DNA of 64,000 nucleotides from Aedes albopictus. Lineage: Eukaryota; Arthropoda; Insecta; Diptera; Culicidae. The notes below the pieces were generated by a model. The model had not been told where the DNA came from and made no database searches. It was given only the letters and a program-made list of their open reading frames with translations. Below are positions 1 to 64,000 of this stretch, piece by piece. The stretch spans positions 81,981,734 through 82,045,733 of the forward strand of contig NC_085136.1 in the NCBI RefSeq assembly GCF_035046485.1, written 5' to 3'. The translations under genes were made by a program, and so were the position numbers. Positions within the stretch are counted from its first letter, which is position 1. Every line of letters begins with the position of its first letter.

Positions 1-688
1 TATTTCTTTTTTTTCTTCAATAAAATTTAAGTTCATCAATCAATGTAAAAACAGTTTTATTTTGTGGAAATTAAAAACTCAAAACGAAACGAACTTAAAA
101 ACAAATTCACTTTGAAGAACGTAGCCACCGTTGCGTCGAAAAAAAGATAGATACGTCGTTTTACAAATTATACTCTTTAATCGTTTGAGTTCTAAATTAA
201 CATAAATTGATGTGCATCAAATAGAATCCATTGCGAATCAAACACACAGTTGAGAATCCGGATTTGTTTACTTTTGCGAGATACGTCGAATTGAAAAGTT
301 ATGCTTGAAATATACAATATAATAGTTAATGGTATATTAAGAGTAAAATATGTTATGGTGCCTAAGTTTATAAATAGTTTCTCACAATATCAAAATAATG
401 GCAAATTAAGCTATGAATGTAAATTATGTTATTGTTTTGATATTTTATATAATCCATTATAAAAGGTGCTAAATTGCAAGTTTTACCATGATAGTAATTT
501 TTGTTATTGATGTGTTATTTAGCATTATTCATGAATAAAATATCAATGACAAGATTTGCTATGATTGTATATTTTGCTATTGATTTGCCATTTTAAGTTT
601 TTCATAATAACAGAAGAATGGCAAAACGAGATATGATGGCAAAACCAGTTATTATTTTGTCCTTTGTTTGCCATTAGCCTCTACCCGG
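1..688. other. AT-rich DNA, no gene seen
   Basis: Very AT-rich sequence with short recurrent phrases such as TTGCCATT and ATGGCAAA on both strands between about 390 and 670. No open frame, RNA gene or recognisable terminal repeat was found. It may be old transposon debris. Confidence 0.6.
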
Positions 689-933
689 GTCGTGGCCGAG
701 CGGTTAGTGGCATCAGTCGTTTAGATGTCTCGTAAGCCTCGGAGTGTGGGTTCGATTCCCGCTCCAGTCGGGGAAAGCTTTTCGTCAAACGGAAAATTCT
801 CCATTGGGCCACTGGGTGTGTAATATATGTTGTCCGTTGTCGAATGTTTGTAATGTTCAGTCTGTAGAGGCCGTAAGGTCGAAGACGGTGTAATTGTCTT
901 TTCATGTTAGGTACGATATTTCCCATACAAGCC
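689..933 (+). mobile_element. tRNA-derived SINE
   Basis: The left end looks like a class II (Ser/Leu type) tRNA gene. It has an A box (TGGCCGAGCGG, about 693-703) and a B box (GGTTCGATTCC, about 749-759). A tRNA-unrelated body runs on to about 933. The head keeps the internal RNA polymerase III promoter boxes, so it could be transcribed, but it lacks a clean cloverleaf and is not a tRNA gene. SINEs of this kind (Feilai and relatives) are known from Aedes. The exact family is inferred, not searched. A 89-codon minus frame overlapping it is a by-product. Confidence 0.7.
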
Positions 934-934
934 A

Positions 935-1101
935 CCCAAGCAACACACATGTTATAATAAAGTTACGACAGCGCAAGTTTTGGTTATATAGAAGTTTATT
1001 TTACGTAATTCTAACATTGTGTTGAAATAACGTAAAATAAACTTCTATACAACCAAAACTTGCGCTGTCGTAACTTTTGTATAACATGTGTGTTGCTTGG
1101 G
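935..1101. mobile_element. Foldback MITE, CCCAAGCAACACAC family, copy 1
   Basis: About 72-bp arms are near-perfect inverted repeats, starting CCCAAGCAACACACATG at 935 and ending with its complement at 1101, around a loop of about 20 bases. Two other elements in the window (13135-13255 and 57692-57865) share these ends and an inner GCGCAAGTTTTGGTT-like block. No protein is encoded, so it would depend on a transposase supplied elsewhere. Confidence 0.85.
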
Positions 1102-1221
1102 AACCCTCCAAAAGTTGCATGCAAGTTTTCAAACTAACATAAAATGCTTAAATCTATCAAATTTGATCAGGTAAAACGAAACATTTTGCATGAGTCGTTA
1201 ATTTAGATGTTAATTGACCAA

Positions 1222-1614
1222 TTAACCTTTTAATTGCTTAAAAAATATCTCCATGCTTAATGGCTTGCAGTCAAAAAAGTCCAAAATCGCATATTTTGCC
1301 CTATAAATTGAGGTATAGCTCAAAATTGTGACGTGTTGGAGCAAATCTGAGCCCGTATTCGGATTCAGCGGCCCAAAATCCTTCGGAGACACATAAGTTT
1401 GCTCTTGAGACAAAAAAATGTTGCGCTGTGTAATGGTTCCGCAGGTAATATGTATCATTGTATCCTTACTTGTGTCCCATCGACGCAGTTGGTCGCCAAA
1501 GCGTGCGACCATGCCAAGCTCTCGACGCATAGTAATTAGACACCAGCAAAACAAAATGCCTATGCAGAGTGCAATAGTAAGTCTTGGCTTCATATAAAAA
1601 CAATTCGCTCTCAC
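1222..1614 (-). CDS. Unidentified 130-codon open frame with possible signal anchor
   Basis: An uninterrupted ATG-to-stop frame that overlaps no repeat recognised here. After a short basic start (MRANCFYMKPR) residues about 12-27 are hydrophobic (LTIALCIGILFCWCLI), then comes a basic stretch (MRREL), the pattern of a type II signal anchor or uncleaved signal peptide. The rest is polar to mixed, with four cysteines in all after the first segment and no motif I recognise. A second ATG at codon 8 is an equally good start. No promoter, splice pattern or polyadenylation signal is clear, and a tRNA-like SINE head lies just upstream at 1751-1823. It could be an exon, a processed remnant of a membrane protein, or a chance frame. 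I do not assign a function. Confidence 0.3.
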   Translation of the reverse strand: MRANCFYMKPRLTIALCIGILFCWCLITMRRELGMVARFGDQLRRWDTSKDTMIHITCGTITQRNIFLSQEQTYVSPKDFGPLNPNTGSDLLQHVTILSYTSIYRAKYAILDFFDCKPLSMEIFFKQLKG

Positions 1615-1750
1615 TTGTAGTTATTGGGCACAAACGCGGGTGTGTTGTGGATAGACATCTAAGCCGAAAGAGAGATGGTTTGTGGAAAAAGGAATGTTCA
1701 TGGTTTGGGATCGGGTTCAGTTTAGCTTTCTATTCCGCAGAATCACTACC

Positions 1751-1823
1751 TGTTCTGTGGCTTAGCTGGATAAAGCGCCGGTCTAGCGAATACGGAGTCG
1801 TGGGTTTGAATCCCACCAGAATG
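1751..1823 (+). pseudogene. tRNA-like sequence (SINE head or tRNA pseudogene)
   Basis: The acceptor stem pairs (TGTTCTG at 1751-1757 with CAGAATG at 1817-1823, allowing two G-T pairs), the D stem pairs (GCTT/AAGC), and the T arm is intact (GTGGG/CCCAC around TTTGAAT). The anticodon arm does not form a normal five-pair stem with a seven-base loop, so this is not a working tRNA gene. A-box and B-box matches remain. The GTCTAGCGAAT core recurs in the tRNA-like modules at 16.4 and 16.9 kb, pointing to a shared SINE origin. Confidence 0.6.
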
Positions 1824-1904
1824 CATTTTTTCACAAATTCATCTCACAATTTGTCAATTAGCAACATTCTGTGCCTTCTAATTACATAATTACAAGTTTT
1901 TCCG

Positions 1905-2000
1905 TATGACCCCCTGAAGTGCCCCTGAAACCTCCTGGAGCCTACAAAATCCTCACGAGACCTCCTGGTACCCCCTTAAACTCCCTGCCCCCCTAAGATC
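1905..2000. repeat. Degenerate CCTGAAACC-type short repeat
   Basis: A run of loosely repeated CCCCTGAAACCTCCTGG-like units of about 10-12 bases. The same sequence type, on either strand, recurs near 2.9, 3.5, 43.6, 47.5, 51.5, 52.5 and 57.9 kb. Confidence 0.65.
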
Positions 2001-2049
2001 CCATTCCGACACTGTTTTTTTTTTTTTATTATATGACTTTCTTCGTATA

Positions 2050-2740
2050 ACATTATTTGCTCATGAGAATCAATTGTTCTTCTCGTGTTGTTAAGATTTA
2101 TTTATGCTTGCTTTACAAACAATTTGTCATGACGAAAATCTAAAAAAAAAACAAAAAGTTTGATTAACGATGAGCAATATATTAATTTCCTTTCAAATAT
2201 AAGGGAATTGGGGCCAAATGAGTCATCTGAGTTAATGTAACGCAACTAAAAGTGCCTAAATTGATTTCTTTATAAAGACATATACAAAGAGAAGAATTTA
2301 GTCTCATGAGCATCGCATATTATGCGTAATAAGTCGAATAAGTCTTGAAAAAATCGTTTTTCTTTAGGAATATCATAATATGTATAAGGGAATTGGAGCT
2401 AAATGGCTCCGGTAACATTACAAATGCGGCCCAGGGAGCTACTATCAATTCTTATATTATATCTGAACATATTAAAATCAGTATCGCATTAAGTTATGCT
2501 AAAAAGCTATGCAAATAATTAGAAAACTACTAATATTATACTAATATAAGGGAATTGGGGCAAAATGGGGTATTTGAATAATTTAATTTGCTCAAATCTC
2601 TTTGTGTAAGCCCTCAAGACATTTTGTCATGATAGACACCTCAAATAATACCAAAAAGTCTGATTTGCGATGCATAAACTATAAGATTTCTTTGAAATAT
2701 AAGAGATTTGGGGCTAAATGAGCCCCGTAGAGCAGTTTGC
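2050..2740. repeat. Diverged tandem repeat, about four units of 150-190 bp
   Basis: The marker ATAAGGGAATTGGGGC(C/A)AAATG recurs at about 2200, 2391, 2549 and (as ATAAGAGATTTGGGGCTAAATG) 2698. Between markers are similar AT-rich stretches with TTTGTCATGA. Units are strongly diverged, so the array is old. Confidence 0.6.
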
Positions 2741-2869
2741 CGTCGCGTGCGATGGCTGAAACCAGTCTCAATCGATTTCCCAGGCTTTTTCCATTCGGAA
2801 ATGGTTTAGTTCAAAGTTCGAAGCCACTTGCAACAAAAGATATAGAATTCTTTGTCGGTTTTGGTTGGT

Positions 2870-3235
2870 TTTGCCCACTGTGGGGCGTTTCAAGACATTT
2901 CCCAGGGAATTCAGCGAGTTTCAGAAAGGTTTCTAGGTCGCTCCGAGAGGTTTTGTGGGCGTTTGACAGCATTTCAGAAGGGTTTTCAGGTGCTTTTCAG
3001 AGCCCTTCAAAGGCGTTTTGAGGAGTTTGTAACGAAGATTTCAAGGGCGTTTCAAGGCAGGGTTGTGGCGAGGGGTTCCATGCATTTTTCAAGAGTGGCC
3101 TATTGATGTCCTTTCAATGGGTTCCAGGGGCATTTTAAGGCATTTCAAAAGGGTTTCTAGTAGTCTCAGGAGTCTTTTAATGACGTTTAGGATTATTACA
3201 AAGGGATTACTGGAATTTTAGGAGTCTTTCAATAG
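2870..3235. repeat. Degenerate TTTCAGGGGC-type short repeat
   Basis: Reverse orientation of the CCTGAAACC type: GTTTCAAGACATTT, TTTCAGAAGGG, GGCGTTTCAAGG and similar. Overlapping 94- and 84-codon frames here are products of the repeat. Confidence 0.6.
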
Positions 3236-3476
3236 TGTGGTGATCATAAAAAAATGTTATTATCTACCCACATCACTAGGACAACAGAATACATTCGTAA
3301 GTAAAATGTTCGCCGTAATTCTGCATGACAGGTAATCCTATCCAGAAGGTAGATGTTAGGGAGAAGGTAAGATACCATTCATTCTACCTCTCACATATAA
3401 ATAAAGTAAAGAGCAATAAACGGATCAGTCTTGATCAAGATTCACAACAAGTATATTTTCGTTTATCACATCACAC
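3236..3476 (+). mobile_element. Possible solo LTR
   Basis: A non-repetitive block lies between two stretches of CCTGAAACC-type repeat. It opens TGTGGTGATCATAA and closes TTTATCACATCACA, giving imperfect inverted ends of TG...CA type. It contains TATAAATAAAG near 3400 and GCAATAAACGG just downstream, which could serve as TATA box and polyadenylation signal. No clear target-site duplication was found and no internal retroviral-type coding region adjoins it. A TIR DNA element of about 240 bp is the alternative. Confidence 0.35.
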
Positions 3477-3690
3477 TCCCTGAAATGGCTGGCTTTAACC
3501 CCGAAGGCCAGTCAGATCACTGCAATAGTACGAACCGCCCAGAGACTCCATGGAAACCCCTGAAACCTCGTGAAGCTTCCTGAAACGCCCCTGAGATCTC
3601 CTGGAACATCTTCAAATAATCCAGAGACCCTAAGAATGCCCCTAAGACCCACCAAAACTTCCCTGAGTCCCTCTTGCGTTCCTTCCTGGT
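3477..3690. repeat. Degenerate CCTGAAACC-type short repeat
   Basis: CCCCTGAAACCTC, CCTGAAACGCCCCTGAGA and similar units, in the opposite orientation to the block left of the possible LTR. The orientation change across 3236-3476 is not explained by a simple insertion. Confidence 0.55.
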
Positions 3691-3859
3691 CATATAATAC
3701 GGTTTCTTCCGTGAAACTGCACAGAAAGCTTTTGTTAATCCTTGCAGGTGGGCCAGGTCGACTTGCGATATTTACTGTACTCCAGCATTCCTCGAGAGGG
3801 GTCACATTAAGCTCACCCTCGTCTGGAGATTCTGCGCGTATGCTGAGGCGACATCCGGC

Positions 3860-5815
3860 TGCTTCAGTTGCTCAAGCTTGTAGTGTGGCACTCGCCGGTA
3901 CCGTACGCATTGTTGATGAAGGAATGTGTTGGGAAAAGGTCCTACGTGACCATGTGTTTGCAAACAGAAGCGGAAACAGCAGACCCGCCTCTTTCGGGAG
4001 AAAAAGCGTCGCCTGGATGAAGCGGAGTGTGAAGAAATGGAACTGCTGTGTCGTTCCCAAGAAACACGGAAGTTCTATCAGAAGCTCAACGCATCCCGCA
4101 ACGGCTTCGTGCCGCGAGCCGAAATGTGAAGGGAAAAGGACGGAGGCCTCTTGGCGGACGGACGTGAGGTGATCGAAAGGTGAAAGCAACACTGAATGGC
4201 GTGGAAAACGTAGGCACGGGAGCCCACGGAAACGGAGGAAACGACGACGCCAGTGCAGCGGAGGACGAAAATGAACCAACTCCCACGCTGAGGGAAGTGA
4301 AGGATGCAATTCACCAGCTCAAACTCAACAAAGCCGCTCAGCGCTGATAAGGATGGTATCGCAGCTGAACTCAGAGAAGTTGGCCACCTGTCTGCATCGG
4401 CTGATAGTCAGGATCTGGGAAACCGAACAGCTACCGGAGGAGTGGAAGGAAGAGGCAATCTGCCCCAATCACAAGAAAGGCGACCATTTGGAATGTGAGA
4501 ACTTTAGGGCGATCACTATTTTAAATGCTGCCTACAAAGTGCCATCCCAGATCATCATCTGTCGCCTGTCACCGAAAACGAATTAGTTCTTGGGAAGTTA
4601 TCAAGCCGGCTTCATGGACGGCCGGTCGACAACGGACCAGATCTTCATCGTACGACAAATCCTCCAGAAATGCCGTGAATACCAGGTCCCAACGCATCAC
4701 CTGTTCATCGACTTCAAAGCGGCATACGACAGTATCGACCACGCAGAGCTATGGAGAATCTTGGACGAAAACGGTTTTCCTGGGAAGCTGACTAGACTGA
4801 TTAAAGCAACGATGGCCGGTGTGCAAAACTGCGTAAAGGTTTTGGGTGAACTATCCAGTTCATTCTCGCCGGGGACTGCGACAAGGTGCTCTCATGCCTA
4901 CTCTTCAATATCGCTTTGGAAGGTGTCATGCGACGAGCCGGGCTCAACAGCCGGGGAGCGATTTTCACAAAATCCGGACAATTTGTGTGCTTTGCGGACG
5001 ACATGGACATTATTGCCAGAACATTTGGAACGGTGGCAGAGCTGTACACCCGCCTGAAACGCGAAGCAGCAAAGGTCGGACTGGTGGTGAATGCCTCAAA
5101 AACAAAGTACATGCTGGTAGGCGGAACCGAAAACGACCGGATCCGTCTGGGTAGTAATGTTACGATAGACGGGGATACTTTCGAGGTGGTGGAGGAATTC
5201 GTCTACCTCGGATCCTTACCGACGGCTGACAACAACGTGAGCCGTGAAATTCGGAAGCGCATCATCAGAGGAAGTCGGGCCTACTACGGGCTCCAGAAGA
5301 AACTGCGGTCGAAAAAGATTCACCCACGCACCAAATGCACCATGTACAAAACGCTAATAAGACCGGTGGTCCTCTACGGGCACGAGACATGGGCCATACT
5401 CGAGGAGGAATGGCAAGCACTCGGGGTTTTCGAGCGACGCGTGCTAAGGACGATCTTCGGCGGTGTGCAGGAGAACGGTGTGTGGCGGAGAAGGATGAAC
5501 CACGAGCTCGCTGCACTTTACGGCGAACCTAGCCTCCAGAAGGTGGCCAAAGCTGGAAGGATACGGTGGGCAGGGCATGTTGCAAGAATGCCGGACAACA
5601 ACCCTACGAAGTTGGTGTTTGCTAACCATCCGGTTGGTACAAGAAGGCGTGGAGCGCAGAGAGTACGATGGGCGGACCAGGTGGAGCGTGATCTGGCGAG
5701 CGTTGGGCGTGACCGACGTTGGAGAGCTGCAGCTGCAAATCGAGTATTATGGCGGCAAATTGATGATTCAGTATTATCATCAATTTGATGTTGAACTAAG
5801 TAAATGAAAAAAAAA
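3860..5815 (+). mobile_element. RTE-clade non-LTR retrotransposon, copy 1 (5'-truncated)
   Basis: The 5' end is lost. The first recognisable protein text, in broken frames from about 3960, is the linker between endonuclease and reverse transcriptase, followed by the reverse transcriptase and the long C-terminal region. The order (GRSTTDQ block, FIDFKAAYD, FADD, KTKYM, LGSL, VVLYGHETW, RWAGHVARMP) matches the RTE/BovB architecture. Three copies lie in the first 12 kb, all on the plus strand, each broken differently. The 3' end runs into an A-rich tail near 5805. Confidence 0.75.
4353..5788 (+). pseudogene. RTE-clade reverse transcriptase, frameshifted
   Basis: Reverse transcriptase and C-terminal region of a non-LTR element. 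It copies element RNA at a nicked target in the nucleus. Three successive frames make up the sequence: 4353-4586 (fingers region, PEEWKEEAICP), 4590 to about 4865 (GRSTTDQIFIVRQIL and the motif A block FIDFKAAYDSID) and 4886-5788. The last holds the catalytic FADD at 4991-5002, then KTKYM, VYLGSL, VVLYGHETW and RWAGHVARMP. A TAG-type stop follows SPKTN at 4587, and a shift near 4866-4886 breaks the frame just before motif B. Motifs A and C are both intact as text but cannot be translated as one protein. An earlier stop-laden stretch (LREVKDAIHQLK) precedes 4353. Confidence 0.8.
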
Positions 5816-7155
5816 ATGATTGTTATTTTTTGTATCATATTCCAGAGATTTCAATACCTTTCGACTGAATCCCAAACATAGTTTCACGAAAACAAGCTTC
5901 ATCAAGTATTTCCACGAAAGAAAAAAACATTTACCTTTCCCACGATATTCCAGCGTCACTAAACTTGACCTGCAAACTGCCGGAAGGCCACTATAGTCGG
6001 TCCTCATCAAAGGGAGAGGTGAATTAACGCTTTCGTTAACACAATCAACCTGGTACGGTGTGGTACGACAACCGAAAGACGCTTTGGGTGCTGCTACTCG
6101 CAAACGAGCACTCATCTCGTACCCGAAGTCAAAGAGTAGGATCACCCACCAACTTGCACCTTCACGTCGCGTCGCCTTCGTGCTCGAATCCGTAATTTGT
6201 GCGGTTTCTGCTACCGGCAGAGTTTCATTTCTGAAGCCGAAACAAGATTTCCGCCAGCGCCGGATATCTTGGAGTTCCGTTGCTCCACTCTTGCCGTTGA
6301 TTCGTGACACAGCTACCGGTGGTGGTGTTGCATAAACACCCGGTGGCCGCCGTAGGGACGATCGAAAAATCACCACCCCGCATTCGAACAACCCGGTGGA
6401 AAACTTCTCACCAAGTTAGGTGGGGCGGGGGTTGGGCTGCGGCAGCAGCAGCACCGTCAGCATCTCGCATAAGGAAATCGAATTTGCATTCAAATTCGAT
6501 TTGGCTGAATTGCCGCACAGCGAGAAAGCAACTGGGACTGCGGGAGCCGTCGTCCGTCGTGTGACGACAACGATTCGTTTTCGTTCGGTGGACGGATCGG
6601 ACCGACCGGGGTCGAAAATTGCCGGCAAACTTTTGCCATTAGACCGTTCCGGAAGAGTCGAGTGGTGGAGGCTTAGAGCATGTTATCCTACCGGCCGGAC
6701 GACCACATCGTCGGAACACGACTCGGATGCGGCGGTGGCAGCGATGGCTAGCTCCATCACAAATGCGTAGAAAGAGGTGTTCGCTGCTGATGAACGCCGA
6801 TCGGTGGTGACAATAATCCGAGGATTTGCGGTTCCGGTTATTGGAATTGAAACAAGTTTGGGTCTAGATGGGAATTTGCTATCGAGCCAAATGGGTCGTC
6901 GGGAATTCCGTTGGCTCGACGCATGTTCGTGACTTTTTAATCGGATTTGATTAACACGTTTGTTCTACCTCTCAATATATTAAATTAAAGCCGAACGCTT
7001 TCAAATGAGAAGAAATCGGCAAAATAAACTTTCGAAGATCCGTTAAAATTTTGCCTAATCTTTTTTGCGAAATCCTATGATGTCTGAAGTCTGAAAATAA
7101 TAACAAAAAACCTTAGATGGACTGGGACTTTTTAAGCCTTCCTAAAACTTTCTTG
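5816..7155. other. Unassigned, moderately GC-rich DNA
   Basis: Between two RTE copies, 5816-6900 is less AT-rich than its neighbours and free of recognised repeats. Open frames on both strands (203 codons minus at 5780-6391, 116 codons plus at 6420-6770) show no known domain and overlap each other. This could be unique DNA or an unrecognised element. No coding claim is made. Confidence 0.4.
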
Positions 7156-7159
7156 ATGT

Positions 7160-8605
7160 GATTGCTCAGGCGCAAGAAAGCATGGAACAGAATGATATGC
7201 GGAGATTTTACGAAACTGTCAATGTCGTGCGGGGAAACACAGCGACTTCTCCCGTAATGGAAACTTGCTGCCAGACAATACAATGATGGCTGCCAGGTGG
7301 AGAGAGCGCTTGGAGGTATTGTTGAACGGTGGGAGTGGAAGAGCGATGGACAGAATTCGAATCGACGACGACGGACAAGCTGTGGAACCTCCAACGCTAA
7401 ACGAGGTCAAGACAGCCATTAGGGGACTGAAGAACAACAAGGCTGCTGGGAAGGACGAACTCCCGGCCGAGCTTCTCAAGCATGGTAGTGAGCAGCTGTA
7501 TCACCTCTTACCCCTTATTATATTAAAGATATTGGAGGAGGAAGGTCTACCTGCTCGTTGGTTGGATGATCTCATTTGCCCTCTTTTCAAGAAAGGGAAT
7601 CGACTAGAGTACGCGAATTACAGAGGAATAACACTCCTCAATTCAGCGTACAAAATTTTGTCCAGAGTTTTGTTCCACAGGCTGAGGCCGATTGAGGAGT
7701 CCTTCGTCGGCGAATATCAGGCAGGATTTCGTGAGGGCCGATCAACGACGGATCAGACGTTCATCCTGCGGCAGATTTTCGATAAATTTCGGGAGTACAA
7801 CTTGCAGACCCATCATCTGTTTATTCATTTCAACGCGGCGTACGATTTAGTGAAGAGAAACACAAAGACTAATTACATGATTGCTGGTGGTCCACGTCGG
7901 TCCGGACGTAGTAATGGTGACAAAGTGGTGCTAGGTGGTGAAAAGTTCGAAGTTGTGGATGAATTTGTTTATCTTGGTACTCTAGTGACGAGCGATAATG
8001 ATGTTACCCGCGAGGTGAAAAGACGGATTGCGGCTGCGAATCGGGCCTTTTTCGGTCTGCGAAACCAGCTGAAGTCCCGCAGGCTGCAAACGAAGACAAA
8101 ACTCGCGTTGTACAAGACTCTGATTCTTCCGGTCGCTTTATACGGTCATGAAACGTGGACGTTGAATGAAGTTGATCGGAGAGCCTTTGGAGTCTTCGAA
8201 CGTAAAGTGCTGCGAACAATACTTGGCGGTGAACTGGAGGACGGCATCTGGCGGCGTCGCATGAACTACGAATTGTACCAGGTATATAAAGAGATGGGTA
8301 TAGTGAAGCGAATACAACACAGCAGGCTGCGGTGGGCTGGACACGTAGCTCGTATGCCGGAGGAACGACAAGCTAATATTATATTCAGCAGAGAACCAGA
8401 AAGGGGTCATCGGCTTCATGGAAGGCCGCGCACACGTTGGCTTTTTGCAGTTGAGGAGGACCTAAGGACTCTAAACGTTCAGGGCGACTGGAAGGGATTA
8501 GCCCAGGACCGAGGCCAGTGGAGGTGGGTACTTCATTCGGCGTAGACTCGCCGCTTCGAGTTGTAGCCCATCAAATATCAAGTATCAAGTATCAAGTAAG
8601 TGACG
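7160..8605 (+). mobile_element. RTE-clade non-LTR retrotransposon, copy 2 (truncated, internal deletion)
   Basis: The copy starts within the linker region (frame MRRFYETVNVV near 7196). It shifts frame near 7258 and then carries a long open frame to 8545. After the stop it ends in a short tandem tail with ATCAAGT repeated (about 8575-8600), the kind of 3' tail usual for RTE elements. Confidence 0.75.
7265..8545 (+). CDS. RTE-clade reverse transcriptase-derived ORF lacking the catalytic palm
   Basis: A 426-codon open frame. Residues about 1-195 match the RTE fingers region and motif A (NNKAAGKDELPAELLKHG, GRSTTDQTFILRQIF, FIHFNAAYD). The next residues jump directly to KTNYMIAGG, which in the sister copies lies about 120 codons later. 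The missing part includes the GLRQG block and the catalytic FADD. The C-terminal region (LGTLVTSDNDVTREVK, ALYGHETW, LRWAGHVARMPEE, GRPRTRW) continues in frame. The deletion is therefore in frame, or was restored to frame, and the product cannot be an active polymerase. Motif A also reads FIHFNAAYD, where the sisters have FIDF, so one metal-binding aspartate is lost. The open frame may persist by youth rather than selection. Confidence 0.75.
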   Translation: MLPDNTMMAARWRERLEVLLNGGSGRAMDRIRIDDDGQAVEPPTLNEVKTAIRGLKNNKAAGKDELPAELLKHGSEQLYHLLPLIILKILEEEGLPARWLDDLICPLFKKGNRLEYANYRGITLLNSAYKILSRVLFHRLRPIEESFVGEYQAGFREGRSTTDQTFILRQIFDKFREYNLQTHHLFIHFNAAYDLVKRNTKTNYMIAGGPRRSGRSNGDKVVLGGEKFEVVDEFVYLGTLVTSDNDVTREVKRRIAAANRAFFGLRNQLKSRRLQTKTKLALYKTLILPVALYGHETWTLNEVDRRAFGVFERKVLRTILGGELEDGIWRRRMNYELYQVYKEMGIVKRIQHSRLRWAGHVARMPEERQANIIFSREPERGHRLHGRPRTRWLFAVEEDLRTLNVQGDWKGLAQDRGQWRWVLHSA

Positions 8606-8709
8606 ACCTTACTAAGTCTCTATAGAAAAGCAATGAGATGAGATTAACGATTATTTCAAAAGGCGAATGTCTAAACCTCCCATTTCAAAGTTGGAATAAT
8701 AGACTGGAG

Positions 8710-9830
8710 CAGCGTTTCTCAAACTATGGGTCGCGACCCACTGGTGGGTCGCGGGCTGATTTTTAGTGGGTCGCGAAGCTTTAGGCGTTATTGTAATATA
8801 TATCTTCCTGAACATCCTTAACTTATGTCAAAAAAAAAATACAAAAACTAAATCCAGGAATCGACAGAAAAATTGTGGAAATGAGGTTTCTCTTTTATAT
8901 TTTCTAACTCTTGAAGCTATTTTACACTCTTAAGTCGATTTTGGAACTATTTAATTTATGATCAGAAGGTTTACTGCCCCTCCTCGCATATCAGTCCCAT
9001 GTTATTTTTCAAAGTGCCTACCTTTTGTGCTATAACTCCAATTATTTCCGAAAATATGTATTCAATTCATGCATACCCTTTTCGTGGCATATTGAGCTGT
9101 GAAATGAGACGGGAAAGATATCAAATTTATTTTAAATGACCTCATGAGTGATAAAAATATGATTCGCATTAGAAATAACATCGCACTGACATGCGAAGAG
9201 GGGCAGTTTAGGATTCTGATGAAGTTTAAAATTTTCCAAACATTTTGTTTATGAACGATGAGTTCAAATTTGATTGGTGCTTGCAGTTTTCATTTGAAGC
9301 TATCTTTAAAATGCAAAGCCCAGAAGTTAGAATTTCTCAAACAAATCGGGACTACTGAATTTTGATCGAGCCCTTGGTTTTATTTAAAAATGCTGAAATT
9401 GAAAGTTAATTCTTAAAGTTCTGCAGAGACATACAATTGCCATAATGTCTTCGAAGGCTTTGTGGAATTTTTATGTTTTCCCTATTCCTAAAATGTGTGG
9501 CATAATTCCAAAAAATCTGTGGAGTTCTGCAGTTTTACATGAAGCCAGAATGGTTGAATTTTTATTAGAAGCATACCAACGTATCCCAATTTCTCAAGAC
9601 ACAGGGTTTACAGAAGCATTTGGACGTTTTAACCTTATTTTGTCTATTAAAAAATAAAACGGAAAGAACGCTGAAATTTAAAAAGTTTAAAATATCTAAA
9701 AGCAAATGTTACGTAACGTAAGCTTATCGCAATAATTTACTTTTTTTTGTGCAGAATCTTCACTGGTGGGTCGCCAAATTCTATAACAATCCAAAGTGGG
9801 TCGCAAGCTACAAAAGTTTGAGAACCCCTG
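8710..9830. mobile_element. Non-autonomous hAT element with 8-bp TSD
   Basis: Terminal inverted repeats start CAGCGTTTCTCAAACT at 8710 and end with the complement of CAGGGGTTCTCAAACTTT at 9830. They are flanked by the 8-bp duplication GACTGGAG (8702-8709 and 9831-9838). Short TIRs beginning CAG with 8-bp duplications are the hAT signature. GTGGGTCGCGA-like phrases recur just inside both ends. The interior is AT-rich; a 70-codon frame at 9445-9657 has no transposase similarity I can see. Confidence 0.9.
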
Positions 9831-9838
9831 GACTGGAG

Positions 9839-11545
9839 GATGTGGTCTGGTGCCACAAGCCGACATGTGCCGAGATAATCACGGGAATATTCTCACGAGC
9901 GAGCGTGAGGTGGTCGAGAGGTGGCGGCAGCATTACAATGAGCACCTCAATGGCGACGTTGCAAGTACCGAAGGTGGCGTGATAACATATCTAGGAGTAT
10001 GTGCACAGGACGAAAGACTTCCGGCCCCTGACCTTCAAGAGATTGAGGAGGAGGTTGGCCGGTTGAAAAACAACAAAGCCGCTGGAGCAGATCAACTACC
10101 AAGCGAGCTTCTAAAATACGGTGGAGAAGCACTGGTGAGAGCACTACACTGGGTCATTACCAAGATTTGGGAGGAGGAAGTATTACCGGAGGAATGGATG
10201 GAAGGTATCGTGTGTCCCATCTTCAAAAAGGGCGACAAGTTGGATTGCGGGAACTACCGCGCGATCACACTACTGAGCGCTGCCTACAAGATACTCTCTC
10301 AAATTTTATGCCGCCGTCTTTCACCGATTACAAGAGAGTTCGTGGGGCAATATCAGGATGGATTTATGGGTGAACGCGCTACAACGGACCAGATGTTTGC
10401 CATCCGCCAGGTGTTGCAGAAATGCCGCGAATACAACGTGCCCACACATCACTTGTTCATCGATTTCAAATCGGCGTATGATACAATCGATCGAGAACAG
10501 CTATGGCAGATTATGCACGAATACGGATTCCCGGATAAACTGATACGGTTGATCAAGGCGACGATGGATCGAGTGATGTGCATAGTTCGAGTATCAGGGA
10601 CACTCTCGAGTCCCTTCGAATCTCGCAGAGGGTTACGGCAAGGTGATGGTCTTTCGTGCTTGCTGTTCAACATTGCTTGGAGGGTGTAATAAGAAGAGCG
10701 GGGATAAACACGAGTGGGACGATTTTCACGAAGTCCGTTCAGCTGCTTGGTTTTGCCGATGATATTGATATTATTGTTCGTAAATTTGAGACGATGGCGG
10801 AAACGTACATCCGACTAAAGAGTGAAGCCAGACGAATCGGATTAGTCATTAATGTGTCGAAGACAAAGTACATGATGGCAAAGGACTCCAGGGAGGAATC
10901 ACCGCGCCCGCCACCCCGAATTCATATCGACGGTGATGAAATCGAGGCGGTTGAAGAATTCGTGTTTTTGGGCTCACTGGTGATCGACGACAACGACACC
11001 AGCAGAGAAATTCAGAGGCGCATTGTGGCATGAAATCGTGCCTACTTTGGACTCCGCAGAGCTCTACGATCGAATTAAGTTCGCCGTAACACGAAGTTAA
11101 CCATCTACAAAACGTTGATTAGACCGGTCGTCCTCTATAGGCACGAAACATGGACCCTACGTGCAGAGGAGTTTTCGAACGAAAGGTGTTGCGTACCATC
11201 TACGGCGGAGTGCAGATGGAAGACGGGACTTGGAGAAGGCGAATGAACCACGAGCTGCATCAGCTGCTGGGAGAACCAACCATCGTCCATACCGCGAAAA
11301 TCGGGAGGCTACGGTGGGCGGGTCACGTCATAAGGATGTCGGATAGCAACCCGACTAAAATGGTTCTCGAGAGTCATCCGACCGGTACAAGAAGACGTGG
11401 AGCGCAGCGAGCTAGGTGGGTCGACCAAGTGGAGGACGATCTGCGGACCCTACGCAGAGTGCGGAACTGGAGACAAACAGCCATGAACCGAGTGGAATGG
11501 AGGCGGCTACTATGTACAGCAGAGGCCATCCCGGCCTTAGCCTGA
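9839..11545 (+). pseudogene. RTE-clade reverse transcriptase, frameshifted and with one stop
   Basis: Frame 1 (to 10689) carries the linker (MCRDNHGNILTSEREVVERW), fingers, GERATTDQMFAIRQVL, motif A (FIDFKSAYDTID) and GLRQGDGLSCLLFN. Near 10677 one base is missing relative to copy 1 (GCTTGGAGG against GCTTTGGAAGG), moving the sequence to the frame 10656-11033. That frame holds FADD at 10752-10763 and KTKYMM. A TGA at 11031-11033 interrupts the part equal to RKRIIRGSRAYYGL in copy 1. A further shift follows near 11070, and 11150-11545 finishes the C-terminal region (FERKVLRTIYGG, LRWAGHVIRM, GTRRRGAQRARW). Few lesions, so this is the youngest-looking RTE copy here. Motifs A and C both survive as text. 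Confidence 0.8.
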
Positions 11546-11573
11546 CCGGTAAGGTAAGGTAAGGTAAGGATGT
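9839..11573 (+). mobile_element. RTE-clade non-LTR retrotransposon, copy 3
   Basis: Begins at the right flank of the hAT element and runs to a tail of four GTAAG units near 11551-11570. The two RTE tails seen clearly in this window differ (ATCAAGT versus GTAAG), so the copies may belong to different subfamilies. Left of the hAT element the DNA at 8606-8709 is not clearly RTE, so the copy's true 5' end is unresolved. Confidence 0.75.
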
Positions 11574-13134
11574 GGTCTCATCCTCAGATTGCAGCTCTGC
11601 CCATTACAAACCTCACGCAGGGCCTGCCGAAATTTCGGAAGTCGATGCTAGCAGTCGAACAAGACCGTTATGGTAACAAAGTGGCTGCGGCAGAGCCCTA
11701 GAAGCTAAAGGTATCGCAGCATACTCAGACTGGGACCTACTCATGGTCGTCAAATAGTCTGACAAATACGCCAGACGTTACTGCTGTCTTGGACTGCAAA
11801 ATGGAGAGCCAACATAGCTCTGGTTCTCACAAGTTCATACCTCTTGCAGCCACGGGTCAATCAATAACAAAGACCGCCAACTAAGAGTTGCGTGCTTAAG
11901 TAGTGAAGCAGCCTGGACACTACTGCCCTTCTGGCTTCAGCTAGATTGAGGAGGTACGTTCCGAGCGTCTGTATGCCAAGGATGTTTGGCTCCAACAGCG
12001 TCTGTACTGGCATCTAGCTGCTGAATATGAACTGCTACTCCACCAGATGCTATACCTAATATGGCAGCCCCATAAATAGTAGGATATGGATAGGAACAAC
12101 CTGAATCTCAACAAATCGCTCAAAAAACAAAAGAGCGTTGGCCCTATGTTAACTCTGGTGTACTCAGGGTACATGTGACGCAGCCGTTGGGAGAGTAGCT
12201 ACCAGGTGGCATTTTTAAGGCCAGCTGAATGCTGATCACGAGGCGAAAGGGCAATCAAGCCCGCGAATCAGGCTTGGCCAGGCGCTTCAGGAGGCTGAGA
12301 TGGTTAGTCCTGAAAAGACTGGCCCGCCCCGGCCTAAAGGGCGCAGAAGACTGAGGCCCAATGTGGATCCTCGGCCTCTACAGGTTAGTACTGGCCTGGA
12401 GGAGGACGCTCCTTAGACCCTAGTGGACAAGCGGAAGAAAAGCTGAAGTAGCGGTCAGGTTGAGCAGTTGCCAAGCGAGACACGAGTGACGGTCTCATTA
12501 TCAAGACCAACGAGTCCAAGTACGTGGATGTCCTGAAGGTGATGAGGAGCGATGCTAGGCTCTTAGATCTGGAAGCTGACGACCAGATGTACTCATATCG
12601 GGGAAATTGTCCCTGATTAGGAACGACACAGAACACGAGGGCCCTGCCTTCAAATGTTTGGCGAAGCAAGTCCTTGGCGAAGTAGTAGAAATTTTAAAAG
12701 CTGAAAATCACGGGTGCGATGAGCTCGTCACGACATTGCGTCAATCATATTTTGTGAAAGGCCTGTTAGGGACACAGGTGGCTTTGATTCGGCTACCTAA
12801 CGTGGATGCCATCGCATCCATAGAGGTAGACAAGCTCTAGGTGGGCTAGTTAGTGTGTTCATTGAGCGTATACCAGTCACCGAAGGCTAATTTAGGTATT
12901 TCGAACCCAAACACAAGCCTTGGGATTGCAAGAGCAAGTTTCGCAAGCTTTGTGAAGCCGAAAACTGCTCGAAACCTGCTGAGTGTTTGGACAGTTCCGG
13001 GAAATCGGAAAACAGCAAACACTCGGAGGAAGGCCAATCACCGTCAGTGTCTCATCAAATTACAGTGCTGCAGGAAACGCAACTGAACCACTGTGATGCA
13101 GCCTTGCAGAGGATTGTCAAGCAGTTATATACTG
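11574..13134 (+). pseudogene. R1-clade non-LTR retrotransposon remnant (ORF1 and start of ORF2)
   Basis: Decayed gag-like ORF1. The frame at 12607-12840 (FKCLAKQVLGEVVEIL, ELVTTLRQ, GTQVALIRLP) aligns with the ORF1 of the R1 copy at 31.6 kb (YKRLAEEVLGEVV, VLVTALRQ). Downstream, in another frame, KHKPWDCK and KLCEAENCSK look like worn zinc knuckles. ETQLNHCDAALQ at about 13075-13115 equals the VTQLNLNHCDAAQQ start of ORF2 in the other copies. The copy stops where a foldback MITE begins at 13135, and the endonuclease does not resume beyond it. Many stops and shifts; clearly older than the other two R1 copies. Confidence 0.65.
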
Positions 13135-13255
13135 CCCAAGCAACACACGTGGTTACAAAACAGTGAAGGCAGCGTATGTGAGGGTTGCGCAGTAAGTCAC
13201 AGTGACTTCTGTGCAACTCTTACATACGCTGCTGTCACCATGTGTGTTGCTTGGG
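13135..13255. mobile_element. Foldback MITE, CCCAAGCAACACAC family, copy 2
   Basis: Inverted arms open with CCCAAGCAACACACGTGG and close with CCATGTGTGTTGCTTGGG, folding into a hairpin about a central GTCACAGTGAC. The inner arm differs from copies 1 and 3, so only the outer 14-18 bases are conserved in the family. Confidence 0.8.
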
Positions 13256-13639
13256 TGTACGGGTGGCGTATATTACACAAGTTTACAAAATAAAACGAAA
13301 GTAGTGAACTTCTGTCAACGACCACAATTTTTGAAGCACAATTCAGTGCTGATTTCGAAACCGACCTTCAAAAAATTTTAAGTAGAACAGTTTTTGAGTT
13401 TTAGCTCAATATCGAGTTTTCCAACTTTTCAAAATATGTAACTTGAATATATTGCGTTTTGTTCAACCAATTTTAACCCTCCATCAGTCGCATCAAAAAA
13501 AGTTACACGAGCGGTCGCGTCGTGTACTCAGTACACGGCAAACGCATTCAATTATGGTTTATATGCTTTGCTAGATACAATGTTGGTGTCTTCGGCAAAA
13601 ATGTCCAACTGGATAATGCGCGTCTGATAGTGGACATGT
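13256..13639. other. No gene seen
   Basis: AT-rich DNA between the MITE and the 152-bp satellite. No recognised repeat or open frame of interest. Confidence 0.5.
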
Positions 13640-14640
13640 GGAACCGGTCAACACGATCTGGTCCTGTCCCGGGTGTCGGAATGGCCCTCGCGGGAACCTG
13701 TTTCGTGGACATTTCAATTATGGCACCAAAACTAGGCATGCGACGGCTCCATCTTCATGATTTTTCATGTACATCATCTTAGTAACCGTGGAAAATACCA
13801 GTGCCCTTCCTTGGCCAACTCGTGGTCACCGGAATGTGCCCTGGAGGAACCTGTTTCGAGGACATTTTGACCATGACACCAAAATTAGGCTTGCAGCGGC
13901 TCTATCTTCATGATTTTCCATATCCATTATTTTGGTATCCATGAAAATGACCAGTGACCTCCCTGGCCAACCCGTGGGCACCGGAATGCGCCCTGGAGGA
14001 ACCTGTTTCGAGGACATTTTGACCATGACACCAAAACTAGGCTTGCGACGGCTCTATCTTCATGGATTTCCATATCCATTATCTTAGTAACCATGAAAAT
14101 GACCAGTGACCTCCCTGGCCTACCCGTGGCCACCGGAATGCGCCCTGGAGGAACCTGTTTCGAGGACATTTTGACCATGACACCAAAAGTAGGCATGCGA
14201 CGGCTAATTCTTCATGATTTTTCATATCCATCATCTTAGTAACCATGAATATGGCCAGTGACCTCCCTGGCCAACCCGTGGCCACCGGAATGCGCCCTGG
14301 AGGAACCTATTTCAAGGACATTTTGCCCATGACACTAAAACTAGGCATGTGACGGCTCTATCTTCATGATTTTCCATATCCATCATCTTAGTAACCATGA
14401 ATATGACCAGTGGCCTCCTTGGCCAACCCGTAGCTATCGGAATGTGCCCTGGAGGAACCTGTTTCGAGGACATTTTGACCATGACGCCAAAACTAGGCAT
14501 GCGACGTCTTTGAAGGACCAGTGACCTCCCTTGCCATCCCGTGGCCACTGGACTTTGCCTTGAACGAACCTGTTTTGAGAACAATTTTGACCAAGGCGCC
14601 AAAACTAGGCATGCAACTGCTCTATCTTTTTGATGTTATA
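13640..14640. repeat. 152-bp satellite, about 6.5 copies
   Basis: GAGGACATTTTGACCATGAC recurs with an exact 152-base step (GACATT at 13861, 14013, 14165, 14317 and 14469), with a diverged first copy near 13708 and a truncated last one near 14580. A landmark is GACGGCTCTATCTTCATG. Minus-strand frames of 60-96 codons here are translations of the repeat. A lone diverged relative lies at 30430-30610. Confidence 0.9.
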
Positions 14641-14984
14641 TACATATTCATCATCTAGGGTAAATCATGCGATTGTTCATAGGCCAGAGGAACTTATTCA
14701 CCTAGCGTGAATGAGGATGAAGCATCAGTTACTTCTGCATTTTGACGTTTGGCGGTGCGATAACTCCAAATTTGTTGAACTTACCGGTACAGGTAAAAAG
14801 CATTGCAGTTAAATCGTTTGCACCGACCGAACGTCTACTGTACTTATTCTGGACATATCATTCCTACTGAAAAATAGCCTTCAAACTCCAAAAGACATGA
14901 CAGTAGACAGCAGTGGAAGCAAATTCGGTTTCATGCGATACTGCGAGTTAAAACGCCGGGGAAAGTCCGCCTAGTTTTAGAAGA

Positions 14985-15690
14985 ACCCTGAAGAAAATCG
15001 CTTAAGAAATTCTTTGATAAATCCCTAGAGAAATTTCTTGATAAATTTCTGGCGAAGTTTCGTGATATATCCCCCGGATGAATTTCCACCGAAATATGCA
15101 AAGGTATTCTTGGTATAATTCCTAAAGGAATTCATGGAATAATCACATGAAGAACTTATGTAGAAATGCCACGTGAAGTATCAGCGGGAATTTCTCGAGG
15201 TATTCAAAGCAAACTTTTTGAGGAATCACAGCGAGAATCTATGGAAAAGGGGAAATTCCTGAAGGAATCATTAAAAGAAATGCTTTGAAAGAAAATGAGG
15301 CATCCCTGGAGTAATTCAACAGGGTTTCCTGGAGCTGGAACCAGCAATCTCTGAAGAAATTCCTGGTGGTTTTTGCCGAAATCCTAGCATGAGTTTTCGG
15401 AAGAATTACCGGTGAAATCCATGGAAAAAAAATTAGAAGAGAGTTTAAAATGTGCAGAATAAGTTCCAGCAGGAATTACTGGATGAATCTCAACAAATAC
15501 TTATTGAGCAGGAATAGTTGAAGTATTAGAGCATTGCAGGTATGACTGGGAGAATCCCAGTAGAAATTTTAAAGGGAATGGCAGGATGAATCCTTGCAAA
15601 AATCTCTGGAATCCCATGGGGAATCCTAGAGAAGCCACAGGGAAAATGCTTGGAGGAATCATATCGAGAACTTTTGGAGTAATATGACAG
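14985..15690. repeat. Degenerate minisatellite, GAGGAATTCCTGG type (reverse orientation)
   Basis: Loosely repeated GAAGGAAT, GAGGAATC and AAATTTCTTG units of about 12-18 bases. Same family as 35480-39420 but on the other strand, and more diverged. Confidence 0.6.
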
Positions 15691-15702
15691 ATCGGTGAAG
15701 TA

Positions 15703-15842
15703 CACTAAAACCCCAATTTACGCTCAAAACATGGGGAGCGTAAATTGGGGGAGCGTAACTTGGGGGGAGCGCTATTTGGGAATTAGTGCGTAAATCGGGG
15801 GAGCGCTATTTGGGAATTAGTGCGTAAATCGGGGCAGTGTTT
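15703..15842. mobile_element. Mariner-like MITE fragment (left end)
   Basis: Begins CACTAAAACCCCAATTTACG after a TA. It contains two repeats of GAGCGCTATTTGGGAATTAG and breaks off at a T run near 15840. A complete relative lies at 28892-29052. Confidence 0.7.
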
Positions 15843-16302
15843 TTTTTTTTCAGTTTTATAATTAGTTTGTGAAGATCGAAATCACAAAGTTCCTAACCTA
15901 TTAAAAGGTTATAAGTTATTCAATTACAATTAATAATTTAGCATTTTTGCTAAGTTCAGTGGTTCCCAAACTACGGTCATGGGCCAAGCGAATTTCTCAA
16001 GAATCAGAGATGTGAAGATAAGGTGAAAAGGTTTTCCGAATTCTGCACTTCAGGGAGTATGTACTTACCACAATGTAGTTGTATTGCAATAATCAGTGGT
16101 TTCCAACCTATGGTCACGGGCCACGTGAATATCTCAAGAACCGAAAGTGCTAGGAAGAAGAGCAAATGTTTTTCGGATTGATCATCTCAAGGCTCAGTAT
16201 CTCTGATATAGCTATGTTGAAAAATCAGTGGTTTCCAATCTATGCTCACGGGCCACGAGAATATCTCAAGAACCGAAAGTGCTAGGAAGAAGAGCAAATG
16301 TT

Positions 16303-17052
16303 GAAAATGCTTTGACATCCATGTGCACAACAGAACATGTGCTCGATGAACAAATTGAGATTTGAAATTATGAAAAGAAATCCACGTACTCCGGTGAGAC
16401 TCGAACTCACGACTCCCAATTCGCTAGACGGGCGCTTCTATTCCTTCAAGCTACGCTGTTGTGCACATGGATGTCAAAGCATTTTCAACAGTGTAATTTC
16501 CCACATGGCTTGGTCAGCCAAAACAAAATCAAGAAATTGACATTTGTAAGGTGCTACGGTCACCCTTACCGTATTCGGTCGGCCGAGGACCGACCCGTCG
16601 AGAGTCCGACTGCACACTAATTGCCATACCAATAAGTGATTGGAAGGCAGTGCCCGAAGCTCTCGACAATTAAAAATAACTCCCTCTCCCGCTTTGACAT
16701 ACATGTGCACAACAGACAATGTGTTAGATGTTCATCTAATCCCATCCGAAGGGGGTTTGGATTGTGAAAAGAAGATAACCATGTGCGATTGTGGAATCGA
16801 GTTCAGTTCTAGGCCTGCTGGCGACGGAGATAGTCGAGTGACTCCGTAGCTTGAAGGAATAGAAGCGCCCGTCTAGCGAATTGGGAGTCGTGAGTTCGAG
16901 TCTCACCGGAGTACGTGGATTTCTTTTCATAATTTCAAATCTCAATTTGTTCATCGAGCACATGTTCTGTTGTGCACATGGATGTCAAAGCATTTTCAAC
17001 AGTGTAATTTCCCACATGGCTTGGTCAGCCAAAACAAAATCAAGAAATTGAC
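16303..17052 (+). mobile_element. Composite SINE-like insertion with 15-bp TSD
   Basis: Splits a satellite monomer and is bounded by the duplication AGAAGAGCAAATGTT (16288-16302 and 17053-17067), a length usual for LINE-driven retroposition. It holds two copies of an 83-bp end segment (starting CTGTTGTGCACATGGATGTC at 16457 and 16970, both ending AAATCAAGAAATTGAC) and two tRNA-like modules in opposite orientation. The first module lies between inverted 30-bp copies of the GTTGTGCACATGGATGTC segment (16305-16335 and 16456-16486). Confidence 0.75.
16840..16913 (+). pseudogene. tRNA-like module inside the composite SINE
   Basis: T arm intact (GTGAG/CTCAC around TTCGAGT) and acceptor stem mostly paired (ACTCCG with CGGAGT). 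The region GCCCGTCTAGCGAATTGGG stands in for the anticodon arm but does not form a proper one. B box GAGTTCGAGTC. A second copy in reverse orientation lies at about 16386-16452, with its acceptor stem disrupted. Confidence 0.6.
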
Positions 17053-17978
17053 AGAAGAGCAAATGTTTTTCGGATTGATCATCTCAAGGATCAGTATCTC
17101 TGATATAGATATGTTGAAAAATCAGTGGTTTCCAATCTATGCTCACGGGCCACGTGAATATCTCAAGATCCGAAAGTGCTAGGAAGAAGAGCAAATGTTT
17201 TTCGGATTGATCATCTCAAGGATCAGTATCTCTGATATAGATATGTTGAAAAATCAGTGGTTTCCAATCTATGCTCACGGGCCACGTGAATATCTCAAGA
17301 ACCGAAAGTGCTAGGAAGAAGAGCAAATGTTTTTCGGATTGATCATCTCAAGGATCAGTATCTCTGATATAGATATGTTGAAAAATCAGTGGTTTCCAAT
17401 CTATGCTCACGGGCCACGTGAATATCTCAAGAACCGAAAGTGATAGGAAGAAGAGCAAATGTTTTTCGGATTGATCATCTCGAGGATCAGTATCTCTGTT
17501 ATAGATATGTTGGAAAATCAGTGGTTTCCAATCTATGCTCACGGGCCACGTGAATATCTCAAGAACTGAAAGTGCTAGGAAGAAGAGCAAATGTTTTTCG
17601 GATTGATCATCTCAAGGATCAGTATCTCTGATACAGACATGTTGGAAAATCAGTGGTTTCCAATCTATGCTCACGGGCCACGTGAATATCTCAAGAACCG
17701 AAAGTGATAGGAAGAAGAGCAAATGTTTTTCGGATTGATCATCTCAAGGATCAGTATCTCTGATATAGATATGTTGAAAAATCAGTGGTTTCCAATCTAT
17801 GCTCACGGGCCACGTGAATATCTCAAGAACCGAAAGTGATAGGAAGAAGAGCAAATGTTTTTCGGATTGATCATCTCGAGGATCAGTATCTCTGTTATAG
17901 ATATGTTGGAAAATCAGTGGTTTCCAATCTATGCTCACGGGCCACGTGAATATCTCAAGAACCAAAAGTGCTAGGAAG

Positions 17979-18406
17979 TAGAGGTGTGCGCCGCCGCGCC
18001 GCGCCGCGCCGATGAGAAATCGGCGTGAATCGGCGTGCGGCTCCCCAAGCCAACAAGAATCAAACATACTATATTTTTTAAACGGGGATAGGTAAAGGGG
18101 GGTTATACCCATGCACTGGTGGAAAAAGTTTATGGTTATGTTGTTTGAAGCCGATCCAGGAAGCATCGGCGTGTCGGCGTGGCAAACGGCGGCGGCGGCG
18201 GCGTGAAAACCGCACGCCGATCGGCGTATCCCTTCTCAAAAAGGCTACCATCATCAAAACCAAAAAAATTCTGCAGCAGCACATAAGTAGATGTCCATTC
18301 GTTGCAGTCCAATCATTAGAAAGTAGTTTACTTTGTTCATAATTGTTTGAGAAGCCCCACGCCGATGCACGCCGATTTTACGCCGAATATTCGGCGCACA
18401 CGTCTA
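17979..18406. mobile_element. hAT-type MITE in the 132-bp satellite
   Basis: Ends TAGAGGTGTGCGCCG (17979) and the complement of TAGACGTGTGCGCCG (18406), flanked by the 8-bp duplication CTAGGAAG (17971-17978 and 18407-18414), which is satellite sequence. GC-rich subterminal zones repeat CGCCG and CGGCGT many times, as hAT transposase binding regions often do. The centre is AT-rich, with no coding frame of note. Confidence 0.9.
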
Positions 18407-18767
18407 CTAGGAAGAAGAGCAAATGTTTTACGGATTGGCCATCTTAAGGATCAGTATCTCTAATATTGATATGTTGAAAATTAGTGGTTTCCAATCTATG
18501 ATCACGGGCCACGTGAATATCTCAAGAACCGAAAGTGCTAGGAAGAAGAGCAAATGTTTTTCGGATTGATCATCTCAAGGATCAGTATATCTAATGTAGA
18601 TATGTTTAAAAATCAGTGGTTTCCAATCTATGATCACGGGCCACGTGAATATCTCAAGATCCGAAAGTGCTAGGAAGAAAAACCAATGTTTTACGGATTG
18701 ATCATCTTAAGGATCAGTATCTCAGATATTGATATGTTGAAAATTAGTGGTTTCCAATCTATGCTCA

Positions 18768-18929
18768 GTGTATCATTGTACTTGCCTCACAATATACAAA
18801 TTCATGCAATGGCAGGCAAAGAAAGCCCTTCAATTAATAACTGTGGAAGTGCTTAAAGAACACTAAGTTGAAGCGAGGCAGGCCAAGTCCCAGTGGGAAC
18901 GTAGAGCCACAAAGAAGAAGAAGAAGAAG
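18768..18929 (+). mobile_element. 5'-truncated SINE with (GAA)n tail
   Basis: Matches the 3' part of the SINE at 52915-53175 (GTGTATCATTGTACTTGCCT, ATGCAATGGCAGGC, GAACACTAAGTTGAAG) and ends in GAA repeats. It sits in the 132-bp satellite and is flanked by AATCTATGCTCA (18756-18767 and 18930-18941). The tRNA-derived head is missing. Confidence 0.88.
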
Positions 18930-19270
18930 AATCTATGCTCACGGGCCACGTGAAAATTTCAAGAACCGAAAGTGCTAGGCAGAAGAGCAAATATTTTACG
19001 GATTGGTCATCGTAAGGATCAGTATCTCTAATATTGATATGTTGAAAATTAGTGGTTTCCAATCTATGATCACGGGCCACGTGAATATCTCAAGATCCGA
19101 AAGAACTAGGAAGAAAAGCCAATGTTTTACGGATTGATCATTCAAAGGATCAGTATCCCTAATATAGATATGTTGAAACATCAGTTATTTCTAATCTATG
19201 GTCACGGCCCATGTGAATATCTCAAGAACCGAAAATGCTAGGAAGAAGAGCAAAGTTTAAGTTGAAGTTC

Positions 19271-19662
19271 ATTTGGCCGAATGTTGTTTGGCCGAATGCC
19301 ATCTGGCCGATAGGGTCTTTTTTTCGAATGCCGTTTGGCCGAATCATGATCAAAAGAATCCAGAGGAAGTTTTTGACATTCTTACTGCCAATATGACCAT
19401 CAGAAGTATTTCCTTCTTTCAATCATAGGCTATTCTTTCTAGTTTTGATTTTCATTGACTAGTTGGCGTTGAAACTACCGATATTTAATCAAAGTTTTTT
19501 CCTTCTTTGAATCATGGACTGTTCTTTTGAGATATACTGAAACGGGAAACAATGCCATGGTCACTTTATTTCATCATTCATTTTTCCGCCAAACGGCATT
19601 CGGCCAAATGACCTTTTCGTCCAAATGGAGTTCGACCAAACGGCATTCGGCAAAATGACCCG
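19271..19662. mobile_element. TTGGCCGAATG-type foldback repeat
   Basis: Left side repeats TTTGGCCGAATG and right side repeats its complement (CATTCGGCCAAATG, AAACGGCATTCGG), around an AT-rich centre. The GGCCGAAT core is the same as in the 17-bp satellites at 23.5-27 kb. Ends are imprecise and no duplication was found. Confidence 0.6.
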
Positions 19663-19744
19663 GAACCTATTGTATAATGCTGCTTGAGATGCATAATTTG
19701 AAAAGCCGATTTCACTTTCTCATCGCCTTTGGGATTCTTGAGGA

Positions 19745-20393
19745 TCGAGCTTGGTGGTCTAGTGGCTACCGCTTCTGATTCATATGCAGAAGGTCCTGGG
19801 TTCAATCCCTGGAAGGTCTCTTTCCTCCTATTTTGTATCTTTCTATCTACTATTAACTACAGTCGAACCTCCATGAGTCGATGTTCCTTGACTCGATATC
19901 GACTCATGGAGGTGAATTTTTCCATACTGAAAAATAATTTCTGGGTTACTATGATGGACCCTCTGAAATGCCTCCAAAGGGATTTCTGTTCCACTACTCG
20001 ATATTTCCATGAGTCGATGGTCCCTTCAATATCGACTCATGGAGGTTTTACTGTATCTACTATTCTACCAATGCATGATCCATGTGCCAAAAATAAACAT
20101 TTCCCACCAACACACCAACATCCGCATGACCTTGTGCAGGCGCAGAGGATTCAACGGTCTGATGTGGGCAAGCGATTGCAATCATCACTTCCCTCCCCTT
20201 CCCCATTGACCTGCAACCTGACGCAGCAGGTGCCATTGTCGCCTAAAAATACAAGACCACCAACGCTTACACACTGAAGATGCCTGTTAGTCCCAAGCAG
20301 CTATCTCATTGGTTCCTTGTGTGAGTGTAGCTGATCTGGCGATACTGGAGTAGCAACTGCGGGCGGTCAATCAAGCTCAAGCTCAAGCCTTTA
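19745..20393 (+). mobile_element. tRNA-derived SINE with 13-bp TSD, interrupted by a MITE
   Basis: The duplication GGATTCTTGAGGA flanks it (19732-19744 and 20394-20406). The head has A-box (TGGTCTAGTGG) and B-box (GGTTCAATCCC) matches; the 3' end carries CAAGCT-type tandem units. A mariner-like MITE sits inside at 19860-20053. Without it the SINE is about 450 bp. A 182-codon frame across it is a by-product. Confidence 0.8.
19860..20053. mobile_element. Mariner-like MITE, TA target
   Basis: Inverted ends CAGTCGAACCTCCATGAGTC and the complement of CAGTAAAACCTCCATGAGTC, each next to TA (19858-19859, 20054-20055). The motif ATCGACTCATGGAGG is repeated inside. Non-coding. Confidence 0.88.
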
Positions 20394-20560
20394 GGATTCT
20401 TGAGGAATTCGCATGGCCCGTAACTCCAGTTTGAAAACCCCAGAGCATTGTAATGCATACCCCTTGAGATGCATAATCCAACAAATATTCACTCTTTCTC
20501 CTCACTCTTTAGGTTCTTGCGAAAACAGCATGACCCGTAACCCCAGCTTGAGAACCACTG

Positions 20561-23090
20561 TTTCTCATCTCTCGTCTAATCTCTCACTTCATCTCTCATC
20601 TCATCTCTCATCTCATCTCTCATCTCATCTCTCATCTCATCTCTCATCTCATCTATCATCTCATCTCTCATCTCATCTCTCATCTCATCTCTCATCTCAT
20701 CTCTCATCTCATCTCTCATCTCATCTCTCATCTCATCTCTCATCTCATCTCTCATCTCATCTCTCATCTCATCTCTCTTCTCATCTCTCATCTCATCTCT
20801 CATCTCATCTCTCATCTCATCTCTCATCTAATCTCTCATCTCATCTCTCATCTCATCTCTCATCTCATCTCTCATCTCATCTCTCATATCATCTCTCATC
20901 TCATCTCTCATCTCATCTCTCATCTCATCTCTCATCTCATCTCTCATCTCATCTCTCATCTCATCTCTCATCTCATCTCTCATCTCATCTCTCATCTCAT
21001 CTCTCATCTCATCTCTCATCTCATCTCTCATCTCATCTCTCATCTCATCTCTCATCTCATCTCTCATCTCATCTCTCATCTCATCTCTCATCTCATCTCT
21101 CATCTCATCTCTCATCTCATCTCTCATCTCATCTCTCATCTCATCTCTCATCTCATCTCTCATCTCATCTCTCATCTCATCTCTCATCTCATCTCTCATC
21201 TCATCTCTCATCTCATCTCTCATCTCATCTCTCATTTCATCTCTCATCTCATCTCTCATCTCATCTCTCATCTCATATCTCATCTCATCTCTCATCTCAT
21301 CTCTCATCTCATCTCTCATCTCATCTCTCATCTCATCTCTCATCTCATCTCTCATCTCATCTCTCATCTCATCTCTCATCTCATCTCTCATCTCATCTCT
21401 CATCTCATCTCTCATCTCATCTCTCATCTCATCTCTCATCTCATCTCTCATCTGATCTCTCATCTCATCTCTCATCTCATCTCTCATCTCATCTCTCATC
21501 TCATCTCTCATCTCATCTTTCATCTCATCTCTCATCTCATCTCTCATCTCATCTCTCATCTCATCTCTCATCTCATCTCTCATCTCATCTCTCATCTCAT
21601 CTCTCATCTCATCTCTCATCTCATCTCTCATCTCATCTCTCATCTCATCTCTTATCTCATCTCTCATCTCATCTCTCATCTCATCTCTCATCTCATCTCT
21701 CATCTCATCTCTCATCTCATCTCTCATCTCATCTCTCATCTCATCTCTCATCTCTTCTCTCATCTCTTCTCTCATCTCTTCTCTCATCTCATATCTCATC
21801 TCATATCTCATCTCATCTCTCATCTCATCTCTCATCTCATCTCTCATCTCATCTCTCATCTCATCTCTCATCTCATCTCTCATCTTATCTCTCATCTCAT
21901 CACTCTTCTCATATCTCATCTCATATCTCATCTTATCTCTCATCTCATCTCTCATCTCATCTCTCATCTCATCTCTCATCTCATCTCTCATCTCTCATCT
22001 CATCTCTTATCTCATCTCTCATCTCATCTCTCATCTCATCTCTCATCTCATCTCTCATCTCATCTCTCATCTCATCTCTCATCTCATCTCTCATCTCATC
22101 TCTCATCTCATCTCTCATCTCATCTCTCATCTCATCTCTCATCTCATCTCTCATCTCATATCTCATCTCATCTCTCATCTCATCTCTCATCTCATCTCTC
22201 ATCTCATCTCTCATCTCATCTCTTATCTCATCTCTCATCTCATCTCTCATCTCATCTCTCATCTCATCTCTCATCTCATCTCTCATCTCATCTCTCATCT
22301 CATCTCTCATCTTATCTCTCATCTCATCACTCTTCTCATATCTCATCTCATATCTCATCTTATCTCTCATCTCATCTCTCATCTCATCTCTCATCTCATC
22401 TCTCAACTCATCTCTCATCTCTCATCTCATCTCTTATCTCATCTCTCATCTCATCTCTCATCTCATCTCTCATCTCATCTCTCATCTCATCTCTCATCTC
22501 ATCTCTCATCTCATCTCTCATCTCATCTCTCATCTCATCTCTCATCTCATCTCTCATCTCATCTCTCATCTCATCTCTCATCTCATCTCTCATCTCATCT
22601 CTCATCTCATCTCTCATCTCATCTCTCATCTCATCTCTCATCTCATCTCTCATCTCATCTCTCATCTCATCTCTCATCTCATCTCTCATCTCATCTCTCA
22701 TCTCATCTCTCATCTCATCTCTCATCTCATCTCTCATCTCATCTCTTATCTCATCTCTCATCTCATCTCTCATCTCATCTCTCATCTCATCTCTCATCTT
22801 ATCTCTCATCTCATCACTCTTCTCATATCTCATCTCATATCTCATCTCATCTCTCATCTCATCTCTCATCTCATCTCTCATCTCATCTCTCATCTCATTT
22901 CTCATCTTATCTCTCATCTCATCACTCTTCTCATATCTCATCTCATCTCTCATCTTATCTCTCATCTCATCTCACATCTCATCTCTCATCTCATCTCTCA
23001 TCTCATCTCTCATCTCTCATCTCTCATCTCTCATCTCTCATCTCTCATCTCTCATCTCATCTATCATCTCATCTTTCATATCATCTCATG
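20561..23090. repeat. 12-bp satellite (CATCTCATCTCT)n, about 2.5 kb
   Basis: About 200 copies of a 12-base unit. The repeat has no stops in several frames, which creates a 940-codon plus frame (SHLS, then LISS, then LISH as the phase shifts) and MRDE-repeat minus frames; none is a gene. Phase breaks near 21990 and 22415. A variant cluster containing CACTCTTCTCATATC recurs at 21901, 22328, 22815 and 22923, revealing larger duplicated blocks. Confidence 0.95.
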
Positions 23091-23093
23091 TCA

Positions 23094-23210
23094 TCCTTCC
23101 CTAACCCTCCATCCTATCCTCTACACTCCCCTCTACCCTACCTTCTACCCTACCCTCTACTCTAACCCTCTACCCTACCCTCAACCCAACCTTCTACTTA
23201 CCCTACCTTC
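23094..23210. repeat. CTACCCTACC-type repeat, left part
   Basis: Degenerate units such as CTCTACCCTACC and CTAACCCTC. It continues at 27258 after the TIR element. It resembles telomere repeats only loosely, has no fixed period, and flies and mosquitoes do not use TTAGGG telomeres. Confidence 0.75.
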
Positions 23211-23524
23211 TACACTCAAACCTCCATTTAAGTAATGAGTCGGGGATACTTAAATGGATCCATTACGTAAATGGATTCATTACGTAAATGGATTCTGTTT
23301 TTGACTTAAATAGAGTTCATGCTCTTCCATAGCATTTTCGTCAAAATATTTACAGTATTATCGAAATAAGCCAATAGACCGTTAGGCCGAAAACGTATTT
23401 AGGTCGAAAGGGCCATTTGGCCGAAAAAGTTGTTAGGTCGAAGGGGTCATCAGGCCGATATATCGTTTGGTCGGAAAAAGGTCGTGTGGACGAAAAATAT
23501 TGTTACATTAATGTGTTTATTTGG

Positions 23525-25690
23525 CCGAATAGGTCATTAGGCCGAATAGGTCAATAGGCCGAATAGGTCATTAGGCCGAATAGGTCATTAGGCCGAATAG
23601 GTCATTAGGCCGAATAGGTCATTAGGCCGAATAGGTCATTAGGCCGAATAGGTCATTAGGCCGAATAGGTCATTAGGCCGAATAGGTCATTAGGCCGAAT
23701 AGGTCATTAGGCCGAATAGGTCATTAGGCCGAATAGGTCATTAGGCCGAATAGGTCATTAGGCCGAATAGGTCATTAGGCCGAATAGGTCATTAGGCCGA
23801 ATAGGTCATTAGGCCGAATAGGTCATTAGGCCGAATAGGTCATTAGGCTGAATAGGTCATTAGGCCGAATAGGTCATTAGGCCGAATAGGTCATTAGGCC
23901 GAATAGGTCATTAGGCCGAATAGGTCATTAGGCCGAATAGGTCATTAGGCCGAATAGGTCATTAGGCCGAATAGGTCATTAGGCCGAATAGGTCATTAGG
24001 CCGAATAGGTCATTAGGCCGAATAGGTCATTAGGCCGAATAGGTCATTAGGCCGAATAGGTCATTAGGCCGAATAGGTCATTAGGCCGAATAGGTCATTA
24101 GGCCGAATAGGTCATTAGGCCGAATAGGTCATTAGGCCGAATAGGTCATTAGGCCGAATAGGTCATTAGGCCGAATAGGTCATTAGGCCGAATAGGTCAT
24201 TAGGCCGAATAGGTCATTAGGCCGAATAGGTCATTAGGCCGAATAGGTCATTAGGCCGAATAGGTCATTAGGCCGAATAGGTCATTAGGCCGAATAGGTC
24301 ATTAGGCCGAATAGGTCATTAGGCCGAATAGGTCATTAGGCCGAATAGGTCATTAGGCCGAATAGGTCATTAGGCCGAATAGGTCATTAGGCCGAATAGG
24401 TCATTAGGCCGAATAGGTCATTAGGCCGAATAGGTCATTAGGCCGAATAGGTCATTAGGCCGAATAGGTCATTAGGCCGAATAGGTCATTAGGCCGAATA
24501 GGTCATTAGGCCGAATAGGTCATTAGGCCGAATAGGTCATTAGGCCGAATAGGTCATTAGGCCGAATAGGTCATTAGGCCGAATAGGTCATTAGGCCGAA
24601 TAGGTCATTAGGCCGAATAGGTCATTAGGCCGAATAGGTCATTAGGCCGAATAGGTCATTAGGCCGAATAGGTCATTAGGCCGAATAGGTCATTAGGCCG
24701 AATAGGTCATTAGGCCGAATAGGTCATTAGGCCGAATAGGTCATTAGGCCGAATAGGTCATTAGGCCGAATAGGTCATTTGGCCGAATAGGTCATTAGGC
24801 CGAATAGGTCATTAGGCCGAATAGGTCATTAGGCCGAATAGGTCATTAGGCCGAATAGGTCATTAGGCCGAATAGGTCATTAGGCCGAATAGGTCATTAG
24901 GCCGAATAGGTCATTAGGCCGAATAGGTCATTAGGCCGAATAGGTCATTAGGCCGAATAGGTCATTAGGCCGAATAGGTCATTAGGCCGAATAGGTCATT
25001 AGGCCGAATAGGTCATTAGGCCGAATAGGTCATTAGGCCGAATAGGTCATTAGGCCGAATAGGTCATTAGGCCGAATAGGTCATTAGGCCGAATAGGTCA
25101 TTAGGCCGAATAGGTCATTAGGCCGAATAGGTCATTAGGCCGAATAGGTCATTAGGCCGAATAGGTCATTAGGCCGAATAGGTCATTAGGCCGAATAGGT
25201 CATTAGGCCGAATAGGTCATTAGGCCGAATAGGTCATTAGGCCGAATAGGTCATTAGGCCGAATAGGTCATTAGGCCGAATAGGTCATTAGGCCGAATAG
25301 GTCATTAGGCCGAATAGGTCATTAGGCCGAATAGGTCATTAGGCCGAATAGGTCATTAGGCCGAATAGGTCATTAGGCCGAATAGGTCATTAGGCCGAAT
25401 AGGTCATTAGGCCGAATAGGTCATTAGGCCGAATAGGTCATAAGGCCGAATAGGTCATTAGGCCGAATAGGTCATTAGGCCGAATAGGTCATTAGGCCGA
25501 ATAGGTCATTAGGCCGAATAGGTCATTAGGCCGAATAGGTCATTAGGCCGAATAGGTCATTAGGCCGAATAGGTCATAAGGCCGAATAGGTCATTAAGCC
25601 AAATAGGTCATTAGGCCGAATAGGTCATTAGGCCGAATAGGTCATTACGCCGAATAGGTCATTAGGCCGACTAGGTCATTAGGCTAAATT
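23525..25690 (+). repeat. 17-bp satellite array A, about 127 copies
   Basis: Unit GGTCATTAGGCCGAATA, almost identical from 23540 to 25590, degenerate at both edges (23380-23525 contains GGCCGAAAAAG-like worn copies). Its complement is TATTCGGCCTAATGACC, which differs from the array B unit at two of 17 positions. Confidence 0.97.
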
Positions 25691-25747
25691 GTCCATTGGG
25701 CCGAATGGCTCATCAAAAAGTTTGTACAAGAAACCTTGCTGTTCGTA

Positions 25748-27090
25748 TTAAACCCTTTTCGGCCTAAAGACCTTTTCGGCCTAAAGACCTTTTCGGCCTA
25801 AAGACCTTTTCGGCCTAAAGACCTTTTCGGCCTAAAGACCTTTTCGGCCTAAAGACCTTTTCGGCCTAAAGACCTTTTCGGCCTAAAGACCTTTTCGGCC
25901 TAAAGACCTTTTCGGCCTAAAGACCTTTTCGGCCTAAAGACCTTTTCGGCCTAAAGACCTTTTCGGCCTAAAGACCTTTTCGGCCTAAAGACCTTTTCGG
26001 CCTAAAGACCTTTTCGGCCTGAAGACCTTTTCGGCCTAAAGACCTTTTCGGCCTAAAGACCTTTTCGGCCTAAAGACCTTTTCGGCCTAAAGACCTTTTC
26101 GGCCTAAAGACCTTTTCGGCCTAAAGACCTTTTCGGCCTAAAGACCTTTTCGGCCTAAAGACCTTTTCGGCCTAAAGACCTTTTCGGCCTAAAGACCTTT
26201 TCGGCCTAAAGACCTTTTCGGCCTAAAGACCTTTTCGGCCTTAAGACCTTTTCGGCCTAAAGACCTTTTCGGCCTAAAGACCTTTTCGGCCTAAAGACCT
26301 TTTCGGCCTAAAGACCTTTTCGGCCTAAAGACCTTTTCGGCCTAAAGACCTTTTCGGCCTAAAGACCTTTTCGGCCTAAAGACCTTTTCGGCCTAAAGAC
26401 CTTTTCGGCCTAAAGACCTTTTCGGCCTAAAGACCTTTTCGGCCTAAAGACCTTTTCGGCCTAAAGACCTTTTCGGCCTAAAGACCTTTTCGGCCTAAAG
26501 ACCTTTTCGGCCTAAAGACCTTTTCGGCCTAAAGACCTTTTCGGCCTAAAGACCTTTTCGGCCTAAAGACCTTTTCGGCCTAAAGACCTTTTCGGCCTAA
26601 AGACCTTTTCGGCCTAAAGACCTTTTCGGCCTAAAGACCTTTTCGGCCTAAAGACCTTTTCGGCCTAAAGACCTTTTCGGCCTAAAGACCTTTTCGGCCT
26701 AAAGACCTTTTCGGCCTAAAGGCCTTTTCGGCCTAAAGGCCTTTTCGGCCTAAAGACCTTTTCGGTCAAGGACCTTTTCGGCCTAGGACCTTTTCGGCCC
26801 AAGGACCTTTTCGGCCTAAGGACCTTTTCGGCCTAAGAACCTTTTCGGCCTAATGACCTTTTCGGCCTAAACACCTTTTCGGCTTAAAAACCTTTTCGGT
26901 ATGAAGACCTTTTCAGCATAAACACCGTTTCGGCCTAAAGCCCTTTGCAGCTTAATGACTTTTGCGGTCTAACGATTTTTGCGGCCCAATCACGTATTCA
27001 GCCTAATGACCTATTCGGCCTTTTGACCTGTTCGGCCTAATGACGTGTCCAGCCTCATGACTGGGCCGAAAAGGTCCCTATTCGGCCTAT
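25748..27090 (+). repeat. 17-bp satellite array B, about 60 regular plus about 20 worn copies
   Basis: Unit TTTTCGGCCTAAAGACC, regular to about 26760 and then decaying through forms such as TTTTCGGCTTAAAAACC to TATTCGGCCTAATGACC near 27000. The decayed outer edge contains exact array A complements, so both arrays descend from one unit. Confidence 0.95.
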
Positions 27091-27257
27091 TCAGCCTAAT
27101 GACCTTTTCGATGAACAGTTGTTTTTGAAACCGTAGCATATTTACAATTGCTTTGCTGTAAATACAGTCAAATTCCATTTAAGTTGCGTTACTTAAATGG
27201 AGGGACTTTAATAGAATTTACTTTAATGGATTCGACTTAAATGGAGGTTTGAGTGTA

Positions 27258-27575
27258 CCCTACTCTCTACCCGAACCCTCTAGCCAACCCTCTACCTTAA
27301 CCCTCTACCCAACCCTCTATCCTACCTTCTACCCTAACCCTCTACCCTACTCTCTACTCTACCTTTTACCCTACCCTCTACCCTACCTTCTACCCTACCA
27401 TCTTACATTACCCTCTACCCTAACCATCTACCCTACCCTCTACCCTAACCCTCTATCATAGTCTCTACCCTACCCTCTACCCTAACCCTCTATTATAGCC
27501 TCTACCCTACACTCTACCCTAACCCTCTACCCTACCCTCTACCCTACCATCTAACATTACCCTCTACCCTAACCC
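27258..27575. repeat. CTACCCTACC-type repeat, right part
   Basis: Continuation of 23094-23210: CTCTACCCTAACCCTCTACC and similar. The 70-codon frame YPTLYPTFYPNPLPY is this repeat translated. Confidence 0.8.
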
Positions 27576-27616
27576 TCAATGTATCATATGTATCACATGT
27601 TACTTGTTCCCGAATA

Positions 27617-28889
27617 AGGACTGTTCAATTTATAAAACGGACAACTTACCTTTGCGATATCTTTTTTATTTTTCAATAAAATCATTATCAGTTTTTGCAT
27701 AACTTTCTATAGCTATTCTCAAATGTAGGAAAAATACAACATTAAGCAAAATGTTCTTTATTGTGTAACTGAAGCGGTTTTCGTAAAACATCAATAAAAA
27801 CCCATTTCTTAAAATTCGACATAACTTTCCACATACTTAATATGCACATTTTCAAGAAGTTTTCAATGTATTGGAATCTTATACTATTCTACTGAAGGTA
27901 AAGCTTAATAGTTGGTCAGTAATAATGCACCAAGCAGTCTCCGGCTTGATATGGTGAGTTGCCTTATTTTCATAGAAATTATGAAAAAATGTTCATTAAA
28001 GTTCTGTGCTGCAATAACATCACGGATTCGGCTGAAAAATTGTCCAGAGTAGTAGAATATTGCTCTCTGAATGATACGGAAGAAAAATTTACTTATAATT
28101 GCGTTTTTCATAAAAAATTTAATCCATAAAAATGGCCATATTGGAAAATGTCATACTTTTTGCTCCATTGATGCAGATTTTCGACTCTAGCGAATCTTGT
28201 TATTATTTATTTTCAGCAAAGTTGGTCCTATGCTATTGTACACCTTATTTAATAATAATCGGATGCAAAATTTTCATTTCCAACATTATTGTTATGCAAA
28301 ATATGCATTAGGTTGCATTGTTATTTGTAAGAACCTTCAAAGAACGAAACCGTTTTGATTACTGTGTCTGCAATAGCGCACAGTAACCAAACCAGCAATG
28401 CTATTAAGAAGCAGTTTTCTGCATTTAAATCCACATTATTCCCACTTTCGACTGGATGCATAAAAAAATTGATTATTTAATATTTTCATGCCCTTTTTGC
28501 TTTACAATTGAATTTTATTGAAAAAATCGAATCTTTCTTGAGACTTTAATATCTCAACACTTAATTTTCCGATTGAGTTTAAATTTTGCCAGAATGTTTA
28601 TTACTCATGCTGCTGCCGCATGGCACATACTTTTCTGGTATTAAAAACGATATACCATATGTGAACAGTAATTTTATATATATTTTCAATTTTCAGCAAT
28701 CAAAAAATTCACCTTAGTTAGCACCTGGCCGATTTTCTATAAAATAAAACTATTTTTATTCGATTCAAAAATTATCATTGTAATGGCAGATGATGTACTG
28801 AACAACGAAGCAAGTGTGGTTAAATTTGAACTACGCGTCTTCTTTTTATAGCCTTATAAAGTTGTCCGTTTTATAAATTGAACAGTCCT
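27617..28889. mobile_element. 1.27-kb TA-target TIR element
   Basis: Inverted ends of about 31 bp beginning AGGACTGTTCAATTTATAAA (27617) and ending in its complement at 28889, next to TA (27615-27616, 28890-28891). The interior is AT-rich with no transposase-like frame, so it is non-autonomous. Confidence 0.85.
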
Positions 28890-28891
28890 TA

Positions 28892-29052
28892 CCTAAAACC
28901 CCAATTTACGCCTAAGGAGCGTAAATTGGGGGAGCGCTATTTGGGAATTAGTGCGTAAATGGGGGGAGCGTTATTTGGGAATTAGTGCGTTAATCGGGGG
29001 GCGCAAATTGAGTTTGGCGCAAAAGAAGTGAGCGTAAATTGGGGTTTTAGTG
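28892..29052. mobile_element. Mariner-like MITE, CACTAAAACCCCAATT family
   Basis: Left end CCTAAAACCCCAATTTACGC, right end complement of CACTAAAACCCCAATTTACG, next to TA at 28890-28891 and 29053-29054. Same GAGCGTTATTTGGGAATTAG inner repeats as the fragment at 15703. Confidence 0.85.
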
Positions 29053-29054
29053 TA

Positions 29055-29376
29055 CTAGATTTGTAATACATAATGAGCTGAATTTTTGTATGGTGAGAAG
29101 TTCAATTCTCCGTTTCTGCAATGAAATGATGCAAAAAGCGTGGGTACTATTATTCCTTGCCTAATTTGATGCTGTTTGAGCAAAAATTTGGGCAACAGTG
29201 TTGTTGTTTTCTTTATTTCTTGCAACATAAACAACATAGTTATCCAAAATTTTGCTCAATCAGCATCAAATTAGGCAAGGAATAATAATACCCACGCTTT
29301 TTGCACCATTTCATTGCAGAAACGGAGAATTGACCATCTCACCATACAAAAATTCAGCTCATTACTACAATTCTAG
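29055..29376. mobile_element. Foldback element with arms of about 140 bp, TA target
   Basis: Arms 29055 to about 29196 and about 29236-29376 are close inverted repeats (CTAGATTTGTAATACATAAT at the left end; AAATTAGGCAAGGAATAATA in the right arm). TA borders at 29053-29054 and 29377-29378. The matching 60-codon frames on either strand are this hairpin translated twice. Confidence 0.88.
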
Positions 29377-29399
29377 TACTTTACCAATTGTGTCCTATT

Positions 29400-29590
29400 T
29401 CAAAGCCCTTTTTAGAGGAATCCTAGCAGATTAAAGCCAGTAGGAATAAATGGAGGAGTTTGAATCCTTGAAAAAATAACTCTTGAGGAACTAAATCACA
29501 GAAGGTACATATTTCACTAAGGGATTCCTGGGTGAATTCCCGAGGTAATTTTGGAGGAATCTCAAGAGGAATTCTAGGAGGCATCATCGT
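29400..29590. repeat. Short stretch of degenerate GAGGAATTC minisatellite
   Basis: GAGGAATCCTAGCAG, GGGATTCCTGGGTGAATTCC and GAGGAATTCTAGGAGG units, related to the minisatellite at 35.5-39.4 kb. Confidence 0.5.
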
Positions 29591-29903
29591 ATAGGAAATT
29601 TTGGATTTTCCACTGCTGAAAAAGAAAAGATGTACGCTCCACCGCTACCTGCTAGGGGATTTGTTACTTATAATCACATGAACAGATAACGTTTGACGCT
29701 TGAGCAGTTCGGTATGTAAAAATGGAAAAGAATCTTGTTTTATGAGATATTGGTCTAAATTTTAAATAGTTAGATATAAAAAGGTATACTATAAAGTTGA
29801 CTTTTTAAGATAGGTATATGAAATACAATGACAAAAAACACATTTAAACAAGGCTAAAATCATTGTTGAGTGAATAACATAATTTTTGGGGGGATCTTTT
29901 TTG

Positions 29904-29970
29904 GCTTCGATATAACGTAACTTTGAAGTATTGTAACGAACATAAAAATGTTGTTACGTTATATCGAGGT
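29904..29970. repeat. Small inverted repeat CGATATAACGTAAC
   Basis: CTTCGATATAACGTAACTTT at about 29904 is mirrored by GTTGTTACGTTATATCGAGG ending near 29970. Possibly the end of a mariner-like MITE. The rest of 29591-30420 holds no recognised gene or repeat. Confidence 0.45.
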
Positions 29971-30429
29971 ATGAATGTAGTTTGGGCAATCCATGGTACT
30001 CACAGCTGCTTAAGAATAGTGAAATGTAATGTATTGAGAGGGTAAAAGCTGACAGTTTTCAGTGCATAAAGGTACGACTCTTAAATGACTAATCTAGTCG
30101 CAAACGGTCGCAGCTGAATTCGTCAGTAAATCATTGTTTTATATTATGGGGAAGATTTATTTAAAAAAACGTCCGAAGAGATCGTAAGGGGAAACATTTT
30201 TCCGGCTTGTTGAAAATTATCAATTTTTTTAGACTTAGTTGAAAAATCATAAACCGACACACTTATTCAAATAAGATGACAAAGTAGCATCTAAATTTTA
30301 CATTTACATCGTTTTCAACCACATAAGAATCGAACACAATCAACTAAATACATGTTGGATGGTAGAGTGATGAATGCAAACGACTGAAATTAGAAAAAAA
30401 ACAATAAACTTTATGTTACCACAATGATA

Positions 30430-30610
30430 TCACAGTTGATTGTGGTCAAAGGTTTAGACCTATGGTGGAACCACTGTGCAGCGTCCTTGCAACATAATAG
30501 AGGACGGCTCTATCTTCATAGTTTTTATATTCATTGTCTTGGTAATCGTTACCCCCAGTCAGTGGCCACGAGTGTGACAGGAAGGTCACTGGTCCTATTT
30601 TGGTAACGCA
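30430..30610. repeat. Lone diverged relative of the 152-bp satellite
   Basis: GACGGCTCTATCTTCATAG, TTGTCTTGGTAATCG and CAGTGGCCACGAGTG match landmarks of the array at 13.6-14.6 kb in the same order. DNA from 30611 to 31160 shows nothing recognisable. Confidence 0.6.
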
Positions 30611-31274
30611 GTGTTTTCGGTTAAAAAAAAATGATGATGGATATGGAAAATCATCAATTGAAACCTGAATACAATACCATTCAATCATCTGAATACAGGA
30701 TTTGCGTCAGATTGATGAAATTCAAGATATTGGCGAGCTTTAGGGACGATCTTCTTAAATTTTAGCCAAATTCCCAAAATTTTTAGAAGAAATGTATTTT
30801 TTTCAATGAGAAAAAAAACAACTTAAAAATTCTTCCACGACGTTTAGTTGACATATCATATGTAGGCGAGTTACAGTAAAAATTTCAGCTCAATCGGAGC
30901 ATTGATTACGGAGAATGAGATGTTTGAAGTGAGCGACTTTGCTTAAAAATAGAACAAAAATCGATTTCAAATCGATTGAAGTGGAAAGTCGAAAAAAATT
31001 CCGCTCTACTGTATTTTTTTTTCTTTTGCGTTTTCGAAATCAGGGCATGTTTCTACACCAAAAATGATCATCAGCTTACCGAGTTCAAAAATGCTGTAAA
31101 CTAGTGTTATCATTATAGCGAATCCATTCCGAATACCCGTTACTGTGTAGCTTCCAGCTTTGCGTTAATGCAGGGCTCTGGCGTGGCAAACCTCTTTTTG
31201 CAACTCGTGGGGCATGAGCTTAACTAACGATAATAAAAAAAAGTATGTAGGGTTAGTAGCGATAGGTATTCTTC

Positions 31275-32090
31275 ATGGCAAGTGGAGAAAAGGAAACCCC
31301 ATTTCCTCCCGACTAACTTGAACGGCGAGTGGTTGATGACTTTGCGTCCTCAAAGTCTAACACCAGTAAGGACATCAAGCAGGCCCTAATGAGACTTCGT
31401 AAGGCAACGATGGTGACCAAGCAGGAACATGATGAACTCATGGCAACTGCGGCAGTGGCAGAGCCCGAGAAGTTGAAGATGTCTAAGGCTACCCAGACGG
31501 AGGCCTTCGCATTCGCGGGTAGCCCCAGGAGTACGCCTGGCATGATTGCTAATGACGAGCAATCGCAGAAGCGTGTGAGTTAGTCGTCAGGTGAGACGCT
31601 ACTAGGCGGCGCTCGCAAGATGATCCTGGAGCTGAAGCGCGATAAGGAGCGCAAGGGCGCCGCCTACAAGAGGTTGGCGGAAGAGGTCCTTGGTGAAGTA
31701 GTAATGATGAGGGGTCTCACACAAGAGGCGACTCTGAAGGTCAAAGACCTCTACGACTTCACCGAAGTGGAAGTGCTCGTCACAGCACTGCGGCAACAGT
31801 GCGAGGTGCAGCTGGCTGCCGCAGCCGTTAGGCTACGGAAGGGGCCAGCAAGGACAAGTGCGTATGTCGCCTGACGTTCCACGAGCCACCGGAGGATTGC
31901 TTTAGGTGTCGTGGACCAGGATACAAGTCATGGGACTGCAAAGGATCCGGCAGGCGCAAACTGTGTAGGAGATGCGGCGCTGAAGGTCATAAGGCACAAG
32001 GCTACACGAGTCCACCCATTTGTTTGATCTGTACCGGGAAATCCGTTAACAACAGGCATCCTAAGGGAGTCCAAGGTGCCCGGCCTTCAG
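31275..32090 (+). pseudogene. R1-clade ORF1 (gag-like, zinc knuckles)
   Basis: Gag-like RNA-binding protein of the element. It begins near 31275 (MASGEKETPF), stops early (TAA-type stop near 31314), and continues open at 31329-31583 and 31620-31874. Residues such as LKRDKERKGAAYKRLAEEVLGEVV suggest a helical central part. The C-terminal knuckles are at about 31893-32050: CFRCRGPGYKSWDC (histidine replaced by tyrosine), CRRCGAEGHKAQGY (last cysteine replaced by tyrosine) and a third starting CLICTGK. Copy B keeps the second knuckle intact (CRRCGAEGHKAQSC). Stop at 31581 and a shift near 31872 break the frame. Confidence 0.75.
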
Positions 32091-32109
32091 AAGAGCCAAA
32101 GCTGACAAG

Positions 32110-34503
32110 TCATAGTGCAGGTAACGCAACGCAGCTGAACCTGAACCCCTGTGACGCAGCTCAGCAACTGCTTTGTCTGGCAGTTTCTGAGTGGGGAGCG
32201 GCTATCGACATCATATCGGACCCATACCGAGTACCCGCCGTTAACTGCAATTCGGTCTCGGATAGGTTCAGAAAAACGGGTAAATACCCCGTCTAGGAGT
32301 TGGTGTCTATTACCGATGAGGGCTTCGTGGTCGCCAAAGTAAACGGGGTCTTCTTCTGTAGCTGTTATGCGCCTCCGCGGTGGTCGATCAAGCAGTTGAC
32401 GCAGATGCTGGTCTGAATGATGACCGTGCTGACAGGGTGAAGGCCGATGGTAATAGCAGGTGACTTTAATGCCTGGGCTGTGGAATGGGGAAGCCGTTTC
32501 AACAATTAGCACAGTCAGATCCTTCTAGAGACACTGCCTTTACTAGATGACGACTTGTCTAATGTCGGTACCAAGGGTACCTTTAGTCGGAACGGCACGG
32601 AGCCGATTATTAACGTTACTTTTTTGTAGTTCTGGCCCAACAAGTACTTTGAACTCGAGAATGATAGGTACATTCACAGCGATCATCTGGCGGTTCGCTA
32701 CAGGTTTGACAACAACAACAGCAGGTAGCGGGTAGAGGAAGAGGCGACTAGGCCAAGGCCAAGCCCTCGTAGGTGGAAGATATCATACTTCGGTTATTTA
32801 GGAAGGCGCTCCACCTTGAGGGAAACCTACTTGGTTTAGACGGCGACATGCTGGTTGCGGTGCGGTGCTCTCGCGTGCATGCGATGCGACCATGCCTAAG
32901 CGAGTCCACCATAGAAATGAAAAACCACCGGCTTATTGGTGGACCGACGCGATTGCTGACCTGCGCCGCGCCTGCCTACGGGCTAGGCGGCGGATGCAGC
33001 AAACATGATCTGAGGAAGAGCGAAAAGAACGGCGGGTGTTCGCCGATGCAAAAGCCGCGTGAAGACCGAGATAAGGGCAAGCAAAAAAAAAATTGGGATC
33101 ATCGAGGGGCTTTCCGCGTCATGATCCTAGTCCTTGGCCTCCTTTCGTAGGACAGCCGGGGACTGGAGCTGGCGATGAGGAGAGGATATGGAACTTGCGA
33201 AGATAGCAAAATCCCTTAGCGTAGATATGGCCCCAGGTCAGAACGGAGATGTTCAGAACTGCTATGCAGAAATGTCTGGACGAGGGAGTTTTCCCAGAGG
33301 TTTGGAAGCGGCAAAGTCTGGTACTGAAGGCGGGGAAACCACCCGGAGACCCGTCGGCATATAGGCCGATATGCTTAATCGAAACGGCGGGAAGGTGCGG
33401 AAACGATCATCCTAAGGGAAGGGGGATTCGTTACTATTCAGGAGTGACTCTGAATGTAAGGAACGGGTTCAATAGCGCCAGCTGGGCGGCTATTGTCGAT
33501 GCGCTCCTTCGTCTGGGGATACCCGGGTACTTGTACAAGATTCTCGGAAGTTACTTCCATAATCGAATACTAGTTTACGACACAGAGGTTGGTCGGAAGT
33601 GCTTTCGCATAACCTCAGGAGTCTCGCAAGGTTCCATCCTGAGTCCGATGTTATGGAATGTCATGTACGACGATGAGGTTTGAATTCCCGGTGGGGGTGG
33701 AGATCGTCGGCTTCGCTGACGACACTACGCTGGAGGTTTACGGTGAATCGATCGAAGAAGTGGAATTGACTTCTGCCCACTCGATCGCAGTTGTGGAGGA
33801 GTGGTTGAGATCCTGGAAACTGGAACTGGCTCACCACAAAACTGAGGTGGTGGTTGTGAACAACCGAAAGTTGAAGTAGCAAGCGGTGATCAGTGTAGGC
33901 GATTGCACTATCACTTCGAAACGCTCCTTCAAACACTTGGGTGTGATGATCGACGATAAGCTTACCTTCGGTAGTCATGTTTATTACGCCTGCAAAAAAG
34001 CATCCACAGCTTTAGTTGCACTGTCCCGGATGATGTCCCATAGCTCTGCTGTGTATGCCAGTAAGCGCAAGCTTCTGACTTGTGGTGCTACGTCTATACT
34101 AAGGAATGGCGGTCCGACGTGGGGCACCGTGCTAAGTACCGATAGCTACCCACAGGTTAACAGGCGCCATGGGGAAGAAACATTCCACCTGACTCAGGTC
34201 CTTTCAGGCCATGGCTGCTTCCGACAGTATCTACATCGTTTCGGTCATGCGGATTCTCCCGAATGTTCGTTTGCCCGCGTTTTCGCACAATGCATGACCG
34301 CATTCTTGCCACATGCGGAGAGGACACAACTCCGGACAATCTTGTCCAGAGGATGTGTAGGGATGAGTTTAGCTGGAATGCCGTTTCAACGGCTATCACC
34401 CACATTATCTTTGAGCTACAGAGGAGGTGACGTGTGGGCTCGTAGAATGGCTAGTTCATATGCGAACAAAAGGTGGTGCAGGGGTTCGGAGGCGGATTCG
34501 TAG
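32110..34503 (+). pseudogene. R1-clade ORF2 (endonuclease and reverse transcriptase), heavily broken
   Basis: Endonuclease of the APE type starts at ATQLNLNPCDAAQQ and includes IISDPYR and GDFNAWAVEWG (about 32460-32490). Several stops fall within it. The reverse transcriptase appears at 33249-33683 (DEGVFPEVWKRQSLVL, PICLIETAG, NGFNSASW, SGVSQGSILSP). The segment of about 55 codons between PICLIETAG and RGIRYYSG, present in copy B, is gone. Catalytic FADD is at about 33715. A second deletion of about 95 codons lies after GTVLSTDSY. The C-terminal HLTQVLSGHGCFRQYLHRFGH survives but the following knuckle has lost its first C-x2-C pair. Confidence 0.8.
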
Positions 34504-35479
34504 GTCATACAGGTGCCCTGCGATCGAGATCGACCCTTACAGCGATAAAGTAGCCGAGGAGTGAACATCCTGGTAGCGTTGCTGTCGTGGTGTTGGTTTA
34601 GTAGGTTAGATCCGAGTCCGCGGTTGGAAAGGGGTCCCCGGTAAGGGCCAGGGCAGGTGGGAACCCTTCTATCAGCAACCTTCTGATGCAGCTGACAGGA
34701 TCTGAAGGGTAGTGATACCCTTGCCTCCAGCAGGTCGGAGTGTGTTGCACGTAAGCATCAGTTCTTGATGCTTGCTAAACAGTTGAGCGCGGGCGTGGTG
34801 GTTGACCCATCCCGCCTTTCGAGGACAAAGAGAGTTTTGAGGACCACTCGGGAAATTGGCTAAGCGCCAGTATGCTACCTTGGTGGACTCTCCAAATCGA
34901 ATCATTGATGTTCGTTGCTACAGGCTACGCAGCTAACCTTGAGGGTGCGATGTGCACTAGCCCCTCTCTAAAACAATGCCTTCTTGGAGGTTCCAGAGAG
35001 ACGTAGGGTTTGGCGACCATGGGAATGTGTTAAGTGGGTCGCGGAAAGAGTAGTCCTGGCTTTTACTTTTGTTGTAGAAGACGGCCTTAGCCCCACACTA
35101 CCCGAACCTTCTTGTTCGGGTGTCTGTTGAGCAAATTAAAAAAAAATAATAAAAACACTGACACACATACAGACATTTGCTCAATTCGTCGAACTGAGTT
35201 GAATGGTATTTGAGACTCGGTCCTCCGGGCCTCAGATCGAAAGTCGGTTTTTCGAGTGAGCCCTTCTTATGGATGTAAGAAGAGTAAAAAAACGTCCATT
35301 GGCGTAACTAGGATTTTTTCCTGGAGGGGGCCCAGGGGGGGCCTGACTTGAGAGAATTTTAAGCGGGATGGGCGCCCGATATGTGAATATGCAAATCAGT
35401 ATTGTAGTTTTGAGTAATCAAAATGACTGTTTCTGATTTGTTCATAGTTTTGTAAACTACATGAGTACGAAAAATTCCT

Positions 35480-38400
35480 CCAAGATTTTTTTCCACAGCT
35501 TAATTCAGTGATTCCATCTTGGCTTCTTCCAGAAATTCAATCAAGAATTCATCTAGGGATTCCACTAGACATTTTTTCGGGGATTTGTCCTGAGATATCT
35601 TTAGAGGTTCCTCCAGTAATTGTTCCAGTGCTTTTTTCGAAGTTTCCTTCAGGGATTTCTCCAGAGATCCTTTAAGGTATTTCTGCAGGTATTCAGAGAT
35701 TTCTACAGATTTGATTTCTTCATTTTTTTATCCAGGAATATTCCTACAAAAAATCTTCCAGGTATTCGCTAAGAAAGCTCTCCTGAGATTCCATAAAGAG
35801 TTCCTAATGGGGCTTGCTTCCGGGATTCCTCATCGGGTTTCTTCAGAAATTACTTCAAAAGTTCCTCCAGGGATTCACCGGAAATTTCTTCTGTTATTCT
35901 TACAAAAACGAATTCCGAGATTATTATAAACATTTCTAGAAGAACTCTTATTGGGATTCCTTCAGAAAATCCCGCACGAATTAATCCAGGATTTCAGGAT
36001 TTCCTCAGGAATTTCAGCGTTTCTTCAGTATTTCCCCTGAGAATTCTTCAGAAAATCCTCCTGGAATTCCCTCAGAAATCGCACTTTGTATTTCATCAGG
36101 AATGAATCTTGAGATTCCTCCAGGAACTCCTTCGGAAATTCCTCTCGGATTTTTTTCAAGAATTATTCCAGGTATTCCTCCTGGCATGCCTCTAGGATTT
36201 CATTCAGGCATTTCTCCGGAGACTTCTGCAAGAGTTCTACCAAGAATTTCTCCAGGTATTACCCCAGGTATTTCCTCATGAATTACTCCAGGAATTTATT
36301 CAAGTTTGGATCCAGGAATTCTTCCATGAATTCCTCCGAAAATTCTTCCAGGAATTTTTTCTTTAGGGTTTCCTCTGCACATTCCTCCAGGATTTATTTC
36401 ATGGATCCCTCCAGGAATTCCACCGATGATTCCTGCAGTAATTCCTCCAGAAAATCCTCCTGGAACTCCACCAGAAATTCTTTTCTGAATTCGTCTAAAA
36501 ATTTCTCCAGGAATTCCTTCAGAAATTTTTCCATGGATTCCTTCCAGAATTCCTCTCGAGATTCTTCCAGGAATTCATTCAGGGATTCTCAAGATATTCA
36601 TTTAGTGATTCCTCCTGCAGTTCTTCCATGAATAGTTCCACGAATTTTCCCCAAGATTTATTTCCTATAGAGATTTGTCCAGGAATTCCTCCTGAGGTTC
36701 TCCCAGAAATTGTCTCAGGGATTCCTCCAGGTTTTTTTTTGCAAGAATTCCCCCAGGGATTCTTCCAAGTAATTCTCTAGAAATTCCTCTAAGGATGCCT
36801 CCAGGAATTCCTAAAGAGGTTACTTAAGTATTACCCCAAGAATCCCTTCAGAAAGTCCTCCAGGAATTGATCCAGGAACTCCTATAGAAATTCCTTCAGA
36901 AATTACCACCGCAATTTCTTCAGGAATCCCTCCAAAACTTCCTCTGGGAATTCATCTAGAAATTTCTCTTGGATTTTCTTCAGAAATTTCTCTTGGAGTT
37001 TCTTCAGAAATTTCTCTTGGAATTTCTTCAGAAATTTCGGAAATTCCTCCATTAACTGCTTCCAGAATTTCTCTCGAGATTCCTCCAGGAATTCATTCAA
37101 GAATTCCGCAAGGAATTTATCCAGAACTTCCTGCAGGAATTTTTCCAGAACTTTCAAGGCATTCCTCCTGAGGTTTCTCCAGAAATTGCTTCAGGGATTC
37201 CTCCAGGGATTTTTCAAAGAATTTTCCCAGGGATTCTTCCAAGGAAATTTCTCTAAGGATTCCTCTGGGAATTTTTCAAGAGGTTTCTTTAGAAATTTCT
37301 CCTGGGAGTTTCTCCATGGACTCATTCCGGGATTTCTCCAGTAATTCATCTAGAGATTGCTTCAGGAGTTCTTCTAAAAACTCCAAACTCCACTAGATTG
37401 CTCCCAGAATTCTTTTGAAAACTCCACCAGGAACTCATCTACAAATGTATCCAGAGATTACTCCAGGCATTAGTCCAGGTATTTCTCCAGGGATTTTTCA
37501 AGGAAATTCCCCAGGGTATCCTCCAGGGTTTTCTTAAGGAATTTCTCGAGAGATTCCTCCAGGAATTGATACAGGCATGCCTCCAGGAATTTATCCAGGG
37601 GTTACTCCAGGCATTCCTCCAGAGATTTCTATAGGGATTCCTCCAGGCGTTAATCCAGGATTTCTTCAGAAATTACTACCGCAATATCTCCAAGAATTTA
37701 TCTAGAAAATCTTCCAGGGATTCATTTAGAAACTACCCCAAGAATTCCTCCTGGAGTTTATCCAAGAAATATTCCAATAATTCTTCCTGGGATTCCTGAA
37801 TGATTTCCTCCTGTGATTTCTCTAGGAATTCCTTCAAATATTTTTTCAGGAATCTTCCAGGAAATCCTCAAGGGATTCTTTTAAAAATTTCCCCACAAAT
37901 TCTTTCTGGAATTTATTCAAGAATTATTCTAGGTATTCCTCCTGGCATTCTACCAGGATTTCATCCAGGCATTTCTCCAGGGACTCCTCCAGGAGTTCTA
38001 CCACGAATTTCACCAAAAAATACCCCAGGTATTTCTTCAGGAATACTTTCGGTAATTTATTCAGGAATGGATCCAGGAATTCCTCCAGGAATTTCTTCGA
38101 AAATTCGTACAGCAATTCCTTCAGGAATTGTTCCAGGAATTCCTCCAGAAATCCTTCCAGGGTTTCCCCCAAGAATTAATCCAGGAATTTCATCTCCGCG
38201 GTTTCCTCTTCACATTCCTCCAGGAATTATTTCATGGATTCCTCCAGAAATTCCTCCGATGATTTCTCCAGTAATTCTTCCAGAAATTCCTTCTGAAATT
38301 GCTCCTGTAAGTCCTCCAGAAATTCCTGGAACTCCATCAGAAATTCCTCTTAGAATTCCTCTAGGAATTTCTCTAGGAATTTCTTTAGGAATTTCTCTAT

Positions 38401-39420
38401 GAATATATTCAGAAATTTCTCCATGGATTCCTTCCAGAATTCCTCTAGAGATTCTTCCAGGAATTCATTGAAGGATTCCTCAAAGAATTGATTAAGCGAT
38501 TCCTCCTGGAATTCATCCATGAATAGTTCCATGGGATTTCCCCAAGATTTCCTATAAAGATTTGTCCAGAAATTCCTCCTGAAATTCCACCTGGAACTTG
38601 TCCGGAAGTTCCTCCAGGAATCCCGCCTAAGGTTCCTCCAGAAATTTGTTTCAGGGATTTCTCCAGGGTTCTTTCCAAGAATATCTCCAGGGATTCTTTC
38701 AAGAATTTTTGTAGAAATTTCTCTAAGAAATTTTGCGGGAATTCCTTATGAGGTTTCTTCGGAAATACTCCAGGAATTCCTTCAGAAAGTCCTTCAGGAA
38801 TTCATATAGGAATTCATATTCCTCTTGGAATTCCTTAGAAATTACTACTACAGTGTCTCCAGGGGCTCTTCAAGAAATTCCACCAAGATTTACCGTAGAT
38901 ATTTCTTCAGCAGTTCCTACAGGAATTTCTTCAGATATTGATCCAGGAATCCCTCCCGGAATTTCTTCGGAAATTCCTACAGCATTCCTCCAGGAATTTC
39001 TGCAGGAAATCCTTTAGAGATTGCTTCCGATATTCGTTCAGGAAATTCTTCAGGAAATTCTATAGGATTTTTTCCAAGGGAATCCTCCAGAAATTCTTTC
39101 AGGTTTCCTCTAGGAATAAATCCATGAATTTCAACTCCAGGGATTCCTCTAGAAATCCGTCCAGGAGTTATTTCACAGGTTCTTCTAGAAATTCCACCAG
39201 AAATTCCTCCAAGCATATACCGGAAATTCCTGCAGGGATTCCTCTGTGAGATTCCTCCAAGAAATCCTCCTGGAATTCCTCCAGAAATTCCTCTGGGAAT
39301 TCTTCTAGAAATTTATCTTGGAATTCCATCAGAAATTTCTCTAATGCTCCAGGCATTACTCCAGGAACTTCTCCAGGGATGCCTCCTTCAGAAATTTATC
39401 CATTAACTTTGGAGCCAAGG
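35480..39420 (+). repeat. Degenerate minisatellite, ATTCCTCCAGGA type, about 3.9 kb
   Basis: Hundreds of loosely conserved units of about 15 bases built from ATTCCTCCAGG, AATTTCTTCAG and GAATTCCTCC, all in one orientation. Open frames across it (for example 37800-38402, rich in GIPPGI, and minus frames rich in EEFLEE) are low-complexity translations of the repeat, not collagen-like or coiled-coil genes. Confidence 0.9.
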
Positions 39421-40293
39421 ACTGAAAGTCTCTTTAAAAAAGACAAATCTATCAATCAATACATTAACTTTTCCAGGGAATCCGCCAGGAATTTGTCCAA
39501 AAAAGTCTATTTTATATCGCTCTGTAAATTCGGTATTCTTTCTTATTCCACTGATCGAATCATTCCACCCATTAATAGAAGCCAAGAAATTCTCCAAGAA
39601 GTCATCCAGGAATTCGTTCACAATTATCTTATGAATACCAAGTCTTTTACAAGTCCAATCATGAATACCTTCAAACTTACGATTGCATCTTGCAGCACCA
39701 GCTTTTAAATATATTAAAACTTCCTCAATGACCATTTGAATTGGTGCGTTGTTTGATAGACGCAAAAATACCCCTGGCCCACGAAATAAAAGAAATTAAT
39801 AGTGACCGACTAGAAATCACCTCCAGCATGGTTTTAATGAATACACTCGCGTTTACGCTTTAGCTACGTACATCTATTCTCATTAAGAATTCACAAACTT
39901 TGGCTGGCATTCCATGGCAAATTCAACCAGAGTTTTTTTCCCATATGATACTTGATTTCCATAAAGAAGCACTTAACCATATTTTGCAGTAATGCTGCTA
40001 GAAAATTCAAAGATTCTTAAAGATACCCATCCAGGAGTTTCTGGATATTATCATTTAGATTTAATTTCTCAGCCATTTAAAAAAGAAGATGTACAAAGTA
40101 CATCTGATGTACTGCTTTTTATATAATTCTGATTATATAATATTTTCAAACAAAACTAACTAACTACATAGACTATTTTGGACAATGATCTTGTAAAGAG
40201 TGACAAGTTGAGAATTGTCTCAAATAACTGTCAATTCAAACACATATTATGCCAAATAAATTTCTATTACTGTACGTGCAGTTGAAATCCGGA

Positions 40294-40656
40294 ATTTTCG
40301 ACTAGCGAAGTTGGATTTTTCTCCAAATCCGTGCACCACTTCCGAAGTAGGTCCGACGCACGGATTTGGAGAAAAATCGAAGACTACTTTATCAAGAAGA
40401 CATGCAACTCTGTTATTTTCCCATACTAACGGCAAGCGTCACCGACGGCATCGCCGCCTGGTGAGCTAAGGTGGTACATTTGTGTAAAAGTGTAAGAGTG
40501 TATTGGTGCGAGTATGAAAATTTACACATACTATCATGAATAGTGCCACCTTCATCCGGGGTGGCGCTGCTAGCAGTGACTCCCGATTTTCAGCAGTGTT
40601 GCAAGTCTTGTTGATAATGTGGTCTTCGGAAAAATCCAACTTCGCTAGTCGAAAAC
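40294..40656. mobile_element. Small inverted-repeat unit
   Basis: TTTTCGACTAGCGAAGTTGG at 40294 mirrors CCAACTTCGCTAGTCGAAAA ending at 40656. Just inside the left end is a further hairpin (CTCCAAATCCGTGC with GCACGGATTTGGAG). Probably a MITE nested in the hAT-type element. Confidence 0.65.
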
Positions 40657-40832
40657 TCCGATTTTCAACTAAATTGAGAATATAGATCTATGTTTGTCAC
40701 CACGACAGTGGTTTCAGATTTTTTCTAATTTCCATATATAAAGTCATGAAAAATTTCTGGGGGGGGCCTGGCGGATTCTGGGGGGGGCCTGGCCCCCCTG
40801 GCCCCCCCTCTAGTTACGCCAATGAAAACGTC

Positions 40833-41747
40833 ATTATACAGGTTAACCGTAGCTCAACACAGCCATTATTTAAACTTGACCTTATTTCTTTCGCCCCAAA
40901 TTTCAACCTACAAAGCACTTAAACTGCTTAGACAGCAAACACGGAAGCCGACAAGGACATGCCCTTGAACGCACCCGAGCCAAAAAAGCCATTATCAAAG
41001 CGTCGCTTCAAAATGGGTTTCCTGTTATTTTCTTCTACTGCTACCAACGGCCGAGCCATTATAATCATTCCAACAACTTCCACTTGGTAGCCCATCCGAA
41101 GCCCGCCGAGCTCGAACAAACAAACGTACAAAATCTGATTAAACCGATGTTCAACAAACGATCACAATCTAGGGGTGGCTGCCGCCGCGCCGCCATCCAT
41201 TCTAGACCGAATAGTCTCTCTCTAGCTTATTGGTGCCACTAAGACCGCGTCCGCGTCAAAAAGATTGATGACTCCGATGATGGATTGCGTTGATGCGTTT
41301 CTTCTTGTTTTGCAGTGGGCTGCGCGAGCGGCAAAGCATCTCCCGCCAAAAAGCCAACCAGAAAATCTCGGTCAACCTTGGTTGTTGTAGGTACCACTTT
41401 CCCAAAATGCCGAGCGCGGCGACGCGACGATGGGCGCCGGCCCAACTGCTGGAATGAGGATGAGCCGTGCACGCGTTTCCGGTATTGTTCAACGAACCGT
41501 CAATCCCGCTCCGGTAGTAGGTACGGTCCGTCGTCCCGACGCGATGGTCGGGTAAGACAAGCGAATCTCATTCAACCGCTTGTTATCTCTGCACGCAGCG
41601 TTGGTTGCGTTAAATTGAATGAAATTAGAGGATATGAAAATATGGTCATAAAGTTAGTCTCGCGGGGTAATCTAATTGGGACGGTGGAGCGGTGAGATTC
41701 AGGTCGGCCTTTCGTTTTTCGGTTGGGATGTTGTGGCTTGGTCCTGG
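40833..41747. other. Unassigned DNA
   Basis: Relatively GC-rich from 41160 to 41700 and free of recognised repeats. Short frames on both strands overlap and show no domain. Possibly unique DNA, such as an intron or intergenic segment. Confidence 0.4.
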
Positions 41748-42224
41748 TCAGTGATGGAAAACAGTGAGGAATGCAGCTAAGTAGACACAAACGCAAAGCT
41801 ATCCTACTCGTGAACAACAGAAGCCAGAATATATTCGCACTTCCTTCACTCGCGAGCTAACGAAGCTGGTCGCACTCGTGATTGATTCGCGAAGCAGCTC
41901 TGAACATTTTTCAATTTTGTGAAAAAACGAATTTACACGGCCGACAGATTAACTTTTCAGGAACAATAAAGTACAAAACACTACTATCTGATGGATAATT
42001 ACTTGTTTTGCTATTAAAATCGCGCTAAAATACAATTCCCGCATCTCCACTTGTTCTTCGCGAATAAAAATTCATGAGTGTTTTTGTTTTTGTTGTGCTT
42101 CATACTCGTGAAGCAAGCGGGTGCGAATAAACTCACACACGGCTTACTCTCGGCACCGTGAGTAAACCGTTTGTTGCTTTTACACTCGCGAGTTGATTCA
42201 CGATGAGAGTGTTTCCATCTCTGA
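41748..42224. mobile_element. hAT-like MITE
   Basis: Ends TCAGTGATGGAAAACA and the complement of TCAGAGATGGAAACAC. GTCCTGG lies on both outer sides (41741-41747, 42225-42231), extendable to 8 bp if the outermost base is counted as target. Subterminal ACTCGCGAG and ACTCGTGA motifs repeat near both ends. Confidence 0.7.
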
Positions 42225-42469
42225 GTCCTGGTAGCGGTTCGCCCACGCTACCATCTGATTATTGGCCGCTTCTTTTGCGTAACATTCTACTGAATGGAAG
42301 CAGCAATCCACCAACCGAGAATAAGCGCAATTTGGGCTCAATGTGTAGGATGAGAAGCGCGAAACCACTCAAAGGCGAAGTCGGTTTGAAAGCAGAAAAA
42401 TTATTTTAAATGCCGTTTCGAGAACAGCCGCAAAACGGATCTGGCTGTTACTTACGTTTGTATTTTTTG

Positions 42470-42595
42470 TTCCTTTAGGTGAATGCCGAACAACAAGTTC
42501 ATCTGGGTTCAATTCCCGTCCGGTAGTCATTCTTAGAAAAAAAATCTATTTATTTTACAATTATAGTTGTAAGTATGAAAATCAATAGCGATAGA
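42470..42595 (+). mobile_element. SINE fragment with B-box-like end
   Basis: GGGTTCAATTCCCGTCCGGTAG resembles the T arm of a tRNA-derived SINE head; no acceptor or A-box region precedes it. AT-rich body follows. Family not identified. Confidence 0.4.
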
Positions 42596-42658
42596 GTCGA
42601 CACGAATGCCACTCTAGTGGTAAAATGTCTTTAATAAACTAATAATAATAATAATAAT
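42596..42658 (+). mobile_element. 63-bp retroposed 3' fragment with (AAT)n tail
   Basis: A short piece ending in AATAATAATAAT is flanked by AATAGCGATAGA on both sides (42584-42595 and 42659-42670). It looks like a severely 5'-truncated LINE or SINE copy. Confidence 0.65.
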
Positions 42659-42898
42659 AATAGCGATAGACAAACTAAAGTCCAGTTGTAGCGTAAATTC
42701 GCGAAATAGAAGAACTGTTGAGCTACCGGCAGGGAACTGCTTCGGTGAAATTATTACCAAGTTGGAAGTGCTCCCCCGAGAGCATTTCCGTTGGTCATCG
42801 TGGGTTGAGGTGGAGAGCTAAGAGAAAGGTACAAAACGGAGATAATGAACGATTCATCTTTCTAGACTCAGATGCTGAGTCAATTTAACCCTCTAATA

Positions 42899-43502
42899 CT
42901 CAATCCCGCCTTTAAACGGGGTGTAGTTTGAGCATTTTTGTAATTTTTGTTTCGTGGAAAATCTTTTTTTTTATATTTTTGGCTGATATTTAGACTGTTC
43001 TGTATATCTCAAAATGGTTTTTGGTGTATTTAAAAGCGTATTTACATTTTTTTTAAATCATTGAAAAATTGATGTTTTAGTCACCTTTTAGAAGTCATTG
43101 TTTATTTTGTATTGAATCGCTACAATTAACATATTTAAAATTTTTCCCAAATCATTCTATCCTTGTTTAATAGTTTAAGGGAATCGAATACACTCTAAAA
43201 TTATTTTCCTTAAAATACACGGAAAATAAAATTTACTGTGAAAAAAATTTAAAATAATAATATTTCAACAATAATCATAAAATCTCAAAATGTTTTCATC
43301 TCAAAAAAATCGTTCCCCAAATTGGCTTCCAGGAAAAATATAAAAGTGTGGGGATGTTCAAAAATAAAAATTAGAAAAATCAAAAACTGAAATTCACGAA
43401 ATCGAGAATTAAAAAGAATTATCTTCCAAAACATGTTTAAATCGATTTTAGATGACGAAAAATGATATTTAGATCAAAATAAAAAATTTGGGTATTAGAG
43501 GG
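42899..43502. mobile_element. piggyBac-like MITE, copy 1
   Basis: Flanked by TTAA on both sides (42895-42898 and 43503-43506). Ends CCCTCTAATACTCAATCCCG and the complement of CCCTCTAATACCCAAATTTT. The TTAA target with CCC ends is the piggyBac pattern. AT-rich and non-coding. Confidence 0.85.
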
Positions 43503-43589
43503 TTAAGGTTTTGCGCGACGGGTATAAATCGATGATGGGAGTCGCGAATTGGTGGAGTTTATTAATGTAAACCAGTACTTGGACATGCG

Positions 43590-44262
43590 TACCAAGTCAT
43601 TTCAGAGAGTTTCAGGAGCGTTTGATAGCATTTCAAGGGTGGTTCTTGGGGTTTTCAGTAGCATTTGAGGAGGTTTCTGGAGTCTTTTAAATGCGTTCTA
43701 AGGGATTGCAAGAGTATTTCAAATAGATTGCAGGCATTATGAGGGCGTTTCAATGGGATTATGTAGGTTTTAAGGGCGTTTCAAGGTATTTTAGGGGCGA
43801 TTTTTTTTAGGGTCTCTGGAGCCTTTTAAGGTCATTTCAAGAGGTTTCGCTAGTCTCAAGAGCTTCTTAAGAGCATTTAGGGGTATTTCAACGAGATTAC
43901 GGCAATTTCAGGGACTTTTAGGTTTCAGGGGCGTTTCAAGACATTGTAAAGGCATATCCGAGAGTTTCAGGAGGTCCAGGAAAGTTTTAAGGGCATTCCA
44001 AGATGTTTCAGTGGCGGTTGATACCATTGCCAGAGTTCTTCAAGGGGTTTCCAGGGTCGTTTCAGGGTGCTTCAAGGTTCTTTATGAATTTTTGGGACGT
44101 TTTAAGGACGTTCTGAGAGATTCCAGGGGCATTTAGAAGCATTTCAGGGACACTTCAGGGGCTATCCAGGAACATTTTAGGGGGATTTCAGGAATGTTTT
44201 GAGGCCGTTCCAATGATTTTCAGATGCATTTTAAATGGATTACGTGGAAACCAGGAGCGTAT
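43590..44262. repeat. Degenerate TTTCAGGGGC-type short repeat
   Basis: GGCGTTTCAAGG, TTTCAGGGGC and GAGGTTTC units of about 10-12 bases. It continues after the TIR element at 47473. Confidence 0.65.
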
Positions 44263-44727
44263 CAATGCACACTGGGCCAGGAACAGAAATTAGCAAGACA
44301 AAACCTCTAGCACATTGGGGTTACGTCCAATCAAGTTGGTGTCTTCGGCAAAGTTGTTGGGTTTTATCTGCGCCTCAAATTGCGCTTGGAATTTAGTTCG
44401 TAAAACCGCCGCATAAGTGGCTCTGCGGTGCTAACTTTTTTATTCTACATCCTAGAGCTTTGGCGTCTTCGGCAAAGTTGTAGAACAGGCAAAAATATGA
44501 AAAGTTGTCGAAGACACCAAAACTGTAGCTCTTGAAATAACAAAGTTACATTGATTTTTATAAACGAAAGACTTAAATTTTCGGTTTTATGTCATTCTCT
44601 TGTTTTCAGCCTACCTACATGTTGCCATAGCAACAGAAAACAACAATCGCAGTAGTCGAACAAGATCGTACATTTGAAATTGTATTTCACTCTTGCAACA
44701 ATCATGCGTTTTTAGAAATAATCTATA

Positions 44728-45648
44728 CAGGGGATAGACAAAATGATCGGGACAGGCAAAATTTTCACTTTTCAAGAAATGTTCAATTAGCTGTAACTTT
44801 ACGAAAAGTGCATCAAATATTCTCAAATTTTTACTGTAACTTCTTCAACTAGTTGTGTATCAGTGGACAAAATTTGGAAAAGATCGGACAATTCTTTACG
44901 AAGTAATAAAGATTTGTGAAAAAGGTTAAATTATGCGATAGCCAACTTTGAGCTGTTATATCTCCGGATTCAATGAACCGAATGCAATGAAATTTTGTCC
45001 ATTTAAGACTTATATAATGAGCTATGAATAACCATTGACTTAACTTAATATTCTTAACACGGAAGAAAATTATAACGATTAGATTATTTTTATAATAAAA
45101 CACCAAATTATCCAAAACATCAACATCGTTACAAAATTCAAGATGCAAATTATAGTTCATTTAGTTTCCCTCTAATTGACTTATATATAAATGCGTTTTG
45201 AAGGAAAGTAACAACATAGCCGCCAATAAATTGAAAAAGTAATGGGATGTATATTAAAAATAGACCAATTTACTAAGAAATCGTGAAAAAAATAAAATCG
45301 CTATAACTTTTTCGCTTGTTTAATATTTCAAGTTAAGTCAAATGTTTTCCAGAGTTCATTATATAAGTCTTAAATGGACAAAATTTCATTGCGATCGGCT
45401 CATTGAATCCGGAGATATAACAGCTCAAAGTTGGCTATCGGATAATTTTATCTTTTCCAAAAATCTTTATAACTTTGTGAAGAATTGTCCGATCTTTTCC
45501 AAATTTTGTCCACTGATACACAACTAGTTGAAGAACTTACAGTAAAAATTTGAGAATATTTGATGCACTTTTCGAAAAGTTACAGCTAGTTGAACATTTT
45601 TTGGAAAGTGAAAATTTTGCCTGTCCCGATCATTTTGTCTATCCCCTG
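44728..45648. mobile_element. Nested TA-target element with arms of about 330 bp
   Basis: Ends CAGGGGATAGACAAAATGAT and its complement, next to TA (44726-44727, 45649-45650). Arms about 44728-45070 and 45305-45648 are near-identical inverted repeats. The right arm of the outer element lacks it, so the empty site is visible. Mirror frames of about 60-103 codons are the arms translated. Confidence 0.9.
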
Positions 45649-46730
45649 TACATTTGTATTACTAGTAGAAATTCCTGTTTAATGTATATGAATGTTATAT
45701 CGCTAGCTGTCGATGTGCACTTTCCTGATTGAATCAAACGCATCTTTCGTAGGTGAATTCACTTCTAGTATCTTTTATACTTTTGTTTCATGCATTTTAA
45801 CATCAAATCATAAACAATATCAACAGGAAAACTGAAAAAAAGTTAACAAATTATCCATTCACGGCCTTTGTTGGTTGTCAAAATAGCGCACAAAAGGTAT
45901 TTTAATTCACTAATATATTTATTATATTAAGTATGATTGAAGTAAGCAGCATAGGCATGCGGAATATTGCGGGATTTTGTTGAACATAAAACTGTCGATG
46001 AAGTAGGTGGAATCTTATATGAAAATTAAAATCAATTGCCCCGATGGTGACATGTTTTAAAAGATACTCATGAAATTTCTCAGCAAACGCATTACGCTGA
46101 TATAATAATTAGAGTGTGAGTGTCATAAGTATAATCTCACACATCCAAATTCATCCTATTTAAAAACACGCGATTACGGTACCGTTCGATTCCATTCTTT
46201 TTGTTTTTTTGTGTGCTCACTTCTAACAAAAATACAAAAATAAAAAACAAAACAAACAACGCTTCAAACCCGTGATCTTCGTAAGATGAAAATGGGAGCC
46301 ATATGCTTAAAAAGGGTACGAATACTCTATTAGTGAAATAAAAAAAAATCTACCTTTAGCCATTCTGCTATTTTGAAATCACACAAAAACTTTAAAATTC
46401 ATAATTCGGAAACTTTTCTCTGACAAATCTTCCAGATTTTCTGTTGCAGTTGATATTGTTTCAGATTTGACGTGAAAACGGATAAAGCAAAGGTAAAGTT
46501 GGGACTCATATAAGACGCTGTCAACCAGTTTACGCCAACCACAATATCTCAGCTACCTTATATCCGATTCATTTTATTTTTTTAATACGTTTGGGCTCAA
46601 ATTAGGCTCCTCTTTAGACTTATCAAATACTGAAAATAAACTTATTTGGTGACGTAAAGTGAGTGGCGGCGTCTTGTAGCAGTCCCAAATGTTAAAAGTG
46701 ATTCAAGAAGTGAATTTACTCAACTCACCT

Positions 46731-46906
46731 GGGGCCGTTCATAAACCACGTAGACTTTTTGAGGGGGAGGGGGTATCTAGCCTAAGTCTACGCTCCATAC
46801 AAATTTCAAAATTTTTGTATGGACAAAAGTCTACGAGGGGGGACGGAGGGGGGGGGGGGGGTCTGAGATGGCCATATTTTGGTCTACGTGGTTTATGAAC
46901 AGCCCC
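46731..46906. mobile_element. Nested MITE, GGGGCYGTTCATAAACC family
   Basis: Ends GGGGCCGTTCATAAACCACG and the complement of GGGGCTGTTCATAAACCACG, flanked by CCT (46728-46730 and 46907-46909). A G-run of about 16 lies at about 46847-46862. It interrupts the right arm of the 3.2-kb element; the left arm near 45750 shows the uninterrupted sequence. Another left end occurs at 55141. Confidence 0.85.
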
Positions 46907-47472
46907 CCTACATGTGTTTCATTCAGGCAAAATCAGGAAGGTGCAGATTACGCTATATCACTCATATACACTAAAACAGGAATTTCTTCTACTAATACCT
47001 AGACAAATGTATGAATTATTCCTCAAAACGCATGATTGTTGCAAGAGTGAAATACAATTTCAAATGTACGATCTTGTTCGACTACTGCGATTATTGTTTA
47101 CTGTTGCCATGGCAACATGTAGGCTGAAAAACAAGAGAATGACATAAAACCAGAAAATTTAAGTTGTTCGTTTATAAAATTCAATGTAACTTTGTTATTT
47201 CAAGAGCTACGGTTTTGGTGTCTTCGACAACTTTTCATATTTTTGCCTGTTCTACAACTTTGCCGAAGACGCCAAAGCTCTAGGATGTGAAATAAAAAAG
47301 TTAGCACAGCAGCGCCACCTATGCGGCGGTTTTGCGAACTAAATTCCAAGCGCAATTTGAGGCGCAGATAAAACCCACCAACTTTGCCGAAGACATCAAC
47401 CTGATAGGACGTAACCCCAATGTGCTAGAGGTTTTGTCTTGCTAATCTCTGTTCCTGGCCCAGTGTGCAATG

Positions 47473-47650
47473 GGATCATAAAGCGTTCCATGACATTTCA
47501 GGGGCATTCAAGGGGATTTTAAGGGTATTTCTGTGGAATATCGTGGAAGTCCCCAAGACTTCCAGGTACCCTGTTAGATCCCCTGAAACCTTCAGGTACT
47601 TCCTAAATGTAATTCTTTAAACCTCTGAAATGCCCCTTTTTTCCTTCGAA
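47473..47650. repeat. Degenerate TTTCAGGGGC-type repeat, switching strand
   Basis: Continues the array broken at 44268. Near 47560 the orientation changes to CCCCTGAAACC. Confidence 0.55.
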
Positions 47651-48338
47651 ACCATAGGGGGATAATCTGCTCAACAGACACCCTAACAGAAGGTTAGGGT
47701 AGTGTAGGTCTGAGGCCGTCTTCTGCAACAAAAGTAAAAGCCAGGACTACTCTCTCCTCGTACCCACTAAACCATTCCTATGGTTGCCAAACCCTACGTC
47801 TCTCCGGAACCACCAAGAAGGTATTGCTTCAGAGAGGGGCTAGTGCACATCGCACCCACAAGGTTAGCTGCGTAGCCTGCAGCAACGAACATCGATGACT
47901 CGCTTTGGAGAGTCCATCACGGTAGCATGCTGGCGCTTAGCCAGTTTCCCGAGTGGTCCTCGCCACTCCCTTTGTCCTCGGAAGGCGGGCAACCCCACCC
48001 GCGCCCAACTGCTGAGCGGACATAAAGAACTGATGCCCACATGCAACCCGATCTGACCTGCCCGCAAAGGAAGGGTATCACTACCCTTCAGGCCCTATCA
48101 GATGCATCCGTAGGTTGCAGACAGCAGGGTCTCACCTACCCCGACCCTTGCCGGGGACCCCTTTCCAACCGCGGGCTCGGATCCAACTCAGTAGACTGAC
48201 GCCACGACAGCACCGCTACCGGGACTTCCTCTCCGCGGCCACTTAATCGCTGTAAGGGTCGATCTCGACCGCAGGGCTCCGGTATGACCTACGAAGCTGA
48301 CTTCGAACCCCTGGACCACCTCTTGAACTGCATCTGGA

Positions 48339-50553
48339 CTAGCCATTCTCCGAGTCCACGCGCCACCTCCTCTGTAGCTCCCAGACGATATGGGTGATAG
48401 CCGTTGAAACGGCATTCCAGCTAATCTCATCCCCACACATTCTCTGGACCAAGTTGTCCGGAGTTGTGTCCTCCCCGCATGTGGCAAGCATGCGGTCACG
48501 CATTGTGCGAAAACGCGGGCACACGAACAAAACGTGTTCCGCCGTTTCCTCTAAACCATTGCACAATGGGCATTCGGGAGAATCCGCATGCCCGAAACGG
48601 TGTAGATACTGTCGGAAGCAACCATGACCTGCAAGGACCTGTGTCAGGTGGAATGTAACTTCCCCATGGCGCCTATTAATCCAACTATCTACCCGCGGTA
48701 TCAACCTATGGGTCCACCTTCCTTTGGTGGAACTGTCCCACGCGCGCTGCCATTTAACCATAGAGGCCATCCTGGCAGTCCTGCGTATGCCTCTTGTGCC
48801 GCGCATTTCGAAGCACTCCGTGTCCTCACTGATAAGAATGCTGATAGGCACCATACCAGTAATGACGCAGAGAGCGTCGTGTGACACCGTACGGTACGCG
48901 CTCGCAACCCTCAGGCACATAAGCCTGTAAGTACTTTCCAGCTTCCGTCGGCAGGATTTAGTACTTAGCGCGGTGCCCCACGCCGGGCCGCCATACCTAA
49001 GTATGGACGTAGCAACACTAGCCAGAAGCTTGCGCTTACTGGCGTACACCGCAGAGCTATTGGACATCATCCGGGACAGTGCCGCAATAGCTGTGGAGGC
49101 TCTTTTACAGGCATAATCGACGTGGCTACCGAAGGTAAGCTTATCGTCGATCATCACGCCCAAGTGTTTGACGGAGCGCTTTGATAGGATAGTGCACTCT
49201 CCTACACTGATCTCCGTCTGCTGCTCCGACTTCAGGTTGTTAACAACTGTCACCTCTGTCTTGAGGTGAGCCAGCTCTAGTTTCCTGGACCGCATCCACG
49301 CCTCCACAACCTTGATCGAGTGGTTGGTAGTCAACTTTACCTCCTCGATCGTTTCACCGTAGACTTCGAGCGTAATGTCGTCGGCAAATCCGACAATCAC
49401 CACTCCCACTGGGTACTCTAACCTCAACACCTCGTCGTACATGACATTCCATAACACCGGACCCAGGATGGAACCTTGCGGGACTCCTGAGGTTATGTGA
49501 AAGCACTTCCGACCCACCTCCGTGTCGTAGACTAGTACACGATTCTGTAAGTAACTTCCGAGAATCTTGTACAGGTACTCCGGTATCCCCAGACGCAAGA
49601 GCGCATCGGCAATAGCAGACCAGCTGGCGCTATTAAACGCATTCCTAACATCCAGAGTCACTACTGCGCAAAAAACGAATTCCCCTCCTCTTAGGCTCGA
49701 GTGCTTTCTCGGCGGTTTTTGTAACCGACAAGATAGCGTCTACGGTGGACTTCCCCTTCCGGAAGCCGTACTGGTTACTCGAAAGACCATTTTCGCCCTC
49801 GGTGAACCTCAACATTCTATTGAGGATGATCTTTTCGAGCACCTTCCCCGCCATGTCAATCAAGCATATTGGTCTATATGTCGACGGGTCTCCGGGTGGT
49901 TTCCCCGCCTTTGGCAATAGTACCAGGCTCTGCCTCTTCCAAGCTTCTGGGAAAACTCCCTCGTCCAGGCATTTCTGCATAGCAGACCTGAACATCTTGG
50001 GAGCCTCTGCAATAGCTACTTTTAAGGCCAGGTTCGGAACTCCGTCCGGACCTGGGGCCTTACCTACGCTAAGGGACTTAGCTATCCCCGCAAGTCCCGC
50101 ATCGGTGACCCTCTTCTCATCGCCAGCCCCAGTCCCCGGCTGTCCTACGAAAGGAGGCCAAGGACTAGGATCATGACGCGGAAAAAGTCCTCCAATGATC
50201 CCCTCCAACATCTCTGGAGATTGCTCTGTAGGAGCCATCACACCTCTCGTCTTGGCCATAACGACCCTGTAGGCGTCACCCCACGGGTTCGTATTGGCAC
50301 TCTGACAGAGACCCTCAAAGCAGGCCTTTTTGCTTGCTCTTATCTCAGTCTTAAGCGCGGCTTTTGCAGCGGCGAACACCACCCGCCGTTCGTTTCGCTC
50401 TTCCTCTGATCGTGCTCGCTGCATCCGCCGCCTAGCCCGTAGGCAGGCGCGGCGCAGGTCCGCAATCGCGTCGGTCCACCAGTAAGCTGGTGGCCTCCCA
50501 TTTCTAGGGTGGACTCGCCTAGGCATGGTCGCATCACACGCACGTGAGAGCAC
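48339..50553 (-). pseudogene. R1-clade ORF2 reverse transcriptase and C-terminal zinc knuckle, one frameshift
   Basis: Two overlapping frames: 50553-49645 and 49661-48339. The first holds the linker and reverse transcriptase blocks (VGKAPGPDGVPN, EAWKRQSLVLLPKAGKPP, YRPICLIDMAGKVLEK, QYGFRKGKSTVDAI). The second holds motif A (VRNAFNSASW), SGVPQGSILGP, catalytic FADD (49377-49388), LGVMIDDKLTFGSH and the C-terminal knuckle CPLCNGLEETAEHVLFVC. The break is a homopolymer of six A (T on the coding strand) at 49670-49675, where one base too many explains the shift. It differs from the RTE copies in lacking the RWAGHVARM region. All catalytic residues visible are kept, but the frame cannot be read through. 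Confidence 0.88.
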
Positions 50554-50611
50554 CGCTACCAGCTCGTCGCCGTCTAAACCGATTAAGTTTCGCTCACGGC
50601 GGGGCGCCTCC

Positions 50612-51349
50612 CTAGCTACCCCTTCGTCGAAGTATGATGTCTTCCACCTGCGAGGGCTTGGCCTCTTCTTCTATCCGCTGTCTGCTGTTGTTGTAGTCGA
50701 TACTGTAGCGAACCGCCAGGTGGTCGCTGTGAGTGTAGCCATCATCTACTCTCCAGTTCGTACTACTTGTTAGGCCAGGACTACAAAAGGTCACGTCAAT
50801 AATTGACTCCGCTCCGTTTCGACTAAAGGTACTCTTGGTACCGACATTAGTCAAGTCGACATCTAAGATGGCCGGTGTTTCTAGCAGGATCTGACCCCGC
50901 TGGTTCGTGAAACGGCTTCCCCATTCCACGGCTCAGGCATTGAAGTCACCCGCTATTACCACCGGCCTTCGCCCTGTTAGCACGGTCGTTAAGCGGTCCA
51001 GCATTTGCATGAACTGCTCGATCGGCCACCGCGGAGGCGCATAACAGCTACAGAAGAAGACCCCGTTTACTTTGGCGACCACGAAGCCCTCATAGGTAGC
51101 AGACACCAACTCCTGGATGGGGTATTTACCAGTCGTCCATATCGCCGCCATTTTTCTGGTCCCATCCGCGACCCAGTTGCCGTTGCCGGTGGGTACTCGG
51201 TATGGGTCCGATATGATGGCGATATCCGTCTCCCACTCAGAAACCGCCTGACAAAGCAGTTGCTGAGCCGCATCACAGTGGTTCAGGTTCAGCTGCGTTA
51301 CCTGCACTGTGATTTGTTGTTCACTGCGGCTTTCTTGAAGGCCGGGCAC
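50612..51349 (-). pseudogene. R1-clade ORF2 endonuclease domain, one nonsense codon
   Basis: APE-type endonuclease that nicks the target for priming. Reads from VTQLNLNHCDAAQQ through IISDPYR, CSCYAPPRW, VIAGDFNA, then STFSRNG..IIDVTFCSP and HSDHLAVRY, which hold the usual catalytic Asp/Asn and Ser-Asp-His residues. A TGA at 50933-50935 splits it after GDFNA. Copy A has TGG (Trp) there and the frame resumes in phase, so this is a single G-to-A type nonsense change. At about 50600-50612 the frame shifts by one relative to the reverse transcriptase. In copy A the frame continues through this point. Confidence 0.85.
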
Positions 51350-51495
51350 CTTGGACCACCCATCGGATGTCTGTTGTTCGAGGATTTCCCGGTACAGATC
51401 ATGCAGATGGGCGGACTCGTGCAGCTTTGGGCCTTATGACCTTCAGCGCCGCATCGCCTGCACAGTTTGCGCCTGTCGGGGCCTTTACAGTCCCA
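51310..51495 (-). pseudogene. R1-clade ORF1, C-terminal end
   Basis: Truncated gag-like reading frame starting within WDCKG. Two zinc knuckles follow: CRRCGAEGHKAQSC (complete C-x2-C-x4-H-x4-C) and CMICTGKSSNNRHPMGGPRC (a variant with longer spacing, C-x2-C-x8-H then C). These bind element RNA in the known family. The frame ends just as ORF2 starts, an overlapping arrangement usual for R1 elements. Confidence 0.7.
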
Positions 51496-51849
51496 CTGAA
51501 ATACCCCTGAGATCTCTGAAGTGCTTCTGCGACCCCATCAAACCTCCTAGATATCCCCTAGAACCCCGTGGAACGCTCCTGAGTCCCACCGAAACGGTTT
51601 TGAGACTCCTGGAATCCCCCTTGAACTCCTTGAAATCGTCTCAAGCATCCCTGAGACTTTATGGTACCTTTTGAAACCCCCTGAAACACTCCTGAAACTT
51701 CTAGGTACCTCATGAAATCCCCTTGGACTCCATGAAATCCCTGAGACTCAAGCCACCCTGCAGCGCCTCAAAGCTACTCTGGAACCCCCCGAAGCCCCTT
51801 AAGGTTCTATGAAACGATACTGAAACACTCTGAAATGCCACTGATACCC
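51496..51849. repeat. Degenerate CCTGAAACC-type short repeat
   Basis: CCCTGAGATCTCTGAAGTGC, CCTGAAACACTCCTGAAAC and similar. It borders the truncated 5' end of R1 copy B. Confidence 0.65.
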
Positions 51850-52436
51850 CATAACCCAATTTTTTTTTATCTAAATATCATTTTTCGTCATCTAAAATCA
51901 ATTTGAACTTGTTTTGGAAAATTATTCTTTTTTTTCTCGATTTTGTGGATTTCGGTTTTTGATTTTTCTTATTTTTATTTTTGAAACCCCCTACACTTGT
52001 ATCTTTTTCCTGAAAGCCCATTAGATACCGATTTTTTAAAACAAAAACATTTTGAGATTTTATGGTTATTGTTAAACTATTTTTTTATACAACATTTTGT
52101 TTTCCGTGTATTATTAAGGAAAATTATTTTAGTGTATATTCAACTCCCTTAAACTCTTTAACTATAGGAATGATTGAGGAAAAATTGAAATTACGTAAAC
52201 GGTTTCGATTAAATACAAAAGAAACAATAACAGCTAAAAGATGACCAAAACATCATTTTTCCAATGATTTTTTAAAAATGTTCATTAGCTTTGAAAGACA
52301 CCAAAAATGTTTTTGAGATATACAGAACAGTTCTAAATATCAGCTAAAAATATAAAAGTTTTGATTGCCCAGGCAAGAAAAATACAAAAATGCTTAAACT
52401 TTACCCCGTCTAAAGGCGGGATTGGGTATTAGAGGG
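51850..52436. mobile_element. piggyBac-like MITE, copy 2 (reverse orientation to copy 1's left end)
   Basis: The right end GGGATTGGGTATTAGAGGG followed by TTAA (52437-52440) is the complement of the left end of copy 1. TCTAAATATCATTTTTCGTC at about 51875 matches the other end of copy 1. The left boundary here is worn and lacks a clear TTAA. It sits within CCTGAAACC-type repeat. Confidence 0.75.
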
Positions 52437-52439
52437 TTA

Positions 52440-52911
52440 AATCTCCATGAAACCCCCTGGTACCACCGCAAGTAGCTCTGAAAACTCCTGGTACCCCAAG
52501 TAATCTCATGAAACCTCTTTCGACCCCTTGAAATGCTTCTGATTCGTCCATAAACGCCTATGGGCACCCTGGAATGCCCCTGAGATTCCCTGAAGTGCCC
52601 CAAACACCCTCTGGAACTCCTCTGAAACCCCTGAGACCTCTGAAGTGCTCCAGAGACCCCTGAGACCTCTGGAATGTCCCCAAGATTTCCAAGTAGGGAG
52701 TATCTGAACCCCTAAAACGCCCATGGCACCTCCTGGTACCTATTGTGAACCCCTGGGACCCCTAAAAACGCCCCAGAGACCCCCTGAAACGCCCCTGGGA
52801 CCTCCAGGAGCTCCATGTAACACTACTGGTATCCCTCTAAGGCTGCCAAAAACGTCGTTAAGTTCCACTGGAACGACCCAGGCATCCCCTGAACCCCCCT
52901 GTTACAACCGT
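52440..52911. repeat. Degenerate CCTGAAACC-type short repeat
   Basis: CCATGAAACCCCCTGGTACC, CCCCTGAGATTCCCTGAAG and similar units in the same orientation as 51496-51849, consistent with one array split by the piggyBac-like MITE. Confidence 0.65.
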
Positions 52912-52914
52912 AAG

Positions 52915-53175
52915 GGTCTCCAGTTAGCCTAGTGGTTAAGACTATGGATCGCCAATCCGAAGACGGCGGGTTCAGTTTCCGTTCCGGTCGGGAAAATTTT
53001 CTCGATTCCCTGAGCATAGTGTATCATTGTACTTGCCTCACAGTATTCAAATCATGCAATGGCAGGCTAAGAGAGCCCTTCAAATAATAACTGTGGAAAT
53101 GCTCAAAGAACACTAAGTTGAAGAGTGGCAGGCCAAGTTCCAATGCGAATGTAGACCCTAAAAGAAGAAGAAGAC
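52915..53175 (+). mobile_element. Full-length tRNA-derived SINE with (GAA)n tail
   Basis: The tRNA-like head (A box TTAGCCTAGTGGTTAAG, B box GGGTTCAGTTTCC) is followed by a body containing GTGTATCATTGTACTTGCCT and a GAAGAAGAAG tail. A truncated sister lies at 18768-18929. The triplet tail and tRNA head match the description of the Aedes Feilai family, but the assignment is by organisation only. Confidence 0.8.
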
Positions 53176-54327
53176 GTATACGAAACTTCAATGTCCGAAC
53201 TCTGTTCTGTTAATGTCTTCAAATATATCCAAAGAATCTCTAAACAATTTGTTGATTACATCACAAGCGCAACAGATAGCGCCTTTCAGTCTTCCCGCTT
53301 GACTTCTATCGAGTTCAGCAGTATCTTTTCCCACGGTCAAAATCTCTCCAACAAGATTCCACGAACGTGACAAAGCGGGTGACAAATTCCGCCTTGGGCA
53401 TAATTATAAACTCATCCTATCCTAAGCGCGGCTTCTACGACCCGTGAGGATGGGACGCAAAACTTCCCATCAACAAGCCCCCCACCACCTCGTGTCATCA
53501 TGTCTAGGTTGGCTAACATCGTTTAAAGCTAGATGAAGTCGCCCTCCAGACTTTCCCCCAGTTTCGGATAAATGGCGATAGCGAAAGCGAGGGTGTTATT
53601 TTTAACCACTTGGCCGGCCGACCAAAAGCTCATCAGACGCGAAAGCACGCGCCCGGTTATCTTTTCATCCCTGTGTGCTGCTTGCCGGTGGAAAAAAAAG
53701 GGTTAATGACAGTAAAATGGCAAGCACGCGTCGTTAATTTCAATCCTCTCTTCCCCCGTTTAACCCCGCTTCAGGATGAAGTTTCCCAACGTTTAAGCTC
53801 TAATGGGACTTTTACCACCTCCTTGGACATCAGTCAGTTAGTAATCTGAGATGTGGCTCCCGCCTCCCCTGGCGCTTTATCCCGTCCCAGGCGAAGAAGC
53901 TCTTGTTGACGCTAATTAGGCTGAACGTGGAGAAGCGTTGCTAGTGGCAAAATCAGGCGCATTAGAGGAAAATATGTGGCGTGAAACCATTCGAGTGGGG
54001 TTCGGTAACGGTTCGTTAACTAGCACGAACAAAGGTGACGATAAGCAGGATCGTGTCCTTCAAGTTGAAGGAGGTTATGGAGTGGGAATCTCTGGAGATT
54101 GTAAAGAATGGTTTGGGAAAGGTGGTGTCTTAAAAAAACTATTCAAGATGGGGTACGACCATTTGAGAAAAGGATCCTATGATAAAGATTATTTAAAAAA
54201 AAAATGGTCTTGGCTCAGGCCTCTATTTTGCATGGGGCACCCAAGACAGCAAACGAAGAGCTTGTTCACCTTCACTGGCTTCAATCTGCCGATGATTAAC
54301 CTGGGCTTGTTAGGGGAATATCTGTAA
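53176..54327. other. Unassigned DNA
   Basis: No recognised repeat. A 129-codon plus frame at 53938-54327 (GNGSLTSTNKGDDKQDRVLQVEGGYGV...) has no domain I know, and it runs into the palindrome. This may be unique mosquito DNA. Confidence 0.4.
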
Positions 54328-54388
54328 ATAAAAAGAAAATCGGGTTAAGTACGGTTCTTTTGAATTCCACTAAGAATTTGCATCTTTC

Positions 54389-54434
54389 GACAGATACGTA
54401 TTTCGACCTCAACTGTAAGGTCGTCTTCAGTGTC
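54389..54434 (-). ncRNA. Candidate minimal hammerhead ribozyme (minus strand, mirror copy)
   Basis: Exact complement-strand copy of the 46-base motif in the other palindrome arm, with the same core, stem II and short stem III. On the minus strand the predicted cut would fall between 54393 and 54392. If the whole palindrome is transcribed, the two arms would pair with each other and mask both motifs. Confidence 0.6.
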
Positions 54435-54470
54435 TTGTACTTGACTCGACTCGAGTCGAGTCAAGTACAA

Positions 54471-54516
54471 GACACTGAAGACGACCTTACAGTTGAGGTC
54501 GAAATACGTATCTGTC
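54471..54516 (+). ncRNA. Candidate minimal hammerhead ribozyme (plus strand)
   Basis: Parts in order: GACA (54471-54474); core CTGAAGA (54475-54481); an extra C (54482); stem II GACC/GGTC (54483-54486 with 54497-54500) closing a 10-base loop; GAAA (54501-54504); a loopless self-complementary stem III, 54504-54507 with 54508-54511 (ATAC/GTAT); C at 54512; then TGTC (54513-54516), which pairs with GACA as stem I. Cleavage would fall after C54512. The CUGANGA and GAAA boxes, the UC before the cut, and stem I pairing all fit. The unpaired C54482 and the loopless stem III are deviations; very short stem III is known in Penelope-like hammerheads and favours dimer action. Activity is not shown. Confidence 0.6.
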
Positions 54517-54577
54517 AAAAGATGCAAATTCTTAGTGGAATTCAAAGGAACCGTACTTAACCCGATTTTCTTTTTTT

Positions 54578-55140
54578 TTTATTTTCAATCTGCCGTCCAA
54601 ATTCAAGCTTCTGATCGACTTGTAACTTCTGTTTCGTGTTCATTGTTATTGCAGTTTGTACAAGGTTTTGTGCTGCACGCATTTCCGCTTTCCACTGTTT
54701 GCAATCACGCTTTTGCCAGCATCCTCTCGACGATTCTCCTTCGGCGGGTTCGTGGACACGTGTGCAATCACGAACGATCTTTCCTTCTGGCGGCATCGCT
54801 CTTCTTTTACCACTTTCAGTGATAGCTTAGACTACTTTCACAATGTAGTCGCTGCAAACGTTCAAATCTACCACTGAAACTCGTTCTTGGAATTTAAAAC
54901 GTCCAACAAAACTTCACCGTAGTTTCTGGACAAATTCCTGGAGTAGATTGGGATTTGCTAAATGTTTCAATAGTTCAGGGGCTTCAGGTTGTTAACCATT
55001 TAAGCTTCGGACATCGGAGAGTGTGTGGCGCGAACCTTCGCTACGGGCACCCGTTAAGCTATTGCAGAGTGAACAAAACTTGCGACACAATTGATGGGTG
55101 GAGCAACAAACTGTTGACGTATTCGTTCGTGCTACCTCAT
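54578..55140. other. Unassigned DNA beside the palindrome
   Basis: A T-rich run at 54570-54590, then DNA with short frames on both strands (109 codons plus at 54493-54822; 79 codons minus at 54557-54796). No domain recognised and no repeat seen. Confidence 0.4.
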
Positions 55141-55168
55141 GGGGGCTGTTCATAAACCACGTAGACCA
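55141..55168. mobile_element. Left end of a GGGGCTGTTCATAAACC-family MITE
   Basis: GGGGGCTGTTCATAAACCAC then GTAGACC matches the end of the MITE at 46731-46906. The right end is not found, and minisatellite begins immediately after. Confidence 0.65.
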
Positions 55169-55170
55169 AT

Positions 55171-56530
55171 CCTTGCGGGATTTCTCCGGGAGTTCCTCTC
55201 AGGTTTCCTCTAGAAATTTCTACCAGGATTCCTCAAGAAGTTTCTCTAGGAATTCCTCCCAAGATTCCTCAAGAAAATCCTCCAGGAATTCCTCCCAGGA
55301 TTCTTCCAGGAATTTCTCCTGGGGTTCTTCCAGAAATTCCTCCTGGGATTCCTTTAGAAATTCCTTTTGGGATTCCTTTAGGAATTCCTCCCGGGATTCC
55401 TCCTGGGAATCCTCTAGGAATTCCTCCCGGGATTCCACAAGAAGTTCCTCCAGCAATTCCTCTAGGGATTCCTCCCGGTATTCTTCCAGGGATTGCTACC
55501 GGGATTTCTCCAGGAATTCCTCCCGGAATTCTTACAGAAAATCCTTCCGGAATTCCTCAAGAAGTTCCTCCAGGCATTTATCCAGTGATTTCTCCCGGGA
55601 TTCTTTCAGGAATTTGTGGGGTGTGCGTATGCATAATGAGTAATCATCTATGAGTGTGCAATTTACAGTGTTTTGTCTTCCAGCGAAGTGTCAAATGATG
55701 AACAAATGGTTCATCCTTTCACTACGTCGTCACAGTGACAACCACCTCTTCGTCCTCGTACTCCAGGCGGCAACAGACCGAGTAACACGTAGGTAAGGGC
55801 CTCAGGCCTACTGTTGGGTGATTCTTCCGCAGTATTATCCGGATTCCACAGGAGATTCCTCCAGGAATTCCTCCCGGGATTCATCAAGAAGTTCCCCCAG
55901 CAATTCCTCTAGGGATTTCTCCCGTCATTTTTTCCAGGAAATACTCCCGAGATTTCTTCAGGAATTCCTCCCAAGATTTCCCTAGGAATTCGTCCCGGGA
56001 TTCATCCAGAAATTATTTTCGGGATTCCTCAATAAGTTCCTTTAGGATTTCCTCTAGCGAATGCTCCCGGGATTCTTCCTGGAATTCCTCTCAGGATTTC
56101 TCCAGGAATTCCTCCCGGGATACCTCCAGAAACTCTTCCTGGGATTTCTCCAAGTATTCCTCCCGGGATTCCTCCAGAATTACCTTCCGGAATTCCTCCC
56201 GGATTACCTCCCGGTAATCCAGGAGTTCCCGCAGGAATTCTTCCTCGGCCCCTTCTGGGATTTCTCCAGAAATTCTCCCTGGGATCCCTCCAGGAGTTCC
56301 TCACGGGATTTCTCCAGGAAGTCCTCGTGGGGTTTCGCCAGCAATTCTTCCCGAAATTCCTCCAGGAATACCTCCCGTGATGCCTCCATGAATACCTCCC
56401 AGGATTCCTCCAGGAATTGCTCCCGGGATTATTCCAATAGTACTTTCTATATGGTTCCTGCAGTACTTTTTTATAGGATTCTTCCAAGTATTTTTTCCGG
56501 GATTCCTCCAGGATTTTCCAATAAAAAGCC
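55171..56530 (+). repeat. ATTCCTCCAGGA minisatellite, forward block
   Basis: Units such as GGAATTCCTCCCGGGATTCC, more regular than at 35-39 kb. Interrupted at 55620-55840 by unique-looking sequence. Frames rich in RNSSRDSS (55098-55643) are repeat translations. Confidence 0.85.
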
Positions 56531-56559
56531 TTCTTTTCTTTTAAGAATTCATCACCAAA

Positions 56560-57620
56560 CTTCTCTAAAAAGATCCCGGAAGAAAATTGTGGAGGAGTCT
56601 CGAAAGGAATTTCGGATAAAATCCTGGAAAAAATTTCTGAAGGAATCCCGAAAGGAATTCCTGGTGGAATCCCGGAAGGCACTTTTGGAGGTATCGCAGC
56701 AGAATTCCTGAAGGAATTCCTACAGCAATTCTTGGAGGAATTCCTTGAGAAATTCCTGGTGGAACTCGTAGGGGGATTCTGAGGTGGATTTCCTGGAGAA
56801 ATCCCGGTAAAACACTTGGAGGAAACCCGAGAGGAGTTCCGTAAGGAATCTCGGAAGGAACTCCTTATAGAATCCCCGAAGGAACCATGGAAGGTAGCTT
56901 TGGAGCAATTCCAGAATAAACTCCTGGATAAAATTCGGAAGGAACTCATGGAAAAATCGCATATGAAAATTCTGGAGTTATCTCGTAAGGAATTCCTGGA
57001 GGTATTTTTGAAGGAATTCCTGGAAGAATCCCGGAACGGACACTTGCAGAAATCCCGGAAGGAACTCCTGAAAGTATTCCGGAAGGAATCATGTGAAGAA
57101 TTTCTGAAGAAATCATGGAAGGAATGCTTAGAGAGCCCCAAAAGAAACTCCTGGAGGAATACCTGGAAGGAACTTCTGGAGGAATTATGGAAGGAACTTG
57201 CCGAGGAATGCCAGAAGGAACTGAGTGAATCATGGAAGGAACTTCTGGTGAAACCCAGAAGAAACTCGTTGATGAATCCCGGAAGGAACTCCTAGGAGAA
57301 TCCCGGAAACGACTCCTGGAGTACTCCCATAAGGAAATTCTGGAGGAATCTAGAAAGAAACTCATGAGGGAATTTCAGAAGGAACTAGTTAATTAATCTC
57401 GAAGGAAACGCCTTAAGGAATCCAAGAAGGGGCTCATGGAAGAATCTCGGAAGGAAGTCCTGGAGGAATTTCGGAAAGAACTCCAGGAGAAACTCCAGAA
57501 AGAACTCTTGGGGGAATCTTGGAAGGAACTCCTGGAGAAATTTTAGAAGGAACTTCTGGAGAAATTCTAGAAGAAACTCCTGGAGGAATCCCGGAAGGGA
57601 CTCCTGGCGGAATTATGGAA
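56560..57620 (-). repeat. ATTCCTCCAGGA minisatellite, reverse block
   Basis: Units GGAATTCCTGGAGGAATCCC and GGAAGGAACTCCTGG are the complement of the forward block. The switch lies near 56530-56570. Long frames here (370 codons minus at 56029-57141, 159 plus at 56816-57295) are low-complexity products. Confidence 0.85.
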
Positions 57621-57691
57621 GTGTTAGTGCTGAGGTAATGGTTAATGAGAAAGCAATTGAAGTTGTTGAAGTGTATCATGAAACACTTGTG

Positions 57692-57865
57692 ACAAGCAGT
57701 GCACATACCACAGAAGAGTCACGCTGCGCAGGTTTTTGGTTGCACAATTCACATAAGTTACAGTTGTACATTGTAACCCAATGCCAGACTAACTTGACAT
57801 TGACTCGTTTGCAACCAAAACCTGCGCTGCTGTGTCTCTTTTTTGACATGTGTGTTGCTTCAGGT
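57692..57865. mobile_element. Foldback MITE, CCCAAGCAACACAC family, copy 3 (diverged)
   Basis: Right end TGACATGTGTGTTGCTTCAG and worn left end CAAGCAGTGCACATACC. The inner blocks GCGCAGGTTTTTGGTTGC and GCAACCAAAACCTGCGC are inverted and match the inner arm of copy 1. Confidence 0.7.
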
Positions 57866-57904
57866 GACAATGATATTTCCCGTAGAGAGAAAAAGCGTCT
57901 CAAG

Positions 57905-58440
57905 GTGGTCTCAGGAGCTTTTCAAAGGATTTTGGGCGGTGGGCATCAGGGGGTTTCCGAAGCGTTTCGGTGGGAATCTAGCGTGTCACAGGGGCGTTTC
58001 AGAGATATTGGGGTGTCTCATAGGGGTTCCAGGGCGTCTCATGAAAGTTTCAAGGTGTGTCAGGGTGATTCGAGGGTATACCAGATCTCAGGAGCGTCTT
58101 GAGAGGCTTCATATAGTGTCAGGGTAGCTTCCAGCGGGTTTCAGAGGCGTCAAAGAATGGTACTAGGGCGTTTCACGTGTGTTTCATGGGTATTTCAGAT
58201 GTGTTTCAGCGGGTCTCAGCGGATTTCAGGATGGCCCCATGGGTGTTTCAGAAGGTCTTAGGGGCGTTGTAAGGGGGTTTCAGAAGTGCTTCAGGGGGTT
58301 TCAGGAGGTATCAAGGGCGTTTTAGGGAGTTTCAGGAGCGATACAGCCGTGTTTTAAGGGAGTTTCACAGTTATTTTAGAGGTGTTTCAGAGGGTTTCAA
58401 GTACGACCCTGGAGCTCCCCGAATTTTTCTGAAACACCTC
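57905..58440. repeat. Degenerate TTTCAGGGGC-type short repeat
   Basis: GGTTTCAGAGGCG, GGCGTTTCAGAG and TTTCAGGGGGTTTCAGG units of about 10-12 bases. The last 40 bases switch to CTGAAACACC. Confidence 0.65.
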
Positions 58441-58604
58441 TGTAGATTTGTAGATCTTGAAAGCCATGATGTTCCGAAAACCGTGCATTGCAAGGCACCA
58501 TGTGTAACACCGAAGATAAGCAGTAATCGTAGATTAGATGGTGAATCTTGATTCTGTAGAACTTGAAAGTCCTGAACTCCACAACATTTTGCATTCCTTG
58601 CATT

Positions 58605-58758
58605 CCCAGCTAACACAAAGTCTTATATGATGTTGAATAGGATGCTAAAGTGGAGGCCATATGCGTACATGCTTCCTTTTAACTGCGTGTAAAGTGTACG
58701 TATATCGCCTCCACTTTAGCATCTTATTCAACATCATATGCGATCGTGTGTTGACAGG
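58605..58758. mobile_element. Foldback MITE with arms of about 60 bp
   Basis: CCCAGCTAACACAAAGTC to GTGTGTTGACAGGG, with inner arms GATGTTGAATAGGATGCTAA and its near complement TTAGCATCTTATTCAACATC. Non-coding hairpin, distinct from the CCCAAGC family. Confidence 0.8.
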
Positions 58759-58759
58759 G

Positions 58760-60560
58760 TTGTCATACAGCCTCAAAAAAGTTGTCTCTTAAATAGGAAT
58801 ATGGAGTACCATGGAAAACAATAACCGTAAACCGCAAGCGTTAATGGCGAATGTGTCATCGAGTTTCTCCGAAACTTATTTTCTAATATCGAAAGTAGTA
58901 AATGTAAACAATTCCATGCAGTATTATCGAAAAAATACGAGAAAAATCCACCAATTTAGACCAAAAGAGGAAGGGTGCGAGGCAGATCGATAAACTGTCG
59001 GAAATGTTTAACCGCCAAGTGCTGTGGACAAATAAAGCTGCGGCAAAAGCTATAGAATTCATACTTCTCAAAGATTCATCATCCGCTAAGAAGCATTTTT
59101 AACCCAGGCAAACAAACACAGCGGTCAAAAGCATCTATTTTCCTTGTCAGTAAATTGAATTCTTTTTTTTTATTTCTCGAGCACATTCCATAGAAATCAA
59201 TTCAAGTGTTCATCGAAACATCAAACCTTCTTTCAACGCTCAATCGTTCGAAGCCGGGTGCCAGAGAAGAGTAGGTCAACATTACACCTTTCATTCATTG
59301 TTGCCATTTGCTATTGAAAAAAAAAAAGATCACCACCATCACCGTCACCTCGTCACCCCACAGCACAAAAGCGATGCGATTCCGGCATCGTCGTCGTCGG
59401 CGTCTATGCTTCTCTATAGTACGAAAGGGGGTGGAAAAGCATTGAAGTCGGATTGCTCCAAACACACACATCGTCGTCGTCGTCGTCGTCGTCGTCTTAA
59501 AGACGACGGTCCATCGCACTTCTCTATGTGGAATGTGGTGTGCTATAATGGTGAGAAAAGTCACAATCTTTGCGTCTTCCGACACTTTCTTTCACCTTCC
59601 GTCGTCTGTCCGTTTTCCGGCTTGACGAGACGATAAGACCCCCTCCTGGAAGCGGACCAGGAGGGCACACATAATCCTAGTCAAGCGAGAAACGAATAGT
59701 ACCTAGCAATAGAGATGGAACAAGATTTTCCCAAGCGACTGAAGGCAGAATCGGTTGGCACCAAGTGCAATCAAGATTGAAATCTCGGTCGTTGTTGAAA
59801 TCCAGTTGGTAACTGTTCGTTCATGTTGGTTCAGTTCACGTAGTCGGTTTTGCGATGAGTTCAACCGGTCACCAAGTCTCCGGCCGGTGCGGTGGTTGTC
59901 AAATTGACAGCACGGCTTTCCAGGAACCAGGTGACACCTTTTCGAAATAGTCTTAGAGCTACGCGGCGAGGGAGATGGCATCTTGATGTCCTTTTTGGTC
60001 CTTTGGACCCAATTCAGCCTAGAAAAAAGACTGTAGATCATGGTGTATCTGAAATTAGATCTCTAGTTGGAAGACTTCTCCCCATTTCTTTCTCCGCATG
60101 ATAATCTCAAGATGTTGAAAGTTTCTTGACACAACCCAAACAGCGCAACTTCCTAAAACAAATGTAACGAGTCATAAACAGAGAACATTTTACCTCAGTT
60201 AATTTCCCGGATAGACAACATCCCGGAAATAAATAAAACTTACCAAGAAGTTTATTCATGAGTTTCGGACTGCCAGAATCCAAACCACACGATGCAACTC
60301 TAACTAACGCCAGGAACCGCTTCATAAAATAGAAAGTTTCCCATTCGCAGTGCATGTTTAGTCTTATTTAAAATGCAATTTAATTTTCTTGTAGTTGCTC
60401 TACAGTTATTGTTTCGTTCATTACTCACTGGCTTTAACTCACTTCAAGCCCTCGAATGGACCATCTGTGGTTTAGTTTTGACTTTCTTGTTTTATTGGGA
60501 AATGAACGAGTGAATCCAAAGATGGCCTTCATAATGTCACGAACCTCATCATGAAAAAAA
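58760..60560. other. Unassigned DNA with a (CGT)n microsatellite
   Basis: No transposon ends recognised. A CGT repeat lies at about 59471-59496. Frames on both strands around it (112 codons plus, 96 minus) include repeat-derived Arg or Thr runs. Possibly unique intergenic or intronic DNA. Confidence 0.45.
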
Positions 60561-61440
60561 AAACTAGATTAATCCACCTGGTGGTGATAGTGCCTTTCTC
60601 GTCGAATATGTACTCATGGTCTTTCAGTCGACGCAATAAATCTGGCCTTAGAGTCAGTGATCAGCCCTTAATCTCTGTGCTTTGGTAACGGACGGGATGG
60701 AGGAAATTCTCATAACAGCGGTCTGGGGCTGTACCACCTACGAATTTCTGAATCCTGAGAATACTTTATTTAGAAAAGCAAGAATTTTATCAAGGTCATC
60801 ATCGAATTGGGAAATTTATTGGAAAATTTCCGACGTTATGTTCAACGTATAGTCCTCTCAGATGACTGCTTGACCACCTTCACTGGATACTGATCCATAC
60901 CAAGATGACAATTGTAAGCTAGGATGCAACTTTTTCCTCAGATCACTTTGAGCTCTTCGAAAAAGTTTTTTCTGCACACTTTAGGCTGTATTTAATTACC
61001 ATTGGTTACGAGATTCATGTTAAATTTGTCATGTATTAATTTCAATTGCCTACAAATTTTAAGTACTGTATATTAACACCTGAGGCATCTAAAATGGTGT
61101 TATTTAATGAGATAGTTTTAGTTTTATGAAGTTTTTGGTTCTCCCCGTCTCCGTCCCCGTAACGTGGGTAGATCACCTTAGAATGGTGCGTTACGGTGTA
61201 AGATCTACCACATTGCATCAAATTTTAATCTTGCTATTTTGATGCCTAAAGTGCTAGCATTCCAGATTACAATTTGATGTATTTTTGTTATGTCTATGAT
61301 TTTTTTAACTGCTAATAAACCTTTTGTTTCAGGCCTGTTCTGGTAATTTTATTGTATAATAATACAATTTTCGAAAAATAGTAACTGTAACGAGCGTATC
61401 ACTTATGCCTTATTCGTATTTATTACTTAATCCTTTATTC
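60561..61440. other. No gene seen
   Basis: AT-rich. CCACCTGGTGGTGATAGTGC near 60580 looks like the end of a dispersed repeat. A weak hairpin around 61160-61215 has GTGGGTAGATCAC and GATCTACCAC arms. Nothing else recognised. Confidence 0.4.
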
Positions 61441-61805
61441 TCTTTTCAGTGAATCTTACCACCATTCCTGGCGCACTAATCAATCTTTTTGAGCAAATCA
61501 TCGTACACATCATCATATTAATATATGCGAACATGTTTAAATATCAATATCGTTATCTGGAAGCGTTTGGTACGGGAGGTCCACGCTTCCATCTTTTCCC
61601 TCGATTTCAAGGTGTAGAATGTTTTCAAATATTGACTATGTTTAAATCGTTCTATCCCTTGAAATCTTCTCTGCGGTACATGCTGCGCAGTTGGCCTGGC
61701 CGTTAGACAAGAAAAATGATAGACTTGGAAAGTCTTCATTTTCCAGGATGCATTCAAGTAATGGCTGCGTTAGTGTGAGATTAGATTAGATTAGATTAGA
61801 TATGA
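61440..61805 (+). mobile_element. Possible retroposon 3' end with (GATTA)n tail
   Basis: A non-AT-rich segment with short frames ends in four GATTA units at about 61779-61800. Tandem tails of this sort mark RTE-type LINEs and SINEs mobilised by them. The body is not recognised. Confidence 0.45.
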
Positions 61806-62186
61806 AGTTTTTGGTTCTCTTACACATATCTATTGCTTCCATTGATTTTGTTCACTTTCGTAACTTCGCTGAAGCACTCAACACTGCTTCTGCAACACCA
61901 TCGGTAGCGTATTATGTAGTCTGAGCCTATTTTCTTGTTAACTGTTCATTAGGTTATCGAAATGTCACGATTTGATGTGTCCCATGTATAAGTTTGGTAC
62001 ATATACTTTATATTTGCCACTTTTGAGAGGATATCCGGAAACGATTCCGGATCATTACCAGTAGTATTAAATGTGGTCTGCACACTTAAAAATTCTGAAA
62101 TTTTCACGAGACAGAAGCATCAAAGAACGTAAACATTTTCAAGACTGAATCACAAATTGGACTCAATTTTACGCGCATCTTGTAAG

Positions 62187-62586
62187 CAGTGCTGAAAATT
62201 TCATTTCGTCGTATCTAAATTCAATCACCTACAGTTCATTTTGGAAGCTGAACCTGAGAATATGGTATATGTAAAACTTGTGCGGCTAGACCAGTTCTGC
62301 AAGAAAGTCACGGAAAACCCGTTATTTTTTGAATATTTAAGGTAAATGTCACGGACTACCTTTGAAAAATGCCAAATGATATTCACCGTGAATATCATTT
62401 GCATTTTTCGAAGGTAGTCCGTGACATTTACCTTAAATATTCGAAAAATATCGTTTTTTTCGTGACTTTCTTGCAGAACTGGTCTAGCCGCACAAGTTTT
62501 TCATATACCATATTCTCAGGTTCAGCTTCTAAAATGAGCTGTAAGTGATTGAACTCAGATATGACGAAATGAATTTTTCAGCACTG
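62187..62586. mobile_element. hAT-type foldback element, 400 bp
   Basis: Almost the whole element is a palindrome centred at about 62386 (ATATTCACCGTGAATAT). Ends CAGTGCTGAAAATTTC and the complement of CAGTGCTGAAAAATTC. Flanked by the 8-bp duplication CTTGTAAG (62179-62186 and 62587-62594). Confidence 0.88.
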
Positions 62587-62599
62587 CTTGTAAGTACTG

Positions 62600-63840
62600 G
62601 TTGGTTGCGTTAGATGTCAACAAATCCACTTCACCAGAAACGTACTATCAGTATCATATTCATCTGCCACCTTCTAACTCGGTGAAATAGCCGAGAGCTA
62701 AGAGATCCTGAGTTCGAAGCCAGGTATGTCAAAATTATACTTTTATAGGGGTAGTCGGGGTAAGCACCTCATAAAATCACCTAAAATCTAATATTTTTAA
62801 CAAACCGACCTAACAGCTCTACTACTGGTCTGATATGGAAGCCATTGAAACGTTAGAACAAATAAGTTTAAGCTCACAGTAAATTAGAAAAATAAAATTG
62901 AGAAACGTTGGCCAAATTACACCGAAGAGGGCTAAATAGACACACCACATAAGACTCCTGTTGTTCAAATACATTAGATGGCTTCAAAAATAGTTTATTT
63001 TCTGTATACATCACGTTGACACACTACAATTCAATGTCTATCGGTGCGTATTAAGTTTGTGTTACATTAGGGGAAGCAAATCTTCATTGAAAATAGGGTG
63101 CTCAAATTACCGCGACGGTTTAAAATCGACGCAAAAATCAAACATTTTTTCAAAAATCTTTTATTGGCATATAAACACGAATTGACTTATATTTTCATGT
63201 GTCTTGCGTAGTATTATCAGAATCATTATGATCAATAATAATCATAATAAACGAGAGATTTATCGTTGTTTTCTGCATGTTAAAACGACTTTTGCTTAGG
63301 GTGGCCGAACTACCCCGATTTACACTATGTTTTACTATCATATCGGTTCTAGCGATTGCTAGACGCTAAGAAAATATAAGTCCTGGAAGACGTAAATTTA
63401 CATGTTTTGACCTCTAAATTTGTGTCTTTGAAGACGCTCGTATATGTCAGGTTCAGGACACTTGCATCAGGATACCCAGAACTAGTAACACTATCGATAG
63501 TAACTTATGTGGAATCTGTCTATTTTCTTATTATTCGTGCATCAGGTTACTGACAAAAAAGCGATTTAATGTACCGCAAGCATGCACAGCAACTAATTTT
63601 GTACTATTCAGGCGCGTAATTTCCGGTGATGTATTCATTTTCGAACGTAGTTTCACTCGGTTACATCGTTTTCCAACAATTATCACACTCATCATGCACA
63701 CCCTGGTTGGCACCGGAAAGTATCAACAAACCCATTTCAGCAGATACCTGGAAGCAGTATCATATTTATCAACTTCCTTCTAACTCGGTGAAATAGACGG
63801 GAGGTAAGGGATGTGCCTCACAATCTACGGATCAGTGTAC
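62600..63840. repeat. Diverged repeated segment pair
   Basis: Text around 62600-62715 (TATCATATTCATCTGCCACC, TTCTAACTCGGTGAAATAG) recurs at about 63705-63810 (TATCATATTTATCAACTTCC, TTCTAACTCGGTGAAATAG). Between them, GGGGTAGTCGGGGTAAGC near 62748 and GAACTACCCCGATTTAC near 63307 look like worn inverted ends of another element. No gene seen. Confidence 0.5.
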
Positions 63841-63867
63841 GAATCCATGCCAATATTTTACTTAGGG

Positions 63868-64000
63868 AGCGTCCATAAATTATGTCACGCAAAAATTGCC
63901 CGTTTTCAACCCCCCCTCCCCCCTTTGTCACACTTTTTGTATGAGACTTCTGAAACTTTTGTATGAGTTGTCACACTTTACTGAACCCCCCCCCTCCCCT
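63868..64000. mobile_element. MITE-like repeat, cut by the window end
   Basis: GGGAGCGTCCATAAATTATG followed by C-rich tracts and TTTGTATGAG repeats. The design (GGG.GCGTCCATAAATTA) parallels the GGGGCTGTTCATAAACC MITE. The right end lies outside the window. Confidence 0.65.

Follow-up and report, generated by a model that had tools for sequence, protein, structure and literature searches.

A spacerless palindrome of 254 bases in Aedes albopictus DNA carries a hammerhead-like motif in each arm, and it is most simply explained as a double-sided retroinsertion. We consider it rather probable that it represents one retroinsertion, in which one target site received two severely 5'-truncated ends of the same Penelope-type element, arranged head to head. 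Coordinates below refer to the window, that is, the whole 64-kb stretch of DNA that was analysed.

A palindrome with a hammerhead-like motif in each arm

The near-perfect palindrome claimed in the original prediction is real, but the span given for it (54389..54516) was too short, and the true extent is 54326-54579. Its two arms (54326-54452 and 54453-54579) are 127 nt each and identical at 124 of 127 positions, with three mismatches between them. The inversion stops at the flanks outside the 127-nt arms. The features of the palindrome are the following.

54326..54452, minus strand: left palindrome arm, read as a putative 5'-truncated copy in minus orientation
54453..54579, plus strand: right palindrome arm, read as a putative 5'-truncated copy in plus orientation, taken to run on to 54583
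54450..54455, no strand assigned: CTCGAG at the head-to-head junction, self-complementary, a possible annealing site for cDNA ends
54389..54434, minus strand: minimal type I hammerhead-like motif, predicted cut after 54393; 20.0 bits and E 2.2e-4 with the covariance model R1 (see below)
54471..54516, plus strand: minimal type I hammerhead-like motif, predicted cut after C54512; 21.6 bits and E 6.1e-5 with R1
54504..54511, plus strand: self-complementary ATACGTAT, predicted by a two-copy cofold to form stem III when one motif pairs with another in trans

The motif is 46 nt long, identical in both arms, and has the order GACA-CUGAAGA-C-GACC-loop-GGUC-GAA-AUAC-GUAU-C-UGUC. As had been predicted, the core boxes are present in each arm and stems I and II are paired there, and a descriptor scan found one such motif per strand. 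CUGANGA, GAA, A15.1-U16.1 and H17 are all in register with stems I and II, in the type I arrangement. The claim that UC precedes the cut was also correct, the residues being AUC on both strands, with cuts predicted after C54512 on the plus strand and at the mirror position, 54393, on the minus strand. The two weak points named at the outset hold as well. Stem II does not follow CUGANGA directly, one extra C lying between them, and stem III (AUAC/GUAU) is not closed in cis because its loop is absent. The extra C is able to pair with G12, and unconstrained folds adopt this C-G12 pair.

The descriptor was drawn up once the motif was known. It permitted 0-1 nt between CUGANGA and stem II as well as a loopless stem III, and required four pairs in stem II, three in stem III (loop from 0 nt) and four in stem I. 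When both strands of the 64 kb were scanned, just these two places matched; the same descriptor, whether G-U pairs were allowed or not, gave no match in 150 dinucleotide shuffles. The two matches count as a single event because the arms copy each other. The 42-nt core likewise occurred in both arms only, and the window was otherwise empty of matches at up to 3 mismatches. The CTGANGA box by itself showed no excess over chance, with 36 occurrences in the window against 40.27 expected. Its core, its stems and their register make the motif a fair candidate minimal hammerhead.

A second copy of the arm, or of the extension of the left copy described below, was not found in the 64-kb window, where the other blastn matches were 12-22 nt long with a best E of 0.075. 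Six oligonucleotide sequences from the arm were not met in the searched literature.

Covariance searches and viral hammerheads with one extra base

Rfam searched at the gathering score over the whole window gave no hammerhead and only two tRNAs. These candidate tRNA matches lie at 1751-1824 (38.9 bits) and 16840-16914 (31.1 bits), with a gathering score of 29. At E up to 10, no hammerhead family was listed for the 501 nt or the 61 nt around the motif. The covariance check that the original prediction had proposed thus gave no match at the window, but results with viral sequences indicated how such a blank result should be read for a variant with a one-base insertion.

IMG/VR was searched with a pattern consisting of CTGANGA, one base and the start of a stem, then GAAACGT, which gave 31 contigs (L001-L031). 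A complete type I hammerhead, with each of its three stems at least four pairs long and a GUC cut site, was present in 16 of the 31 loci. The inserted base, whose presence was demanded by the search pattern, was T in 15 of them and C in one (L015). When Rfam was run at the gathering score on 15 of the 31 loci, no match was obtained, though 10 of these 15 are complete. With E raised to 10, the locus in L008 gave just a weak Hammerhead_II match in another register (16.2 bits, E 0.66). Rfam therefore tends to miss the extra-base variant, so that its blank result for the window carries little weight.

The 12 distinct members of the 16 complete loci were aligned, four duplicates being excluded. In this alignment 97.8% of the cells pair, and 8 of the 15 pairs vary on both sides, including all five of stem I. 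The shuffle mean for such both-side changes was 4.6, and sliding the partners lowered pairing to 31-41%. As a side result, hammerheads with an extra base thus covary in viral contigs, and Rfam at its curated scores lists none of the 10 complete ones searched.

The model R1 is a covariance model built from these 12 viral hammerheads with a 1-nt insertion, with no window sequence in its training. Run over the window with filters off, it placed the two motifs first and second among the 19 matches listed, the next having an E of 0.74; E-values of models like R1 are rough. With a sequence-only model from the same alignment, the 23 matches listed at E up to 10 all lay away from the motif, although this model scores local pieces and the comparison with R1 is inexact.

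The R1 scores of the window motifs, 20.0 and 21.6 bits, are modest compared with the 46-76 bits of complete viral members. On the 31 viral loci R1 gave 39 matches at E up to 1. Among loci judged incomplete, L003 scored 18.6 bits, L005 and L029 17.7 each, L022 17.1 and L030 16.9, and L018 was also within 16-19 bits. L026 reached 31.8 bits, and L012, which is incomplete solely by a mismatch in stem II, reached 66.8. Since incomplete loci reach 16-19 bits, the window scores are slightly above what a core with imperfect stems obtains. It was the descriptor, and not the R1 score alone, that established the paired stem I and the register.

The viral hammerheads resemble the window motif in the insertion between CUGANGA and stem II and in the type I order, and L015 shares the C; unlike the window motif, they close stem III with a loop and have a GUC cut site. 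They come from IMG/VR contigs, of which L023 alone looked phage-like, by eye from its list of ORFs. Patterns of the window motif, exact or degenerate, gave no match in viral_contigs and none in genome_contigs, a collection from which the window's own genome and very near ones may be absent. Separately, four of the viral contigs showed three R1 matches each (L014 at 1152-4272, L023 at 12021-13077, L025 at 991-3712 and L010 at 3764-6501), scoring 27.9-76.1 bits and spaced about 250 nt to 2.7 kb apart. Rfam at the gathering score gave none in L010 and L014, the two of these four contigs on which it was run.

Penelope-like hammerheads and predicted folding

Minimal type I hammerheads of Penelope-like elements have reportedly been described by Cervera and de la Pena in 2014 and by Lunse et al. 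in 2017. In the available part of a published account, they are tandem minimal type I hammerheads without helix III in these elements, and motifs of the minimal type are said to be capable of self-cleavage as dimers (PMC7761336). The window motif shares with them, as far as the available parts of the sources describe them, the type I order, the CUGANGA and GAA core with stems I and II, a stem III that is reduced or absent, and possible dimer action (PMC7761336, PMC6466107). It differs in occurring as two inverted copies, where those sources describe direct tandem ones, and in having an extra C after CUGAAGA. Penelope-like elements carry a hammerhead in the pseudo-LTR region, and of this arrangement the locus shows the motif itself. 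The parent element was likely a member of the Penelope group. A literature search joining hammerhead, Penelope and Aedes aegypti found no paper. Penelope-like elements have a Penelope-type reverse transcriptase, together with a GIY-YIG endonuclease in the canonical members. Neither domain was found in the 10 window ORFs scanned, 5 of which carry RVT_1 and are LINE-like. Broken LINE-like reverse transcriptase ORFs lie at 4587-11545 and 48188-51433, and some of those in the window we take to be like R1 LINEs.

Stem III, AUACGUAU, is loopless and self-complementary, as a hammerhead acting as a dimer would need. It may be loopless because two motifs together would form an 8-bp helix to which each contributes one half, and the motif would then be of the minimal, dimer-acting kind. 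The minimum-energy cofold of two copies was a double hammerhead, with an 8-bp stem III between the strands and stem I in trans. The predicted energy was -29.3 kcal/mol, or -25.3 kcal/mol with the core and the extra C forced open and the pairing retained, against -10.5 kcal/mol for the monomer. The energy of dimerisation was discarded as evidence, an equal gain being found in 183 of 500 shuffles. In these models, the register of the dimer pairing, rather than the energy gain, would be the telling point.

A different fold is predicted for the palindrome's own transcript. Here, the CUGAAGA box is paired with a probability of at least 0.999, and each strand holds only one motif. The motif would thus not cut itself at this locus, because its box is paired and has no second motif on the same strand. 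The hammerhead-like motif is probably inert here, one long hairpin being the predicted fold of RNA read across the palindrome. A foldback with self-cleaving ends on both strands, which had been put forward as an option, therefore found no support as a working device, minimal-type motifs being said to be capable of self-cleavage as dimers. The hammerhead-like motif would instead belong to the RNA of the parent element.

The hairpin also drew matches to Rfam microRNA and small-RNA families. A microRNA precursor was rejected, the best match being mir-624 with 54 bits against a gathering score of 100. All these matches were under their gathering scores and were set aside as typical of any long perfect hairpin.

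Ends and origin of the palindrome

The palindrome and its extension lie between two copies of a 12-bp direct repeat. The features at the ends are as follows.

54280..54291, no strand assigned: left copy of the 12-bp direct repeat TTCAATCTGCCG, a probable target-site duplication
54584..54595, no strand assigned: right copy of the 12-bp direct repeat TTCAATCTGCCG
54292..54325, minus strand: 34-nt extension of the left copy past the palindrome, read as a putative counterpart of the optional Penelope tail
54322..54397, minus strand: 76 nt of the left copy that resemble an intron, with GTATCT ... ACTTAAC, a pyrimidine tract and TTTACAG, recognised by eye

The ends, the repeat and the inversion are observed at the locus. 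The gap between arm and repeat is 34 nt on the left and 4 nt on the right. Counted from the predicted cuts, one copy extends 71 nt and the other 101 nt downstream, and the T-tracts of the two copies differ in length (5 vs 10). Of 3000 placements with this geometry drawn at random, mostly away from tandem arrays, 20 shared at least 12 bases; drawn from the entire window, which is rich in repeats, such sharing was common (419 of 2963 placements). In the intron-like stretch, ACTTAAC resembles a branch site as judged by eye. The Penelope element of D. virilis has a 75-bp intron, and Penelope terminal repeats have been described in both direct and inverted orientation.

A published parallel for the unequal ends is PAc, a Penelope/Poseidon-clade element of Anolis carolinensis (PMC11167929). 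According to the available part of that report, the hammerhead of PAc cuts 26 nt into the ORF and the commonest start of reverse transcription is 111-118 nt into it, so that the two are 85-92 nt apart; an optional tail of 30-40 bp is the stretch between two start sites; and the PAc protein cleaves both strands of the target and extends them in vitro (PMC11167929). The same part states that the PAc hammerhead shows no cleavage without the element's protein, and that mutants were without effect on insertion in vitro (PMC11167929). Our reading of the locus would share with PAc, as described there, a hammerhead upstream of internal start sites, an optional 30-40-bp tail and extension of both strands. 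It differs in that PAc copies form tandem or partial-tandem repeats, a head-to-head product being undescribed for PAc in the available part of the report, whereas the locus is head to head. The ends at 71 and 101 nt, from one locus, compare with 85-92 nt plus a 30-40-bp tail in PAc, a distant element. By this analogy, the unequal ends fit one copy with a tail and one without. The proposal of a head-to-head Penelope-like remnant gained partial support, in that R1 ranks the motifs first and second and that the flanking 12-bp repeat with its unequal ends fits the published tail.

The cuts and joins of such a retroinsertion can be reconstructed conditionally. An endonuclease/reverse transcriptase encoded by the element would make a staggered cut in both target strands, as the 12-bp direct repeat suggests. 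Each cut strand would prime reverse transcription of the element's RNA from an internal site lying downstream of the hammerhead. One copy would begin at the nearer of two such sites and the other roughly 30-34 nt beyond it, which would give the untailed and the tailed copy seen as unequal ends. The two short cDNAs may then have met at the self-complementary CTCGAG and joined, giving an exact palindrome. That the locus is, in this full sense, the footprint of double-sided target-primed reverse transcription on a Penelope-type RNA, with two alternative starts and cDNAs joined head to head, we propose only tentatively. The exact symmetry of the junction counts against a retroinsertion, as it demands a special joining step; so does the fact that a single locus supports the tail and the target repeat, with the distances for comparison taken from a distant element. 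Self-primed hairpin copying of one cDNA was judged less likely, because the flanks past 127 nt are not inverted and the copies extend unequally.

The unequal ends also bear on the other possible origins. One is a DNA transposon of the foldback or MITE-like kind, mobilised by a transposase, in which the inverted repeats are 127 bp long and the hammerhead likeness is carried along or coincidental. It would account for long inverted repeats with a flanking direct repeat, and MITEs are abundant in Aedes aegypti according to the available part of one report (PMC3259105). However, the inverted repeats do not adjoin the target duplication on both sides, with 34 nt intervening on the left and 4 nt on the right, and R1 scores both arms above everything else in the window. 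We therefore regard a DNA transposon as unlikely. Unlikely too, and placed after it, is a pre-existing palindromic unit, such as a non-autonomous Penelope derivative with a hairpin RNA, that was transcribed and inserted whole. The exact central symmetry would follow naturally, as would the stable hairpin predicted for the whole unit (-214.4 kcal/mol), but the different extensions past the arms (34 vs 4 nt) and T-tracts (5 vs 10) are not by themselves predicted by it. Still less probable is chance or an assembly artefact, in which a foldback error built the palindrome and doubled one accidental hammerhead-like string: foldback artefacts can produce spacerless inverted copies, the two motifs amount to one event and the R1 score is modest, but the arms have three mismatches and unequal ends, the inversion ends at 127 nt and is followed by the 12-bp repeat, and the descriptor had no match in 150 shuffles.

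If the double-sided retroinsertion is correct, the locus would be an in vivo counterpart of the both-strand extension by PAc in vitro, and it would suggest a route to inverted pairs of Penelope-type copies. Should palindromic pairs of a tailed with an untailed arm prove common, they would show priming on both strands in vivo.

The repeats of the window include long tandem arrays at 20563-27577, with units of 12 bp (TCTCATCTCTCA), 17 bp (ATTAGGCCGAATAGGTC), 17 bp (CCTTTTCGGCCTAAAGA) and 12 bp (TACCCTACCCTC). GC skew is strong in these arrays, reaching -0.74. Diverged arrays of 12/24 bp, whose units resemble ATTCCTCCAGGA, were found at 36114-39386 and 55180-57621.
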